DNA of 64,000 nucleotides from an uncultured Pelagibacteraceae bacterium (lineage in GTDB: Bacteria; Pseudomonadota; Alphaproteobacteria; Pelagibacterales; Pelagibacteraceae). Positions 1 to 64,000 of this stretch are shown here, piece after piece. Position numbers and translations under genes: made by a program. The stretch's first letter is position 1; each line of letters opens with the position of its first letter. The notes below the pieces were generated by a model. It was not told the origin of the DNA. It was given only the letters and a program-made list of their open reading frames with translations, and made no database searches. The DNA lies in assembly GCA_902542235.1 (NCBI GenBank), contig CACBTT010000001.1, positions 34,058-98,057 of the forward strand, in the 5' to 3' direction.

Positions 1-144
1 GATAAGGTAACAAACACTATTCTTACCACTGCCGATTATTCAGATCTAGGTATTTTGTTGATAACAGTAACACTTATAACTTTAATAATTCCAATTGTGT
101 TTGTGGTTATTATTCAAAAAACTAAATTTAAAACTTCAGAATAA
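1..144 (+). CDS. 3' end of a membrane protein CDS (partial, 47 aa visible, one C-terminal TM segment)
   Basis: Frame 1 is open from base 1 to TAA at 142-144: DKVTNTILTTADYSDLGILLITVTLITLIIPIVFVVIIQKTKFKTSE. Truncated by the window edge. Confidence 0.55.
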   Translation, partial: DKVTNTILTTADYSDLGILLITVTLITLIIPIVFVVIIQKTKFKTSE

Positions 145-147
145 TTT

Positions 148-726
148 TTATTCAGCTTTATAACCAAATTCTAAACAAGCATCAGTTATTGAATGATAAA
201 GAGATTCACCAAAACTTCTTAAAGTAAATATTCTTACTTTTCTTGGATTTGAACTAATAAAATCAATAGTTATTGTAATTGCATGAAAAGCAGAATTAGA
301 ACATTTTCCTTCATCAAGACCATCTAAATTTAACGGACAACCTTTTTTCAATACTTCATCTACCAAAGAACCTTCTAATTCAAGTATTGTTCTTGAGTGA
401 GACAGATCAGTTAATGCAAAATCATCATGACTTAGGTTTTCTAAAATAGATGTTTCTATTTCTTTATTCGTTGAAACGACTAACCAATTATCAGGTCCCA
501 TCCATAAAATTCTTGTATTCGAATTTGAAGATACTGAAAGAGTCTCGGGTAAATTTAAATTATCTATTTTTAATTTATCAATACTAATTGAAGATTTTTT
601 ATATTTAACAATTTGATAAATCAAAATATCTTTAATTTCCCTAATATTTATCAGTTCATCTTTGCTATCGTGATTGCCATATAATCCATGTTTATGAATA
701 TTTTCTAGTGCAGAAACACTTTTCAT
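148..726 (-). CDS. soxG: Sarcosine oxidase gamma subunit / N-methylglutamate dehydrogenase subunit D
   Basis: Last gene of a B-D-A-G order operon. 192 aa, SoxG-like with RTILELEG and NPRKVRIFTLRSFGESLY. Confidence 0.8.
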   Translation of the reverse strand: MKSVSALENIHKHGLYGNHDSKDELINIREIKDILIYQIVKYKKSSISIDKLKIDNLNLPETLSVSSNSNTRILWMGPDNWLVVSTNKEIETSILENLSHDDFALTDLSHSRTILELEGSLVDEVLKKGCPLNLDGLDEGKCSNSAFHAITITIDFISSNPRKVRIFTLRSFGESLYHSITDACLEFGYKAE

Positions 727-3719
727 GATCTAACTCTTTTGCCTTCTGGGTCAACATAATGTGAAGATATAACTTCTACTTCAATTGATTTATTTTTTAA
801 TGGTGATACTGCAAAAAACTTTTTACCTATCATGTTTTTTCCATCTTTCATAATTGCTAGAGAAAATGGATTATTATTTTCTACACTCCAACAAGAAGAA
901 GAAACGTGACCAAGTTTAGGATTAGGTAATTTTGCATTCTGGTCTTGGACGATATGAGATCCTTCAGGAATACTAGACTTTCTATCAATTGGAATAAGTC
1001 CAACAATTTTTTGTCTACTCTCAACATTAAATGCTTCTCTTCCTAAAGAATTTTTGCCAATAAAATCTTTTTTCTTTGAAACTAATCCATTTAATGAAAC
1101 ATCTGATGGGATTGTTCGGCCATCTAATTCTGGTCCTGCAACGTGTCCCATTTCAATTCTTAATGTTGATAAAGCTTCAGTTCCATAAGGCTGATTTCCA
1201 AATTCTTTTCCTACTTCTATCATTTTCTCCCACATAAACATGCCATGATCTGATTTGACATTAATCTCGTATGCAAGCTCACCTGAAAATGAAATTCTAA
1301 AAATTCTTGATGGAACACCAAAAAAGTCTGCTTCTTTATAGCCCATAAAAGGCAACGCATCATTAGAAACATCCAAGTCTGGATATAATTTTGATAACAT
1401 GTCTCTAGATTTAGGTCCAGCAATTGCAGCTCCTGCCCATTGCTCAGTTGTAGATACAACATTTACATTTAATTCTGGCCAAACAATTTGAAGATAATAT
1501 TCTAAGTGAGACAAAACATTTGCAGCTTGTGCAGTTGTTGTTGTCATATGATAATGATTTTCTGAAATTCTTGTTGTTGTTCCATCGTCCATGACAATTC
1601 CATCTTCTCTAAGCATTAATCCATATCTTGCTTTTCCAATAGGTAATTTCATCCAAGCATTTGTATAAACTCTGTTTAAAAATTCTGCTGCGTCTGGACC
1701 TTTAATATCAATTTTTCCTAATGTTGTTACATCGCATATACCAACATTCTCTCTAACGTTTTTTGCCTCTCTCTTTGAAGCTTCAAATAAAGTTTCATTT
1801 CCTTCTTTATAATATCGAGGTCTTTTCCAAGCACCTGCATCAACAAATACAGCATTATTTTTCTCATGCCATTCATGCATTGGAGTTTTTCTAGTCGGCA
1901 TATATTCCATACCTACTTCACGACCAACTATTGTCCCGATTGTAATTGGTGTGAAAGGTGGTCTAAATGTTGTGTGTCCCACTTCAGGAACTATTTTATT
2001 TTCTATATTAGATACCAACTGAAGACCATTTAAATTACTTGTACGGCCTTGATCTGTTGCCATTCCAAGAGTTGTATATCTTTTGACGTGCTCTATTGAT
2101 CTGTAACCTTCTCTTAGTGCGATTTCTATATCAGAGACAGATACATCATTTTGAAAGTCAACAAATCTTTTTGGATTTTCATTTTTAGGTAACGGCATAC
2201 ACCAAAATTTATCATGAGCTCCGTATTTCTTTTCATTTACATTTGGAATTGAGATTTCTGTTTTAGTCTCTGTAATTTTTGCGGAAAGATTTGAACCATT
2301 TTCAAAACCATGTTTTAAACTTTCTTCTAATGTAAATGATCCATTTGCTGCACCAACTGATGTCTCATGTTGTTTTTTCTTATCTGGAATAAATGCATCA
2401 ATTTTTTCTTCATACTTAAGTTTATTTCCTGATTGTGATGCTAAATGAACAGATGGTGTCCAAAATCCAGATACACAAATACAATCACAATCTACAATCT
2501 CTATTTTCTCAAAAGAATTTTTATCTTTATTTAGTTTGCCAATTTTTGCAGATTTAACTTTTTTGTATCCATTAGCGACAATAACACCGTGGGAAAATCT
2601 TATATCAATTCCCTTTGATTTAGCTTCATCAATTAATTCTGATGAATGTTCTTCTCTTGTATCTAATATAATTGGTTCAACATTATTTTTTTTGAACTCT
2701 AAAGCTGTTTCATATGCACTATCGTTATTTGTAAATATTAAAGGTTTCTTTCCAACTAATACTCCGTAGACTTTCATATATTCTTTCGCAGCTGCTGATA
2801 AAAATATTCCTGGAGTATCATTGTTTCCGAATACAATCGGTCTTTCAATTGAACCAGTTGATAAAATTGTTTCTTTGGCTCTAATATACCAAAGTCTTTG
2901 TCTTGGAGTAAATTTTGATTTTTTCTCTAAATGATCACTAACTCTCTCAAACATAACCAGCATATTATGATCATAGTAACCAAAAACTTGAGATCTATTT
3001 TTTACAGTTACATTAGGCATGGATTTTAATTCACTAATTATTTTTTCTGCCCAGTCTTTTCCTGATAAATTATCGATGCTTACATCGTCGGTTAAAAGTG
3101 TTCCTCCAAATCTTGGTTTATCCTCAGCTAAAATTACTTTTGCTCCATTTTTTGCAGCAGCATAAGCGCTTGCTAATCCAGATGGCCCAGATCCAGTAAC
3201 TAGTAGATCGCAATACTCAAATTTATGCTCGTATCTTTCTTTATCTTTTTCTATTGAAGCAACCCCTAAACCTGCAGCTTTTCTTATGAAAGGTTCGTAA
3301 ATTTTATACCAGAAACTTTTAGGCCACATAAATGTTTTGTAATAAAACCCAGCAGGGAAAAACATTTTTAAAAAATTATTAATTGCACCAATATCAAAAT
3401 TAACTGATGGCCAACAATTCTGGCTAGTAGCTGATAAACCTTCAACGAGTTCCATTTCTGTTGCATTAACATTAGGTTCTGAATGACCATTGAATTCTAC
3501 CTGTAGTTTTGCGTTTGGCTCCTCTACTCCTGCACCAAAAAAACCTCTCGGTCTATGATATTTAAAACTTCTACCAACTAGGTGTATTCCATTTGCTATT
3601 AAAGCGGATGCAATTGTATCACCTTCATATCCAAATAATTTTTTACCATTAAAAGTAAAAGATATTTTTTTGTTTCGATTAATTAATCCCTCTTTATTTA
3701 ATCTAAATGGTTGGCTCAT
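723..3719 (-). CDS. soxA: Sarcosine oxidase alpha subunit / N-methylglutamate dehydrogenase subunit C
   Basis: 998 aa. N-terminal 2Fe-2S-like region (FNGKKLFGYEGDTIASALIANG), central FAD/NAD domain (DLLVTGSGPSGLASAYAAAKNGAKV), C-terminal GcvT domain. Confidence 0.92.
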   Translation of the reverse strand: MSQPFRLNKEGLINRNKKISFTFNGKKLFGYEGDTIASALIANGIHLVGRSFKYHRPRGFFGAGVEEPNAKLQVEFNGHSEPNVNATEMELVEGLSATSQNCWPSVNFDIGAINNFLKMFFPAGFYYKTFMWPKSFWYKIYEPFIRKAAGLGVASIEKDKERYEHKFEYCDLLVTGSGPSGLASAYAAAKNGAKVILAEDKPRFGGTLLTDDVSIDNLSGKDWAEKIISELKSMPNVTVKNRSQVFGYYDHNMLVMFERVSDHLEKKSKFTPRQRLWYIRAKETILSTGSIERPIVFGNNDTPGIFLSAAAKEYMKVYGVLVGKKPLIFTNNDSAYETALEFKKNNVEPIILDTREEHSSELIDEAKSKGIDIRFSHGVIVANGYKKVKSAKIGKLNKDKNSFEKIEIVDCDCICVSGFWTPSVHLASQSGNKLKYEEKIDAFIPDKKKQHETSVGAANGSFTLEESLKHGFENGSNLSAKITETKTEISIPNVNEKKYGAHDKFWCMPLPKNENPKRFVDFQNDVSVSDIEIALREGYRSIEHVKRYTTLGMATDQGRTSNLNGLQLVSNIENKIVPEVGHTTFRPPFTPITIGTIVGREVGMEYMPTRKTPMHEWHEKNNAVFVDAGAWKRPRYYKEGNETLFEASKREAKNVRENVGICDVTTLGKIDIKGPDAAEFLNRVYTNAWMKLPIGKARYGLMLREDGIVMDDGTTTRISENHYHMTTTTAQAANVLSHLEYYLQIVWPELNVNVVSTTEQWAGAAIAGPKSRDMLSKLYPDLDVSNDALPFMGYKEADFFGVPSRIFRISFSGELAYEINVKSDHGMFMWEKMIEVGKEFGNQPYGTEALSTLRIEMGHVAGPELDGRTIPSDVSLNGLVSKKKDFIGKNSLGREAFNVESRQKIVGLIPIDRKSSIPEGSHIVQDQNAKLPNPKLGHVSSSCWSVENNNPFSLAIMKDGKNMIGKKFFAVSPLKNKSIEVEVISSHYVDPEGKRVRS

Positions 3720-3985
3720 CTAATTTCTTCTGTGACTTTTGCTGTTTGGAAAATTTCATGTGTAGCGGTGTCTCTTTGCACCTTAATCCATTGTCTACAT
3801 CCAGCTATATGTTGCCATAACTCTATATGTTTCCCTCTTGGACTTTTTCTCATATAAACAAAATTATCCCAATCCTCGCTTGATACTTCTTCATTTATAT
3901 TAGGTCTTTTTACAGTTGCATCACCTCCATATGAAAATTCTTTTTGTGCTCTTAAACCGCAATAAGGACATTTGATATATAACAT
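3716..3985 (-). CDS. soxD: Sarcosine oxidase delta subunit
   Basis: 89 aa with Zn-binding CPYCG start (MLYIKCPYCGLRAQKEFSYGGDA). Overlaps the soxA start. Confidence 0.9.
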   Translation of the reverse strand: MLYIKCPYCGLRAQKEFSYGGDATVKRPNINEEVSSEDWDNFVYMRKSPRGKHIELWQHIAGCRQWIKVQRDTATHEIFQTAKVTEEIR

Positions 3986-3988
3986 TTT

Positions 3989-5245
3989 TTAACCAATCCA
4001 GGTTTTAGTTCCTAAACCTTTTTCATCTAAAAGATGGCCTGTAGAAAATCTATTTAATCTTAAATCTGAATTTAATTCATGAACTTGATCTTGCGCAATT
4101 GTGTGAGCAAATGTCCAACCTGAGACAGGAGTTGATTTAAAACCTCCATAACACCATCCGCAATTTAAATATAAACCTTCGATATGAGTTTTATCAATTA
4201 TTGGTGAACCATCCATAGACATATCCATGATCCCACCCCATGTCCTTAACATTTTTAATCTACTTAAAAATGGAAACAAAGCTAAGCCACCTGTCAATAC
4301 ATGTTGTATAGTTGGTAAGTTACCTCTTTGAGCATAACTATTATATCCATCAAGATCACCACCCATTACCATCTCACCTTTATCTGATTGACTTATATAA
4401 AAGTGGCCTGCACCAAAAGTTACTACTCCGTCTAATAATGGTTTTACAGGTTCTGAAACACAAGCTTGCAGTACATGAGTTTCTATCGGCAGTGTCATAT
4501 TTAATTTTTCAGCTAATATATTTGTGCTACCTGCAACACATAATCCAACTTTTTTTGCTTTAATATCTCCTCTTGAAGTTCTAATTCCTTTTATCTTTCC
4601 GTTAACAACATCAAAACCAGTGACCTCACAATGTTGTATAATATCTACTCCCATATCATCTGCTTGACGTGCATAACCCCAAGCAACAGCATCATGTCTT
4701 GCGGTACCAGCGCTTGGTTGCATTAAGCCTCCAAAAATTGGGAAACGTACTTCATCACTAAAGTCAGCCATTGGAATTAATTTTTTAACTTCGTCTCTAT
4801 CCAATAATTTTGCATCTATTCCATTTAATCTCATAGAGTTTCCTCTACGAGCATATGCGTTCATTTGAGCATCTGAGTGGGCTAAGTTTATTATTCCTCT
4901 TGGAGAAAACATCACATTAAAGTTCAGTTCTTGACTTAAGTTTCTCCATAAATCCATTCCAAATTCATTAAATCTTGCATTAGCATCGTACATAAAATTT
5001 GATCTTATGATCGTTGTATTTCGACCAACATTTCCACCACCAATCCAGCCTTTCTCAATGATAGCTACATTTCTAATATTATGTTCTTTTGCTAAATAAT
5101 ATGCTGTAGCAAGACCGTGTCCTCCGCCTCCAATGATGACTACATCATATTCACTTTTTGGAGTTGGATCTTTCCAAGCAACTTCCCAATTTTGGTGATT
5201 GGAGAAAGCGTTTTTGATTAGACTAAATACTGAATATTTCTGCAT
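3989..5245 (-). CDS. soxB: Sarcosine oxidase beta subunit
   Basis: 418 aa FAD-dependent oxidoreductase (YDVVIIGGGGHGLATAYYLAKEH; GWCYGGFKSTPVSGW). First gene of the SoxBDAG order. Confidence 0.92.
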   Translation of the reverse strand: MQKYSVFSLIKNAFSNHQNWEVAWKDPTPKSEYDVVIIGGGGHGLATAYYLAKEHNIRNVAIIEKGWIGGGNVGRNTTIIRSNFMYDANARFNEFGMDLWRNLSQELNFNVMFSPRGIINLAHSDAQMNAYARRGNSMRLNGIDAKLLDRDEVKKLIPMADFSDEVRFPIFGGLMQPSAGTARHDAVAWGYARQADDMGVDIIQHCEVTGFDVVNGKIKGIRTSRGDIKAKKVGLCVAGSTNILAEKLNMTLPIETHVLQACVSEPVKPLLDGVVTFGAGHFYISQSDKGEMVMGGDLDGYNSYAQRGNLPTIQHVLTGGLALFPFLSRLKMLRTWGGIMDMSMDGSPIIDKTHIEGLYLNCGWCYGGFKSTPVSGWTFAHTIAQDQVHELNSDLRLNRFSTGHLLDEKGLGTKTWIG

Positions 5246-5366
5246 CCGTAAGTTTTATAAAATTAAATATAAGTTTTTGCTAATTTTTTTTATATATATT
5301 TTTTAGATGTTTAAATACGTGACAAAAAAGGATAGTAATTCTGCTCATTAATAAGTAATTAGATTT

Positions 5367-7046
5367 ATGTCAAAATCAGATATCCAAATTGCACGAGAAG
5401 CAAAAATGAAACCCATAAATGAGATTTTGGGTAAAATTAATGTTCCAGACGAACCAAGTGCTTTTAGCCCTATGGGACGTCATATTGCTAAAATAAATTT
5501 AGAATATTTGGATAGTTTAAAAGATAAACAAAATGGAAAATTAATTTTAGTTACTGCTATTACACCAACTCCTGCTGGTGAGGGAAAGACAACTACGTCA
5601 GTTGGTTTAAATGATGGATTAAATAAAATCGGTAAAAATTCTATAGTGTGTTTACGTGAACCTAGTTTAGGTCCTTCATTTGGAATGAAAGGTGGAGCAG
5701 CCGGCGGCGGATATGCTCAAGTTGTTCCAATGGAACAAATCAATTTACATTTTACTGGGGATTTCCATGCAATTACATCTGCTCACAATTTATTGTCAGC
5801 ATTAATTGATAATCATATTTATTGGGGAAATAAATTAAACATAGATGTAAGAAGAGTAGTTTGGAGAAGAGTTATGGATATGAATGATAGATCTTTAAGA
5901 TCTATCAATATTAATTTAGGTGGAGTTGCTAATGGTTTTCCAAGAGAAGACGGTTTTGATATTACAGTAGCATCTGAGATAATGGCTATCTTTTGTTTAG
6001 CAAATGATCTTGAAGATTTGGAAAAGAGAATAGGTAATATTACAGTTGCTTATACTAGAGATAGAAAGCCTATTTTTGCAAAAGATTTAAATGCTCATGG
6101 ACCAATGACTGTTTTGTTAAAGGAAGCAATTAGACCTAATGTAACTCAAACTTTAGAAAATAACCCTTCAATTATTCATGGTGGTCCTTTTGCGAATATC
6201 GCTCATGGATGCAACTCTGTGATAGCAACTAAAGCAGGTTTAAAACTAGCTGATTATGTTGTAACTGAAGCTGGATTTGGAGCAGACCTAGGAGCAGAAA
6301 AATTTCTAGATATTAAATGTAGAAAATCAAATTTAAAACCAGAGTGTGTAGTTATTGTTGCAACGATTAGAGCATTAAAAATGCACGGTGGTGTAGCTAA
6401 AGATGATTTAAAAAATGAAAATGTAGACGCGTTAAAAAAAGGTTTAGTAAATTTAGAAAGACACATTGAAAATGTAAAAAAATTTGGTTTACCGGTAGCG
6501 GTTGCTGTTAATCATTTTGTTGCTGATACTGATAATGAAGTAAAAGAGTTAATAAATGCTTGTGATAATATAGGAGTAAAAGCTACTTTATGTACTCATT
6601 GGTCAAACGGTGGTGAAGGAACAAAAGAGCTTGCCGCACATGTTGTAGATTTAATTGATCAAAAAAAAGCAAATTTTAAATTTTTATATGATGAAAAAAC
6701 ACCTTTGTTGAAGAAAGTTGAGACTGTTGCAAAAGAAATTTATCGAGCAAACGAAGTTATCGCTGACAGTAAAATAAAAGATCAATTAAAATCTTTTGAA
6801 GAAGCGGGTTATGGAAATTTACCGATATGTGTAGCTAAAACACAATATAGTTTTTCTACTGATCCAAATGCAAAAGGTGCTCCAACAGGTCACTCATTAC
6901 CAATTAGAGAAGTAAGATTATCTTCAGGTGCAGAATTTATTGTTGTTATATGTGGAGCCATCATGACAATGCCTGGACTTCCAAGGGTTCCTGCAGCAGA
7001 CTCTATTAAGCTTAATGAAAAAGGTGATATAGAAGGCTTGTTCTAA
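5367..7046 (+). CDS. fhs: Formate--tetrahydrofolate ligase
   Basis: 559 aa with [15 protein letters not shown]-loop, [27 protein letters not shown] and [13 protein letters not shown]-terminal region. Confidence 0.97.
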
Positions 7047-7825
7047 TTTAAATTACTTAGCCAATTTTCTAATTCTCTCATCCTTGCATCTTTGTTAGAA
7101 ATTTTATTTTCTTCTTCTATAATTTTTACATGAGAGTCTATTTCCATTTGGTCAATAAAGGCTTTTTTTTCTAATAGTCGATCTCTCCTAAAATGAATTA
7201 AGCTTATCATTTTGGCATAGGTTATCTCTGGGTGATATTGAATTCCCCATATATTTGTTGAACCAACGTTAAAATTTATACCCATGACTTTATTTATTGG
7301 GTTTGATGAAAGTAATGTAGAGCCCACGGGTAATTTTATAACTTCATCAAAATTAAATGCAGGAGTATTAAATTTTTTATTTTTATTTTTATAAAGTGGG
7401 TGTTTAAGTCCATTTTCATTTATTTCTATATCATGAGCTATTCCTCTATGAGCACCATTAGGGCATTTCTTCACTTCACCACCAGCAACGGTCACAGCAA
7501 CTTGCATTCCCCAACATATTGCGAATATGTTTTTTATATTCTTTTGACATTCCCTCATAAAGTTTATTTGTCTTCTTATTTCTGGAGTATCATTGTAAAT
7601 ATTTAAACTACTCCCACCCCATATCATTCCATGATATTTAGTTAAATCTTTAGCTACTTCGTTAATGTTTTCATCCGAAGAAGGATTAACAACATCAATA
7701 TCTAATTGATCTGTAAAATAACTAATACTGTCTTTTAAACTTTCAGTATGAGTTTTAATTCCACCATCAGTAAAGCTTTGATTTTCTTCTCTAAGATTAC
7801 CTTCAACTATAAGAATTCTTTTCAT
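7043..7825 (-). CDS. Class I glutamine amidotransferase (GMP synthase-like)
   Basis: 260 aa with nucleophile motif [12 protein letters not shown] and GIQYHPE. Confidence 0.85.
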
Positions 7826-8982
7826 TAAAATAATTTACCTGAAATACTGTGTTCATAAAGTGCTTTCATGTCATCCTTACTCATTGTCCTTGGATTGGTA
7901 GACGTTGATGGATCTTCTAATGCCATAACTGATAACTGCTCTAAATTTATTTTATTTACATCAACAATCTCAGATAATTTATGTGGTATATTTAATTTTT
8001 TTCTTAGTTCTAAAATCCAGTGTAAAAAACTATCAAAACTTTTATCGAGTTCGAGATAATCACATATAGAAATTATCCTTTTTTCAATCATTTCTTTGTT
8101 AAAAGTTAATACATAAGGCATAAAGATTGCATTTGATAAACCGTGGTGAACATTAAATTGCGCATTAATAGGGTGGCTTAAAGAATGAATAGCACCAAGC
8201 CCTTTTTGAAAAGCGGTAGAGCCCATACTAGCTGAAGCTAATAATTCTGCTCTAGCATTTAAATCTTTACCGTTCTTAAATGCTTTAATTAATGAGTTTT
8301 TAATTAACTTCATTCCCTCAATCGCAATTCCATCAGCCATCGGGTGGAATCCTGGTGCACAAAAAGCTTCTAAATTGTGTGCCAAAGCATCCATACCTGT
8401 CGCAGCAGTCAATCTTGGAGAAAGATCTAAAGTTAAATTAGGATCTAAAATTACAATTGAAGGTAAAAATTTAGGGTGGAAAATAATTTTTTTTATACCT
8501 GTTTGTTTATTGATTATAGCTGATGCTCTTCCAGTTTCTGATCCTGTTCCTGCTGTAGTGGGCACAGCAATGATAGGTGCAATATTAGTTTCATCTGCTC
8601 TTTTCCAATAATCACCAATATCTTCAAAATCCCATATTGATCTAGACTGTCCTGACATAAAAGCAATAGCTTTACCTACATCAAGGCCGCTGCCACCACC
8701 AAATGCAATAACTCCATCACAACCTAATTTCTTAAACTGCCCTACTCCCTCTTCTACATTTTCACCTACAGGATTACCTGAAAAATTTGAAAAAACTTGA
8801 AGATGATTAAAGCTTTTTTTTAAATCTAAAATTATATCTTTAACCATTTTTAGATTAATTAAATCCTTATCTGTGACAAATAATGGTTTATCAATTTTAA
8901 GATTTTTACATGCTAGGCCTAAATGTTGAATTCTATTCTTTCCAACCCAAATTGTAGTAGGATAATTCCAATTAACTTTCAT
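7825..8982 (-). CDS. Iron-containing alcohol dehydrogenase
   Basis: 385 aa with FGGGSGLDVGKAIA, PTTAGTGSE, GLGAIHSLSHPINAQFNVHHGLSNA. Confidence 0.92.
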   Translation of the reverse strand: MKVNWNYPTTIWVGKNRIQHLGLACKNLKIDKPLFVTDKDLINLKMVKDIILDLKKSFNHLQVFSNFSGNPVGENVEEGVGQFKKLGCDGVIAFGGGSGLDVGKAIAFMSGQSRSIWDFEDIGDYWKRADETNIAPIIAVPTTAGTGSETGRASAIINKQTGIKKIIFHPKFLPSIVILDPNLTLDLSPRLTAATGMDALAHNLEAFCAPGFHPMADGIAIEGMKLIKNSLIKAFKNGKDLNARAELLASASMGSTAFQKGLGAIHSLSHPINAQFNVHHGLSNAIFMPYVLTFNKEMIEKRIISICDYLELDKSFDSFLHWILELRKKLNIPHKLSEIVDVNKINLEQLSVMALEDPSTSTNPRTMSKDDMKALYEHSISGKLF

Positions 8983-10240
8983 TTTTTTGATTTACTAGGT
9001 CTAAGTATAAAGCAGCACTCCAAGAAAAATTATTTGCGCCCATAACGGATCCATCTTTACAACTATAGTATTCGTGAAATCCTTTATTTTCAATTAAAGA
9101 TATTGTTTCATTTTTAATTTTAATTGAATACTCTTTATCTTTGTTTTTTATCCCTTGATAAATTAACCAGTTGCAATTTATCCATACAGGACCTCGCCAA
9201 TATCTTTTCTCTTCAAAACTTTCATGATCAGGTTTTATAGTAGAAAAAAAATATTTTTCGTTTAAATTGTGATTTTTTAGATTATTTATTATTTTATTAT
9301 TTAATTTATCATTTTTTAAATCCGCAATTAAAGTAAAGTAGTTTGTAATCGAAGGTATTAAAATATCTTTATTGGTATTTAAATCTCTAGAAATAAATTC
9401 ATCAATATCATGATTGTATAATTTAATTATTTCACTTTCACTTTGTGCAATATATAATTCAATTTCTTCAAAATTTAATTTAAATTTATTTAACAGCTCT
9501 ACTAAATCTTTATTTGCTTTTAAAAAAAGTGAATTAAATCCAACATCAATTACATTAAATATTGACAGTTCATATAGTTTATAGGGGTCGTAATTAATAT
9601 CTCTAAATTGATCTCTTATAGTAACATATCTGTCGTAATCTATTTTAAGAGGTCTTTCATCAGAATTCGAAACTTCTAAATCTCTTCTTTGATAGTTTAG
9701 CTCTTTATCTACTGAGATATTATTCATAGCCTCATCCCAAATTGGTGAATTATCATAACCACTTTCCCATGGATGCAAAATAGACACTAATCCAGTTTTA
9801 TTTGGATCTCTGAATTTTATAAACCATTCATGATATTTTTTTATTTTTTTAAGAATTTTTAAAATTCTAGAAACTTGATCATCATTAAATTTATTATTTT
9901 CTATAATTTTCTTTAACACAATAGCTAGAACAGGTGGCTGAGTAATTCCTGATGATGGTATGTTTTTTCCACATTTCCAAGTAGTATGATTAGGAAAATA
10001 AGATGTATCCTTATCATGAAATAGAATATGAGGTACCATTCCATCATCCCATTGACCTTCAAGTAATGTTTCTATTTCCTCTAAAGCATAATCTAAATTA
10101 AAATAAGAGTACCCAAGAGCAATGAAAGCTGAGTCCCAATTCCATTGAGCTGGATAAAGTTTATTATTAGTAGGAAGAGTGTAACCATTTTTTCTGTTAC
10201 TCAGCAATATTTTTTTTGCCTCTTCTATTCTCTTTGACAT
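8972..10240 (-). CDS. GH63/trehalase-like glycosidase, possibly glucosylglycerate or mannosylglycerate hydrolase
   Basis: 422 aa with (alpha/alpha)6-type motifs: LYPAQWNWDSAFIALGY, GQWDDGMVPHILFH, HPWESGYDNSPIWDEA, RYWRGPVWINCNWLIYQG. Confidence 0.75.
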   Translation of the reverse strand: MSKRIEEAKKILLSNRKNGYTLPTNNKLYPAQWNWDSAFIALGYSYFNLDYALEEIETLLEGQWDDGMVPHILFHDKDTSYFPNHTTWKCGKNIPSSGITQPPVLAIVLKKIIENNKFNDDQVSRILKILKKIKKYHEWFIKFRDPNKTGLVSILHPWESGYDNSPIWDEAMNNISVDKELNYQRRDLEVSNSDERPLKIDYDRYVTIRDQFRDINYDPYKLYELSIFNVIDVGFNSLFLKANKDLVELLNKFKLNFEEIELYIAQSESEIIKLYNHDIDEFISRDLNTNKDILIPSITNYFTLIADLKNDKLNNKIINNLKNHNLNEKYFFSTIKPDHESFEEKRYWRGPVWINCNWLIYQGIKNKDKEYSIKIKNETISLIENKGFHEYYSCKDGSVMGANNFSWSAALYLDLVNQKNES

Positions 10241-11433
10241 TATCCTTTGACACTTCCAGCGGTAAGACCACTTACTAAATATTTTTCAAAGTAAACAAAA
10301 ATTATTAAAATTGGCAAAGTTACCACTACTGACCCTGCCATCAAATATTGTCTAGGAGTTTCAGCTCCAACATTAAGAAACTGAATTGCTCTTGATAATG
10401 TAAATGAATTAGGTCTATCTAAAAACATTAACGAAAATAAAAATTCATTCCAGGCTATCATGAATACATACAAAGCTACAGATGATATAGCGGGTAAACT
10501 TAATGGAAGTATAATTTTAAAAATTATACCAAGCCAATTTTGACCATCTATTATCCCTGCTTCTTCAAGCTCTTTTGGAATGCTTTTAAAGTAACCTTGC
10601 AACATATAAATGGCTACAGGTAGAGTTGTAGCTGTATAGACAACAAGTAAACCCTCAATAGAATTTCTCAAACCAAGTTGACTAAAAATTGTGTACAAAG
10701 GTATTACTAAAACTATTGCTGGAAATAAATAAATTATCAATATGGATGTTGATAAAAAATTTTTCCCAAAGAAGTTAAGTCGAGCGACTGCGTAAGCAGC
10801 TGGTATTGCAAAAATTAATGTTATAATGACAGTGCCTAAAGAAACAATTGTGCTAGTAAGCATATATCTTCCAAAATTGTAATCTTTGAATACCACAAAA
10901 TAAGACTTGAATAATTCTGGCAACCCTTGTGCAAAATTAATACTAAAGTCTAAAGGGTTTAATAATAATAATGCTTGGGTTTTAAGGCTTGTAACTAACA
11001 TCATGTAAAAAGGGAACAGAATTACAAAAGAGAACAGGGTAATTCCAAACAATGTTAAAAAATTAAAAAATAATTTTTGAGATGAGTGATTTTTTGTTAA
11101 AAAGTTTTTGTCGTAGTTTTTGATATTATTAAAGAAAAATAGTGAAATTAAGAATATTCCAAAACTGTACCAAATAGGTAAATTTATTGAAATAAAATAA
11201 TCAAAAAAAGAAAATAAAAGTGCAAGTATAATAATTTTTATATTTAAATTTAATTTTTTCCCAATAAGAAGATTTATTGCACAAAGAATTATTCCAAACA
11301 TAAATAATTTATTAAAATTAAAATTTGTTAATCCAATCCCTTGTAATGTAACTAAGATTTTCCAAATACAAATTAATGAAAACAAAAACAAAGATGAGAT
11401 AAAGCAATAAGTAAATAAATTTTTAATTTTCAT
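10240..11433 (-). CDS. Carbohydrate ABC transporter permease (MalG-like) with an extended membrane N-terminus
   Basis: 397 aa. EAA-type motif (EEAGIIDGQNWLGIIFKIILPLSLPA) and C-terminal YLVSGLTAGSVKG. About 120 extra hydrophobic N-terminal residues. Confidence 0.9.
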   Translation of the reverse strand: MKIKNLFTYCFISSLFLFSLICIWKILVTLQGIGLTNFNFNKLFMFGIILCAINLLIGKKLNLNIKIIILALLFSFFDYFISINLPIWYSFGIFLISLFFFNNIKNYDKNFLTKNHSSQKLFFNFLTLFGITLFSFVILFPFYMMLVTSLKTQALLLLNPLDFSINFAQGLPELFKSYFVVFKDYNFGRYMLTSTIVSLGTVIITLIFAIPAAYAVARLNFFGKNFLSTSILIIYLFPAIVLVIPLYTIFSQLGLRNSIEGLLVVYTATTLPVAIYMLQGYFKSIPKELEEAGIIDGQNWLGIIFKIILPLSLPAISSVALYVFMIAWNEFLFSLMFLDRPNSFTLSRAIQFLNVGAETPRQYLMAGSVVVTLPILIIFVYFEKYLVSGLTAGSVKG

Positions 11434-12682
11434 CAGCTCTTTTTCCTAAAAGTCTAAAATAGATAAACATAAAAATTAATAGAAACACAACAATCACAAT
11501 AGAAACTGCAGATCCCATTCCAATATCCCCAATAGAAAAACCTTGTTGATACACATTTATTGGCAATGTTCTTGTGCCTGATGCTCCTCCAGTAAGTAAA
11601 AAGATGTCTTCAAATTTATTAAAATTCCAAATAAATCTAATCATAAATAGAATTGAAATCACCGCTAATATTTGAGGTAAAGTAATGTTAAGAAATTTTT
11701 GTATAGGATTTGCACCATCAACATCAGCTGCTTCATACAGTTCTTTTGGAACTGCCTGAAGACGAGCAAGAATAAATAAAAATGCTAGGGGAAAATATCT
11801 CCAAATTTCAAAAATAATTACTGTTGTTAATGCTAGCCTTAATTTAAAATCAATACCAAGTATGTTTAAAGTTACATATTTTTGTCCTAGTAAATTTATT
11901 GGTCCATCAATGATTTGATAGTTAATTAATAAATTATTTAACGTCCCACTTGTTGGATCAAGTAAAAGTTCCCAGGTATAGGCAAGAGCAACTACTGGTG
12001 CAACATAAGGAAACAATAAGACGCTTCTCATAAATGTTCTTCCAAAAAATTTTTGATTTACCATCTGTGCAGCTAAAATTCCAAAAACTATAGCACCTAT
12101 GGTTCCAAAAAAAGTATAATAAAAAGTTGTTGATAATAGATCTATGAAGGCTTTATCTTTAATTACTTTTTTAAAGTTATTTAAGGTAAATTCATAATTT
12201 AATAATATATTTTGTGACTTACCAGTTAATTTAGGTTTATAGGATTTTATTTCATTATTTGAGATGTCTTTATTTTTAGTATTCTGAAATACTATTTCTA
12301 AATTTTCTCGATATTTTTTTGGCCAATTACCAAATTCACACTTAAGTAAATTTGATTTAAATTGACATCTTTTATCTAAATTTGTTGGTTCTATATTATT
12401 TGGATATTTATCTTTAAATTTTACATTAGTAATTTCTTGTGTAAGAGAACTATTTCTTAATTTATAAATTATCTTTATTTGAGTTGGATTTTCTTTAATT
12501 GATTTTACTAATTTTTTTGCTCTTGGTTCTGGAATTCTCAAATCTCTAAGCTCTACATTTTTAAAGCTGATCCAAATGTTAGAAAATATTGGAAATAAAA
12601 TTATAGAAAATACTAAAAGAACTGATGGTAATATTAATAGATAAGCTGTTCTTTTTTCAATTTTTGCAAGTTTTGTACTCAT
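11423..12682 (-). CDS. Carbohydrate ABC transporter permease (MalF-like) with a large loop after TM1
   Basis: 419 aa with EAADVDGANPIQKFLNITLPQI. About 130 extra residues between TM1 and the conserved permease core. Confidence 0.9.
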   Translation of the reverse strand: MSTKLAKIEKRTAYLLILPSVLLVFSIILFPIFSNIWISFKNVELRDLRIPEPRAKKLVKSIKENPTQIKIIYKLRNSSLTQEITNVKFKDKYPNNIEPTNLDKRCQFKSNLLKCEFGNWPKKYRENLEIVFQNTKNKDISNNEIKSYKPKLTGKSQNILLNYEFTLNNFKKVIKDKAFIDLLSTTFYYTFFGTIGAIVFGILAAQMVNQKFFGRTFMRSVLLFPYVAPVVALAYTWELLLDPTSGTLNNLLINYQIIDGPINLLGQKYVTLNILGIDFKLRLALTTVIIFEIWRYFPLAFLFILARLQAVPKELYEAADVDGANPIQKFLNITLPQILAVISILFMIRFIWNFNKFEDIFLLTGGASGTRTLPINVYQQGFSIGDIGMGSAVSIVIVVFLLIFMFIYFRLLGKRADEN

Positions 12683-12720
12683 AAAAAAAAGCGGATAATT
12701 AATATTACCCGCTTTTTTTA
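12683..12720 (-). terminator. Hairpin plus U-tract between SBP gene and malF-like gene
   Basis: AAAAAAAGCGG (12684-12694) pairs with CCGCTTTTTTT (12709-12719), 11 bp. On the minus strand it is followed by T8 and then the malF-like ATG. Confidence 0.8.
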
Positions 12721-12733
12721 ATTTTTTAAATTA

Positions 12734-14062
12734 CTAGAAACTAGCTAGCACAGTATTAATTTCATCTACTGCTTCATCTAGTGTCAATTGATCGTCTATG
12801 TATTGTCTAGTGATTCTATTTATAAACTTATTGTTGATAATTTTAGATGCTCTAGATAATTCACCTTCTTTAACACCCCATCTATTAGCAGTATCTAAAC
12901 CAGCAACTATATTATTAATTACATCTGCTGAATATAGATCTGTTAAAGGAGCTTTTCTATCAACTCCAACAGGCAGTTTACTCCAAGCTGTTGTAAATGC
13001 ATTTGGATCACTTGCGTTACCTCTTCTTACAGGGAACTTACCTTCTGGTGCGATAGATAAAGTGCTTGTGTATCCCTCATCCATTGAATAAAGAATAAAC
13101 TGCTTAGCTTCATCAGTATCTGCATCTGCTGTTATACCAAAGTATCTAACATCTGCCCAAGCTGCACCTTTTACATTATTTGGTCCACTAAAATTAGTTA
13201 TAAAACCAGTTTTAGATGCCAATTCAGGTGATGTAGGATCGCTATTAATTGTTGGAGGAGCTGAGTCTCTTAAACCAGCTAATTCATCCATGATAAATGG
13301 TGACCATATTATCATTGGAGTTTTACCAGCAAAATAAAGCTCCCTTGATTGTTTCCAATAAAGTTCTCCTGGAGGGCTAGCTTTTGCTAATTTTTTATAA
13401 AACTGCAAAGAATTTTTTAAAGCTCTTCCTTGTTTTTTTGTTCCACCTTTTTTTACAATGTTTACTCCATTTGCAAGCAAAACGTGTTCCAAAACCTGAC
13501 TCATAAAGTTTTCATCAGTTTTGGTTGCTGCAACAAATCCAAACATATCATTACTAGATAAAGCGTCTATTGCTTTCTCAATGTTTGCATATGTTGTTGG
13601 TGGTTCTAATCCAGCCTTTTCAAATAGATCTTTTCTGTAAACGACCATTTGAGTCCAGCCATCTACTGGAACAGCTGCAATTTTACCACCTGCACTAGCC
13701 ATTTTTAAAGCACCTGGTGCAAAAGTTTTCTTTCCAAGTGATTTAACAACATCATTATTAGCATCAACATCTAAAATTCCTGCCTCAGTCCATGGCAATA
13801 CATACTGTAATGTATGATAAATCACATCAGGAAGATCTCCAGCTGCTGCTGCTGCAGTAGCTCTTGTTCCTAAATCTTTTTCATCAATCGGAATAACTTC
13901 AACTCCAATTCCAGTTTTGGCTTCAAAGGCTTTAGCCATCTCTTCTTGCTTAGCCATCCTTGCTGGTTGAATTTCTGTCGTCCAGAATTTGATATCTGCA
14001 AATGCAATTGAATTAAAAACAAAAGCTATTGCAGAGATTGTTATTAATATATTTTTAAACAT
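12734..14062 (-). CDS. ABC transporter extracellular substrate-binding protein (carbohydrate type)
   Basis: 442 aa. Signal peptide MFKNILITISAIAFVFNSIAFA, then SBP-type sequence (IKFWTTEIQPARMAKQEEMAKAFEAKTGIGVEVIP). Confidence 0.92.
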   Translation of the reverse strand: MFKNILITISAIAFVFNSIAFADIKFWTTEIQPARMAKQEEMAKAFEAKTGIGVEVIPIDEKDLGTRATAAAAAGDLPDVIYHTLQYVLPWTEAGILDVDANNDVVKSLGKKTFAPGALKMASAGGKIAAVPVDGWTQMVVYRKDLFEKAGLEPPTTYANIEKAIDALSSNDMFGFVAATKTDENFMSQVLEHVLLANGVNIVKKGGTKKQGRALKNSLQFYKKLAKASPPGELYWKQSRELYFAGKTPMIIWSPFIMDELAGLRDSAPPTINSDPTSPELASKTGFITNFSGPNNVKGAAWADVRYFGITADADTDEAKQFILYSMDEGYTSTLSIAPEGKFPVRRGNASDPNAFTTAWSKLPVGVDRKAPLTDLYSADVINNIVAGLDTANRWGVKEGELSRASKIINNKFINRITRQYIDDQLTLDEAVDEINTVLASF

Positions 14063-14174
14063 ATATTCCCCTCTTTTTTCGTGTTTTCTAAAGTTATTTA
14101 AAAATTAACACATAATGAACATTTAAAAGAAGAATAACAAGTATGTAATTTAAAAAATACTACCTGAGATTGAT

Positions 14175-15260
14175 TCAAGAATTTTTAAAAGAAATACCTT
14201 TATTATCAAATAAATGGCAACGAAATGGATCAAAACCTATTTTAACAGTGTCACCTACTTTAATATTTGTGTCTCCATCAGTTTGTACAACAAGAGGATC
14301 TCCCTCTTTCTCTAAATATAAATATGTTCCTGACCCTAATTTTTCTACAACGAAGACTTTACTTTCCCATAATGAATCTGTTTTTGCATTTAATATCAAA
14401 TGCTCTGGTCTTATACCAAGTTTTATACTATCCCCTTCTTGAGTATTTTCAGAAATTTTTGGTACATTTAACTTTCCAGTCCCCATTATATCCACTTCAG
14501 AACTCTTTGAGCTTTTACTTAAAATTTTACTATCTATAAAATTCATTTTTGGAGATCCAATAAAACCACCAACAAATAAATTATCTGGGTTATTATATAG
14601 GTTCATAGGTGATCCCTTTTGTGAAACTATACCTTGATCCAAAACAACAATATCGTTTGCAAGTGTCATGGCTTCAGTCTGATCATGAGTTACATAAATC
14701 ATTGTTGCATTAAGTTGATCATGTAATTTTGCCAATTCTACTCTCATTTGTACTCTTAGAGCTGCATCTAAGTTAGATAATGGTTCATCAAATAAAAAAA
14801 CTTTTGGTTTTCTTGTAATAGCTCTACCTATAGCTACTCTTTGACGTTGTCCTCCAGATAATTGTTTGGGTTTTCGCTCAAGATACTCTTCTATTTGAAG
14901 AATTTTAGCAGCCTCCATAACTCTTTGCTCTATTTCTTCTTTTGATTTTTTTTCAATCTTTAAGCCAAAAGCCATATTATCAAAAACTGTCATATGCGGA
15001 TAAAGAGCATAGGATTGAAATACCATTGCAATATTTCTTTCTTTAGGTGGTAGATCGTTAACAACTTTATCATCAATAGATATTGTGCCAGAGTTGATTT
15101 CTTCTAAACCAGCAATCATTCTTAAAATTGTAGATTTACCACAACCACTTGGTCCTACTAGAACAGTAAAAGACTCGCTCTTTATATCAAGAGAAATATC
15201 TTTGATAACATGTGTACTTCCAAAATACTTGTTTACTTTATCTATATTAATACTCGCCAT
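14175..15260 (-). CDS. ABC transporter ATP-binding protein (MalK/UgpC-like)
   Basis: 361 aa with Walker A GPSGCGKST, signature LSGGQRQRVAIGRA, Walker B VFLFDEPLSNLD, TOBE-like C-terminus. Confidence 0.95.
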   Translation of the reverse strand: MASINIDKVNKYFGSTHVIKDISLDIKSESFTVLVGPSGCGKSTILRMIAGLEEINSGTISIDDKVVNDLPPKERNIAMVFQSYALYPHMTVFDNMAFGLKIEKKSKEEIEQRVMEAAKILQIEEYLERKPKQLSGGQRQRVAIGRAITRKPKVFLFDEPLSNLDAALRVQMRVELAKLHDQLNATMIYVTHDQTEAMTLANDIVVLDQGIVSQKGSPMNLYNNPDNLFVGGFIGSPKMNFIDSKILSKSSKSSEVDIMGTGKLNVPKISENTQEGDSIKLGIRPEHLILNAKTDSLWESKVFVVEKLGSGTYLYLEKEGDPLVVQTDGDTNIKVGDTVKIGFDPFRCHLFDNKGISFKNS

Positions 15261-15262
15261 TT

Positions 15263-16222
15263 TTAATTTAATATTAATTTTTTATTGTTAATTATAGATT
15301 TAATTAATTTTGTCATCAAAGGGATTTTTTTTTGTTGGATTTTTTTTAATATAAATGGAGCAATTTCTCTTGCAAGTTGCTCTCCCTCTACAGTTTCATT
15401 TGGCATAAATTTTCTTTTAGCATTATTAAATGTATAACCTTGCCCCAAGTAACCTCCCATTTTACTATTTCTACCTCCAGCAGCACTGACGTATAGATCT
15501 CCAATTCCAGCTAATCCAAGAGCGGTTTCAATTTTTCCTTTAAAATATTTAGTAATATATATCATCTCATTAATAGATTTTTTGAATAAACTTGATGACA
15601 TATTTAAACTATCTCCAGCTCCAATTATCATAGAATAAATATTTTTTATTGCTGAACAAATTTCTATTCCAATAATATCTTTTGAAGTCTCTGTTATGTA
15701 ATATTTTGTAGAAATCATTTTGCATATATTCTTTGCAGTTTTTATATTTTTATTAGCTACAACAACACTTGTTTGTTTTTTATTAGAAAGTTCTTTTGCT
15801 AAACAAGGTCCTTTTAAGACAGATATATTTATATTTTTAATATTTTTTTTTATATCTTCAGAAATAGTATAAATTTTTTCCTTTTTTCTATCATACTTTA
15901 AGCCTTTAGTGAGAATTAGGACTGGACTTTTAATTTTTGATTGTTTGAATTCTTCACTAATAAATTTTATTCCTGATAAACTTAAAGCAACAACAACTAA
16001 ATCATATTTTTTTTTTAGTAAGTTTGTTGAATATTTTTTATATTTTAGCTTACTAGGTAAATTTTTTTTCAAACTTGAATGATATTTATTATTTGAGGAT
16101 AAATTTTTAATAAAAACTTTATTATACGGCTCTGTTATTATTACTTTATTTTTATTATCAATACATGGAAAAGTAAAAGCTGATCCCATTGCTCCTCCAC
16201 CTATTATTAATATTTCTTTCAC
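15263..16222 (-). CDS. gpsA: NAD(P)H-dependent glycerol-3-phosphate dehydrogenase-like protein (start revised to GTG at 16222)
   Basis: KEILIIGGGAMGSAF Rossmann motif, SVLKGPCLAKEL, GLAGIGDLYVSAAGGRNSKMG. The track start at 16264 extends into the upstream permease. GTG at 16222 overlaps the permease TAG and starts just before the Rossmann motif. Confidence 0.8.
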   Translation of the reverse strand: MKEILIIGGGAMGSAFTFPCIDNKNKVIITEPYNKVFIKNLSSNNKYHSSLKKNLPSKLKYKKYSTNLLKKKYDLVVVALSLSGIKFISEEFKQSKIKSPVLILTKGLKYDRKKEKIYTISEDIKKNIKNINISVLKGPCLAKELSNKKQTSVVVANKNIKTAKNICKMISTKYYITETSKDIIGIEICSAIKNIYSMIIGAGDSLNMSSSLFKKSINEMIYITKYFKGKIETALGLAGIGDLYVSAAGGRNSKMGGYLGQGYTFNNAKRKFMPNETVEGEQLAREIAPFILKKIQQKKIPLMTKLIKSIINNKKLILN

Positions 16223-18249
16223 TAGTTGATAAATCCTAATTTTTTCTTCATTTGATTTGACCATTCAACTAACAATCTATCTGCAGTCAAACCTATAAAT
16301 GCAACACATAATCCTATTATTAAACCTTTGCCCCCATCACTAAAAGACAATGCCCTAAATATTTCTTGCGACAAGTCAACAGTTCCAATAAACCCAGCTA
16401 TCATTACCATAAATAAAGCAAACATTAATGTTTGATTTGCACCTAGTATAATTTCTGGAAAGGCTAAAGGCATTTTTACTTTCCATAATAATTGTCTTTC
16501 TGTACATCCAGAAGTTATAGATGCCTCTATAATTTGTTGTGGAACATTTCTTAATCCAAAAACAGTATATCTTATCATTGGTATTGAGGAATATATAACT
16601 ATTGCAAATATTGCTGAAACATCACTTATTTGAAATAGCATTATTGCTGGAAGTAGATATATAAATGATGGAAATGTTTGAAAAATATCACAAATATTTA
16701 AAACTAACTTTGTTCTGCTCTCTTTCTTTGATGCCCATATCCCCAAAGGAATTCCAATAAGTGCACATATTACTAATGATGCAAATACCATATATAAAGT
16801 AATCATTGCTCTTACCCAATAACCAGATGATGCTATAAAAAATACGAATAACATTACTGTTAACGCTAGTCTCATTTTACCAAGTTTCCACCCAATTGCT
16901 CCGACAAATAAAATTACTCCAGTCCATGGCATAGATTGAAATACAGCCTTAAGAGGCATCAAAAAATATATTAACATCCAATCTCTAAATATTCCTAACG
17001 GTACAAACAAAGATCTTGTAAATGATTTAATGGCATTATCTAAATATACAGATGCTGAAACTGTTAACTCCTTTGGATATTCATTAAAAAATGGAAAAAG
17101 AAAAACTAAGATAGAGCAAATAATAATTGCAAAAAATGTTGCACATAAATATGGATTTCTCTTTACAAAATTCCCCTCTCTTCGCTCTGGTTCTTTTAAT
17201 GCTAAAGCTTGACTATACCTATCAAGTGTAATTGCAATCAAAACAACTGCAACACCAATTTCAAAAGCCTCACCTAGCCTTAAGCCTTGTAATCTAATTA
17301 ACAAGTCATGACCTAAACCAGGTTGTCCAATAAATGCAGCTATAACTATCATTGCAAGACATTGCATTATAACTTGATTTATTCCCAGCATAATTGGGGA
17401 TCTAGCTGCTGGAATTTCAACTTTAAATAACATTTGCCACTTTGTGCAACCAGCCATCACACCAGCTTCTTTTATTTCTTGTGATATATTTTGTAATCCT
17501 AAAATAGTTAATCTAGCCATTGGTGGAAATGCAAATATTACAGTAGCAATTACTCCAGCCTTAGTCCCTATTCCAACAAATATAACTACTAGTATTAAAT
17601 AAGAAAAATGAGGCAAAGATTGTAAAATATTTAACATTGGCCATAAAAAGTTTGCAAATCTTTTTCTCTTGACCGCAAGTATACCCAAACACAATCCTAT
17701 TAATGCAGCCAAAGGTGCAGAGACAGAAATAGCTGCTAAAGATTTCATCGATAGCTCCCATATTCCCCGTTTACTAAATAATATTAAATACGCAAAACAT
17801 GTTCCCCCCAACAATGCCAATCTCCAACCTCTCAAATAAAAACCTAAAATCACTGTAAGAGTTATTATAAATATCCACGGCAAAGGTCCTATTTCGTAGC
17901 TTGGAAAACCTTTGTGCAAGACTGCTTCTGTAAAATCTAAAAATTTATCGACGTAGTTTGCTATACCTCTTGTGAAATCTCTAAAAGTAAAGAATCCGAA
18001 AATTTCATACTTTCTTAGAAATTGAATTAATGCGTTTGTCCAATCTACAAAAGGTATAAATCCATCTATTGATCCGCATCCTCCCAAGCAACTTTTTGGA
18101 GGTATATAAGCCCAGTGTGGTGTTTTAGATGAAATCGTATAATTAGGAACAATATAACGAAGCAACCATAACAAAAAGAATGGTCCAAAAATAAATAAAA
18201 ATTTTCCTTTAAAAATAGTTTTAATTTTATTCATTCTTATCTTCTGCAA
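16222..18249 (-). CDS. proW: Glycine betaine/proline-type ABC permease, two tandem permease domains
   Basis: 675 aa with two EAA-type motifs: QEIKEAGVMAGCTKWQMLFKVEIPAARSPI and QQIIEASITSGCTERQLLWKVKMPLAFPEI. A start at 18234 (MNKIKTIF) is also possible. Confidence 0.9.
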   Translation of the reverse strand: MQKIRMNKIKTIFKGKFLFIFGPFFLLWLLRYIVPNYTISSKTPHWAYIPPKSCLGGCGSIDGFIPFVDWTNALIQFLRKYEIFGFFTFRDFTRGIANYVDKFLDFTEAVLHKGFPSYEIGPLPWIFIITLTVILGFYLRGWRLALLGGTCFAYLILFSKRGIWELSMKSLAAISVSAPLAALIGLCLGILAVKRKRFANFLWPMLNILQSLPHFSYLILVVIFVGIGTKAGVIATVIFAFPPMARLTILGLQNISQEIKEAGVMAGCTKWQMLFKVEIPAARSPIMLGINQVIMQCLAMIVIAAFIGQPGLGHDLLIRLQGLRLGEAFEIGVAVVLIAITLDRYSQALALKEPERREGNFVKRNPYLCATFFAIIICSILVFLFPFFNEYPKELTVSASVYLDNAIKSFTRSLFVPLGIFRDWMLIYFLMPLKAVFQSMPWTGVILFVGAIGWKLGKMRLALTVMLFVFFIASSGYWVRAMITLYMVFASLVICALIGIPLGIWASKKESRTKLVLNICDIFQTFPSFIYLLPAIMLFQISDVSAIFAIVIYSSIPMIRYTVFGLRNVPQQIIEASITSGCTERQLLWKVKMPLAFPEIILGANQTLMFALFMVMIAGFIGTVDLSQEIFRALSFSDGGKGLIIGLCVAFIGLTADRLLVEWSNQMKKKLGFIN

Positions 18250-19255
18250 ATAAAGCTTTGATTATTTCTTTTTTGCTTAATGAACCAATAACTTTTTTAT
18301 TTTCATCAATAACAGAGTAAGATCCTTCGGATTTTAAAACTTTTGATGCGATTTTTTCAATCTTTTCTTTATAGTTAACAGTATTATCATAGAGTTTTTT
18401 ATCCTTATTATTCATAACACTTTCAGCGTTTAATAACTTAGATCTAGGAATATCTTTTGTAAATTCCGCAACATAATCAGTAGCTGGTTTTGTGATTAAT
18501 TCTTCAGGAGTGCCTACTTGGACTATTAATCCTTCATACATTATCGCTATTCTATCTGCCAATCTTATAGCTTCATCAAAATCATGAGTTATAAAAACAA
18601 TTGTCTTTTTAAGCATATTTTGAAGTCTCAAAAACTCGTTTTGCATCTCTTTTCTAATCAATGGATCTAAAGCTGAAAAAGGTTCGTCTAAAAACCAAAC
18701 ATCTGGTTCAACCGCTAAAGACCTTGCTAGTCCAACTCTTTGTTGTTGACCACCCGAAAGTTCTCTAGGATAATATTTTTCTCTACCTTCAAGACCAACT
18801 AATTTAATGACCTCTTTAGCTCTATCTTCTCTTTTAATAGGTTCTATTCCTTGCACCTCTAAAGGAAATGCAACATTTTGTAAAACTGTTCTGTGAGGTA
18901 ATAAAGCAAAATGCTGAAATACCATTCCCATTTTATGTCTTCTTATTTCGATTAACTCTTTATCGCTAGCTTTTAATAAATCTTTACCCTCAAAAAAAAC
19001 TTGACCATCAGTTGGTTGAATAAGTTTAGACATGCATCTTAATAATGTTGACTTACCAGATCCACTCAATCCCATAATAACCAATATTTCTCCAGTTTTT
19101 ACATCAATAGATGCATCTCTAACCGCAGGTATATATTTATTTGATTTTAGTTGCTCGGTTGATGGATTATTATTATTTTCTTTTAAAAACTTTTCTGGAT
19201 TTTCTCCATATAATTTCCAAATATTTGAACATGAAATTTTGATTTGATCGTCCAT
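18227..19255 (-). CDS. proV: Glycine betaine/proline-type ABC ATP-binding protein
   Basis: 342 aa with MGLSGSGKSTLLRCMSKL, LSGGQQQRVGLARSL, VWFLDEPFSALDPLIR, CBS-like C-terminal region. Confidence 0.93.
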   Translation of the reverse strand: MDDQIKISCSNIWKLYGENPEKFLKENNNNPSTEQLKSNKYIPAVRDASIDVKTGEILVIMGLSGSGKSTLLRCMSKLIQPTDGQVFFEGKDLLKASDKELIEIRRHKMGMVFQHFALLPHRTVLQNVAFPLEVQGIEPIKREDRAKEVIKLVGLEGREKYYPRELSGGQQQRVGLARSLAVEPDVWFLDEPFSALDPLIRKEMQNEFLRLQNMLKKTIVFITHDFDEAIRLADRIAIMYEGLIVQVGTPEELITKPATDYVAEFTKDIPRSKLLNAESVMNNKDKKLYDNTVNYKEKIEKIASKVLKSEGSYSVIDENKKVIGSLSKKEIIKALFAEDKNE

Positions 19256-19295
19256 AATAAATAAAGTTAAGAGAACTTAACATAAAATAAAAAAA

Positions 19296-19329
19296 AAACG
19301 AACCGACTTAAGATTATGTCGGTTCGTTT
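19296..19329 (-). terminator. Strong hairpin terminator/attenuator between proX and proV
   Basis: AAACGAACCGAC (19296-19307) pairs perfectly with GTCGGTTCGTTT (19318-19329), 12 bp, 10-nt loop. A run of T follows on the minus strand. Confidence 0.88.
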
Positions 19330-19345
19330 CTAAATAGACTAAAAA

Positions 19346-20290
19346 TTACTTAATCCAATTGCTCCATTTAGATTTGTGGTCATCTAACCATTTTTGAGCA
19401 GCTGCTGATACTTCTAAACCATCCGTGTCCTTGTAGTTAGCCATTTTATCAATGTCTGGACCAGAAAAATTCATCTGTTTTAACAACTTATATCCCGCAG
19501 GATGATTTTTTTTGAAATCAGCATTAACTGCTAATTTTAAGTAACCACTTGCTGGGTTTCCACAATCATAAAGTGCAGTTTTATTGATTCCCCATGAAGG
19601 ATCCTTTGTACAAGCCGGATCATGTTTAGGAAACTCAACAAACTTACCTGGATATTTTGCACCGATGAAATTTGGTGACCAGTTAAACACAACTACAGCT
19701 TTTCCTTGCGCTACACCTGCATCTAATTCAGCCCAAATTGCATCTGCAGAACCTGCATTTTTAACCATGAAGTTCATTCCTAGAGCCTCAACTTTTTCAG
19801 CATCATGTTTTAACCAATCAACAGGACCACCGATAAACACTCCCTTACCTCCAGAGTCTGCTCTTGCAAAAAGATCTGCACATTTATTTAAAGCTTTCCA
19901 ATCTGGTAGACCAGGACAAAGTTTTTCAACATGGTTTGGATACCACCAGTCCTCTCTAGTTACAGCATCGTGAGTAAGAATTTCTTCAATTCCACCACCA
20001 GCTTTTGCTTTTTCATAAGATGCTCCAAACGCACCTTCCCAAATTTCATGAACTAGATCAATATCACCGTCTGCCATTGCTTGGTATACTGCTTGTGAGT
20101 CCATATTAATATACTCTACTTTCTCACCTACCATTTTAAGCAATTCACCAACAACTTCAGCTCCAACTAATTGACTTGACCAATTGTGTGTTGGGATTTT
20201 AACAACTCCGCTTTTATCTGCATTCGCACCTGTAAAACTTAGAGCAAATGTAATCAAAAAAGCAGAAATTATTGATAAAAGTTTCTTCAT
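19346..20290 (-). CDS. proX: Glycine betaine/proline-type substrate-binding protein
   Basis: 314 aa, signal peptide, OpuAC-type sequence (GVVKIPTHNWSSQLVGAEVVGELLKMVGEKVEYINMDSQAVYQAMADGDIDLVHEIWEG). Confidence 0.93.
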   Translation of the reverse strand: MKKLLSIISAFLITFALSFTGANADKSGVVKIPTHNWSSQLVGAEVVGELLKMVGEKVEYINMDSQAVYQAMADGDIDLVHEIWEGAFGASYEKAKAGGGIEEILTHDAVTREDWWYPNHVEKLCPGLPDWKALNKCADLFARADSGGKGVFIGGPVDWLKHDAEKVEALGMNFMVKNAGSADAIWAELDAGVAQGKAVVVFNWSPNFIGAKYPGKFVEFPKHDPACTKDPSWGINKTALYDCGNPASGYLKLAVNADFKKNHPAGYKLLKQMNFSGPDIDKMANYKDTDGLEVSAAAQKWLDDHKSKWSNWIK

Positions 20291-20431
20291 TTATTTCTCC
20301 TCTCTTAATATATTAAGTGTTTAATTATCCTTAAATTTAATCTTACAGTCAACAAAAGTTGGTACTAAAATTTATATATACAATTAATCAGTACTGATTT
20401 ATTCTTAAATATAAGTAATCATTGATTTAAA

Positions 20432-22771
20432 ATGTTAGAAGAAAATTTAAGAATAAATGAACCTGGTTTAAATGTTTTGCCACCTGGGGTTGAAAGATAT
20501 GTAATTAATGGCGGTGGACTTACAGGAGTTCAGATTTTTCCAGATGATGAAATAGAAATTATTAATAATGAAGGAAATCAAATTTGCGAAATAGTTGTTT
20601 TTAATTCTGATGGAAATTCAGATCCATCAATTTTAAATTTAAAATCTTCTAAATCAGAAAATGATATAATCAAAATTTTAAATAGAAATGAAGAAAGTTC
20701 AAAAATTGCATTGCGTCAATTAGAAAAAAGAAATCTTAAAATTGCAAAGTCTAAATCTTCAATCCTTTTTGACAAAGACACTCCACCAGGAGAAAAAATT
20801 AAAATAAGTTCCAAAGATAAGTGTTATTGCATTTTTTCTGCACCTGGTAATGATATGTTGGTTCATGAACAAAATCCTCCTACAGAATTAACTTTATTTA
20901 TTAAAAGAAATAATATTATTGACTATAAAGAACATAGAATAATTCCAGATCCAATTTTTGATCCTTTAGACGAAAAAAATATTGCAAAACAATCAGCGAT
21001 TTCTTTTGAAGTTAAAGAAGGAGATTATATTCAAATAATTTGTCCAACTGGTAGACAATGTTCAGATTTTGTTGCTTTTGATACAGCTAAATTAGGTAAA
21101 GGTGTAGAGAAAGGTTTAGATTGGCAAACAACCAGGACCTTTATGGGTAATACTTTTCCAGGACCGGGATTGTATTCAAAATTTTATGATACAGACCATG
21201 AACCTTTAGTAGAAGTAATAAGAGATACTGTTGGTAGACATGACACTTTTAATCTTGCTTGTACATCGAAGTATTACGAAGATGCTGGTTATTTTGGGCA
21301 TCCAAATTGCTCAGATAACTTAAGTGGTGCTATGGAAAATTTTGGGGTTAATAGACAAAAAGGATGGCACGCTATAAATTTATTTTTTAATACTTCAGCA
21401 GGAGGTTTAAATACCGTACTTTCTGATGAGTCATTTGCTAGACCTGGAGATTATGTAATATTAAGAGCTTTAAAAGATTTAACCTGCGGAACATCAGCCT
21501 GTCCAAGTGATATAGATCCATGTAATTCATGGAACCCTACAGATATTTTTGTTAGAACTTATGAAAAAAAAAGAGAATTTACAAAATCTTTTGCATTTAG
21601 AATGAAACCAGACTCAGAATTAAAACTAACAAAAAATACAGGATTTCATGAAAGAACTTCTAAATTAACAAGAAATTTTGTTGATGCTAGAGGATATTGG
21701 CTACCAAATGATTACACTAAACACGGAGTAATAAATGAATATACAGCGTGTAGAGAAAAAGCAGTTCTAATTGATTTATCTTCATTAAGAAAATTTGAAA
21801 TATTGGGTCCTGATGCAGAGGAATTGATGGACTATACTTTAACTAGAAATGTTAAAAAATTGTCGGTTGGACAGATTGTTTATTCTTCGATGTGTTATGA
21901 AAATGGTTCTATGTTTGATGATGGAACATTGTTAAAAATGAGTGATCATGGATTTAGATGGGTATGTGGTGATGAATACGCAGGTGAATGGTTAAAAGAA
22001 CAAGCAAAAAAGAAAAAATTTAATGTTTTAGTTAAAAACTCTACTGATCAAATAAATAATATTTCTCTACAAGGACCAAACAGTAGGAAAATTTTAGAAA
22101 AGTTTATTTTTACTCCACCAACACAACCTTCTATTTCAGAATTACAATGGTTTAGGTTTACAATCTGTAGAGTAAGAGAACTTAGTGGAATTCCATTGAT
22201 GGTTTCTAGAACTGGATACACAGGCGAGTTAGGATATGAAATATGGTGTCACCCTTCAGATGCACCAGCGGTTTGGGATGTGCTCATAGAAGCTGGAAAA
22301 GATGAAGGATTAATACCTGCTGGTTTTGGAGCATTAGATTTATTAAGAATTGAAGCTGGTCTAATATTGTTTGGTAATGAATTTGACGGCCAAGTTGACC
22401 CGTTCGAAGCAGGTGTTGGATTTACGGTTCCTTTAAAAACCAAAACAGCAGATTTCATTGGTAAAGAAGCATTAATAAAGAGAAAAGAAAATCCGCAAAA
22501 GAAATTAGTTGGATTAGAACTTGTAGGCAAAGAAAAAGCTAATCACGGTGATTGTGTTCACATTGGAAGATCCCAAGTTGGCGTAGTTACAAGCGGATGT
22601 CTATCTCCTACTTTGAATAAAAATATTGCTTTGTGCAGAATTGATGTAGGTCATTCAGAAATAGGTATGAATGTTGAAGTCGGTAAAATTGATGGACATC
22701 AAAAAAGAATACCTGCTAAAGTTGTTGGTTTCCCGCATTACGATCCTCAAAAAACACGTGTAAAATCTTAA
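20432..22771 (+). CDS. DUF1989 (urea carboxylase-associated) domain fused to GcvT/aminomethyltransferase domain
   Basis: 779 aa. DUF1989-like motifs GRQCSDFVAFD, GRHDTFNLACTSKYYE, HPNCSDNL, CGTSACPSDIDPCNSWNPTDI. Then GcvT-like motifs LQGPNSRKILEKF, SRTGYTGELGYEIWC, GALDLLRIEAGL. Confidence 0.85.
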   Translation: MLEENLRINEPGLNVLPPGVERYVINGGGLTGVQIFPDDEIEIINNEGNQICEIVVFNSDGNSDPSILNLKSSKSENDIIKILNRNEESSKIALRQLEKRNLKIAKSKSSILFDKDTPPGEKIKISSKDKCYCIFSAPGNDMLVHEQNPPTELTLFIKRNNIIDYKEHRIIPDPIFDPLDEKNIAKQSAISFEVKEGDYIQIICPTGRQCSDFVAFDTAKLGKGVEKGLDWQTTRTFMGNTFPGPGLYSKFYDTDHEPLVEVIRDTVGRHDTFNLACTSKYYEDAGYFGHPNCSDNLSGAMENFGVNRQKGWHAINLFFNTSAGGLNTVLSDESFARPGDYVILRALKDLTCGTSACPSDIDPCNSWNPTDIFVRTYEKKREFTKSFAFRMKPDSELKLTKNTGFHERTSKLTRNFVDARGYWLPNDYTKHGVINEYTACREKAVLIDLSSLRKFEILGPDAEELMDYTLTRNVKKLSVGQIVYSSMCYENGSMFDDGTLLKMSDHGFRWVCGDEYAGEWLKEQAKKKKFNVLVKNSTDQINNISLQGPNSRKILEKFIFTPPTQPSISELQWFRFTICRVRELSGIPLMVSRTGYTGELGYEIWCHPSDAPAVWDVLIEAGKDEGLIPAGFGALDLLRIEAGLILFGNEFDGQVDPFEAGVGFTVPLKTKTADFIGKEALIKRKENPQKKLVGLELVGKEKANHGDCVHIGRSQVGVVTSGCLSPTLNKNIALCRIDVGHSEIGMNVEVGKIDGHQKRIPAKVVGFPHYDPQKTRVKS

Positions 22772-23121
22772 TGTCAAAATCATCAAAGGATTTATTGGAA
22801 TTTTGGGAAGATCAAATGAAACTGTCCCATACATCCAGTAATTACTTTTTCAGAAAGTCTCCTTCACATTATCACATGATGTTGATTGTGATGAATTCCT
22901 ATAAATTAAATGAAAACTTATCTGTCGAAGAACTTAAGACTAGACTTTTCAAAACCTCAAGACCCAAATCTGCGCTCATGATTAAAGAAGCTTGTGATAA
23001 AGAATTTTTTTACCTCGAAAAAACCGGAAATGACCATAGAAAAAAGTACGTTTTACCCACACAGAATTTTGTTAATGATTTTAACGAATATTTGAAAACT
23101 CTCAAAAATTTGAGTTTTTAA
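22771..23121 (+). CDS. Conserved hypothetical, possibly winged-helix regulator
   Basis: 116 aa, abuts the upstream stop. Composition and the MIKEACDKEFFYLEKTGNDHRKKYVLPT segment resemble a wHTH wing. Confidence 0.6.
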   Translation: MSKSSKDLLEFWEDQMKLSHTSSNYFFRKSPSHYHMMLIVMNSYKLNENLSVEELKTRLFKTSRPKSALMIKEACDKEFFYLEKTGNDHRKKYVLPTQNFVNDFNEYLKTLKNLSF

Positions 23122-23210
23122 TTAAAAATCTAATAAATATTTAGAATTTATATAAATTATATATAAAAATTATTATATTCTTTACTTTGCTAAAAAATTA
23201 AAGTTCGTCC

Positions 23211-24539
23211 ATGTCGTTACCGACAAAAGCAAAAGTTGTAATAATTGGTGGAGGAATTCACGGGTTAAGTACTGCTTGGAAACTTTCCGAAAAATATAAA
23301 AATCCAAACGATGTAGTTGTCCTAGAAAAAAAAGACACTGCTGCAGGTGCAAGTGGAATTGCATGTGGAGTTGTTAGAAATAATTATTTTCAACCAGCAA
23401 TGAGAGAATTAATGGCTCATTCAGTTAGTGTTTGGGAAAGTGATCCAGAGGCATTTAAATATAATGCTGTTGGCTATATGCAAATTTCTCCAGAAGTAAT
23501 GCATAAAGATGTTGCAAGTATTTATGAACAACAAAAAGCTATTGGATATGAATCAGAATTTATAGAAGGTGAAAAAGATTGCATGAAATATATGCAAGGA
23601 ATTTTTAGTGATTGGCAAGCAAAAGGTATTACATCCGTCTTGCATGAAAAAAAAGGTGGATATGCATTTAATAAAGACTCAATTAAAGCACTAGAGAAAA
23701 AAGCAAATTCAAACGGTGTAAAAGTTCATAAAGGAGTAAAGGTTACAGGTTTTAAAAGAGGGAGTAACAGCAATGCAATTACTGGCGTGGTTACAGATAA
23801 AGGTACAATTGATTGTGATCAGGTAGTTATTGGAGCAGGACCATGGGTAAGAGATTTTTGGAATATGTTGGAGTTACCAAAAACTACTAACATAAAAGAT
23901 GCTAAAAATGGAAAAATGCATGAAGTTGAAATGTGGAAGTACTGGTTTTTACAAGAAGGTGTATTGGGTGTAGATGCAGATTATTTAAAAACTAATGAAG
24001 GTAAAGCGCCTCCAGTAATCCATGTTGATACAGATGCTCCACTTTATTCTGATAAAGATGGTAAAATAATTACAGAAGACTTATGGGGTATTTATTATAA
24101 ACCTGATATTGAAGGTTTGGGAGTTCAAGGTGGAACATCGCCTTATATAGTTCAAAAACATTTTGATGAAGTTAATGTTGATCCATATGGAATTGACTCT
24201 CCTGAATATCAAACTACTGATAAATTTTCTGATATGTGGACTTCGGCACTTGCACATATCCAAAAACGTTTTGTTGGTAAATCTCATTTGTATAGAAAGG
24301 GACCATCAGGAGGATTGGGTTGTTTAACTCCAGATTCATTCCCGATATTCGATAGATTTTTTGAAAATGTTTACATGATTGCTGATGCAAATCATGGTTA
24401 TAAAATGATAGGTGTAGGGCACCTTGTTGCACAAGAAATTTTAGGTCAAGAAAGCGAATTACTAAAACCGTTCAGGTTCGATAGATATGAAAAAGGCAAA
24501 CTTCATCCGACATCGAACAGTCCGTTTCCTTGGAGTTAA
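23211..24539 (+). CDS. FAD-dependent oxidoreductase (SoxB / dimethylglycine-dehydrogenase-like, DAO family)
   Basis: 442 aa with AKVVIIGGGIHGLSTAWKLSEKY, AAGASGIACGVVRNNYF and C-terminal DANHGYKMIGVGHLVAQEI. Confidence 0.88.
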   Translation: MSLPTKAKVVIIGGGIHGLSTAWKLSEKYKNPNDVVVLEKKDTAAGASGIACGVVRNNYFQPAMRELMAHSVSVWESDPEAFKYNAVGYMQISPEVMHKDVASIYEQQKAIGYESEFIEGEKDCMKYMQGIFSDWQAKGITSVLHEKKGGYAFNKDSIKALEKKANSNGVKVHKGVKVTGFKRGSNSNAITGVVTDKGTIDCDQVVIGAGPWVRDFWNMLELPKTTNIKDAKNGKMHEVEMWKYWFLQEGVLGVDADYLKTNEGKAPPVIHVDTDAPLYSDKDGKIITEDLWGIYYKPDIEGLGVQGGTSPYIVQKHFDEVNVDPYGIDSPEYQTTDKFSDMWTSALAHIQKRFVGKSHLYRKGPSGGLGCLTPDSFPIFDRFFENVYMIADANHGYKMIGVGHLVAQEILGQESELLKPFRFDRYEKGKLHPTSNSPFPWS

Positions 24540-24564
24540 TTTATCTAAGTAGACAAACGTTTTT

Positions 24565-24606
24565 TTTTCAGTTACCTTTTTGATCTGAAAATTCAAAGGG
24601 GGAAGA
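24565..24606 (+). promoter_or_regulatory. Candidate H-type pseudoknot leader overlapping the RBS of the glnT-like gene
   Basis: TTTTCAG (24565-24571) pairs with CTGAAAA (24585-24591). Loop CCTTTTTGA can pair with TCAAAGG (24593-24599), which overlaps the G-rich SD AAAGGGGG. Confidence 0.4.
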
Positions 24607-26076
24607 ATGACGGATCTTGAAAAACACGTAAACCAACCAGGTAGAGCTAAACTCGTCAAAAAAGTTAGAGAAAAAATAAACGAATTAGGAATTACTTATA
24701 TATATTATCAATTTATTTCAGTAACTGGAAGAGTTGTTGGAAAAGGAATACCGGCAGATCATTGGGAAAGAACTGCAGAAAAAGGTTTTCAATTAGTTTA
24801 TGGAGCAACTGCAAACTTATTTTTAGATCGTCATAATAATTATATTGGTTACGGTCCAGAGGCTATGGAATTGGTAGGAATACCTGATCCAGAAACTTTT
24901 GTTCAGTTACCTTGGGATAAGAGAGTTGGGAGAGTTTTTGTTACGTGTTTTAGAAACAGAGAAGAAAGAAAAAATCCAGGTGGTCATTTAACAAGTGACT
25001 GCAGAGGTAATCTTAGAATTTTCATGAATGAATTCAAAAAGAAACATGGATTAGAGTTAAGAGTTGGAACCGAGCCTGAAATGATGTGGTTAACAAAAAA
25101 TCCTGACGGAACTCCAACGGGTCAAGGTTTCTCTAAACCTTTCTGTTATCACATTGATCAATTTGAATCTTTAAGACCTGTGTTTATGAAGGTTATTGAA
25201 TACGCAAAAGCGATGGGTCTTGATATGATACAAGGTGACCATGAAGATGCTCCTGGTCAATTAGAGCTTAACTGGACATTTGATAATGTTTTAAGAAACG
25301 CAGATAGATTATCTACGTATAGACAAATTTGTGCTCAAGTAGCAAGAGAACATAATCTTATAGCTTGCTTTATGACTAAACCATTTATGGGAGTTTCAGC
25401 AAGTGGATGTCACACCAACATGTCTTTGTGGAAAGGTGGAAAAGTATCAGTAAACAAATTGGGTAACAAAAAACTTCCAGGTGTAGAGGAAGTATTTAGT
25501 TATGTATCAGGAGGGACTAATACTTTCATGCCAGATACTAAAGATATGCAATTACCTGGAAAGATTGGATTACAATCAATCGCAGGGATAATGAAACACT
25601 TACCAGCTTTAACAGCAATTGGTTCTTCGACAGTGAACTCATATAGAAGATTATGGGATCAAGGTTTTTGGGCACCAGTATATGCTGACTGGGGTTATCA
25701 AAATAGAACATGTGGTTTAAGAGTATCTGCTCCAGGTAGATTCGAGTACAGATCAGTTGACTCTATGCATAATCCATATTTATTAGGTGCAGCATTACTT
25801 AAAGCTTGTGATGAAGGAATATCTAAAAAAATGAAACCAGCTAAACCTGAGTCTAGAAATATATATGAAGCTCAAAAAGCTGGTAAAGATGTTAAAAAAC
25901 TTCCACTAAGTTTAGGTGAAGCTTTAGATAGATTGGCGGAAGATGAGGTAATAAAATCATCAATGCCAGATGAAATGTATAAAGTATTTAATTGGTACAA
26001 ACGAGATGAATGGGAAAAATTCTTAGGTGCAACAACACAATGGGATCTTGATACTTATCTGGATTGTTTACCATAA
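24607..26076 (+). CDS. glnT: Glutamine synthetase family protein (GlnT-like)
   Basis: 489 aa GS fold (EPEMMWL, GDHEDAPGQLELNWTFDN, APGRFEYRSVDSMHNPYLLGAALLKA). Lies directly upstream of glxBCD homologues. Confidence 0.82.
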   Translation: MTDLEKHVNQPGRAKLVKKVREKINELGITYIYYQFISVTGRVVGKGIPADHWERTAEKGFQLVYGATANLFLDRHNNYIGYGPEAMELVGIPDPETFVQLPWDKRVGRVFVTCFRNREERKNPGGHLTSDCRGNLRIFMNEFKKKHGLELRVGTEPEMMWLTKNPDGTPTGQGFSKPFCYHIDQFESLRPVFMKVIEYAKAMGLDMIQGDHEDAPGQLELNWTFDNVLRNADRLSTYRQICAQVAREHNLIACFMTKPFMGVSASGCHTNMSLWKGGKVSVNKLGNKKLPGVEEVFSYVSGGTNTFMPDTKDMQLPGKIGLQSIAGIMKHLPALTAIGSSTVNSYRRLWDQGFWAPVYADWGYQNRTCGLRVSAPGRFEYRSVDSMHNPYLLGAALLKACDEGISKKMKPAKPESRNIYEAQKAGKDVKKLPLSLGEALDRLAEDEVIKSSMPDEMYKVFNWYKRDEWEKFLGATTQWDLDTYLDCLP

Positions 26077-26093
26077 TTTAATAAGGAAATTAT

Positions 26094-27035
26094 ATGTGCG
26101 GAATAGCAGGATTAATTCATAGAGGAAATACATCAAATGTAGGTTTTGAACTCCAAGGAATGCTTCAAGCATTAAAGCATAGGGGTGAGGACTCAACTGG
26201 ATATGCTTTGTATGGAAAAACTGATGGAGAAAATTTCATCATGCGATTTAAGGTTGGTGAAAATGTTGCAGAGGGAAGCTCTTCAGTAAAAGAAGATGTA
26301 TCAGTTTATGATGAAAGAAAAAAAATTGTTGATTCTTATCTTTCTGAGCTAGGCGCTAAGGTGATAAAAGAAGATAGAATTCTTCCTTATTCATTACGGT
26401 ATGAAATTCAGTATGACAAAGATTTAATGGAATTTTCTCAAAAAATAGAAAGTGTTGAAGGTGTAGAAATATTATCTATGGGAAAATCTCTAGAAGTAAT
26501 TAAAGATCTGGGAAATGCTGAAGTTGTTTGTAACAGATATAATTTAGATAAAGTTGTCGGGACACATGCAATTGGTCATGCTAGAATGGCAACAGAGTCG
26601 GGAGTGGATATTAAATCTGCTCACCCATTTTGGGGTTATCCTTTTAGCGATGTATCAGTCGTTCATAATGGACAATTAACAAACTATTGGAATAATAGAA
26701 GAGTATTGGAAAACAAGGGCATGAGATTTATGTCAGAATGTGACTCGGAATTAATCGCTGTATATCTTGCAGAAAAAATGAGAAATGGAGCTACATTAGA
26801 AGAGGGAATGAAAGAGTCTCTCGTCGGTTTAGATGGGGTATTTACTTATTTTGTTGCTACAAAAGATAGTTTAGGGATGGCGAAAGATACAATGGCTGCA
26901 AAACCACTAGTATTGTATGAGTCAGATGATTTAGTTGCAATGGGGTCAGAGGAAATTGCAATAAGATCAATATTACCACAAGAAATCGAAACTTATGATC
27001 CTTTTGATGGAGAAGTTAAAGTATGGCAAATTTAA
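26094..27035 (+). CDS. mgsA: Class II glutamine amidotransferase subunit of N-methylglutamate synthase (MgsA/GlxB)
   Basis: 313 aa starting MCGIAGLIHRG with nucleophile Cys2. VGTHAIGHARMATESG, HNGQLTNYWNNR. Confidence 0.85.
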   Translation: MCGIAGLIHRGNTSNVGFELQGMLQALKHRGEDSTGYALYGKTDGENFIMRFKVGENVAEGSSSVKEDVSVYDERKKIVDSYLSELGAKVIKEDRILPYSLRYEIQYDKDLMEFSQKIESVEGVEILSMGKSLEVIKDLGNAEVVCNRYNLDKVVGTHAIGHARMATESGVDIKSAHPFWGYPFSDVSVVHNGQLTNYWNNRRVLENKGMRFMSECDSELIAVYLAEKMRNGATLEEGMKESLVGLDGVFTYFVATKDSLGMAKDTMAAKPLVLYESDDLVAMGSEEIAIRSILPQEIETYDPFDGEVKVWQI

Positions 27036-27877
27036 AAACATCAGAAAAAAAAAGTAAAGCTCAATCAATGGGACTTCATACAGAAGTCTTAACTGGAAAA
27101 ACACAACAAAAATTTTTTAATCCAGATGAGGCTGAGAATTTTTATTACTTTGGGACATATGATGTAGATTTTAACAAAAGAACTGAAATTGACGTTAAGA
27201 ACATGGATTGTCGTGAAGCAAATAAAAAAATTGATGAATTAATGAAAGATGGATACGGAACTATTGTAATAAAGAACCCACAGGGAAAACATAGCTTGGG
27301 AGTTGGAATTCTCAATAAATTAAATTTAATATTTGAAGGTAGTTTAGGGTACTTTGGGTGTGGATCAATGGATGGTCCTATTGTTAGAATTAATGGAAGA
27401 GTGGGATGGTCATGTGCAGAAAATATGATGGCAGGAAAAGTAGTAATTGAAAAAAATGCAGGTTCTTGTTTTGGTGCGGCAATTAGAGGTGGAGATCTGA
27501 TATGCAAAGGAAGCGTAGGTGCAAGAACTGGTATTGATCAAAAAGGTGGAACAATAATTATTGGCGGAGATGCTGGTGCTTTTACAGGTTTTATGATGCA
27601 GAGAGGGCGAATTATTATTCTTGGAGATGTTGGAATAAATTTAGGAGATTCTATGTATGATGGGACAATTTTTGTAGGTGGAAAAATTGGATCATTTGGT
27701 AGTGATGCTGTCGAAGCTGAATTAACTGATTCAGATCAAGACTGGCTTAAAAGAAAATTAAAGGTTGCGGAGATCGGAGAAAACTTCGATGTTTCTAAGA
27801 TGACCAAAGTTGTAGCAGGAAAAAAACTTTGGAATTACGATGCTCTTGAACCTACAGAAAAAAAAGGAGCAATTTAA
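27023..27877 (+). CDS. mgsB: GltB C-terminal beta-helix-like subunit (MgsB/GlxC)
   Basis: 284 aa with repeated Gly-rich beta-helix (GGDLICKGSVGARTGIDQKGGTIIIGGDAGAFTGFMMQRGRIIILGDVGINLGDSMYDGTIFVGG). Overlaps the upstream gene by 13 nt. Confidence 0.87.
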   Translation: MANLKTSEKKSKAQSMGLHTEVLTGKTQQKFFNPDEAENFYYFGTYDVDFNKRTEIDVKNMDCREANKKIDELMKDGYGTIVIKNPQGKHSLGVGILNKLNLIFEGSLGYFGCGSMDGPIVRINGRVGWSCAENMMAGKVVIEKNAGSCFGAAIRGGDLICKGSVGARTGIDQKGGTIIIGGDAGAFTGFMMQRGRIIILGDVGINLGDSMYDGTIFVGGKIGSFGSDAVEAELTDSDQDWLKRKLKVAEIGENFDVSKMTKVVAGKKLWNYDALEPTEKKGAI

Positions 27878-29269
27878 ATGGCAAAGAAAAAAAATGGTAA
27901 TGGAAAGTCATACGGACATTCTAATGGTGATGGAATAGCTTCAAGAAACAAAAGTTTATTGGGACACAACGCTATTTTTACTCCAGAGGTTATGGACGAC
28001 ATTCATATCAAAGCAGAATTAGGAAGATACAGAATGAGAGGAATGGCTTTGATGAAAAAGATACCTACTTTTGATGATCTAGTTTTCTTGCCAGGTACAT
28101 TAACAAGATTTGTTATTGAAGGTTATAGAGAAAAATGTGAGACCAAAACTATTATTGGTCCAAGATGTGAAAATCCAATTGAGCTTGATATTCCAGTTTA
28201 TATTACGGGAATGAGTTTTGGAGCTTTATCTTATGAAGCAAAAACTGCATTAGCTAGAGGTGCTACAATGGCTGGTAGCGCAACATGTTCTGGTGAAGGT
28301 GGAATGATACCAGATGAGAGAAGATATTCAGAAAAATGGTTTTATCAGTGCATACAATCAAGATACGGTTTTAACCCACACCATGCTCAACTAGCTGATG
28401 GAATTGAGGTTTTTATTGGACAAGGGCAAAAAGTTGGAATGGGTGGTCATTTGATGGGTCAAAAAGTTACTGACCAAGTTGCAGAAATGAGATCGCTACC
28501 CGCAGGTATTGATCAAAGATCTCCGGCAAGACATCCTGATTGGTTGGGTCCAGATGATTTAGCTTTAAAAGTTCAAGAACTTAGAGAATTAACAAAAAAC
28601 AAAGTGCCAATTCAATTAAAACTTGGAGCAGCTAAAGTGTATGATGATGTAAGGATGGCAGCAAAATGTGATCCAGACTCAATTTATCTTGATGGAATGG
28701 AGGGTTCAACTGGTGCTGGGCCACACATTGCAGCTGCAAACACAGGAATCCCTGGAATTGCTGGAATTAGAGAAGCAAGAAGAGCTTTGGATGACGTAGG
28801 TAAAACTGGAAAAGTAACTTTAATTTATGCAGGTGGTGTTAGAGATGGAGCAGATATGGCTAAAGCTTTAGCACTTGGTGCAGACGCAATTGCAATCGGA
28901 ACAGGTGCAATGGTGGCTTTAAATTGTAATAAGGAAATACCAGAATCTAACTTTGAAAAAGAAATGGGTGTTCCCGCAGGTCATTGCTATCACTGTCACA
29001 CGGGTAGATGTCCGGTAGGAGTTGCTACTCAAGATCCTAAATTAAGAAAAAGATTAAATCCTGATGATGCAGCATTAAGAGTGTATAATTACTTGCATGC
29101 GATGACATTGGAGGCTCAGTTGTTGGCTAGAGCATGTGGTAAAACAAATATTCACTCGCTAGAACCAGAAGATATGGCTGCATTAACAATGGAGGCGTCT
29201 GCTTTAGCTAAAGTGCCTCTTGCAGGAACAAATCATACAGTAGGAGTTAAAGATTTCCATAAAATCTAA
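27878..29269 (+). CDS. mgsC: FMN-binding glutamate synthase catalytic subunit (MgsC/GlxD)
   Basis: 463 aa with YITGMSFGALSYEAK, DGMEGSTGAGP, Fe-S cysteines CYHCHTGRCPVGVATQDP. Confidence 0.9.
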   Translation: MAKKKNGNGKSYGHSNGDGIASRNKSLLGHNAIFTPEVMDDIHIKAELGRYRMRGMALMKKIPTFDDLVFLPGTLTRFVIEGYREKCETKTIIGPRCENPIELDIPVYITGMSFGALSYEAKTALARGATMAGSATCSGEGGMIPDERRYSEKWFYQCIQSRYGFNPHHAQLADGIEVFIGQGQKVGMGGHLMGQKVTDQVAEMRSLPAGIDQRSPARHPDWLGPDDLALKVQELRELTKNKVPIQLKLGAAKVYDDVRMAAKCDPDSIYLDGMEGSTGAGPHIAAANTGIPGIAGIREARRALDDVGKTGKVTLIYAGGVRDGADMAKALALGADAIAIGTGAMVALNCNKEIPESNFEKEMGVPAGHCYHCHTGRCPVGVATQDPKLRKRLNPDDAALRVYNYLHAMTLEAQLLARACGKTNIHSLEPEDMAALTMEASALAKVPLAGTNHTVGVKDFHKI

Positions 29270-29277
29270 TAGCAAAT

Positions 29278-29688
29278 ATGCCAAAGAAAAAAGGTAAGAA
29301 AAAAGTCAAATCAAAAGAGATCAAAGGTCAATTAGGCAAGAAAAAAGAGACTGCTAGAGAAAAAATGATTGGCCAAACAATTGGCTATCGATATGACGTT
29401 AATCTTTTGCCTGACTATAGTCGACTCACTCCATTTTTAAAAAAATATATAGAAGCTATGGGTTGGGATGATCTTAATTGGTTAGAAGATGTTCATATGG
29501 GTTATGAAGAAAATAGACCTGCTGTATTCGATAGAAATGCTAATGGTTGGGTAACGATACCAAGTAAAATAAAATTACCTAACAATCAGCAGGATAGAGA
29601 TATGATAGCTAGAGAATTATTGGTAAAGTTTCAAATGTCACCGAATCATCCTCTGGTTGACCTTAAAAAAGCATATTTAAAATTCTAA
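29278..29688 (+). CDS. Conserved hypothetical protein with Lys-rich N-terminus
   Basis: 136 aa starting MPKKKGKKKVKSKEIKGQLGKKKET, co-directional and 8 nt after mgsC. Confidence 0.7.
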   Translation: MPKKKGKKKVKSKEIKGQLGKKKETAREKMIGQTIGYRYDVNLLPDYSRLTPFLKKYIEAMGWDDLNWLEDVHMGYEENRPAVFDRNANGWVTIPSKIKLPNNQQDRDMIARELLVKFQMSPNHPLVDLKKAYLKF

Positions 29689-29805
29689 TTTTCAATTTCA
29701 AGTTGATAAAATAATTATTAACTTCTACTTTTTATAAATAAAATAAAATTGTCAGCGTAAAAAAAATTTCATAGAGTCTATTAACTATTAATAGGAGAGA
29801 GAAAT

Positions 29806-31206
29806 ATGACTGATCAATTAGGTGCTCTCACAACCTTATTTACAGAATTTTACTATTGGGTAACTGTGGTTCTTATGTTTTTGATCCACGTGGGTTTCTG
29901 TATGTATGAGGTTGGGGCATCTCGTTACAAACATCACCAACATACTCTTATGAAAAATACAATGCTGATACCACTGGTAACAGTCACATGGTTTTTCTTT
30001 GGTTGGTGGATATACTGGGCGTTTCCAACAGGACCTGGATTAGCTCCTTCGATTATGACCGAAAGTACCGGTCTAGTTCTTGGGGGTGGATTTGGTGGAA
30101 ATGATCTTGCTAACCCTACAAATGCATTGATGGCCGTAAATCTTAATGATCATATAATGGGTGTCTTCTGGGCAGCCTTTTTATTATTTTCATGGACTGC
30201 AGCTTCAATTGTATCTGGAGCGGTTATTGAAAGGATAACTACTTTTGCATTTGGAATACTTGCAATTGCAATTGGGTCTGTTTTCTGGACAATAGATGCT
30301 TCATGGGGATGGCATTTTGATGGATGGATGTTAAAAATATTAGGATATCACGATGCTTATGCTTCCGGAGTAATTCACGCCATTGCCGGAGGTTTTGCCT
30401 TAGGAGTTCTAATTGTTTTAGGACCAAGAATTGGAAAATTTTCATCTAGCGGAGAACCAAGAAACATTGGACCAAGAAATCCTTGGTTAGTGACTGTTGG
30501 ATTATTCTTAATCTATACAGGTTTTTGGGGCTTTTACGCAGCATGTAATGTTCCGATTTATGATCTTGGACCTGAATATGGTATGGAAGGTGTAACTTTC
30601 TTTACTGCAACGAACATCTACCTAACTCCAACCACACTTAGTGGAATAACGATGAACTTTTTAATGTCGTTATCTGGAGGGTTGTTAGCGGGATATGTGG
30701 TCTCGAAGGGAGATCCTTTCTGGACTTATTCATCAGGACTTGCAGGAATAATATGTGCATCTGCAGGTAATGATTTATATCATCCAATACAATCAATGAT
30801 AATTGGTATGATCGGAGTAGTTATAGCTTACAAAATGCATTACTGGGTCGAGAAAAAATATAAAATCGACGATGCAGTTGGAGCAGTAGCTGTTCATGGT
30901 TATGCTGGATTTGTTGGTCTTGTAATATGTGGTTTCGTTTTAAATGGTTATCCTTCATCTGGATACAGTGTTGGAGCTATGTGGGATGGAACCAATTATG
31001 CAGCAATTAATCCTCTTGGAATGTTTATCGGTGCAATAATAATGTTTTTTGTACTAGGTATGCTCCCTGGATATATAATTGCAAAAGTTCTTCACGGAAT
31101 GGGTAAATTAAGAATACCAAGAGAAGTAGAGCTTGCAGGACTTGACTATACAATTATGGAAGAGGCTAAAGAAGACGAAAAAGCTGTAGTCTCGGCCAGT
31201 AGATAA
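29806..31206 (+). CDS. amt: Ammonium / methylammonium transporter
   Basis: 466 aa, about 11 TM segments, with GGGFGGNDLANPTNALMAVN, SWGWHFDGWML, ASGVIHAIAGGFALGVLIVLGPR, AVAVHGYAGFVGLVICG. Confidence 0.93.
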   Translation: MTDQLGALTTLFTEFYYWVTVVLMFLIHVGFCMYEVGASRYKHHQHTLMKNTMLIPLVTVTWFFFGWWIYWAFPTGPGLAPSIMTESTGLVLGGGFGGNDLANPTNALMAVNLNDHIMGVFWAAFLLFSWTAASIVSGAVIERITTFAFGILAIAIGSVFWTIDASWGWHFDGWMLKILGYHDAYASGVIHAIAGGFALGVLIVLGPRIGKFSSSGEPRNIGPRNPWLVTVGLFLIYTGFWGFYAACNVPIYDLGPEYGMEGVTFFTATNIYLTPTTLSGITMNFLMSLSGGLLAGYVVSKGDPFWTYSSGLAGIICASAGNDLYHPIQSMIIGMIGVVIAYKMHYWVEKKYKIDDAVGAVAVHGYAGFVGLVICGFVLNGYPSSGYSVGAMWDGTNYAAINPLGMFIGAIIMFFVLGMLPGYIIAKVLHGMGKLRIPREVELAGLDYTIMEEAKEDEKAVVSASR

Positions 31207-31219
31207 AGGAGGTATGTAA

Positions 31220-31441
31220 ATGGCAACAGTATCAAATTGGATAGATCATTTAAGTGCCTCTGAGGTACAAGGATCTGTCTATCCAGGTGTTGGTTCGGAA
31301 GGAGTGCTAGTTATAATAGCAATTCTTATTTGGGTTGGCTGGCATATTATTTCATCTAAACAAGAAGATGGTAAGATGAATGAAATTGTCAGAAAAAAAC
31401 CAAGTGCTAACGACTGGAAAAGCAATATAACAGACGGTTAA
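31220..31441 (+). CDS. Small single-TM protein following amt
   Basis: 73 aa preceded by AAGGAGG. One TM segment (GVLVIIAILIWVGWHII). Followed by a terminator. Confidence 0.75.
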   Translation: MATVSNWIDHLSASEVQGSVYPGVGSEGVLVIIAILIWVGWHIISSKQEDGKMNEIVRKKPSANDWKSNITDG

Positions 31442-31448
31442 AACTTTT

Positions 31449-31484
31449 AAGAGGGCGCATGAAATACTGTGCCCTCTTTTTTTT
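31449..31484 (+). terminator. Rho-independent terminator after amt-73 aa pair
   Basis: AAGAGGGCGCA (31449-31459) pairs with TGTGCCCTCTT (31468-31478), one G-U, followed by T-run. Confidence 0.88.
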
Positions 31485-31485
31485 A

Positions 31486-31650
31486 ATGCAAAATTCTGAA
31501 GAAAATAATCAAAATGAAAATAAAACTCCTAGCAAAATGGCACGTCTTGCATGGCCAAAAGCAAAGTATGGAGTAATTATAGCAATATTAATTATTATTG
31601 GTGTAAATTTAATTTATTACAAAGATTTCTTTTTATCATTTTTTAAATAA
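31486..31650 (+). CDS. Small single-TM protein (start revised from the ORF track)
   Basis: 54 aa MQNSEENNQNENKTPSKMARLAWPKAKYGVIIAILIIIGVNLIYYKDFFLSFFK. The track start at 31459 lies inside the terminator. Confidence 0.6.
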   Translation: MQNSEENNQNENKTPSKMARLAWPKAKYGVIIAILIIIGVNLIYYKDFFLSFFK

Positions 31651-31667
31651 TTGTGTTACGTTATTAG

Positions 31668-32993
31668 ATGGCAAAAAATTTATTTAAAATTTCAAAACAA
31701 AAAAAAATTAAATATTTTTTGATAAGTTTTGTAGATTTATTTGGTGTCTTAAGATCAAAATTGGTTCCTGCTCATGCAATAAAAGATATGCAAGTAAGTG
31801 GTGCTGGATTTGCTGGATTTGCAGCTTGGCTAGATATGACGCCAGCTGACTCTGATATGTTTGCAATACCTGATCCTGACAGTTTAATTCAACTACCATG
31901 GAATAAAGAAGTTGGTTGGTTAGCTTCGGATTTATGGATGAATGGTAAACCAGTCGATGCTTCACCAAGAGTGATATTAAAAAAACAAATAAAAAAATTA
32001 TCTGAATTGGGATACAGCATGAAGTCAGGTGTGGAGTGTGAGTATTTTTTGATTTCTCCTGATGGGAACACAATTGCAGATAATAGAGATACTCAATCAA
32101 AACCTTGTTATGACCAGTCCTCATTAATGAGAAGGTATGAGCTTATAAAAGAAATATGTGATTGTATGATTGAAATGGGATGGGGTCCTTATCAAAATGA
32201 TCATGAAGATGCTAATGGGCAATTTGAAATGAATTGGGATTACTCAGATTGTCTAAAAACTGCTGACAGACATACTTTTTTTAAATTTATGGTTAAAACT
32301 ATTGCAGAAAAGCATGATTTAAGAGCAACATTTATGCCAAAACCTTTTGAAAATTTGACTGGTAACGGATGTCATGCACATATTTCTTTATGGAAAGGAA
32401 AGAAAAATATCTTTCTTGATCAACATGATAAACTTGGGCTAAGCAAGATCGCTTATAATTTTTTAGGAGGCATTATGAGGCATGCTTCATCCTTATCTAC
32501 TTTTTTTAATCCAACAATAAATAGTTACAGACGAATAAATGCTGCACCAACAAAATCTGGTGCCACATGGTCTCCAAGCAGCATATCATATACAGGAAAT
32601 AACCGTACACATATGATAAGGGTGCCTGATCCAGGAAGATTTGAATTAAGACTTATGGATGGATCCGCAAATCCTTATTTACTTCAAGCCAGTGTATTAG
32701 CTGCAGGAATGGAGGGATTAAGTAAAAGAATTAATCCTGGCAAACCTCTTTTTTGTAATATGTATGAGGATTATAAAAAATATCCAAACCTTTCTAAATT
32801 ACCAAATGAACTAAAAGATTCTCTTGATAAAATTGAAAATAATAAAGAAATGAATAAAGCATTTGGAAAAGAAGTAATTAAAAGTTACGTCAAGTTAAGG
32901 ACTTCGGAATTAAAAGATTTTAATAATAACGAAAAATTTGATAAGTCCAAACCAATTACAAAATGGGAAAGACAAAATACTCTAGACTGTTAA
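31668..32993 (+). CDS. gmaS: Glutamine synthetase family, gamma-glutamylmethylamide synthetase-like
   Basis: 441 aa with KIKYFLISFVDLFGVLRSKLVPAHAI, GAGFAGFAAWLDMTPADSDMFAIPDPDSLIQLPW, NDHEDANGQFEMNWDYSDCL. Confidence 0.75.
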   Translation: MAKNLFKISKQKKIKYFLISFVDLFGVLRSKLVPAHAIKDMQVSGAGFAGFAAWLDMTPADSDMFAIPDPDSLIQLPWNKEVGWLASDLWMNGKPVDASPRVILKKQIKKLSELGYSMKSGVECEYFLISPDGNTIADNRDTQSKPCYDQSSLMRRYELIKEICDCMIEMGWGPYQNDHEDANGQFEMNWDYSDCLKTADRHTFFKFMVKTIAEKHDLRATFMPKPFENLTGNGCHAHISLWKGKKNIFLDQHDKLGLSKIAYNFLGGIMRHASSLSTFFNPTINSYRRINAAPTKSGATWSPSSISYTGNNRTHMIRVPDPGRFELRLMDGSANPYLLQASVLAAGMEGLSKRINPGKPLFCNMYEDYKKYPNLSKLPNELKDSLDKIENNKEMNKAFGKEVIKSYVKLRTSELKDFNNNEKFDKSKPITKWERQNTLDC

Positions 32994-32994
32994 A

Positions 32995-34128
32995 GTGAAA
33001 AGCTTTGATAGTTATAGAAAATGGAAATATAAAAAATTTTTATCGAATAAAAATTATAGTTTTAATCGAAAATATATTTTAAATATTATTTCGTCAAAAA
33101 TAATCACTGATGCGTTTAATTCTATATCTAAGTGGAAAAACTATAAAAAAACACCATTATTAAAATTAGAGAAACTAAGCAAAAATTTAAAACTTAATAA
33201 TATTTTTTATAAAGATGAGTCGAAAAGATTTCATTTAAAATCATTTAAAGCTTTAGGTGGAGCATACGCCGTAGAAAAAATATCTAAAAGGAAAAAAAAT
33301 ATAATAATATCATCTGCAACAGCTGGAAATCACGGTAGATCAGTTGCTTGGGGCGCTCAAAGATTGGATCTACAATGTAAAATTTTTGTTAGTCAATATG
33401 TAAGTGAAGCGAGAGTAAAAGAAATTGAAAAATTTGGAGCTGATGTAATTCGAGTAAAAGGTAATTACGAAAACTCATTAAACGAGTGTAAAAAATTATC
33501 AAAAAAGAATAATTGGAATATTGTTCAAGATGTATCTACCAAGAATTATAGTTATGTTCCTTTGTTAACTATGGCTGGTTATTCAATTATGATTAAAGAA
33601 ATTTCAAAACAAACTACGCATTATATTACACATATATTCCTTCAAGCTGGCGTTGGTGGCATGGCAGCAGGTGTAGTTGCAGGAGTTGCAAAATATTTCA
33701 AGAGAATTCCTAAAATTATAATAGTTGAACCCGATGGAGCTGATTGTGTACTTCAAAGCATAAAAAGCAAAAGATTAAAAAAAATTACAATAAAAAAAGA
33801 GAGTATAATGGGTGGTATGTCATGCAATGAAATGTCTCTCATACCATGGCATATATTAAAAAAGGCTAGTGATTGTTGTGTTACTGTAAATGACTCAAAA
33901 GTTCCTAAAACTGTTGCAATGCTAAAAGACAAGAAACTGAGTAAAAGATCAATAATAGGTGGTGAATGTGCTACACCAGGAATTATCAGTCTTGTTAGTC
34001 TCTGTAATAATCCTAAAACAAAGAAATTAATAAATCTTAACGAAAAGTCTAACGTTTTAGTTATTGGATGCGAAGGTAATGCAGATGTAAAACTTTACAA
34101 ACAATTGCTATCTAAAGGCAGAAAGTAA
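32995..34128 (+). CDS. PLP-dependent ammonia-lyase, diaminopropionate ammonia-lyase / threonine dehydratase-like
   Basis: 377 aa, GTG start. KDESKRFHLKSFKALGGAYAV Lys region, SATAGNHGRSVAWGAQ, GEGNAD-type end CEGNAD. Confidence 0.8.
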   Translation: MKSFDSYRKWKYKKFLSNKNYSFNRKYILNIISSKIITDAFNSISKWKNYKKTPLLKLEKLSKNLKLNNIFYKDESKRFHLKSFKALGGAYAVEKISKRKKNIIISSATAGNHGRSVAWGAQRLDLQCKIFVSQYVSEARVKEIEKFGADVIRVKGNYENSLNECKKLSKKNNWNIVQDVSTKNYSYVPLLTMAGYSIMIKEISKQTTHYITHIFLQAGVGGMAAGVVAGVAKYFKRIPKIIIVEPDGADCVLQSIKSKRLKKITIKKESIMGGMSCNEMSLIPWHILKKASDCCVTVNDSKVPKTVAMLKDKKLSKRSIIGGECATPGIISLVSLCNNPKTKKLINLNEKSNVLVIGCEGNADVKLYKQLLSKGRK

Positions 34129-34133
34129 ATTAT

Positions 34134-35552
34134 ATGTCAAAAAAAGCTGTTGTTTGGATAAGAGACGATTTTAGAATAAAAAATAATTCTGCGTTATCTT
34201 ATGCAACAAATAATTACGATACTGTCACAGCATTATATATTTATAACAAGGAAAATTTTGATGATGTTAGAGAAGCACAAAAATGGTGGGTAAGTAAATC
34301 TTTAATTAATTTTAAAAATGAGTTAATTAAATACAATATTGAATTAGAATTAGTATTTTCTAATGAGATAACTTTTTTTAGTAAAATCAAAGACAAACAA
34401 GAGATTTCAGTATTTTGGAATAAAATATATGAGCCATCTCAATTAAAGTTAGATAATGATCTCATTAAAATTTTTGAAAAAAATAAAATACTTTCAAAAT
34501 GCTTTAAAGGAAATGTTCTTAATGAATATAATAATGTTACAAAAGATGATGGAAGTCCTTATAAAGTTTATAGTCCATTTTGGAGAGTTGGAGAGCAAAT
34601 CTACTTAGATAGTATCTCAACTAAATCATTAAAAGTAAAAAAAGTTAAGAGCAAAATAAAATTATTCAAAAATAATAATGTTCCAGATCAAATTTTACCA
34701 AAGAAAAATTGGTATAAAAAATTTGAAAAATATTGGGACCCAACAGAAAAACAATCCGAAAAATATTTAAATGAGTTTGTTGAAAATAGAATGTTGAAAT
34801 ATGGAGTTGATAGAGATTATCCAGCTATAAATGGTTCGTCAAAACTTTCGCCATTCATTAGAAACGGACAAATACATGTAAGTAACATTTGGAACAAATG
34901 TTATAAATATAAATCAAAAAATATTAGTGTTAAAAAATATCTAAATGAATTAGGATGGAGGGAATTTTCACATAGTTTAATTAATTATTTCCCTGAGATG
35001 CTAAAAGGTAATTTGAGAAAAGAATTTGATAAATTTCCATGGGATAAAAATGCAAAAAATTTGAAAGCTTGGAAAAATGGTATGACTGGATACCCAATTG
35101 TTGATGCTGGGATGAGACAACTTTATGAAACAGGTTGGATGCATAATAGAATTAGAATGGTAGTTGGTTCTTTTCTTGTAAAACATTTAAGAATTAATTG
35201 GAAAGAGGGTGAAAAACATTTTAGAAATTGTTTGTTAGATTTTAATGAAGCAAACAATGTTGCACAATGGCAATGGGTAGCTGGCTGTGGTGCAGATGCA
35301 GCCCCTTATTTTAGAATTTTTAATCCTATATTGCAGGGTGAAAAATTTGATAAACAAGGTTTGTATGTAAAAAAATGGGTACCTGAACTTGAGAGAGTTC
35401 CAAGTAAATTTATTCATAAACCATGGGAGATGGAAACAAAATATCAGGAAGCTATAAAAACTAAAATTGGTTCTGATTACCCTTCCCCAATAGTTGTGCA
35501 TGAAGAAGCTAGAAACGCAGCTCTCAAAGCATTTCAAACTTTAAAAAATTAA
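34134..35552 (+). CDS. phrB: Deoxyribodipyrimidine photolyase
   Basis: 472 aa with WIRDDFRIKNNSALSYA, GWREFSHSLINYFPEM, GYPIVDAGMRQLYETGWMHNRIRMVVGSFL, AQWQWVAGCGADAAPYFRIFNP. Confidence 0.95.
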   Translation: MSKKAVVWIRDDFRIKNNSALSYATNNYDTVTALYIYNKENFDDVREAQKWWVSKSLINFKNELIKYNIELELVFSNEITFFSKIKDKQEISVFWNKIYEPSQLKLDNDLIKIFEKNKILSKCFKGNVLNEYNNVTKDDGSPYKVYSPFWRVGEQIYLDSISTKSLKVKKVKSKIKLFKNNNVPDQILPKKNWYKKFEKYWDPTEKQSEKYLNEFVENRMLKYGVDRDYPAINGSSKLSPFIRNGQIHVSNIWNKCYKYKSKNISVKKYLNELGWREFSHSLINYFPEMLKGNLRKEFDKFPWDKNAKNLKAWKNGMTGYPIVDAGMRQLYETGWMHNRIRMVVGSFLVKHLRINWKEGEKHFRNCLLDFNEANNVAQWQWVAGCGADAAPYFRIFNPILQGEKFDKQGLYVKKWVPELERVPSKFIHKPWEMETKYQEAIKTKIGSDYPSPIVVHEEARNAALKAFQTLKN

Positions 35553-35972
35553 TTAATCTCCAATAAAATGATGAATAATCAGCCTTTTTGTAGAAGCTAA
35601 CCTATGTTCAAAAAGGTAAATTCCTTGCCAAGTTCCTAACAAAAGTTGTTTGTTTTTTATACTGAGGGATATTTGATTGTTAGTTAAAGCTGACTTTATA
35701 TGAGCTGGCATATCGTCCTTACCTTCTATTGTATGAATATATAATTTATTATCCATTGGAGCAATTTTGTCAAAATAATTAATTAAATCTGATTGAACAT
35801 CAGGATCAGCGTTCTCTTGAACTATTAAAGATGCACTAGTGTGCTGAATGCTTAAATTTAAAATACCATTATTAAAATTATTTTTATTTATCCAGTCTAT
35901 CGTTTGATCGGTAAATTCATATAATTTTTGACCATTTGTTTTAAGTTCAAGATTAAAAAATTCTTGCCTCAT
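35553..35972 (-). CDS. YjbQ family protein (secondary thiamine-phosphate synthase enzyme family)
   Basis: 139 aa with GILNLSIQHTSASLIVQENADPDVQSDL, HIKSALTNNQ, LGTWQGIYLFEHR. Confidence 0.9.
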   Translation of the reverse strand: MRQEFFNLELKTNGQKLYEFTDQTIDWINKNNFNNGILNLSIQHTSASLIVQENADPDVQSDLINYFDKIAPMDNKLYIHTIEGKDDMPAHIKSALTNNQISLSIKNKQLLLGTWQGIYLFEHRLASTKRLIIHHFIGD

Positions 35973-37024
35973 AAATGCTTTTTAGATGTTAGTTCATATA
36001 ATCGGCTAATGGTTCGCTTAAATGATTTTTCTAATAATCTTGATGATGTAAGTTTATCAATATTTTGTTCTGCACTAATAGCCATAGGTATATTTTGATC
36101 ATACACGATATCTAAAAAAGTAATAAATCTTTGTTGTTGATTTGAATTTAAATCATTAAACGCTGGTACATTTTCCATAACTATAAAAAAACAATTTTTT
36201 ACTATTTTAATATAATCTTCTGATCCTAAATTTTTATCACATACTTCTTTAAAAGTTAATCGAACAATTCCATCATAAAAATTTTTTAAAATAAATTTTC
36301 TTCCTTTAATGTTTAAAATCTTTTCTTTTAAAACTTTATCTTTAGTCATAACTCTAAATAATTTGTTTATTTTAAAATTGTTTTCCTGATTTAAAGGTGA
36401 GTAATATCTTTGAGTTTTATTGCCTTTGGACTTTCTATAATCATCATCTATATTTAATTGATATTCAAATGATTGCTTTTGCATTATTTTTATAAATGGT
36501 TTAAATTGATCTCTTTGTAACCCATCTTTATACAAATTCTCGATTTTTATATTAGAAGTTACAATAATTTTTAAATTTTCTTTAAATATTTCATCAAATA
36601 ATTTTCCAAGTATCATTGCATCTACTATATTTGTAACTTGAAACTCGTCAAAATATATTAATTTTGCTTTCGATTTTAATTTTTTAACAAATTTGCTTAT
36701 TTTATTTTCATTATTTTTATCTTTGGATTGGTGTACAAAATCGTGAAAGCTAAGCATAAACTCATTGAAGTGAAGTTTTAATTTTTTACCCTCAACTAAG
36801 TTGAAAAAAAAATCTAATATCATGGTTTTACCGACACCAACATCCCCATAAAGATAAAAGCCTTTTTTATAATTTTTTTTCGATAAAATTTTTGAGAAAA
36901 ATGATTTGTAGTTTAATTTAAAATATTCTTCTAATGTTTTTATGAGTTTTATCTGATGCGAATTAACATCTAAATTTTTTTTTTTGCAGTAAAGTTTAAA
37001 CTCTTTAACAAAACTTTTTTGCAT
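35969..37024 (-). CDS. zapE: Cell division protein ZapE / AFG1-like ATPase
   Basis: 351 aa with GFYLYGDVGVGKTMILDFFF, LIYFDEFQVTNIVDAMILGKLF, IVTSNI. Confidence 0.92.
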   Translation of the reverse strand: MQKSFVKEFKLYCKKKNLDVNSHQIKLIKTLEEYFKLNYKSFFSKILSKKNYKKGFYLYGDVGVGKTMILDFFFNLVEGKKLKLHFNEFMLSFHDFVHQSKDKNNENKISKFVKKLKSKAKLIYFDEFQVTNIVDAMILGKLFDEIFKENLKIIVTSNIKIENLYKDGLQRDQFKPFIKIMQKQSFEYQLNIDDDYRKSKGNKTQRYYSPLNQENNFKINKLFRVMTKDKVLKEKILNIKGRKFILKNFYDGIVRLTFKEVCDKNLGSEDYIKIVKNCFFIVMENVPAFNDLNSNQQQRFITFLDIVYDQNIPMAISAEQNIDKLTSSRLLEKSFKRTISRLYELTSKKHL

Positions 37025-37455
37025 TAATTCTTTTTTGAATTAAAATCGATACCATATTCTGATCTTGGTCCTTTTCTTAATCCAAAAGGTCCAGAGATAA
37101 AAATTGTCATTGGCCTTGTTCCTGGCTCAAGGTCTACTCTATGATATGCATTGGCTGATCTAAATCCAATATATCCAGGTTTTCTCCAGAACTTGCCTTT
37201 TTTAGTTGTTTCCCAATAACCGCCTCTCAAAATTATTGTAATATAGGGGAATAGATGATTATGAACTCCATCCCCATGATCATCATCCAACATTTCATGA
37301 ATTAATATATTAAATGGGAACCATTTTGGTCTATTCCTAAATAATAAATAATATCTATTCATCCACGGTTTGGCTTCATTAAATTTTGGATGAGACGGTC
37401 CCCTATCTAAAACTATCTTTTTTCTTCCAATTTTTTCCAAAAATTTTAATAACAT
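37024..37455 (-). CDS. Cupin-like conserved hypothetical protein
   Basis: 143 aa with HGDGVHNHLFPYITIILRGGYWE and AYHRVDL, a His-rich cupin-like core. Confidence 0.6.
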   Translation of the reverse strand: MLLKFLEKIGRKKIVLDRGPSHPKFNEAKPWMNRYYLLFRNRPKWFPFNILIHEMLDDDHGDGVHNHLFPYITIILRGGYWETTKKGKFWRKPGYIGFRSANAYHRVDLEPGTRPMTIFISGPFGLRKGPRSEYGIDFNSKKN

Positions 37456-38723
37456 TAATTTGATCTTATAATTCCATTATTTTTAATTAAAAAAATATTG
37501 GCATTATTAATAAATGGCCTCGATATTTTTTCATTATTAAATTTAATTACTTTCTCTGTTTCAGAATTAATTAAATTAATAATCAAAATTCGTCCATTAT
37601 CTGTAGACAAATAAATTTTATTTTTAGCAATAACAAAACCTACTGGTGTAATTTTTTCTCTTTTTTTAAATATTGAGAAAACATCAGTGATCCTGATTAT
37701 ATTTCCAGTCTCAGTATCAATTACAAATAAATATCCTTCCTCAGAAATATTAAAAATGTAATTTTCAGAAATCGTAGGTTTTAAACTGGAGTTTACTGTT
37801 TGCTTCCATTTTACTATTCCAGTTGTTGAGTCAATCGAAAATAATTCATTTTTATTATTTGAAAAATATATTGTTTCATTATTTAAAATCATTTCTGAAT
37901 TTTTTAGACTAAATGCATTTAAGAATATTTCGTTGCTCTGAGTAGGTGTTTGCCAAACTAAACTCCCATCATTAATATTTAATGCCGTAAGATCACCTAA
38001 ATTATTAAGTGAATAAACAATGTCATCTTTAATAATAACAGATAATTTTTTTTGAGATTTAATGAATGTGTTTTCTGTTTTAAAATTCCATAATTCATTT
38101 CCATCTACTATTGAGAAACATCTAATTACATTATCAAAATCAACAGTGACAAATTTATCATTTTTTACAGCAATATTTGAATTAAATGGAGATAGACTGT
38201 CCTTCTTCCAGTTTAGTTCCCCATTATCTAAATTTAATGAAAAAATATTTGAAAGAGTATCAGCAGCAATAATTTTATTATCTATATAATTAAAATATAA
38301 TATCGGATTAAGTTTTCTCTCTTTCTTTGAATAATGATTTGCTTTCCACAAAGTTTCAAATTTTTCATTAATTCTAAATATTGTTCCTTTATTATCAAAA
38401 TAAATTAGATCATTATTTTCGATAAATAAAATATCTGTATCGATTGAATTAAACTGTTTAATCTTTGAAAATTTAAATGTTTTCTTTTTTTCAAATGTTG
38501 GCTCAAAGTTTATATGTCCATTATTATTTGTATTATTATTTATAAAACTATTATCTTTAACTAATTTAGAAAGATTTATTTGTATATTTGGATTTAATTG
38601 TTGTTGAATTGGTTTAATTTCTTCAAATAAAATTTTAGAATTAGTATTTTCTACAGATTTATCACTTTGACCACAACTTGATAATAAAAGTAAAAAGACG
38701 AAATATAATACTATCCTACTCAC
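37455..38723 (-). CDS. BamB-like PQQ-repeat outer membrane assembly lipoprotein
   Basis: 422 aa. Lipobox LLLLSSCGQ, repeated NGELNWKKD / DGNELWNFKTE / DGSLVWQTP / TGIVKWKQT beta-propeller motifs. Confidence 0.85.
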   Translation of the reverse strand: MSRIVLYFVFLLLLSSCGQSDKSVENTNSKILFEEIKPIQQQLNPNIQINLSKLVKDNSFINNNTNNNGHINFEPTFEKKKTFKFSKIKQFNSIDTDILFIENNDLIYFDNKGTIFRINEKFETLWKANHYSKKERKLNPILYFNYIDNKIIAADTLSNIFSLNLDNGELNWKKDSLSPFNSNIAVKNDKFVTVDFDNVIRCFSIVDGNELWNFKTENTFIKSQKKLSVIIKDDIVYSLNNLGDLTALNINDGSLVWQTPTQSNEIFLNAFSLKNSEMILNNETIYFSNNKNELFSIDSTTGIVKWKQTVNSSLKPTISENYIFNISEEGYLFVIDTETGNIIRITDVFSIFKKREKITPVGFVIAKNKIYLSTDNGRILIINLINSETEKVIKFNNEKISRPFINNANIFLIKNNGIIRSN

Positions 38724-39360
38724 TGAAACTAGATCTTAGCCTTTTTTGAGCTTTGGTTTTTATTTTAGAGTTATTATTTTCAAGACTAACTATTTGCTCA
38801 AAAAATTCTTTTGATTTTTGCATTTGATTTTTTGATAAATAATATTCTGCCATAATATAAAGACTGTGTGGTTTCCATATACTATCTGCTTTAATTAAAG
38901 GATTAAAAATAGCTAACAATTCATTTTCATCTGAAAAATCTGAATTATATAGGCCTTTTTTAAAGATTGTTAGCTCTTTAAACTTTTTATCCAAGCCAAT
39001 ATCATTAATTAAAGTATCAAAATAATTGTTAATTTCATCTTTTGAATTTATCAAATCGTTATCTAGCAAATAATAAAAAGCTAGAGGAGAATATGTTTTG
39101 TCTTTAGCATTAATCACCTCTTTAAGATCTGGGATCACATTATATTTATTATCTGCTTCATATCTTATTACAGCTAAGTCATATTTATCAGCTAATTTTT
39201 CTCTTTTGCTAGATTGATATTCTTCATAAGAAAAGTAGCCGATTAAAGCCAAAATAATTATTATTAATATCGAAATTAAAGAATTTTTATTATTTATGAA
39301 AAAGTTTTTAATTTTTTCATTACGTGTTTGGGTATTTATTATTTCAATATCTTCATCCAT
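38716..39360 (-). CDS. YfgM-like TPR protein with N-terminal TM
   Basis: 214 aa with one TM (SLISILIIIILALIGYFSYEEYQ) and TPR-like C-terminus. Adjacent to the bamB-like gene. Confidence 0.75.
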   Translation of the reverse strand: MDEDIEIINTQTRNEKIKNFFINNKNSLISILIIIILALIGYFSYEEYQSSKREKLADKYDLAVIRYEADNKYNVIPDLKEVINAKDKTYSPLAFYYLLDNDLINSKDEINNYFDTLINDIGLDKKFKELTIFKKGLYNSDFSDENELLAIFNPLIKADSIWKPHSLYIMAEYYLSKNQMQKSKEFFEQIVSLENNNSKIKTKAQKRLRSSFSE

Positions 39361-42029
39361 TAAATCATGTTCCTAAGTACATATTGTAAAATTCCACCAT
39401 TTTTGTAATACTCTAATTCGTTCTTGGTATCTATTCTACTTAACATTTTAATTCTCTTGATGTCTCCAGAGACATATTTGATTTCAACATCAACTTCATC
39501 TCTAGGATCTATACCTTTTTCTAAGTCAATAATAGAAAATAGTTCTGAGCCATCTAATTTTAGATTAGTTCTATTTATTCCATCTTTAAACTGTAATGGT
39601 AGTATACCCATTCCTATAAGATTTGATCTATGAATTCTCTCAAAACTTTCTGCAAAAACAGCTTTTATACCTAAAAGTTTAGTTCCTTTGGCCGCCCAAT
39701 CTCTTGAAGAACCAGTTCCATACTCTTTACCACCAATTACAACTAAATCAGTACCTCTTTTTTTATATTCAACAACCGCATCATATACTGGCATTACTTT
39801 TTCCTCAGGGTACAACTTTGTAAAACCACCTTCAGTACCAGGTGCCATTTCATTTCTAATTCTTATATTAGCAAAAGTCCCTCTCATCATAACCTCATGA
39901 TTGCCTCTTCTTGCTCCATAGGAATTATAATCTTTAGGAAGTATTTGATGTTTCATAAAATATTCTCCAGTCGGACTATCTTTTTGAATTGATCCAGCAG
40001 GTGAAATATGATCAGTGGTAATGCTATCACCTAATATTAATAGTGGTCTTGCATCCTTAATTTCTTTAAATCCTTCAGGTTTATCAGGAAGATTATCAAA
40101 AAATGGAGGTTTTTTTACATATGTTGAGTTATCTTCCCAATTATAAATATTGGTTTCTTCTGTTTTAATTTTTTGCCATTGTTCTGGTCCTTGAGAAACA
40201 TTTGAGTATCTTTTAATAAACATTTCTGCATTTAACGAATTTCTCAATGTTTCTTCTATTTCTTTGTTAGATGGCCATATATCTTTTAAAAAAACATCTT
40301 TACCATCTTTATCTTTGCCCAACGGATCCTTATACAAATCAAATCTCATAGTTCCTGCTATTGCATAAGCAACAACTAATGGCGGAGACGCTAAATAGTT
40401 TGCTTTTATTAGAGGTGAAATTCTTCCTTCAAAGTTTCTGTTTCCAGATAAAACTGAAACAGCATAAATATTATTATTTTTTATTGAGTCTGATATGTTA
40501 TCAGCTAATGGACCTGAATTACCAATACAAGTAGTGCATCCATAACCAACTAAATTAAATCCTAACTTATCTAAATAAATATTTAGCCCAGCTTTTTCTA
40601 GATAATCTGTAACTACTTGAGATCCAGGTGCTAAAGATGTTTTCACCCAGGGCTTAGTCATTAAACCTTTTGCAATTGCATTTTTTGCAAGTAAACCTGC
40701 TCCAATTAGTACACTTGGATTAGAAGTATTAGTGCAAGAAGTAATTGCAGCAATTAAAACATCACCATCAGTTATTTTAAATTCTTCTTTTTCAACATTG
40801 TAAATATTTGGTTCTTCTTTTTTAGTAACTTCTGAAAACACTTTTTTAAAATTTGATGATGCATTGGTTAGCAAAACTTTATCTTGGGGACGTTTTGGTC
40901 CTGAAATAGTCGGCACTATAGTTGACATATCTAAAGATAGAGTGTCTGTAAATTCTACATCTAAACTTGCCCAAAGTCCTTGTTCTTGAGCATACTGTTT
41001 TACAATTTCAACATTTTGATCATCTCTTCCTGAGAATTTTAAATATTTTAAAGTCTCATCATCTATTGGAAAAAAACCACAAGTTGCACCATACTCGGGT
41101 GCCATATTTGCTATAGTAGCCCTATCTGCTAAAGTCAGATTTTTTAGTCCTTCACCATAGAATTCGACAAACTTTCCCACAACTCCTTTATCTCTTAGCA
41201 TTTTAACTACAGTTAAAACAAGATCAGTTGCTGTTGTACCTTCTGGCATTTTTGATTTCATTTCAAATCCAATAACTTCAGGTATTAACATCGAAATAGG
41301 TTGACCTAACATTCCAGCTTCAGCTTCAATTCCTCCTACGCCCCAGCCCAAAACCGATAGGCCGTTTACCATAGTTGTATGACTATCTGTTCCAACTAAA
41401 GTATCTGGAAATATATATTCTTCACCTTTATATTTTTCATTCCAAACAACTTTTGAAAGGTATTCCAAATTAACTTGATGACATATTCCAGTTCCCGGTG
41501 GAACTATTCTAAAATTATTGAATGCTTGTTGCCCCCATTTGAGAAAAGAATATCTTTCAGCATTCCGATTAAATTCAATATCAACATTTTCTTTTAATGA
41601 ATTTTTATTTGCAAATTTATCTACTTGCACAGAGTGATCAATTACCAAATCAACTGATGATAATGGATTGATAGTGCTTGGATCTTTATTTTTTTCTTTT
41701 ACAGCCTCTCTCATTGCAGCTAAATCTGCAACCGCAGGAATTCCAGTATAATCTTGAAGCAAAACTCTCGCAGGCCTATATGCAATTTCTGTATTAGAAC
41801 TTTTAGATTTTAACCAATCTTTAATAGCTTCAATTTGATTTTTATTAACTGTTATATCGTCTTCAAATCTTAACAAATTCTCAAGTAAGACTTTCAATGA
41901 CTTTGGAAGCTTTGATATGCCTGCTAAACCATTTTTCTCAGCCTCTTTCAGTGAGTAAAAATTATAACTTTTGCCGTTAACTGAAATTTTAGTTAACGAA
42001 TTGAACGAGTTTTTGTCTCCTGGTTTCAT
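39360..42029 (-). CDS. acnA: Aconitate hydratase (start revised to 42029)
   Basis: AAITSCTNTSNPSVLIGAGLLAKNA, CTTCIGNSGPL, GGKEYGTGSSRDWAAKGTKLLG. Internal Met (MKPGDKNSF) at 42029 avoids a 61-nt overlap with the LysE-family gene. Confidence 0.96.
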   Translation of the reverse strand: MKPGDKNSFNSLTKISVNGKSYNFYSLKEAEKNGLAGISKLPKSLKVLLENLLRFEDDITVNKNQIEAIKDWLKSKSSNTEIAYRPARVLLQDYTGIPAVADLAAMREAVKEKNKDPSTINPLSSVDLVIDHSVQVDKFANKNSLKENVDIEFNRNAERYSFLKWGQQAFNNFRIVPPGTGICHQVNLEYLSKVVWNEKYKGEEYIFPDTLVGTDSHTTMVNGLSVLGWGVGGIEAEAGMLGQPISMLIPEVIGFEMKSKMPEGTTATDLVLTVVKMLRDKGVVGKFVEFYGEGLKNLTLADRATIANMAPEYGATCGFFPIDDETLKYLKFSGRDDQNVEIVKQYAQEQGLWASLDVEFTDTLSLDMSTIVPTISGPKRPQDKVLLTNASSNFKKVFSEVTKKEEPNIYNVEKEEFKITDGDVLIAAITSCTNTSNPSVLIGAGLLAKNAIAKGLMTKPWVKTSLAPGSQVVTDYLEKAGLNIYLDKLGFNLVGYGCTTCIGNSGPLADNISDSIKNNNIYAVSVLSGNRNFEGRISPLIKANYLASPPLVVAYAIAGTMRFDLYKDPLGKDKDGKDVFLKDIWPSNKEIEETLRNSLNAEMFIKRYSNVSQGPEQWQKIKTEETNIYNWEDNSTYVKKPPFFDNLPDKPEGFKEIKDARPLLILGDSITTDHISPAGSIQKDSPTGEYFMKHQILPKDYNSYGARRGNHEVMMRGTFANIRIRNEMAPGTEGGFTKLYPEEKVMPVYDAVVEYKKRGTDLVVIGGKEYGTGSSRDWAAKGTKLLGIKAVFAESFERIHRSNLIGMGILPLQFKDGINRTNLKLDGSELFSIIDLEKGIDPRDEVDVEIKYVSGDIKRIKMLSRIDTKNELEYYKNGGILQYVLRNMI

Positions 42030-42031
42030 AT

Positions 42032-42622
42032 TTAATAATAAAATGTAGCTATACAGCCTAGTAAAAGCGCTGACATAACATAATTGAACCATTTAATAAA
42101 TTTCTCATTTGTCGCGAATTTTCTCATAAATTTACCAATTAAAGTCCAGAATAAGATACTGAATATAGCAAAGAAAAAGGCAGAAGTTAGGAGCCAGAAA
42201 GAATAAGTAAAAAAGTTATCTCCAGATTCGATATAAGTTGATACTGCAATAATAGCAACAATTACTCCTTTAGGATTTAAAAATTGAAAAAGAAATGTTT
42301 CAATAAATTTAACAGGTTCTAGTTTTTCTTTTTGATTTGATGATTTAGAAAATGAAATTCTGTAAGCCAAATAAACTAAAAATGCAGACCCTGTAAAAAC
42401 TAAAATCTTTTGAATTATTGGAAATAATTTAAAAACATTAATTAGCCCAAAATTGACTAAAGATAGCATTGAGGTAAAACCAAATATAACACCTAACATA
42501 AGAGGTATAGTTTTTTTTACTCCGTGATTAAAACCTGAATGAGATGCAATAATATTATTTGGACCAGGTGAGCAACTGGTAACAAAAAAAAATAGACTTA
42601 ATGATAATAGTTCTGGATGCAT
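42032..42622 (-). CDS. LysE family amino-acid exporter
   Basis: 196 aa with FFVTSCSPGPNNIIASHSGFNHG and multiple TM segments. Confidence 0.9.
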   Translation of the reverse strand: MHPELLSLSLFFFVTSCSPGPNNIIASHSGFNHGVKKTIPLMLGVIFGFTSMLSLVNFGLINVFKLFPIIQKILVFTGSAFLVYLAYRISFSKSSNQKEKLEPVKFIETFLFQFLNPKGVIVAIIAVSTYIESGDNFFTYSFWLLTSAFFFAIFSILFWTLIGKFMRKFATNEKFIKWFNYVMSALLLGCIATFYY

Positions 42623-42964
42623 TTAAGCAATTGGTAATCCATTCTCTGCTTCTTGAGATGGATGAACTAAAGTTACTCTACCTTCTGCATCTATAGCTCC
42701 GAGAATTAATACTTGTGATACAACTCCTGCAATATTTTTTTCTGCAAAATTACAAACACCAATTATTTGTTTTCCTTTAAGATTCTCTTCATTGTAATAA
42801 TGAGTAATTTGAGCTGAAGATTGTTTTATACCTATCTTTTCTCCAAAATCAACTTCTACAACTAATGAAGGTTTTCTTGCTTTTTCATTTTTTCTTACAG
42901 AAATAATTGTTCCCAATCTAATATCAACTTTATCAAAGTCTTCATACGTAATTTGTTCTTTCAT
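42623..42964 (-). CDS. csaA: tRNA-binding protein CsaA-like (start revised)
   Basis: MKEQITYEDFDKVDIRLGTIISVRKNEKARKPSLVVEVDFGEKIGIKQSSAQITHYY. The track start at 43015 overlaps the divergent gene. Confidence 0.9.
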   Translation of the reverse strand: MKEQITYEDFDKVDIRLGTIISVRKNEKARKPSLVVEVDFGEKIGIKQSSAQITHYYNEENLKGKQIIGVCNFAEKNIAGVVSQVLILGAIDAEGRVTLVHPSQEAENGLPIA

Positions 42965-42989
42965 AAATTTAATATATAATGATTTGTAA

Positions 42990-44177
42990 ATGAGTACAGA
43001 AAATAATCCTGACAAAATTTATAAAAATTCGATACGAATATTGACAGATTTGATTGCTTTCAAAACTATTTCTGGAAACGATAATAATAGTCTAATTAAT
43101 TATTGTGATGATATTTTAAAAAATTTAGGAGCAACTTCATTTAGAATTTTTGATGGTGATAAAAAACGAGTTAATCTTTTTGCTTCTTTAAAATCTAAAA
43201 ATGAAAATGGTAAAAAACCCATTATTCTCTCTGGTCACACAGATGTAGTTCCAGTTTCAAAAGGCTGGTCTACTGATCCATTTGTTGCAACTATAAAAAA
43301 TGAGAAATTATTTGGTAGAGGTTCTTGTGATATGAAAGGTTTTATTGCATGTGCTCTAGCATATGCTCCTGTATTTAAAGAAAATAATTTAGATAGAGAC
43401 ATTCACTTTTCATTTACATTCGATGAAGAAACCGCATGCATCGGCGCACCATTATTAATAAAAGAATTAAAAAAAAGAGATATTAAAGATGGAATTTGCA
43501 TTATTGGTGAACCAACCAATATGAAAATCATTGATGCCCATAAAGGTATGAATGAATATACAGTTCACTTTGGAGGTTTAGCTGGTCATAGTTCTAAACC
43601 GGGCCAAGGTGTTAATGCAGTTGAATATGCATCGAGGTATGTAAACAAATTACTAGAAATTAGATCAAAACTAAAAGATAGAGCTCCTAAAGATTGTATA
43701 TTTAATCCACCATATTCTACATTATCAGTTGGTGGAGTTTCAGGTGGTATAGCTCATAATGTTATCGCTGATAAATGTAAAGTTGAATGGGAAACTAGAC
43801 CAGTGGTCAGAGAAGATGGAGATTTTGTAAATCAAATAATAGACGATTATGTTGATAAAGAACTATTGCCAGAAATGAAAAAAGTTTTTTCAGATGCTTA
43901 TATTAAAAAAGAAATTATAGGCGAAGTAGTTGGATTTAATAGATTGAATGATTCCGAAGCTTGTGAATTTGTTTCTAGTATAACTGGTGACAATTCAAGA
44001 GAAGCTGTTTCATTTGGAACAGAGGCTGGACTCTTTCAAGAAGTTGGTATTAGCACTGTAGTTTGTGGGCCTGGTTCGATTGAACAGGCTCATAAAATTG
44101 ATGAATATATAGAACTTAGTGAATTAAAGAAATGTCTAGACTTTTTAAAAGGTTTAAAAGATAAATCTATAAGTTAA
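42990..44177 (+). CDS. argE: Acetylornithine deacetylase-like M20 peptidase
   Basis: 395 aa with LSGHTDVVPVSKGWSTDPF, GRGSCDMKGFIACALA, GEPTNMKIIDAHKG, GTEAGLFQEVG. Confidence 0.88.
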   Translation: MSTENNPDKIYKNSIRILTDLIAFKTISGNDNNSLINYCDDILKNLGATSFRIFDGDKKRVNLFASLKSKNENGKKPIILSGHTDVVPVSKGWSTDPFVATIKNEKLFGRGSCDMKGFIACALAYAPVFKENNLDRDIHFSFTFDEETACIGAPLLIKELKKRDIKDGICIIGEPTNMKIIDAHKGMNEYTVHFGGLAGHSSKPGQGVNAVEYASRYVNKLLEIRSKLKDRAPKDCIFNPPYSTLSVGGVSGGIAHNVIADKCKVEWETRPVVREDGDFVNQIIDDYVDKELLPEMKKVFSDAYIKKEIIGEVVGFNRLNDSEACEFVSSITGDNSREAVSFGTEAGLFQEVGISTVVCGPGSIEQAHKIDEYIELSELKKCLDFLKGLKDKSIS

Positions 44178-45607
44178 TTCCAACCACCTACAGATTTAAC
44201 TTCTAGAAATTCAAGCAATCCTTCTTTACCCGCTTCCCTTCCAATTCCAGAATGTTTGAAACCTCCAAAAGGTGCATCAACTGCAATACCAGCGCCATTT
44301 ACATCAACCATTCCAGATCTAAGTTTTCTGGCAACTCTTTGTACCTTTTCCTTATCTTGAGTTTGAATATAGTTTGTTAATCCATAATCAGTATCATTTG
44401 CAATTTTAATTGCCTCTTCTTCAGTTTCAAATGGAATAACAGATAAAACAGGACCAAATATTTCTGTTCTTGCAATTTCCATTTCATTTTTTACATCTGC
44501 AAAAACTGTTGGTTTTACATAATAACCATCATTTAATCCGTTTGGTTTTCCAACTCCACCTGCAACTAATTTTGCTCCCTCATCTATTCCTTTTTGAATT
44601 AAACCTTGAATTTTATTGAATTGAGTTTCAGAAATTACAGGACCAATATGCTCTCCATTTTTATTTGGATCATCTACTTTAAATTCATTTGCGTATTTTC
44701 TCAGTCTTTCTATCGCTTCATTATAAATTGATTTTTCAACAAGCATTCTTGTAGGAGCATTACATGATTGTCCTGAATTTCTAAAACATCTAAATGCACC
44801 TCTTTCAATTGCTTCAGCATCAGCATCTTCAAATATAATATTTGCACCTTTTCCTCCTAGCTCCAAACTTACTCTTTTAAAATCCTTTGCGGCATTTTGA
44901 GAAATTAAAGCCCCTGCTCTTGTAGAGCCAGTGAATGAAATCATATTTACATCTGGATGACTTGTTAATGCATTTCCAGTTATTTCCCCATCTCCATTTA
45001 CTAAATTAAAAACACCTTTCGGAAATTTTGCTTCATCTATTAACTCAGCTATGATCATTGCCGATAAAGGTGCTAGTTCTGAAGGTTTTAAAATCATAGT
45101 ACAACCAGAGGCCAATGCAGGAATGACTTTTAAAGTAACTTGATTTATTGGCCAGTTCCACGGTGTTATTAATGCACACACACCTTTAGGCTCGTATATT
45201 ATTCTTTGATTTTTTGCATGATCTCCCAAAGGTTTTTCGAATTCAAATTCTTTTAGATAACGAATAAATGATTTTGTATGACTCGCACCAGTTCCTGTTT
45301 GTAGTTTTGACGCAAAGTCTTTTGGGGCTCCCATCTCTTGAATAATTGCGTCTGTAATATCATTCCATCTTTTTTTATATAATGAATAAAAAACTTCTAA
45401 TAATGACAATCTTTCTTCTTTAGAGGTAAATCCCCAAGTTTTAAAAGCTTCTTTAGCTGCTAAAACTGCATCATTAATATCCTCCTTACTGCCTAAAGAA
45501 ATTACTGCACAATTTTTTTCTGTTGCTGGGTTTATGACCTCAATATCTCTTGGGTTTTTTGGGGGAACCCATGAACCATTAATATAAAAATTTCTCTTTT
45601 CAATCAT
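44174..45607 (-). CDS. Aldehyde dehydrogenase family protein
   Basis: 477 aa with VSLELGGKGANIIFEDAD and catalytic region RCFRNSGQSCNAPTR. Confidence 0.93.
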   Translation of the reverse strand: MIEKRNFYINGSWVPPKNPRDIEVINPATEKNCAVISLGSKEDINDAVLAAKEAFKTWGFTSKEERLSLLEVFYSLYKKRWNDITDAIIQEMGAPKDFASKLQTGTGASHTKSFIRYLKEFEFEKPLGDHAKNQRIIYEPKGVCALITPWNWPINQVTLKVIPALASGCTMILKPSELAPLSAMIIAELIDEAKFPKGVFNLVNGDGEITGNALTSHPDVNMISFTGSTRAGALISQNAAKDFKRVSLELGGKGANIIFEDADAEAIERGAFRCFRNSGQSCNAPTRMLVEKSIYNEAIERLRKYANEFKVDDPNKNGEHIGPVISETQFNKIQGLIQKGIDEGAKLVAGGVGKPNGLNDGYYVKPTVFADVKNEMEIARTEIFGPVLSVIPFETEEEAIKIANDTDYGLTNYIQTQDKEKVQRVARKLRSGMVDVNGAGIAVDAPFGGFKHSGIGREAGKEGLLEFLEVKSVGGWN

Positions 45608-45627
45608 GCGCGCAAATTATCCTTTCT

Positions 45628-46581
45628 TCATGATTTTGCAAATAAATTAGTTAATTCATAAACAATTGTTGCTGCAGCTAGAGAGGTTACTTCTGCATGG
45701 TCATAAGCAGGCGCAACTTCAACTACATCTGCAGAAATCAAATTTAAACCTGATAAACCCCTGAGGACGTTTACCATTTCTCTAGTGGTCATTCCTGCAA
45801 TTTCAGGTGTTCCTGTGCCTGGTGCAAATGCTGGATCTAATACGTCAATATCAATGGACAAATATAATGCATTATCACCTACTCTATTTTTTATTCTTTC
45901 AACAATTTTATCAATTCCTTCTGTTTGAAATTCATCACAATGAATAATTTTAAATCCAAAGCTTTCATCATTTTTTATATCATCTCTGCTATAAAGTGGA
46001 CCTCTTATACCTACATGCATAGAGGCGTCATCTAAAAATAAATTTTCCTCACGAGCTCTTCTAAATGGAGTGCCATGTGTATATGGTGCTCCAAAGTATG
46101 TATCCCAGGTATCTAAATGGGCATCAAAATGAACAAGTGATACGGGTCCTTTATTTTTTTTATTGGCTGCTCTAAGTAAAGGCACTGCAATTGTGTGATC
46201 TCCTCCAAGGCTTATTATTCCTCCAACTTTATTTAATAAATCAGTTGCTCCTACTTCGATTTGTTTGATGGCTTCATCAATATTAAATGGATTGCAAGTA
46301 ATGTCACCTGCATCTGCAACTTGTTGTACTTTGAATGGTTCTACATCATAATTAGGATGATAATTTGTCCTTAAATGTCTAGATGCTTGTCTAATACTTT
46401 GTGGTCCAAATCTTGCACCTGGTCTATAACTTGTTCCTGAATCAAATGGAACTCCAACGATAGCAACATCACAACTTTCTACATCTCTTAGCTCAGGTAA
46501 TCTTGCAAATGTAGAAGGGCCCGCATATCTTGGCACTTCTGTGCCACTAACAGGCTGAATAGGTTTTTTAGACTTTGTCAT
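45628..46581 (-). CDS. Ureohydrolase (agmatinase/guanidinobutyrase family)
   Basis: 317 aa with Mn-binding motifs GGDHTIAVPLL, HFDAHLDTWD, SIDIDVLDPAFAPGTGTPE. Confidence 0.92.
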   Translation of the reverse strand: MTKSKKPIQPVSGTEVPRYAGPSTFARLPELRDVESCDVAIVGVPFDSGTSYRPGARFGPQSIRQASRHLRTNYHPNYDVEPFKVQQVADAGDITCNPFNIDEAIKQIEVGATDLLNKVGGIISLGGDHTIAVPLLRAANKKNKGPVSLVHFDAHLDTWDTYFGAPYTHGTPFRRAREENLFLDDASMHVGIRGPLYSRDDIKNDESFGFKIIHCDEFQTEGIDKIVERIKNRVGDNALYLSIDIDVLDPAFAPGTGTPEIAGMTTREMVNVLRGLSGLNLISADVVEVAPAYDHAEVTSLAAATIVYELTNLFAKS

Positions 46582-46712
46582 TTTAGTAATAAGAATATTA
46601 TTAGAATGATCCAGAAAAAGGGATAATAAAAATATATGTATTTTTTTGCAAACATCTTAGGCACTGACTCATGATCTCTATTAATATTTTTATTTCTTTT
46701 TCTTTTTTTCAT
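46578..46712 (-). CDS. Small basic single-TM protein overlapping the ureohydrolase start (not in ORF track)
   Basis: ATG at 46712 to TGA at 46578-46580, 44 aa: MKKRKRNKNINRDHESVPKMFAKKYIYFYYPFFWIILIIFLLLK. ATGA overlap with the downstream ATG. Confidence 0.5.
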   Translation of the reverse strand: MKKRKRNKNINRDHESVPKMFAKKYIYFYYPFFWIILIIFLLLK

Positions 46713-46765
46713 TAAATAAATCCTATCACATTCATATTATATCTAATATCATCAAAATTATTAAA

Positions 46766-47497
46766 ATGAGATATATTATATTAATATTTATATTATTTTT
46801 TAATTTTTCTTATGTAAATGCAGATGCAATATATAATTTAATTAAAATCCCAAATTTAGAAGTTCATAAAGTTGATGATATTAATGGTATTAAATATTTG
46901 GTATCGAAAAGAGGTTTTGTAATTGGTGATACAAATAACATTAAGTGTAACGGCATAAATAACAGTGATTTAGATCGTGAGTTTAATACAATTCAAAATA
47001 ATCTAAGAGATTATAACTCAAATTTCTTAAGGAAAATAAATTTGAAATTTGTGGTTCTTTGCAAAAACTTAGAAATTTCAGGCATTAATACAGGAGGTTT
47101 ACCAGATAATAAATTCAGGACTTTAATTTTAGACTTAACATTTAACCGAAATTATTTTGAAAGAATGATCCATCATGAAATATTTCATATGATTGATAAC
47201 AGTTTTCCTGAGCTTTTTAAAAAAAATAAGTGGAGCGAACTTAATAATAAAGATTTTACTTACGCATCATGTTCTACATGCACTGATTTATTAGGTTTAG
47301 ATTTAGAAATTACGAAAGGCTTTTTAACAGAATATTCAATGAGCACAGCTGAAGAAGATATGGCTGAAATTTATTCATTATTAAAAACAAACTTTAAAGA
47401 AATAGATTTATTAATTAAAAAAGATAATATTTTAACTAAGAAGAAAGATTTCTTAATTAATGGTCTTAAAGAAATAGATGAAAAGTTTATTTTTTGA
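46766..47497 (+). CDS. Secreted putative zinc metallopeptidase-like protein
   Basis: 243 aa, signal peptide MRYIILIFILFFNFSYVNADA, HExxH motif (MIHHEIFHMID). Confidence 0.65.
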   Translation: MRYIILIFILFFNFSYVNADAIYNLIKIPNLEVHKVDDINGIKYLVSKRGFVIGDTNNIKCNGINNSDLDREFNTIQNNLRDYNSNFLRKINLKFVVLCKNLEISGINTGGLPDNKFRTLILDLTFNRNYFERMIHHEIFHMIDNSFPELFKKNKWSELNNKDFTYASCSTCTDLLGLDLEITKGFLTEYSMSTAEEDMAEIYSLLKTNFKEIDLLIKKDNILTKKKDFLINGLKEIDEKFIF

Positions 47498-48145
47498 ATG
47501 ATAAAAAAAATTAAACCATCGCTATCTGAAAAAATATTATTTATTTTTTTAATTCTGCTTATTATTTTAACTTTAGGTTCATTTTATATATTAAATAATA
47601 AATGTCTTTTTGTAAAAAAAATTAATTTAAATAACATTGATTTTAAAGATAAGCAGAATATTGCAATTATGGAAGTTGAATGCGGTAACGTTCTAATAGA
47701 ATTAGATCCTAAAATTGCACCTAAAGCTGTAAATCGATTTAAGAAGTTAATAAATAGAGGTTCCTATAATGGTTCAGCTTTTTATCGAGTAATAGAAAAT
47801 ACATTAATACAAGCTGGAGATATTGAATATGGAAATGTATCTAATCTAAATTATTCTAAAGTTGGAACTGGTAAGTCTGGTTTAGGAACAATTAAATCTG
47901 AGTTTAGTGATAATTTTTTATTTAATGCTGGCTCTGTGGCTTTTGCTAGGAAAGATCAATTCGACACTGAAGATAGTGAATTTTTTATTACTTTAATAGA
48001 TATACCAATATATCAAGGTGAATATACTCCAATTGGAAGAGTAATTGCAGGTTTGGACTCTTTAAAAAAAATTAAAGTGGGAAATAAATCAACTTATGTA
48101 TTGAAACCGGATTATATTAAAAATATAAAGTTATTAGTTAACTAG
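47498..48145 (+). CDS. Cyclophilin-type peptidyl-prolyl isomerase with N-terminal anchor
   Basis: 215 aa with N-terminal TM. VLIELDPKIAPKAVNRFKKLINRGSYNGSAFYRVIENTLIQAGDIEYG. Confidence 0.85.
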   Translation: MIKKIKPSLSEKILFIFLILLIILTLGSFYILNNKCLFVKKINLNNIDFKDKQNIAIMEVECGNVLIELDPKIAPKAVNRFKKLINRGSYNGSAFYRVIENTLIQAGDIEYGNVSNLNYSKVGTGKSGLGTIKSEFSDNFLFNAGSVAFARKDQFDTEDSEFFITLIDIPIYQGEYTPIGRVIAGLDSLKKIKVGNKSTYVLKPDYIKNIKLLVN

Positions 48146-50356
48146 AGGTTTTCCAGTAGATAATGTGTGTTTAATTCTATCTTGGGTTTTACTTGTCTCA
48201 ATTAGTTTCATGAAAGCATCTAACTCTAATTTAAACAACTGATCTTCTGTAAGAGTTTTATCTATAGTTGTATCACCACCACTTAAAACATTTGCTAGCT
48301 CTGTTCCAACCATCATTCCATGATCTAATATAATTTTATCATTATACAGTTTTTCTAACATACCAACCATTTTGTCTTTTAAAGATTTACCAGATAAATT
48401 AAATGTGCATTCTTTAGGAGGAGTAAATTCTTTATTTTGATCCAAAATTTTTCTTGCTTCGTTTAATAAACTATTTCTGCTCATTATTTTTTTATTTTCA
48501 GGGATTAAGTACTTTAGAGGTTCAGCTTCGACAGGAGAAGTTGCAGTTTTTGCATAACCAATGATATCAAAAACTTTTAATGGCGCAAAATCTGGATCAT
48601 TTTTTGCCTCTTCTGTTTGAGACCATCTCCATAACATTTCTTTACATCCTCCTCCAGCTGGAACTAAACCAACCAATGTTTCAACTAATCCAACGACAAT
48701 ATTTGTATGCGAAGCAACAAAGTTACTTTGAACTAAAACTTCAAAACCCCCTCCAAGTGTAAGACCTGATGGTGCTGAAACTACTGGAAATTTTGAGTAT
48801 TTTAAGTGTTTGCATGTTTCTTGAAAATAACCGACAAATTTTTCTATTGATTTAAAGTCACCTTTATCTGCAAAATTCATAGTATATGTTAAATTAACAC
48901 CAGCAGAAAACTGCATACTTTCATTAATAATTATCAATGGTTTGTCTGTAGCGTTTTTTAAAGAGTCCATTGAGTCGTAATCCAAAGCGTTTGCTTTAGT
49001 TGTAAATTCGACAATGTTAAATTCAGGAAATCTGTAAATTTCGGCAGAATTATTTTTATCAAGTTTAAGGGCTCTTGGTTTAATTTTTCCTAAAGTTTCA
49101 ATTTCAGTATATTGTTGTCTCTCACCATAAAAATTTTCATCTTTGGATTTTGATAAATTTTCTAAAAATTTATTTCCTTCAAAATTATCAATTTTTTGAA
49201 AAAAATTATTTACTCCAATTTCTTTTAACATTTCAAAAGGCCCTCTAGACCAATTGAAGCCAAGTCTCATTGCTTCATCAATGTCGTTAAACTTATCTGT
49301 AATACCTGGAACTAATGAAGAAGAATATTTTATTATTTTAGAAATCACTGACCAAGCATAATCTCCATATTTATCTCCACGATTAATTAATTTTTTTAAA
49401 TCAACTTTTTCAGATTTAATATCTATTTTTTTTGAGGGAGAATATTCCCCAGTTTCAAGATTGATGGCCTCTAAAATTTTCTTACCACCCTCCTTGTTCA
49501 TTCTATAAAATCCACCTTTTCCTTTTCTACCAGTATATCCAGTTTCTATTAATTTTTTTACAAGTGGCATTTCTCTTGCTACAGGTTGAAATGGATCGCT
49601 TTCAGGTAATTCTTTAATAAAACTTTTTAATACATCTGACATTAAATCAATACCAATTAGGTCATACAATCCAAATACTCCAGTTTTAGGTATACCCATT
49701 GGTCTACCAAAGACAGCGTCCGCCTCTTCTACACTGAGTTTCATTTTAAATGCTTCTGTCATTGCAATTTGCATTGCATAAACTCCAATTCTATTACCTA
49801 AAAATCCTGGAGTGTCATTACAGATAATTGCACCTTTACCTAAGTCTATTTCACAAAAGTCTTTTAAAAGTTTAACTTTATCTAAATCACTTACATTACT
49901 TTTTACTATTTCCAGTAAATCCATGTATCTAACAGGATTAAAAAAGTGAGTTATGCAGAAATCCTTTTTGTCTTGATCAGATAATTTTTCTGATAGAACA
50001 CTTATTGGAATAGATGAAGTATTAGATGAAACAACAGATTCTTTTTTTCTGTGTTTAAAAATTTTTTCATAAATATTGTGTTTTATATCTATTCTTTCTA
50101 CAACAGCTTCTACAATCCAATCTGCATTCGAAACCACATCAAAGTTTTCTTCAATGTTTCCTACGTGGATATTATCTAATTTTGATTTATCTATTAATAA
50201 AGGAGGTCTAGATTTTCCTATTCTCTCTTTAGCCTTTTGACTAATTTCTGTAGTTAAATCCAACAAAGTGACAGGAACATTTGCGTTACACAAATGTGCA
50301 GCTATACCGCTCCCCATTGTTCCAGAACCAATTACAACTACATTATTTATTTTCAT
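48134..50356 (-). CDS. 3-hydroxyacyl-CoA dehydrogenase / enoyl-CoA hydratase fusion
   Basis: 740 aa. N-terminal NNVVVIGSGTMGSGIAAHLCNANV, HFFNPVRYMDLLEIV, C-terminal crotonase-like region SAPSGLTLGGGFEVLVQSNFVASH. Confidence 0.9.
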   Translation of the reverse strand: MKINNVVVIGSGTMGSGIAAHLCNANVPVTLLDLTTEISQKAKERIGKSRPPLLIDKSKLDNIHVGNIEENFDVVSNADWIVEAVVERIDIKHNIYEKIFKHRKKESVVSSNTSSIPISVLSEKLSDQDKKDFCITHFFNPVRYMDLLEIVKSNVSDLDKVKLLKDFCEIDLGKGAIICNDTPGFLGNRIGVYAMQIAMTEAFKMKLSVEEADAVFGRPMGIPKTGVFGLYDLIGIDLMSDVLKSFIKELPESDPFQPVAREMPLVKKLIETGYTGRKGKGGFYRMNKEGGKKILEAINLETGEYSPSKKIDIKSEKVDLKKLINRGDKYGDYAWSVISKIIKYSSSLVPGITDKFNDIDEAMRLGFNWSRGPFEMLKEIGVNNFFQKIDNFEGNKFLENLSKSKDENFYGERQQYTEIETLGKIKPRALKLDKNNSAEIYRFPEFNIVEFTTKANALDYDSMDSLKNATDKPLIIINESMQFSAGVNLTYTMNFADKGDFKSIEKFVGYFQETCKHLKYSKFPVVSAPSGLTLGGGFEVLVQSNFVASHTNIVVGLVETLVGLVPAGGGCKEMLWRWSQTEEAKNDPDFAPLKVFDIIGYAKTATSPVEAEPLKYLIPENKKIMSRNSLLNEARKILDQNKEFTPPKECTFNLSGKSLKDKMVGMLEKLYNDKIILDHGMMVGTELANVLSGGDTTIDKTLTEDQLFKLELDAFMKLIETSKTQDRIKHTLSTGKPLVN

Positions 50357-50413
50357 AAAGAAGGTTTCTTATATTAAATTGAGACTGAGTAGGAAATAAA
50401 ATAAATGTCATAA

Positions 50414-52441
50414 CTACTGCTGTAAACTTGCTAATTCTTCAATATTAATATGACATCTAATAGCGTTACCATTTTCACCTATTTGCCATGGTGGAACCTC
50501 TGAATTACAAATATCACCTATTTTCCTCGGGCATCTTCCTTGAAAAGAACAGCCTTTTTCAGGGGGTTTTTCCTCTACAATATCCTCAGCTACTAATTTT
50601 GGTTTTATATCTGGATCTGGTTCCAAAACAGCACCTAATAATACTTCAGTATAAGGATGTGATGGAAATTTGTAAACATTTTGAGAAGGACCAATTTCAC
50701 ATAACCTTCCTTGATATAAAACTGCAACTCTATCACTAATTGCTCTAACAACAGCCAGATCATGAGAAACAAATACGTAGGTTGTTCCTAGATCTTCTTT
50801 TAATTGTTGTAATAAGTTTAAAACAGCTGCTTGAACCGAAACATCTAAAGCTGATGTAACCTCATCACACAAAATTATATCTGGCTTAGCAGCAAATGCT
50901 CTTGCAACTGCAACTCTTTGTTTCTCACCACCTGATAATTGTCTGGGATATCTTGACATATAAAATTCTCCTAACCTTACTTTTTTTAGTAGATCGATTA
51001 TATTTTTTTTTAATTCTTTTCCTAATAAATTAAAATACAACTTTAGAGGTTGAGAAAGTATCTGCTCAACTGTGTGGTTTGGATTGAGTGACTCGTCTGG
51101 ATTTTGAAATATAAGTTGTATTGCTCGCAGATCATTTGGATTTCTCATTTTTAAATCAGAAGATAAAATACGATCATTTTCAAATTTAATTTGACCATCT
51201 TTTGTTTCGAGTAAGCCTGCAATTGATTTTAAGATAGTAGACTTGCCACTTCCAGACTCACCAACCAGGGCAATAGTCTCTCCTTTTTTTATATCTATAC
51301 TTATATCTTTAACTGTTGGGTTTTGATCAGAAATTTTATTTAATAATTGATCAAAAAATTTCTGCTTTGCATAACTAATTGAAACATCCTTTAATTTTAA
51401 AACTTCATTTGCTTCACTATTATTTGATTTTTTTGTTATTGAAGTTTGTAAATTATTATTTTGGTTTATTAATTCCTTATAATTAAAACATCGGACATTG
51501 GTATCTAATTCTTTAATATGTTCCAGATCTGGTGAATTTTTTTTACAATTATCAGTTGCTAAGTTACATCTATCATAAAAACTGCAACCTTCATTTATGC
51601 TTCCAGGCTGAGGTTGGCTTCCTGGCATAGAAGCTGGAAGTCCAGCTAGTGAAAGTTTAGGTATCGATTTTAACAATCCATAAGTATAAGGATGAATAGG
51701 TTCTTTTAATATTTTTCTTGCTGGTCCTTCTAAAACAATTTCTCCCGCATACATTACAACTATTCTATCACTGACTTGCGCTATGGCTCCAAGGTCATGA
51801 CTAACATAGATCATAGATGTTCCAGTATCTTTTGCTATAAATCTCAGTAGTTCTAATACATGCGCTTGTGTTGTAACGTCTAATCCAGTAGTTGGCTCAT
51901 CTAATAAAAGTAAATCTGGTTTGCCAGCCAATGCCATTGCAACAGCCACTCTTTGTTGTTGTCCTCCAGAAAGCTCGTGTGGATAACGAAATGCCATAGT
52001 TTCTGGTGAAGGAAGTCTTACTTTATTTAATAACTCTGAAATTTTTTTATCTCTCTCTGATTTGTTTAGATCTGTATGTAATCTTAATGCTTCATCAATT
52101 TGATATCCAATTTTTAAATTCGGTGTTAATGCTTGTCCTGCATTTTGAGGTATCATGGCTATTTTTCTACCTCTAATTTTTTCTAGCTGTCTACTGCTCA
52201 TCTTCAATAAATCCTCAGATTTAAAGAGGCATTCACCCTTAAGAGGAAATAAACCTTGTTTTATATAGCCCATCATAGCAAGTGCTAATGTGCTTTTTCC
52301 AGAACCCGACTCACCTACGATCCCTACAGTCTCTCCTTTTTTTATATTGGTTGAAACATTTCTTAGTATTGAAATTTGTTTGCCCTTCTGACTATTAAAT
52401 CCAATTGATAAATTTTTAACACTTTCAATTATTTCACTCAT
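50414..52441 (-). CDS. Dipeptide/oligopeptide-type ABC transporter, fused dual ATP-binding protein
   Basis: 675 aa with two ABC domains (GESGSGKSTLALAMMG ... LSGGQQQRVAVAMAL; GESGSGKSTILKSIAG ... LSGGEKQRVAVARAF). Confidence 0.95.
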   Translation of the reverse strand: MSEIIESVKNLSIGFNSQKGKQISILRNVSTNIKKGETVGIVGESGSGKSTLALAMMGYIKQGLFPLKGECLFKSEDLLKMSSRQLEKIRGRKIAMIPQNAGQALTPNLKIGYQIDEALRLHTDLNKSERDKKISELLNKVRLPSPETMAFRYPHELSGGQQQRVAVAMALAGKPDLLLLDEPTTGLDVTTQAHVLELLRFIAKDTGTSMIYVSHDLGAIAQVSDRIVVMYAGEIVLEGPARKILKEPIHPYTYGLLKSIPKLSLAGLPASMPGSQPQPGSINEGCSFYDRCNLATDNCKKNSPDLEHIKELDTNVRCFNYKELINQNNNLQTSITKKSNNSEANEVLKLKDVSISYAKQKFFDQLLNKISDQNPTVKDISIDIKKGETIALVGESGSGKSTILKSIAGLLETKDGQIKFENDRILSSDLKMRNPNDLRAIQLIFQNPDESLNPNHTVEQILSQPLKLYFNLLGKELKKNIIDLLKKVRLGEFYMSRYPRQLSGGEKQRVAVARAFAAKPDIILCDEVTSALDVSVQAAVLNLLQQLKEDLGTTYVFVSHDLAVVRAISDRVAVLYQGRLCEIGPSQNVYKFPSHPYTEVLLGAVLEPDPDIKPKLVAEDIVEEKPPEKGCSFQGRCPRKIGDICNSEVPPWQIGENGNAIRCHINIEELASLQQ

Positions 52442-53335
52442 TTAAACAGGTGCCTTTGTTGAACGATCAATTCCTAAAGCTTTTGCAAATGCATCAGCAG
52501 TTAAATTTATTCCAATAATTAACGAACTTAATCCTACTATTGGAGCAATTACAGACCAGTATGCAAACGACATCAATCCTCTAGCATTAGATATCATCAA
52601 ACCCCAATCAGGTGTTGGAGGACTTACACCAAAACCTAAGAATGACAATGAGCTAAATCCTAATAACATCCAAGACCATCTCATTGCTCCTTCTACTAAT
52701 ATAGCATCTCTAACATTTGGAATAATTTCATTCCAAATAATAGACATGTTGCTATGACCTCTAGCTCTGGCTGAAACTATAAAGTCTTTAGCAATAACAT
52801 CATGAGTAGCAGCTCTAGCAACTCTTACTATTCCTTTACCATAAAAAAAACCTAGTGCAGGAATTAAAACCTCCGTTGATGTTCCTAAAAGAGAAACAAT
52901 TAATAACATTGCAAGTATCCAAGGTATAGAAAGAAACGCATCAACAACTCTCATTACAACATCGTCAATTTTACCTCCAACTAAACCACAAAAAATTCCA
53001 AGTAAACCTCCCCACAGAAGAGCTATAAGTGATCCAAAAAAAGTTACCGTAAGAGCTGTTCGTCCTCCAAGTATTGTTCTTGTAAAGACATCTCTACCCA
53101 GGCTATCTGTTCCAAACCAATGTTCAGCTGAAGGTGCAAGTAACATGGTATTTGGGCTAATTGCTTTATAATCGTATGGTGCAATGTAAGGGCTTATTAT
53201 TGCTAAGACTACATGAAATAATACAATTGTAAGTCCAATCAATCCTGAAGGCTTGGAGGCCATAGTTTTTAAAATCTCAAAAGCCTTTTCTAGCTTGTTT
53301 TTTTGTTTATCCTCTGTAATTAAATTACTCTCCAT
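52442..53335 (-). CDS. Dipeptide/oligopeptide-type ABC permease (DppC-like)
   Basis: 297 aa with HWFGTDSLGRDVFTRTILGGRTAL, ARARGHSNMSIIWNEIIPNV. Confidence 0.94.
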   Translation of the reverse strand: MESNLITEDKQKNKLEKAFEILKTMASKPSGLIGLTIVLFHVVLAIISPYIAPYDYKAISPNTMLLAPSAEHWFGTDSLGRDVFTRTILGGRTALTVTFFGSLIALLWGGLLGIFCGLVGGKIDDVVMRVVDAFLSIPWILAMLLIVSLLGTSTEVLIPALGFFYGKGIVRVARAATHDVIAKDFIVSARARGHSNMSIIWNEIIPNVRDAILVEGAMRWSWMLLGFSSLSFLGFGVSPPTPDWGLMISNARGLMSFAYWSVIAPIVGLSSLIIGINLTADAFAKALGIDRSTKAPV

Positions 53336-53336
53336 T

Positions 53337-54293
53337 TTATTTTCTTATCTGTAAACTTTTTAATCTTGGGTTAAGCATGAGCGTCATTAAATCTGCTATT
53401 AAATTTATTCCCACATAGATTGATGCCAATATTATTGCTAATGCTTGAACAACAGGTAAATCTCTATTTGATATAGACTCAATTACCAGTCTACCTAAAC
53501 CAGGATAATTAAAAACAACTTCTGTAACAACTACACCACCTAGTAACCAGGCGATTGTTAATGCTACTACATTTATTGCTGGTAATAATGCATTTGGCAA
53601 TACATGTCTAAATACCATTTTCCAATAAGGAACACCTTTTAAAATTGCCATTTGCACATAATCACTTGCCATAACTTGAATTACACTTGAGCGGACCATT
53701 CTTGCCATGTGTGCAGTCATAATCATTGAAATAGCTACAACTGGTAAAATTATATTTGAGAGTAATTCATAAAAAGTTGCATCTGATGGTATAATCACAA
53801 TTCCTGGTAGCCAACCAAGCCAAATTGCAACAATTAAAATAAGCAAAGTAGCACTAATAAACTCAGGAATAGTCATAGAAAAAATTGTGATAGTTGAGAT
53901 CATAATATCAGGAAGCTTATCTCTCCAAAGAGCAGTTATTATTCCTAATACGATTGCTAAAGGAATTCCTATAAGTATTGAAACAGAGGCTAAAACTAAA
54001 GAGTTTTTAACTCTTGGGCCTAATACTTCATTAATTGGCATTTCTCCACTCAAAGAGTAACCAAAATCACCTCTTATAACATTTGATGCCCATTCCAAGT
54101 ATCTTTCATAAGCAGGAACATCAAGACCAAGTCTTTTTATGCAAGCATCAAGAGCTGCTCCATAAGCTTCTCTTTCTAAATATGTTGTGCATGCATCCCC
54201 AGGTAAAACTTCAACTCCTACAAATGTAATCAATGAGACTATTAATAAAGTGATAAGCCCTAGTCCAATTCTTTTTAAAATTAATAAAAGCAT
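53337..54293 (-). CDS. Dipeptide/oligopeptide-type ABC permease (DppB-like)
   Basis: 318 aa with ILKRIGLGLITLLIVSLITF, AILKGVPYWKMVFRHVLPNALLPAINVVAL. Confidence 0.94.
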   Translation of the reverse strand: MLLLILKRIGLGLITLLIVSLITFVGVEVLPGDACTTYLEREAYGAALDACIKRLGLDVPAYERYLEWASNVIRGDFGYSLSGEMPINEVLGPRVKNSLVLASVSILIGIPLAIVLGIITALWRDKLPDIMISTITIFSMTIPEFISATLLILIVAIWLGWLPGIVIIPSDATFYELLSNIILPVVAISMIMTAHMARMVRSSVIQVMASDYVQMAILKGVPYWKMVFRHVLPNALLPAINVVALTIAWLLGGVVVTEVVFNYPGLGRLVIESISNRDLPVVQALAIILASIYVGINLIADLMTLMLNPRLKSLQIRK

Positions 54294-54340
54294 AAGATTA
54301 ACTAGAACTTTTTAACAAAAATAAATTAAATAGAAATAAA

Positions 54341-54368
54341 ATAAAGGCCGCTAGTGTGCGGCCTTTAT
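54341..54368 (-). terminator. Perfect hairpin between SBP gene and dppB-like gene
   Basis: ATAAAGGCCGC (54341-54351) pairs perfectly with GCGGCCTTTAT (54358-54368), 11 bp, 6-nt loop. T-rich on the minus-strand downstream side. Confidence 0.85.
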
Positions 54369-54378
54369 CTAAATACTT

Positions 54379-55866
54379 TTAGTCAACTTTAACTTTATGC
54401 CACTGTATAGAAAAGTGGTCTACAGCATCAAGGTTTTTAACTTTTGATGAAGTAACTACAAGTCTAGATACGTGGTATGGGATCATTGTTCCACTTTGTT
54501 CCCATAAAGTCATTTGAGCATTTTGATATGCTTTTTTTCTTTTATTGAAATCCAACTCACTTCTAGCGTCAGCTAAATTTTTATCAAAGTCAGCATTTTT
54601 GAAATAAGACTCATTCCATTTTGCTCCACTATGATATGCTTCATGCAAGATTGTGTCTGCTGGTCTTTGGTTCCAACGTGTCATTGAAACTGGCTTTTTC
54701 ATCCAAACTTCATTCCAATAACCTTTAGATGGTACCATCTCAATATTAACTTTAATTCCTGCTTTTGCAACTTGTTGCTGAACAACTTCTGCAATTGTAG
54801 GCCAAGTTGGTTCTAAAGTTGCTGGGTAAACAGTCAATTCAATTCCATTTGGAAATCCTGCTTCTCTTAGTAAATTTTTTGCTTTACTAATATTTTGAGG
54901 ACAATCCATTTGTAAACGATATTGATCAGATGGCATTACGGGAGTATCACAAGATACAGTTGCTGCTCCACCCATCACTAGGTCTACAAGTTCTTGTCTA
55001 TCAACTGCTAACCTAAAAGCTTTTCTCACTTTAGGATTATCAAATGGAGCAGTATCAGTTCTCATAACCACACCTCTCCAGTTTCCAGTTGGAATTACAG
55101 TTGTTGTAAATTTAGAATTACTGTCAAATATCTTTTTTTGATTGAAAGGTACATATCTATTCATATCAATTTGACCAGTTAAAAGAGCTTGAATTCTTGC
55201 TTGAGCATCTGGGATCGCAATGACATGAACTTCTGCAACTCCTGGTGCACCTTCCCAATATTCTGGGTTAGCTTTAAGAATTGTAGTTCCTTCTGGATCA
55301 AATTTATCAACCATGAATGGTCCAGTACCAACTCCAGTTTGTCCTATAGTATCTCCTGATCCTTCAGGTATCATTCTTAATCTGTAGTCAGTTAATAATA
55401 ACGGAAAGTCAGCAAATGAAGTTGATAACTTCATTTTAACTGTATGCTGATCAACTACTTCAATATCTTCAACTACATTTAAACTTTTTCTAACTGGAGA
55501 TCCGATATCAGGATCTTTAGCTCTCATCAGAGAATATTTAACATCTGGAGCATCAAAAGCTGATCCATCATGGAAATATATTCCTTTTCTTAAATTAAAT
55601 GTCCATTCAGTTGCATCAGAATTAGCACTCCAATCTGTTGACAGTGAAGGTGATGGAACACCGTTCATATCAGGTCTTACTAATCTATTTTGTGTTTTGA
55701 TGACAACTTGAAATAAACGCCCTTTTGTTATGGCATCTAAGTTAGTATCTTTTCCAAATCCAAGATCATGTGATACTTTAAATACTCCACTTGATGCATT
55801 GGCAATAGAAAAAGATAATATCAGTGACATAAAAGTCGCTGAAAAAACTTTAAGTATGTATTTCAT
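54379..55866 (-). CDS. Dipeptide/oligopeptide-type ABC substrate-binding protein
   Basis: 495 aa, signal peptide, SBP family 5 sequence (TEWTFNLRKGIYFHDGSAFDAPDVKYSLMRAKDP). Confidence 0.94.
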   Translation of the reverse strand: MKYILKVFSATFMSLILSFSIANASSGVFKVSHDLGFGKDTNLDAITKGRLFQVVIKTQNRLVRPDMNGVPSPSLSTDWSANSDATEWTFNLRKGIYFHDGSAFDAPDVKYSLMRAKDPDIGSPVRKSLNVVEDIEVVDQHTVKMKLSTSFADFPLLLTDYRLRMIPEGSGDTIGQTGVGTGPFMVDKFDPEGTTILKANPEYWEGAPGVAEVHVIAIPDAQARIQALLTGQIDMNRYVPFNQKKIFDSNSKFTTTVIPTGNWRGVVMRTDTAPFDNPKVRKAFRLAVDRQELVDLVMGGAATVSCDTPVMPSDQYRLQMDCPQNISKAKNLLREAGFPNGIELTVYPATLEPTWPTIAEVVQQQVAKAGIKVNIEMVPSKGYWNEVWMKKPVSMTRWNQRPADTILHEAYHSGAKWNESYFKNADFDKNLADARSELDFNKRKKAYQNAQMTLWEQSGTMIPYHVSRLVVTSSKVKNLDAVDHFSIQWHKVKVD

Positions 55867-56007
55867 AAGTTCCCTCTTTTTCTTTCGTTGTTTAAATAAT
55901 CAAAAAGATAACAATTCCAGAACTAGATAACAACATGCAAAATGTAGTGATTCATCTACTAATTGAATAGATATTTTAATTAATATACACTTTTTCTAAA
56001 TTTATAA

Positions 56008-57231
56008 ATGCAAAACGAATTAAACAAAGTCAGATTTTCTGTAAAACCTTTAAAATCCAATGATAATAAAGTTGTTGAGCTTGCACGGACTGTCGGGATA
56101 CATCCTCTAGCGTATCAAGAACTTCCCTATGATCCTGAGTATTCATTTTATGCAGGAAGATTAAATCCAGAAGTACTTTCAAACGCTACTGCTGATGAAA
56201 TGTATTGGAAAGTAAGACAAGAGGTAATTTTTCGTCATACTGGTGAACATCCATATGAAATATCTGGTCCTGATGCAGAAAAACTTTTACAAAAAATATT
56301 CACAAGAGATATCTCAAATGTAAAAGTAGGAAGATGCTCATACCAATTTGCTTGTTACAATGATGGAGGCATGCTGACAGATGGAGTTTTGCTAAAACTT
56401 GAAGAAAATAAATTTTGGTTTGTTCAAGCTGATGGTGATCTTTTTTCATGGTATAAAGCTCACACTGATAATCTTAATGTAAAAATTTCTGACCCAGACG
56501 TTTGGGTAAGTCAAATTCAGGGACCAAAATCTATGGATCTTTTAAAAGTTTTAAGTAAAGAAACTTTTCCTGATACTTGGAAATATTTTGATTGGAAAGA
56601 AATTACTATACTTAATGAAAAAGTGATCATAAGTAGATCAGGATTTAGTAATGAACTTGGTTGGGAAATTTATTTTAGAAAAAATAATAATACTGAAAAA
56701 ATTGGGGATTATATTCTTGAAGAAGGAAAAAAAATGGGAATGATACTCACAGGTACCCCTGGTTTTAGATGTAAAAGAATAGAATCTGGATTATTATCAG
56801 CTGGGCAAGACTTTAATCATAAAACAAATCCATATGATGTTGGTTTAGGTAAATATGTCGATTTAAAAAAAAATTATTTTATTGGAAAAGCGGCATTGAT
56901 GACTGCTGATAAAGAAAAAAGATGTTGGGGAATACGGGTAGAAAATGGAACAGGTTTAAAAGGAACTTACATAAAATTCAATAATGAAATAATTGGAAAA
57001 ATTACATCAAGTACTTGGTCGCCTTTTCAAAAATGTGGTGTTGGAATAGTTTTAATGAATTCTACAAAACATAAACCTGGATTAATAGTGGATGTTAATT
57101 GCAGTGATAATAAAATTCATAAAGGTGAAATATGCACCTTGCCAATGTATGACTTTAAAAATGAAATTGTAAGAGGTTTAAAAATAGATATTCCAACAGG
57201 TCCTTCTCCGTGGTCAGGAATAAAAAAATAA
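56008..57231 (+). CDS. Aminomethyltransferase/GcvT family protein (DmdA-like demethylase candidate)
   Basis: 407 aa with EISGPDAEKLLQKIFTRDISNVKVGRCSYQFACYNDGGMLTDGVLLKL, ISRSGFSNELGWEIYF, RCKRIESGLLSAGQDF. Confidence 0.85.
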   Translation: MQNELNKVRFSVKPLKSNDNKVVELARTVGIHPLAYQELPYDPEYSFYAGRLNPEVLSNATADEMYWKVRQEVIFRHTGEHPYEISGPDAEKLLQKIFTRDISNVKVGRCSYQFACYNDGGMLTDGVLLKLEENKFWFVQADGDLFSWYKAHTDNLNVKISDPDVWVSQIQGPKSMDLLKVLSKETFPDTWKYFDWKEITILNEKVIISRSGFSNELGWEIYFRKNNNTEKIGDYILEEGKKMGMILTGTPGFRCKRIESGLLSAGQDFNHKTNPYDVGLGKYVDLKKNYFIGKAALMTADKEKRCWGIRVENGTGLKGTYIKFNNEIIGKITSSTWSPFQKCGVGIVLMNSTKHKPGLIVDVNCSDNKIHKGEICTLPMYDFKNEIVRGLKIDIPTGPSPWSGIKK

Positions 57232-57905
57232 TAATAGCAATTGGTGGTGGTGGATTTACACATTCTTCTGATGAAGACTTGGATGAATATGTTATAAATC
57301 AAGTTAATAAATCAAATATCAATATCGGTTTTTTACCTACGGCTAGCAATGATAATCAAGAAAAGACTGATCTTTTTTATAAAAGATTTAAATCACAAAA
57401 ATTTAAATTATCTCATTTTAATCTCTGTTCAAGTGTGGAAGGTTTTAATGAATGGATGTTAAATAAAGATATAATTTATGTAGGGGGTGGCAATACATCT
57501 GAAATGATTAATATTTGGAAGAGACATGATCTTATCAAAGTATTTAAAGATGCATATGAAAAAGGAATAATTCTGAGTGGAATAAGTGCAGGTGCTGTCT
57601 GTTGGTTTGATTGGATATTGTCAGACTCAGTCAATGAAGAGCTAAGTCCGTTAAAAGGAATAAATTTTTTAGATGGGAGTTGCACACCGCATTCTTCTGA
57701 TAATAATCGACTTCGACAATTTATTTCAGAAATTCAAGATGGAAATTTGCCAGATGGAATAGCTATTGATGATGGTGTAGCTGTGCTTTTTATTGACGGA
57801 GTTCCTTCAGAGGTTTATTCTTCAAGAATTAATCATGACGCTTATTATGTGACTAGACATGATAAGATAAGTTTAAAAACATATATAAAAAATTTAAATG
57901 GATAA
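57210..57905 (+). CDS. Peptidase S51 family (dipeptidase E / cyanophycinase-like)
   Basis: 231 aa with IIAIGGGGFTHSSDEDLDEYV, YVGGGNTSEMINIW, nucleophile region LSGISAGAVCWFDW. GTG start overlaps the upstream gene by 22 nt. Confidence 0.85.
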   Translation: MVRNKKIIIAIGGGGFTHSSDEDLDEYVINQVNKSNINIGFLPTASNDNQEKTDLFYKRFKSQKFKLSHFNLCSSVEGFNEWMLNKDIIYVGGGNTSEMINIWKRHDLIKVFKDAYEKGIILSGISAGAVCWFDWILSDSVNEELSPLKGINFLDGSCTPHSSDNNRLRQFISEIQDGNLPDGIAIDDGVAVLFIDGVPSEVYSSRINHDAYYVTRHDKISLKTYIKNLNG

Positions 57906-59058
57906 CATTAAAGCGAGTAATAAAATTTTTAGCATTGAAGACGCAAAAAAACTATCGAAGAAAAGATTACCAAAGCTAGTTTATGATTTTATTGATGGCG
58001 CATCAGGAGATGAAAAATTATCAGAAATTAATAGTCTTGCTTTAGATCAAATACGTCTTGAGCCAAGAGTTCTAAGGAATGTAGAGGAAAGAAAACTAAA
58101 AAAAAATATTCTTGGATTTAACTATGACTATCCTTTCGGATTTGCCCCAATGGGTATGACAAATCTTTCATGGCCAGGTGCAGATTCTATGTTGGCAAAA
58201 GAGAGTGCAAGAAATAACATACCAACCTGTGTATCGATGGCGTCAACAACAACCTTAGAAAAAATGTATGAGCTTTCTGAAGGTCATTCATGGCTTCAAC
58301 TTTATATTTTTCAAGATGAAGATTTTGTAATGGAATTACTAGATAGAGCAGAAAAAACTGGCTATGAAGTTGCTATACTTACTGTTGATGTTCCAGTTTT
58401 ATCAAGAAGAACTAGAGATGATAAAAATGGATTTTCATATCCATTTAAAATAGGACCTAAACAATTTTTTGATTTTGCAACTCATCCTATTTGGTCAATA
58501 TCTACATTGCTTAGTGGTATACCAAAGCCAATGAATTATGAGACTTCAAAAAGTGGTAAAGGTATTTTTAAAAGAAAAGAAAGTAGAGGAAAAACAGATT
58601 GGGAAACGTTAAAAAGAGTAAGAAATAAATGGAAAGGCAAATTAATTGTAAAAGGTGTTATGTCATCAGATGATGCAGTTAAAATTAAAGAAATGGGCGC
58701 TGATGCTATCCAAGTTTCAAATCATGGAGGTAGACAATTAGATAGTGCCTCAGCAGCAATAAATATTTTACCTTTTATTAGGGAAGCAGTAGGGAATAAT
58801 TTTCCAATTATATTTGATAGTGGAATAAGAAGTGGGAGCGATATTGTAAGATCATTAGCTTTAGGAGCAGATTTTTCAATGATTGGAAGGCCTGTAATGT
58901 ATGCAATGGGAGCTGATGGAGCTAGCGGGCTAAGAAGAATTGTAGATATAATTAAAGAAGAAACTAGCACAACGCTAGGTTTGGTTGGATTAAATGATAT
59001 TAATGAAGTTTCTTCTGATATAATTGAACAGAAACTATTTATGAATACAACTTACTAA
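57898..59058 (+). CDS. FMN-dependent alpha-hydroxyacid dehydrogenase/oxidase (LldD-like)
   Basis: 386 aa with YDFIDGASGDEKLSEIN, QVSNHGGRQLDSA, FDSGIRSGSDIVRSLALGADFSMIGRPVMY. Confidence 0.92.
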   Translation: MDNIKASNKIFSIEDAKKLSKKRLPKLVYDFIDGASGDEKLSEINSLALDQIRLEPRVLRNVEERKLKKNILGFNYDYPFGFAPMGMTNLSWPGADSMLAKESARNNIPTCVSMASTTTLEKMYELSEGHSWLQLYIFQDEDFVMELLDRAEKTGYEVAILTVDVPVLSRRTRDDKNGFSYPFKIGPKQFFDFATHPIWSISTLLSGIPKPMNYETSKSGKGIFKRKESRGKTDWETLKRVRNKWKGKLIVKGVMSSDDAVKIKEMGADAIQVSNHGGRQLDSASAAINILPFIREAVGNNFPIIFDSGIRSGSDIVRSLALGADFSMIGRPVMYAMGADGASGLRRIVDIIKEETSTTLGLVGLNDINEVSSDIIEQKLFMNTTY

Positions 59059-59059
59059 T

Positions 59060-60799
59060 ATGGAAAAAAAAATAAGAGGTGGAGCATTAATTGCAAGAGC
59101 ATTAAAAGATAAAGGTATTAATAAAGTTTTTACTCTATCTGGTGGATTTTGTAATCCTGCAATTGAAGGTTTCATGGAGTGTCAAATTGATGTAGTTAAT
59201 TGTCCTCATGAACAAATAGCTGGACACTTAGCAGATGGACACACAAGAATTACAAGAAAGCCATCTGTATGCTTGGTAGGGCCAGAAGGTTTTACGAATG
59301 CAGTACCATCAATGATGGAAGCATGGGGAGAAAGAACGCCAATAATTTATATAACCGGATCAAGTAGTTTAAAAAGACAAGGGTCAGGTGGATTTAAAGA
59401 AATTGATGATGTTTCAATAGCTGCTCCTCTTACAAAATATAGTGCAAGCATTACAGATGGAACAAGAATTAGAGAATTTGTTGATAAAGCTTACAGAATT
59501 GCAACGAATGGGTATCCTGGAGCTGTTCATCTAAGTTTACCAGTAGATATAATGTTTTCTTCATTTGAAGAAAATGTTGGACTGGAAGAAAGACCATTTT
59601 CACATAAAGCAAAGCCAGTTGCTAAGGCATGGCCAGATCCAAATGCTCTATCAAAAATACTTGAGTTAGCATGTAATGCAAAAAAACCTGTCATAATTGG
59701 AGGACATGGTGTTTGGTGGTCAAACTCAGAAAAAAATTTAGAAAATGCGGGTGAAAGTTTAAATATTCCAGTTTTTAATGTGCCTTACCATCAAAAACTT
59801 TTAGGAGAAGAGGCAAATGCATATATGGGTTTAGCAGATATTCACCAATATCCACCATCGGAATTTGCATTACAAAATTCAGACTTAGTTTTGATGATTG
59901 GTGCAAGATTAGATAACCAAATGAATTTTGGTAACCCTCCTTTCATTCCAAAAACAACAACTTTAGTTTGTATTAACGGTTCCCATGAAGAAATTGAGTT
60001 TAATAGAGCAGCTGATCATAACCTTTTATGTGATCCAGGAGTATTTTTGGATACTCTATGTAATTTAAAGAAAAATAATAAATGGAATTTAGGAAATAGT
60101 TGGTTTCAAGATAATAAAAATAAAAAGAAAGATTGGGTAGATAAATCTTTAAATGAATTAAAGATTGAAGCTGATAAAGCAAAAAAAAATGGTGGAAAAA
60201 TTCATCCACTGCAATTAGCGTTGGACGTTCAAGACGTAATGGATGAGAAAGATTGGCTAGTAATTGATGGAGGAAATACTCATTTCTGGTCAGAGATAGC
60301 AATAAATTTAGCAGGAGCTCAAGGAAAAAAATTAGGTGGAATTTTACATCCAGGCACATTTAGTATGCTGGGTGTTGGTGTGTCATTTGCATTATCTGCA
60401 AAAAACAATAACCCTAAATCGAATGTAATTTTAATTAGTGGAGATGGTGCATTTTTATCTGGAGGCATGTCTATAGAAACTGCATTTTTTGAAAAGAAAC
60501 CAATCGTTGTTGTTATTGACAATAATGGTGGCTTAGCATCAATTGGGCAACAACAAGAAAGATTATTTGAAAGCGGAAAAAGAGTTGCAACAGACTTTAG
60601 AGATATACCTTTCCACAGTATATTTGAGGGCTTTGGGGGTCATGGAGAATTAGTAACGAAAAGAGAAGAATTGGGTCCAGCACTAAAAAGAGCTATTGCA
60701 AGTGGTAGAACTGCTTGCGTAAATGTAAAAGCTAAACCTGTATTAAGTCCAATTGTTGCTGCTGTGGCAAGCAAGAGAGAGAAATCATCAATAGAGTAA
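59060..60799 (+). CDS. Thiamine diphosphate-dependent enzyme (acetolactate synthase-like)
   Basis: 579 aa with catalytic Glu region NCPHEQIAGHLADGHTR and ThDP motif SGDGAFLSGGMSIETAFFEKKPIVVVIDNNGG. Confidence 0.9.
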   Translation: MEKKIRGGALIARALKDKGINKVFTLSGGFCNPAIEGFMECQIDVVNCPHEQIAGHLADGHTRITRKPSVCLVGPEGFTNAVPSMMEAWGERTPIIYITGSSSLKRQGSGGFKEIDDVSIAAPLTKYSASITDGTRIREFVDKAYRIATNGYPGAVHLSLPVDIMFSSFEENVGLEERPFSHKAKPVAKAWPDPNALSKILELACNAKKPVIIGGHGVWWSNSEKNLENAGESLNIPVFNVPYHQKLLGEEANAYMGLADIHQYPPSEFALQNSDLVLMIGARLDNQMNFGNPPFIPKTTTLVCINGSHEEIEFNRAADHNLLCDPGVFLDTLCNLKKNNKWNLGNSWFQDNKNKKKDWVDKSLNELKIEADKAKKNGGKIHPLQLALDVQDVMDEKDWLVIDGGNTHFWSEIAINLAGAQGKKLGGILHPGTFSMLGVGVSFALSAKNNNPKSNVILISGDGAFLSGGMSIETAFFEKKPIVVVIDNNGGLASIGQQQERLFESGKRVATDFRDIPFHSIFEGFGGHGELVTKREELGPALKRAIASGRTACVNVKAKPVLSPIVAAVASKREKSSIE

Positions 60800-60800
60800 T

Positions 60801-61136
60801 ATGGCAAAATTTAGCTCACATTTATTGAATGGTTCTGATGGGACTCATGCAAGTAATGTCAAAGTAAAGATTTATCAAATACAATCCTCAAAATTAAAAA
60901 AGCTTTTTTTGAATACAAAGACTGATGGAAATGGTAGGATTAATCACCAATTCAATCTTAGCAAAAAAGATTGTAAATGGGATTATGAAATGATTTGTGA
61001 TATTAAAAGATACTTTAAAAAGAAAAAAATTGTGGGTGAAATAGTCATAAAATTTAAAATGATCGATAATAAAAAAAATTATCATTTGCCAATAATAATT
61101 TCTCCTAACAGCTATACAGTATGGTGGTCTAAATAA
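60801..61136 (+). CDS. Transthyretin-like / 5-hydroxyisourate hydrolase-like protein
   Basis: 111 aa with FSSHLLNGSDGTHASNVKVKIYQI, TKTDGNGR and YHLPIIISPNSYTVWWSK, HIUase-like positions. C-terminal YRGS is absent. Confidence 0.75.
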   Translation: MAKFSSHLLNGSDGTHASNVKVKIYQIQSSKLKKLFLNTKTDGNGRINHQFNLSKKDCKWDYEMICDIKRYFKKKKIVGEIVIKFKMIDNKKNYHLPIIISPNSYTVWWSK

Positions 61137-61139
61137 TAT

Positions 61140-62303
61140 ATGACTTCGTTAATACAAAGTAAAATAAGTACTAAACTAAATATGTCTAGGAGAATAAGAA
61201 GAACTCCCTACACCAAGAAAGTTGAAGAGTGTGGTGTAACTGATTTTACCGTAGTAAATCATATGCTTTTACCAAAAAGATTTCAGAAATCTGTTGAGGA
61301 TGATTATTGGCATTTAAATGAACATGTTCAATTGTGGGATGTGTCTTGTCAAAGACAAGTTCAAATATCAGGTCCAGATGCTAGCTTATTAGTACAAAAA
61401 ATGACACCAAGATCATTAAAAAATATGGAAACAGGAAAATGTTTTTATATTCCTATGATCGATGAAAATGCTGGAATGATAAATGATCCAGTGTTGTTAA
61501 AATTAGATGATGATATGTTTTGGATTTCAATAGCAGACTCTGATGTATTGCTTTGGGCAAAAGGTATTGCTGTTGGTTTAAATCTAAATGTGAGCATAAC
61601 AGAACCAGATGTATATCCACTTGCAGTACAAGGTCCAAAGTCTGAAGATTTGATGGCATCAATATTCGGAGAAGATATTAGAAAATTAAAATTTTTTAAT
61701 TTTAGAATATTTGATTTCTTGGGAACTAAACAAGTTATTGCAAGATCTGGGTATAGCAAACAAGATGGATTTGAGATTTATTTTAAATGCTTTGAAGATT
61801 ACTTCGACAAAAATGAAATGGGAGAAAAAATTTGGGATATAATATGGAAAGCGGGGAAAGAATTTAATATTGCTCCAGGATGCCCAAATTTAATTGACAG
61901 AATAGAAGCGGGATTAATGTCTTATGGAAATGATTTCACGAAAGAAAATAATCCAATTGAGTGCAACTTAGAAAAATATTTTAATAATGAGAGCGATCAT
62001 GATTTCATTGGAAAAAATGCTTTAGAGAAGATTAAGAAACAAGGTGTAAAACAAAAATTAGGAGGAGTATTGTTTGATGGTGTGGATTGTCCTCCATGTT
62101 CAATTCCTTTTCCTATATATTCAAAAGATAAGAAATTAATTGGTAAAATTACCTCAGGGATTTATTCTCCAAAATTCAAAAAAAATATTGGTTTATCAAT
62201 GATTTTAAATGAATTTTGTAAAATAGGGTCAGAAGTTTTAGTGCACACTCCAGATAATAAATTAAGAAAAGGAATTGTGTCCTCTTTACCATTTTCAAAA
62301 TAA
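61140..62303 (+). CDS. Aminomethyltransferase family protein, DmdA-like (possible DMSP demethylase or paralogue)
   Basis: 387 aa with SRRIRRTPYTKKVEECGVTDFTVVNHMLLPKRF, HLNEHVQLWDVSCQRQVQISGPDA, ARSGYSKQDGFEIYF. Confidence 0.75.
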   Translation: MTSLIQSKISTKLNMSRRIRRTPYTKKVEECGVTDFTVVNHMLLPKRFQKSVEDDYWHLNEHVQLWDVSCQRQVQISGPDASLLVQKMTPRSLKNMETGKCFYIPMIDENAGMINDPVLLKLDDDMFWISIADSDVLLWAKGIAVGLNLNVSITEPDVYPLAVQGPKSEDLMASIFGEDIRKLKFFNFRIFDFLGTKQVIARSGYSKQDGFEIYFKCFEDYFDKNEMGEKIWDIIWKAGKEFNIAPGCPNLIDRIEAGLMSYGNDFTKENNPIECNLEKYFNNESDHDFIGKNALEKIKKQGVKQKLGGVLFDGVDCPPCSIPFPIYSKDKKLIGKITSGIYSPKFKKNIGLSMILNEFCKIGSEVLVHTPDNKLRKGIVSSLPFSK

Positions 62304-62326
62304 TAATTAGTGGGTATAAGACTTAT

Positions 62327-63451
62327 ATGAAAAGAGCAGTAATAGCAGGATATTCAAGATCACCTTTTACCATGGCAAGAAAAGGTGAATTAATTGATGT
62401 TAAGCCTGTAAATATGTTTGCCGAAGTTGTTAAAAATCTTGTATCTAAAACTAAAGTAAATCCTGCTGATATAGAAGATATTGTTGTTGGGTGTGCTTTC
62501 CAGGTTGGAGAGCAGAGTTTTAATATTGGGAAACTCACAACATTTTTATCTGGAATGGAAATACATACATCAGGAATGACAGTTGATAGATGGTGTGGCT
62601 CATCTATGGAAGCTATTCATGTTGCGGCAGGCAAAATAGCAATGGGCGCAGGAAAAGTTTTCGTATGTGGAGGTGTTGAAAGTATGACTAGAGTTACAAC
62701 TGGCTTTGAACCAATACCTTATCCTTACACAGATAAAGAAAATCCTAATGTTTATTTTTCAATGGGAATAACTGCTGAAAATGTTGCCAAAAGATATAAG
62801 ATTTCAAGAACTGAGCAACAAGAGTTTGCAATTCAAAGTCATAAAAAAGCCAATGAAGCCGAAGTTAATGGTAAATTTAAAAATGAAATTGTTGAAATTG
62901 CTGGCTGTACAAAAGATGGAAACATACGTCCAAAAAGTAATCAAGAAACTTTAGATGGACTAAAACTTGCATTTGATCAAGAAGGAACAGTTACTGCAGC
63001 AACATCATCCCCTCTTACTGATGGAGCAGCAGCAACATTGATATGTGAAGAAAGCTATGCAAAAGAAAATGGATTAGATATTTTGGGTAGAATTGTTGCA
63101 ACTGGGGTCAAAGGATGTGAGCCTGATGTAATGGGACTTGGACCTATAGGGGCAACTAAAAAAGCATTAGAGAGAGCAAATTTATCAATTAATGATATCG
63201 ATATTGTTGAAATCAATGAAGCTTTTGCTTCTCAATCAATAGCATGCTTAAAAGATCTTGGTATCGATCAAAAGAAAGCTAATTTAGATGGTGGAGCTTT
63301 AGCACTTGGTCATCCTCTAGGAGCAACAGGAGCTAGAATTACTGGCAAAGCTGCAGATTTGCTTAGACGTGAAAATAAGAAATACGCTTTATCTACTCAA
63401 TGTATTGGTTTAGGTATGGGTATTGCGACAGTAATTGAGTCAGTAAATTAA
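62327..63451 (+). CDS. Acetyl-CoA acetyltransferase / thiolase
   Basis: 374 aa with VDRWCGSSMEAIHVAAGKIAMG, NEAFASQSIACLKDLG, GGALALGHPLGATGARI. Confidence 0.95.
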   Translation: MKRAVIAGYSRSPFTMARKGELIDVKPVNMFAEVVKNLVSKTKVNPADIEDIVVGCAFQVGEQSFNIGKLTTFLSGMEIHTSGMTVDRWCGSSMEAIHVAAGKIAMGAGKVFVCGGVESMTRVTTGFEPIPYPYTDKENPNVYFSMGITAENVAKRYKISRTEQQEFAIQSHKKANEAEVNGKFKNEIVEIAGCTKDGNIRPKSNQETLDGLKLAFDQEGTVTAATSSPLTDGAAATLICEESYAKENGLDILGRIVATGVKGCEPDVMGLGPIGATKKALERANLSINDIDIVEINEAFASQSIACLKDLGIDQKKANLDGGALALGHPLGATGARITGKAADLLRRENKKYALSTQCIGLGMGIATVIESVN

Positions 63452-64000
63452 TTATCTATTTATTCCTCTTAAACGTTCTGATCTTCTCCTCAATAATTCT
63501 GCACTAATTAATATTAAGGTTGATAAAACGATTAAACATGTAGCAACTGCTAGAATTGTTGGACTTAATTGTTCTCTTAAACCTGTCCACATTTGAATTG
63601 GTATTGTTGTGTTTTCAAGACCAGCTAAAAATAAAACGACTACAACTTCATCAAAAGATGTTACAAAAGCAAACAAACCTCCTGAAATTACTCCAGGTAA
63701 AATTAATGGAAGTGTTACTTTCATAAATGTATTTACAGGGTTACTACCTAAACTAGCTGCTGCTCTTGTTACACTATGATCAAAACCTGATAATGTTGCA
63801 GTAACAGTAATTACAACAAAAGGTGTTCCCAAAATTATATGAGCTAAAACTATTCCTGTATGAGTTGCCGCTAAACCTGCCTTTGCCATAAAAAAGAATA
63901 TTGCAACACCCGATATAATAAGCGGAACTATCATTGGTGAAATCAAAGTTGCCATTATTATTCCTTTAAAAGGCATGTGTCTGCTGCTCAATCCTAATGC
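63452..64000 (-). CDS. Spermidine/putrescine-type ABC permease (PotC-like), 5' end beyond window
   Basis: Visible sequence includes RAAASLGSNPVNTFMKVTLPLILPGVISGGLFAFVTSFDEVVVVLFLAG. ORF is likely truncated by the window edge. Confidence 0.85.
   Translation of the reverse strand, partial: ALGLSSRHMPFKGIIMATLISPMIVPLIISGVAIFFFMAKAGLAATHTGIVLAHIILGTPFVVITVTATLSGFDHSVTRAAASLGSNPVNTFMKVTLPLILPGVISGGLFAFVTSFDEVVVVLFLAGLENTTIPIQMWTGLREQLSPTILAVATCLIVLSTLILISAELLRRRSERLRGINR

Follow-up and report, generated by a model that had tools for sequence, protein, structure and literature searches.

A trimethylamine N-oxide demethylase gene of a SAR11 bacterium and the operon that accompanies it

What does a protein that joins a DUF1989 domain to a complete GcvT domain act upon? 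The question is raised by an open reading frame at 20432-22771 (+ strand) of the window analysed here, a 64,000-nucleotide stretch of DNA from an uncultured Pelagibacteraceae bacterium. The frame is intact from ATG to stop and encodes 779 residues. An earlier note, made from the sequence alone, took the product to be an enzyme that acts on an N-methylated compound and passes the methyl group to tetrahydrofolate (THF). We find that the frame is almost certainly tdm, the trimethylamine N-oxide (TMAO) demethylase gene of a SAR11 bacterium (Pelagibacteraceae), and infer that the product of this copy demethylates TMAO, releasing dimethylamine (DMA) and formaldehyde. The gene is thus a known one in a previously described setting, and the fusion is not a new architecture; Tdm was reportedly identified in papers of 2014.

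Identity of the two-domain protein

Pfam places DUF1989 at residues 183-350 (E 8e-40), where the earlier note had expected it at about 170-380, followed by GCV_T at 406-664 (E 2e-66) and GCV_T_C at 690-771 (E 1e-18), each above its gathering score; the description of a single 779-aa frame containing DUF1989 and a full GcvT part (406-771) is thereby borne out. Pfam recognises nothing in the N-terminal ~170 residues. The corresponding part of Methylocella silvestris Tdm is reported to be a second, degenerate DUF1989-like domain devoid of the zinc cysteines (PMC12560246), and residues ~1-175 of the present Tdm are taken as a DUF1989-like region.

Over its whole length the protein matches the NCBIfam equivalog NF053776, 'trimethylamine N-oxide demethylase', at 1104.9 bits (residues 16-778; model positions 9-762 of 763). 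The score lies close to the cut-off of 1100 bits, and the identification is therefore not based on this model alone. Some SAR11 tdm orthologues score slightly under the cut-off, at 1083-1099 bits; since their metal site is conserved, as described below, what such scores reflect is how close to the SAR11 branch the cut-off was placed, and the family is the same. Three PDB entries named TMAO demethylase (9q59, 9q5l and 9q5a) align with residues 17-778 at E 3e-247 and 826 bits. M. silvestris Tdm, with these structures, is a characterised enzyme of the same architecture, which by the earlier note's own terms counts against its reading; a literature search found no published structure paper on Tdm. 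The predicted structure (AlphaFold, mean pLDDT 84.8) matched GcvT and DUF1989 structures in Foldseek, and as 9q59 was not among the best 50 fold matches, the agreement with that entry is sequence-based.

The 80 closest genome matches of tdm are all from Pelagibacteraceae, and 80 SAR11 contigs carry orthologues of the same length, 82-99% identical. When the gene was compared with three SAR11 orthologues, pN was 0.12-0.22 and pS about 0.60; it is therefore under purifying selection.

The DUF1989 domain also matches the urea amidolyase-associated families TIGR03424 and TIGR03425, at 70.9 and 32 bits, as might be expected of a UAAP-related enzyme acting on a methylated urea, guanidine or betaine and delivering the methyl group to THF. 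These matches are weak, however, far lower than the respective cut-offs of 284.7 and 206; it is the Tdm model and the Tdm structures that match the whole protein, and the neighbouring genes examined included neither urea carboxylase nor allophanate hydrolase. The assignment to UAAP1/2 or carboxyguanidine deiminase is accordingly rejected, and we consider such an enzyme extremely improbable. Stand-alone DUF1989 proteins (PDB 3oru/3siy; UAAP1/2) share the DUF1989 fold with its zinc cysteines but have no GcvT domain and belong to a different pathway. A single enzyme with an N-methylated substrate remains an apt description; the class of substrate does not, TMAO being an N-oxide.

GcvT, DmdA and dimethylglycine dehydrogenase/oxidase, for their part, share the GcvT fold of Tdm residues 401-775 but lack DUF1989, in place of which DMGDH and DMGO carry an FAD domain. 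A single-domain T-protein working with GcvH was also considered and rejected: TIGR00528 reaches 239 bits (cut-off 235.85), over residues 401-768 only, inside a two-domain protein. The window encodes two more GcvT-fold proteins, at 56008-57231 and 61140-62303, which share about 30% identity with the GcvT portion of Tdm and are likely to be DmdA-like or other C1 transferases.

The metal and folate sites

The zinc ligands of M. silvestris Tdm are C263, C279 and C343, its proposed iron ligands are H276 and D346, and a further residue, D198, is known from earlier mutagenesis (PMC12560246). We transferred these positions to the SAR11 protein by alignment and counted their conservation in 39 orthologues. 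Every published zinc ligand and proposed iron ligand is kept, in agreement with the metal site that had been predicted for DUF1989. C277 (codon 21260-21262, equivalent to C263), C293 (21308-21310, C279) and C357 (21500-21502, C343) are invariant in the 39, as are H290 (21299-21301, H276) and D212 (21065-21067, D198); D360 (21509-21511, D346) is aspartate in 37 of them. All these codons are on the + strand.

The folate site differs. M. silvestris Tdm has already lost THF contacts at F487 and L618 (PMC12560246), and the corresponding residues here are L501 and F632; use of THF by this copy is therefore uncertain. With these contacts altered in both proteins, the GcvT domain is more likely to have a structural or formaldehyde-handling role than to be an obligate methyltransferase. 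The altered positions, together with the borderline NF053776 score, could also be taken as signs of a Tdm relative whose catalysis has decayed, leaving a scaffold or a residual capacity for formaldehyde transfer only. The published metal ligands are all intact, however, and purifying selection acts on tdm across SAR11, so that we give this idea almost no weight against a working demethylase.

The biochemistry comes from M. silvestris Tdm. This enzyme yields DMA and formaldehyde from TMAO in a 1:1 ratio, whether O2 is present or not; its separated halves are inactive, and THF is dispensable for demethylation, although it slightly lowers formaldehyde release (PMC12560246). The proposal of the earlier note that the methyl group goes to THF is thus upheld only in part: the GcvT domain may receive a one-carbon unit, but THF is not required and the first products are formaldehyde and DMA. 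The reaction, its oxygen independence, the metals and the oligomer have all been demonstrated by others on Tdm orthologues; the observations on the present Tdm concern its family identity, its intact metal ligands and its genomic context. It resembles the enzyme of M. silvestris BL2 in domain order, length, Zn-Cys3 site, His/Asp iron site and role in TMAO catabolism, and differs in its diverged sequence (826 bits over 762 aa), in the two THF-contact residues, and in being encoded, in SAR11, beside an ABC importer.

Taken together, the published chemistry and the conserved residues suggest the following scheme. TMAO would be taken up by the TmoXWV-type importer encoded divergently from tdm. In the DUF1989 domain, the three-cysteine zinc site and the adjacent iron site (His290/Asp360) would split it into dimethylamine and formaldehyde, the oxygen deriving from the substrate and not from O2. 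The fused GcvT-like domain would be needed structurally and, with THF, may lower free formaldehyde, presumably by handing it to THF. The formaldehyde, or C1 unit, would then enter the THF oxidation route. The amine would follow the gmaS/N-methylglutamate route, genes for which lie downstream.

The importer and the adjoining genes

Three genes on the - strand make up the importer. The one nearest tdm, at 19346-20290, encodes a TmoX-type TMAO substrate-binding protein of 314 aa (PF04069) that matches PDB 4xz6, the TmoX of Ruegeria pomeroyi, at E 4e-102 over residues 15-313. Behind it are a tmoV/W-type ABC ATPase gene at 18227-19255 (342 aa; ABC_tran; TIGR01186 proV at 356 bits, cut-off 326.6) and a tmoW/V-type double permease gene at 16222-18249 (675 aa; two BPD_transp_1 stretches). 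The TmoX-type gene is divergent from tdm and adjoins it in all 76 SAR11 contigs that have room for it. The 'proX' from which the earlier note saw the frame diverge is this gene; the gene for the FAD oxidoreductase that it placed downstream does not directly follow tdm but is separated from it by a further gene, described below.

The importer genes of this locus (16222-20290) exist as two alleles, of which the present one is the rarer, found in 11 of the 76 contigs as against 65 for the commoner. TmoX is only ~44% identical between the alleles, whereas identity in the neighbouring tdm is 98-99%, a disparity that suggests replacement of the importer by recombination. The rarer TmoX type scores 345 bits against PDB 4xz6 and the commoner 284.

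The importer also bears on a published reading of the locus. In 2011 the genes of Ca. Pelagibacter ubique HTCC1062 were described as a transporter (SAR11_1302), an 'AMT of unknown substrate' (SAR11_1303) and a monomeric sarcosine oxidase (SAR11_1304), and Sun et al. proposed that SAR11_1303 is a glycine-betaine aminomethyltransferase because the transporter next door was labelled 'glycine betaine' (PMC3160333). The OpuAC domain of the binding protein beside the present tdm would fit that proposal. Yet this protein is TmoX-like, as its match to 4xz6 attests, and the counterpart in HTCC1062 has a Kd for TMAO of about 0.5-0.9 uM and belongs to a functional TMAO importer (PMC8918994); a glycine-betaine enzyme is accordingly most improbable. 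The SAR11_1302/1303 neighbourhood was later recognised as tmoXWV/tdm, and HTCC1062 can grow with TMAO as its only source of nitrogen and responds to TMAO by inducing tmoX, tdm and gmaS (PMC8918994). The tdm (SAR11_1303), tmoXWV and gmaS genes of HTCC1062 represent the same clade and the same gene neighbourhood as those described here (PMC3160333, PMC8918994); the present tdm is from another SAR11 genome, and its tmoXWV is one of the two alternative alleles.

On the downstream side a conserved gene for a protein of 116 aa (22771-23121, + strand) shares one base with the tdm stop codon. Its orthologue adjoins tdm in 75 of the 79 SAR11 contigs with room, and it is under strong purifying selection; its product matched nothing in Pfam above cut-off. 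A structured RNA was also considered for the gap that separates tdm from the FAD gene: Rfam gave no match in the window and the folding z was -0.65, and the idea was rejected, the gap being occupied by this protein gene.

The downstream block and the fate of dimethylamine

Beyond the 116-aa gene is a conserved block of genes, all on the + strand. The first (23211-24539) encodes an FAD oxidoreductase of 442 aa with the DAO/sarcosine-oxidase-beta fold (PF01266; Foldseek), its best Foldseek matches being the beta subunit of heterotetrameric sarcosine oxidase (TM 0.70-0.79). Its position equals that of SAR11_1304 in HTCC1062, for which a literature search found no assigned function. The next (24607-26076) encodes a glutamine-synthetase-like protein of 489 aa (PF00120), and is followed by three genes (26094-27035, 27023-27877 and 27878-29269; GATase_6, GXGXG and Glu_synthase) for a glutamate synthase of a second MgsABC/GlxBCD-like type. 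The products of this set are 33-35% (A, B) and 52% (C) identical to those of the mgsABC genes that adjoin gmaS in relatives. A conserved protein of 136 aa (29278-29688), syntenic in relatives and matching neither Pfam nor NCBIfam, separates the set from a gene of the amt family of ammonium/amine transporters (29806-31206; PF00909).

The glutamine-synthetase-like gene was considered as gmaS and rejected: it scores 294.5 bits against TIGR03105, under the cut-off of 469.6. The true gmaS, for gamma-glutamylmethylamide synthetase, is at 31668-32993 (+ strand, 441 aa), with 617.9 bits in the same model and a match to PDB 7cql at E 9e-168 over residues 4-441. Some SAR11 genomes (G012, G004) have mgsABC upstream of gmaS; at the equivalent place here, 31206-31668, it is absent.

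The arrangement can be compared with the TMA/TMAO cluster of R. pomeroyi DSS-3, which comprises tmm, tmoXWV, tdm, dmmDABC, gmaS-mgsABC and mgdABCD. The two loci have tdm, a TmoX-type importer and gmaS in common; here, no DmmA was found, and the operon for the FAD oxidoreductase and the GS-like and GlxBCD-like proteins is present instead. PF11927, the DmmA family, had no match in this genome (73% complete) or in 60 relatives. SAR11 has been reported to be without dmmDABC, and its lack of the known DMA monooxygenase has been called a bottleneck in the metabolism of marine methylamines (PMC5520151); an isoenzyme of it has been postulated for SAR11 (PMC8918994).

Co-occurrence of tdm, the FAD gene and DmmA was counted in 289 Alphaproteobacteria, only full-length tdm being scored. 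The FAD gene is present in 20 of the 27 genomes with tdm, compared with 11 of the 262 that lack tdm (Fisher p 2e-17). The 27 carriers divide into 19 with the FAD gene only, 4 with DmmA only, one with the two together and 3 with neither (p 0.009, phylogeny not corrected). One of the three with neither (G122) has the GlxBCD-like set, which is absent from all four tdm genomes that have DmmA without the FAD gene. Counted across the Alphaproteobacteria regardless of tdm, the mutual exclusion of FAD gene and DmmA is not significant (Fisher p 0.15), and the notion of the FAD gene as a strict replacement for DmmA throughout the class was dropped; the relation is supported only among tdm carriers.

Because the FAD gene accompanies tdm and largely replaces DmmA among tdm carriers, the block downstream of tdm is the strongest candidate for SAR11's missing DMA step. 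On this co-occurrence evidence we tentatively suggest, with rather less than even confidence, that the operon for the FAD oxidoreductase and the GS-like and GlxBCD-like proteins (23211-29269) provides an alternative to DmmDABC for Tdm-made DMA in SAR11 and in many tdm-carrying Alphaproteobacteria, with the DMA either oxidised directly or processed by way of a glutamyl or N-methylated glutamate intermediate. The second-type GlxBCD set could serve monomethylamine instead, since it is the only such set found beside gmaS in the complete SAR11 genome G235.

In the bacteria that are most numerous in the surface ocean, Tdm is the enzyme that turns TMAO, a common marine osmolyte, into dimethylamine and formaldehyde; naming it here replaces a 'substrate unknown' label and adds no new biology. 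SAR11 makes DMA without a known DMA monooxygenase, though HTCC1062 uses the nitrogen of TMAO (PMC5520151, PMC8918994). The operon that accompanies tdm offers concrete gene candidates for this missing step, and may outweigh tdm itself in importance.

Follow-up and report, generated by a model that had tools for sequence, protein, structure and literature searches.

DMSP demethylation proceeds through DmdA, DmdB, DmdC, and DmdD/AcuH, and DmdA is the marker by which the process is counted in the sea, with the marine group SAR11 and SAR116 among the main carriers. Other described systems that share parts with the locus studied here are MttB/MtgB-type betaine demethylation, 5-hydroxyisourate hydrolase (HIUase), and the degradation of DHPS and sulfolactate by HpsNOP, SlcD, and ComDE; an Xsc route with SlcD and ComDE has been described (PMC11382572). 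Our searches of the literature brought up no description of the module, and nothing of relevance on the gene set of this locus or on opine or N-methyl clusters of SAR11, in line with an earlier reading of the sequence (the original prediction), which likewise knew of no described pathway with these genes. We propose, with a probability of roughly 0.5, that the locus is a self-contained module for the catabolism of a methylated 2-hydroxyacid-type compound, either a quaternary ammonium or a sulfonium one, that is imported in a peptide-like or amide-linked form. In gene content the block resembles a full route from uptake to degradation, and it includes a separate branch of what databases tally as the DMSP demethylase of the marine sulfur cycle.

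Organization of the Locus

The block lies in a window of 64,000 nucleotides from a SAR11 genome and comprises ten neighbouring genes, a four-gene divergent ABC transporter followed by six co-directional enzyme genes (56008–62303):

50414..52441, − strand: Opp/Dpp-type ABC transporter, fused ATP-binding subunits (DppDF), in the SAR11 block; 55–62% identity in other families
52442..53335, − strand: ABC permease, DppC-type, kept in the block
53337..54293, − strand: ABC permease, DppB-type, kept in the block
54379..55866, − strand: solute-binding protein, SBP_bac_5 family; nearest solved structures YliB, HbpA, and AgaA
56008..57231, + strand: gene 1, GcvT-superfamily demethylase-like protein, in its own clade outside DmdA
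57210..57905, + strand: gene 2, peptidase family S51 (peptidase E-like) hydrolase; GTG start; Pfam 122 bits
57898..59058, + strand: gene 3, FMN-dependent 2-hydroxyacid oxidase/dehydrogenase; FMN_dh 394.5 bits
59060..60799, + strand: gene 4, TPP-dependent C–C lyase/decarboxylase of the 2-hydroxyacyl-CoA lyase/oxalyl-CoA decarboxylase/acetolactate synthase superfamily
60801..61136, + strand: gene 5, HIUase/transthyretin-like hydrolase; Pfam Transthyretin 68.5 bits
61140..62303, + strand: gene 6, DmdA-clade demethylase of a module-specific lineage; NCBIfam DmdA 527.4 bits, above the cut-off of 410

The six enzyme genes are joined by overlaps of 22 and 8 nt and then by gaps of 1, 1, and 3 nt, and their Pfam families are GCV_T (genes 1 and 6), Peptidase_S51, FMN_dh, three TPP_enzyme domains, and Transthyretin. 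The coordinates, strands, junctions, and family names of the original prediction, which described an essentially gap-free, co-directional, compact catabolic unit, are all borne out. Among 80 SAR11 loci, 66 hold all six genes complete, and in 66 of these 66 the order and strand are kept, even in a divergent SAR11 group in which protein identity across the six genes is 53–75%; the arrangement is therefore not due to chance. A scan for sigma-70 promoters gave no more matches than shuffled sequence.

The transporter at 50414–55866 belongs to the block, and orthologues of its solute-binding protein (55–59% identity) adjoin the core genes in other families. It had been overlooked in the original prediction.

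Nor is the unit confined to one genome or to SAR11. The core of FMN oxidase, TPP enzyme, HIUase-like protein, and DmdA-like protein is also present in at least four further alphaproteobacterial families, one of which is probably the marine group SAR116, with gene 4 orthologues at 64–82% identity. Genes 4 and 5 stand side by side in all complete loci, and the pairing persists where the other genes are absent. A plasmid search for the whole block found no match to gene 5 and only diverged TPP relatives.

Two GcvT-superfamily Proteins of Different Descent

The block had been predicted to hold two DmdA-like demethylases. Two divergent GcvT-superfamily proteins are indeed present, but they are not equivalent. 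On the NCBIfam DmdA equivalog NF009133 (cut-off 410 bits), gene 6 orthologues score 527–633 bits, level with canonical DmdA, and gene 1 scores 204.6 bits. In a tree with characterized and operon-anchored DmdAs as the reference set, gene 6 falls inside the DmdA clade (97/100), together with 3tfh and the SAR11 and Roseobacter DmdAs, beside which its lineage forms a sub-clade of its own (99/95); gene 1 belongs to a separate clade (100/100) outside DmdA. On sequence grounds we assign gene 6, which is 49% identical to P. ubique DmdA, to the DmdA clade proper and class gene 1 as not a DmdA.

As in DMSP demethylation, gene 6 would be expected to transfer a methyl group to tetrahydrofolate. Its partners are different, namely the FMN oxidase, the TPP enzyme, the HIUase-like protein, the S51 hydrolase, and the Dpp transporter; no dmdB-, dmdC-, or dmdD-type gene is found in the block. 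One could suppose that gene 6 is a further DMSP demethylase and that the other genes degrade an unrelated, co-regulated compound, as its DmdA-level scores would allow, and also its pocket motif, SGYSKQGGFEIY, which a Roseobacter DmdA from a dmdBCD-type operon shares unchanged. However, the genome that carries gene 6 already has a canonical dmdABC elsewhere, the gene 6 lineage never stands beside dmdBCD in the loci examined, and in family f110 this lineage occurs with gene 4 in 22 genomes and without it in 2, both being absent from 37. We consider this explanation unlikely. The Trp of SGWSKQGGYEVY has been reported to contact DMSP (W171; PMC7487153). The corresponding residue is Tyr in gene 6 and also in the Roseobacter DmdA within a dmd operon, and the substitution was for that reason dropped as proof of a non-DMSP substrate.

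The assignment bears on field surveys, as the DmdA model names the gene 6 lineage dmdA and surveys of SAR11 and SAR116 may count it as such. A distinct DmdA lineage whose partners are an oxidase, a TPP enzyme, and a remodelled HIUase would imply that part of the dmdA counts measures another compound or a longer route, and if the module serves an undescribed pathway for a methylated 2-hydroxyacid, the gene 6 lineage would often not report on free DMSP at all.

In other lineages the slot of gene 1 can be empty or hold an MttB-family methyltransferase, the latter in several loci of family f110, and the nearest solved relatives of this enzyme are trimethylamine and glycine betaine methyltransferases. 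Judged by gene order, gene 1 and MttB are interchangeable. The likeness to MttB/MtgB-type betaine demethylation is qualified by the GcvT-superfamily protein that SAR11 has in this role, and the methyl acceptor of the SAR11 module is probably tetrahydrofolate rather than a corrinoid protein. The Roseobacter relative of gene 1 adjoins a GbdR-like regulator and an aldehyde dehydrogenase resembling betaine aldehyde dehydrogenase.

An Oxidase Paired with a TPP-dependent Enzyme

On plasmids, the nearest relatives of gene 3 (47% identity) adjoin the sulfopyruvate decarboxylase genes comDE in HpsNOP-type DHPS clusters, where the TPP-dependent decarboxylase precedes them. This neighbourhood provides a precedent for the sequence 2-hydroxyacid to 2-oxoacid to aldehyde, and it makes plausible the predicted role of genes 3 and 4, in which a 2-hydroxyacid would be oxidized to a 2-oxoacid and then decarboxylated. 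The shared logic has its limits: gene 4 is a single-chain enzyme of the HACL/ALS type, whereas ComDE has two subunits, and the block lacks HpsNOP and Xsc and has demethylases where that route has sulfonate cleavage. Ldh2-type 2-hydroxyacid dehydrogenases lie beside the core in two loci and near it in two others. Glyoxylate carboligase, which lacks the catalytic Glu, was ruled out as an identity for gene 4, in which this residue is kept.

Among solved structures gene 4 is closest to 2-hydroxyacyl-CoA lyases and oxalyl-CoA decarboxylases, and in SAR11 the block is flanked by FadB and a thiolase. Both facts would suit a CoA-dependent chain shortening in which gene 4 yields an aldehyde and formyl-CoA, gene 5 hydrolyzes formyl-CoA or a related compound, and FadB and the thiolase complete β-oxidation. 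The block, however, has no CoA ligase, and the same set of matches to gene 4 includes free-aldehyde enzymes, benzaldehyde lyase for one. The thiolase does lie just downstream, as had been noted, but it is a neighbour and not part of the unit: FadB is present genus-wide, the thiolase adjoins FadB in two loci from which the block is missing, and neither gene accompanies the core in other families. Such a CoA-dependent scheme is thus quite unlikely. FadB and the thiolase were ruled out as pathway members, and gonyol, a substrate that they would have fitted, was dropped with them.

In five other relatives FadB stands directly beside the Pot permease, at an empty site. Together with the FadB–thiolase sites that lack the block, these empty sites indicate that it was inserted or lost as one unit, and the best reading is that the module is horizontally mobile, gained or lost as a block.

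The HIUase-like Protein and the S51 Hydrolase

Gene 5 has the HIUase fold (AF2 pLDDT 91; Foldseek to HIUases, TM 0.86), and the catalytic His/Arg/His of that enzyme is invariant as H7, R46, and H95. It differs from HIUase in its C-terminal motif, YRGS being lost in 26 of 26 orthologues in favour of WWS or a variant, in its score on the HIUase equivalog TIGR02962 (68.2 bits, below the cut-off of 87.45), and in its constant place beside a TPP enzyme.

The retained fold and catalytic residues, and the occurrence of ureidoglycolate dehydrogenase among the Ldh2 matches, could be taken to mean that genes 5, 2, and 4 degrade an N-methylated ureide or hydantoin that genes 1 and 6 N-demethylate. The loss of YRGS and the missed cut-off argue against this, no other urate-pathway gene, such as one for OHCU decarboxylase or allantoinase, was recognized within the block, and we know of no DmdA-clade enzyme that acts on N-methyl heterocycles. 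A purine- or ureide-type catabolism is accordingly very improbable.

Gene 2 conserves a GxSAG serine and a PH histidine and scores below the equivalog cut-offs for peptidase E and cyanophycinase (27.8 and 29.3 bits versus 156 and 126.6). It is missing in loci that have a different Dpp transporter.

A Proposed Pathway

The integrity of the block, its families, the separate lineage of gene 6, the interchange of gene 1 with MttB, and the pairing of genes 4 and 5 come from sequence comparison; the order of reactions, the methyl acceptors, and the substrate are what we infer. In the proposed catabolism of a methylated 2-hydroxyacid-type compound, the Dpp-type transporter would import the compound and the S51 hydrolase would free its active part. 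Gene 1, or the MttB-family enzyme in other lineages, would remove one methyl group, gene 3 would oxidize the 2-hydroxyacid to the 2-oxoacid, gene 4 would decarboxylate or cleave the latter, and gene 5 would hydrolyze the product. Gene 6 would finally demethylate what is left, a DMSP-like product, with tetrahydrofolate as the methyl acceptor. Since the family of gene 4 includes CoA-dependent lyases, a 2-hydroxyacyl-CoA route is also possible. The SAR11 block contains no aldehyde dehydrogenase.

More tentatively, and with some doubt, the module could be a marine pathway that has yet to be described, with a widespread 2-hydroxyacid of the methylated sulfonium or betaine kind as its substrate; the missing DMSHB-to-DMSP route by way of a 2-hydroxyacid oxidase and a TPP decarboxylase would be one example. 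If one substrate is to be named, 4-dimethylsulfonio-2-hydroxybutyrate (DMSHB), free or as a conjugate, is the best candidate, though itself a long shot; its conversion by genes 3 and 4 would yield DMSP aldehyde, from which the DMSP acted on by gene 6 would arise. The decarboxylation step from DMSHB to DMSP is described as unresolved (PMC11306096), and genes 3–5 are a candidate for it. Ruegeria pomeroyi DSS-3 forms no DMSP from DMSHB (PMC11306096). A Dpp transporter and an S51 hydrolase are unexpected for a free small osmolyte, so that DMSHB would have to be conjugated to account for these two genes. It is also awkward for any one substrate that MttB points to a quaternary ammonium compound and DmdA to a sulfonium. 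Each of the six enzymes, like the solute-binding protein, is a single polypeptide, which makes the substrate directly testable by expression and assay. Two loci have a homocysteine S-methyltransferase-like gene ahead of gene 1.

Extent and conservation of the unit

All six open reading frames of the block are present, with the coordinates and strand originally predicted, and lie beside a divergent transporter:

50414–55866 (− strand), Dpp-type ABC transporter, including a solute-binding protein gene (54379–55866)
56008–62303 (+ strand), genes 1–6, with the Pfam domains GCV_T+GCV_T_C, Peptidase_S51, FMN_dh, TPP_enzyme N/M/C, Transthyretin, and GCV_T+GCV_T_C in that order

Genes 1–6 are spaced by overlaps of 22 and 8 nt followed by gaps of 1, 1, and 3 nt. 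Scanning for sigma-70 promoters gave a signal no greater than in shuffled sequences, and no strong + strand terminator-like site was found within genes 1–6, so the probable co-transcription of the six genes rests on their spacing and conservation. On the − strand, a strong terminator-like hairpin (54339–54370; 13 pairs, 6 GC) is visible at the junction between the solute-binding protein gene and the permease genes.

The source genome is a 1.03-Mb assembly, 73% complete, of which the window is part of contig 1; single-cell genomes of Pelagibacteraceae (SAR11) are among its close relatives. In SAR11, genes 1–6 are complete in 66 of 80 loci, all 66 of which keep the order and strand, and a divergent group retains 53–75% identity across most of the six proteins. 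Genes 1 and 2 are separated in a subset of SAR11 loci (L075 at 8531–9259, L078, L080–L082, and L184) by a convergently oriented gene for a family-3 solute-binding-like protein (242 aa, PF00497).

The thiolase, which the original prediction placed directly after the operon, proves with FadB to be a neighbor. Of 37 genomes searched in the genus, 32 carry FadB, whether or not the block is present; the thiolase was found in 14 of 61. At the block-free site of five loci (L199, L201, L203, L205, and L206), FadB adjoins the Pot permease with nothing between, and L207 and L208 have a FadB-thiolase-Pot arrangement without the block; the movable unit is therefore the Dpp-type transporter plus genes 1–6 (50414–62303).

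Two distinct demethylase-like proteins

Both demethylases had been described as DmdA-like, which holds for gene 6, whereas gene 1 belongs elsewhere. Against the DmdA equivalog (cut-off 410), gene 6 scores 527 and an orthologue from family f110 scores 633, more than the 572 and 600 of canonical DmdAs. Its identity to P. ubique DmdA (3tfh) is 49% for gene 6 of this genome. In a maximum-likelihood tree, the gene-6 proteins (23, from five families) group as a single clade (99/95) within DmdA, with SAR11 and Roseobacter DmdA as neighbors. The source genome also encodes a canonical DmdA, 77% identical to that of P. ubique, which adjoins an acyl-CoA ligase and an acyl-CoA dehydrogenase. A Trp has been linked to DMSP binding in DmdA (PMC7487153). 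This position is Tyr in gene 6 and also in a Roseobacter DmdA encoded within a dmd operon, and the residue is thus uninformative on the substrate of gene 6. According to surveys of SAR116, most or part of the clade carries dmdA (PMC12262181; PMC8547437), and those surveys may include the gene-6 lineage.

Gene 1 misses the DmdA cut-off by half and falls in a separate clade (100/100), joined by Roseobacter plasmid proteins of 54% identity. The latter adjoin an ALDH that resembles betaine aldehyde dehydrogenase and a regulator similar to GbdR (278 bits against a cut-off of 480). Outside SAR11, the slot of gene 1 is occupied in seven loci (L148, L150, L172, L174, L175, L179, and L181) by an MttB-family enzyme (PF06253, 386 bits), which is nearby in L176 and L180; the solved structures closest to this enzyme are those of trimethylamine and glycine betaine methyltransferases. 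Together, these neighbors and this replacement point to a quaternary ammonium methyl donor for this step. A homocysteine S-methyltransferase-like gene lies directly upstream of gene 1 in L056 (SAR11; 5769–6677) and in L147, from another family (5663–6586; PF02574).

The oxidase, TPP enzyme, and HIUase-like protein

The closest plasmid relatives of gene 3 (45–47% identity, the next dropping to 38%) lie directly after the sulfopyruvate decarboxylase genes comDE in Roseobacter clusters that also hold a TRAP transporter, a histidinol-dehydrogenase-like gene, an SDR, and an ADH, matching the HpsNOP-SlcD-ComDE gene set of DHPS degradation (PMC11382572). The proposal that a 2-hydroxyacid is oxidized and then decarboxylated thus has a precedent, by analogy, in an FMN oxidase that would feed a TPP decarboxylase. 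Gene 4 itself may be CoA-dependent, since its nearest matches are 2-hydroxyacyl-CoA lyase/oxalyl-CoA decarboxylase and acetolactate synthase.

Gene 5 has a predicted HIUase fold (AF2 pLDDT 91; Foldseek TM 0.86 to 4q14) with an invariant His/Arg/His, but all 26 orthologues carry WWS, or a motif close to it, in place of the C-terminal YRGS. It is a predicted remodelled hydrolase tied to gene 4.

The block outside SAR11

Rather than being confined to this genome, as the original prediction had allowed, the block has gene 4 orthologues (64–82% identity) and a core in four further alphaproteobacterial families (that of genome G221, f110, f82, and f24). Gene content varies among these loci around the core of FMN enzyme, TPP enzyme, HIUase-like protein, and DmdA-like gene 6. 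The gene 4 orthologue occurs in 22 of 61 f110 genomes. With gene 6 counted at ≥54% identity, these 22 have both genes, 2 have gene 6 alone, and 37 have neither (Fisher 1e-14). Because the two genes are adjacent, this association does not count as independent support for a shared function. Three other genomes carry gene-6-like copies at 50–51%, under the threshold. Most f82 genomes have only genes 4 and 5, still adjacent. L167, L168, and L151 are examples of loci with this pair alone; the pair in L168 faces a convergent ABC transporter of the branched-chain type. Ldh2-type dehydrogenases adjoin the core in L149 and L150 and are near it in L168 and L169.

The S51 gene is missing from L147, L176, and L180. 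These are also the loci whose Dpp transporter is a different one (30–42%), so S51 may act jointly with the orthologous transporter to supply the substrate in one particular form.

A distant version in L177 (gene 4 at 38%) combines a GMC oxidase, a TPP enzyme, a DmdA-like protein, and an enoyl-CoA hydratase. In both L177 (1040–6931) and L178 (8931–15212), a distant TPP enzyme, 36–38% identical to gene 4, has a GMC oxidase and a small protein of 97 aa in its vicinity.

Proposed pathway

Each enzyme family is already known. In keeping with the original prediction, no description of the gene combination was found in the open-licence papers searched, which is weak evidence of absence. In the most economical reading, a peptide-like or amide-linked methylated compound would be imported and released by S51 (gene 2), a first demethylation by gene 1 or MttB would be followed by 2-hydroxyacid oxidation (gene 3), decarboxylation or cleavage (gene 4), and hydrolysis (gene 5), and gene 6 would carry out the last demethylation. 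The families are those found in the loci; from them we infer the reaction order, acceptors, and substrate. One candidate substrate is 4-dimethylsulfonio-2-hydroxybutyrate (DMSHB), since its conversion to DMSP has been described as unresolved, with R. pomeroyi lacking the step (PMC11306096). DMSHB alone does not account for the transporter and S51.

Other DmdA-related genes

In the 1.03 Mb of the source genome there are eleven GCV_T matches. A large protein encoded in the window (20432–22771) has a C-terminal GcvT domain that resembles TMAO demethylase. At L008 (546–2622; G000 contig 1), a short gene resembling methylene-THF reductase lies immediately upstream of a gene for a DmdA-like protein of 451 aa; the latter protein is widespread in SAR11, and its nearest relative in the tree is haloarchaeal. 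Another DmdA-related unit is found in Roseobacter (L123, 8992–13070; L124, 8971–13118), where a DmdA-like gene, OsmC, an enoyl-CoA hydratase, and an acyl-CoA synthetase lie behind an Lrp regulator; OsmC and enoyl-CoA hydratase also follow gene 6 in L147. On a Phaeobacter plasmid (L127, 3460–10143), a DmdA-like gene 38% identical to gene 6 is close to an arsenic cluster (arsB, arsJ).
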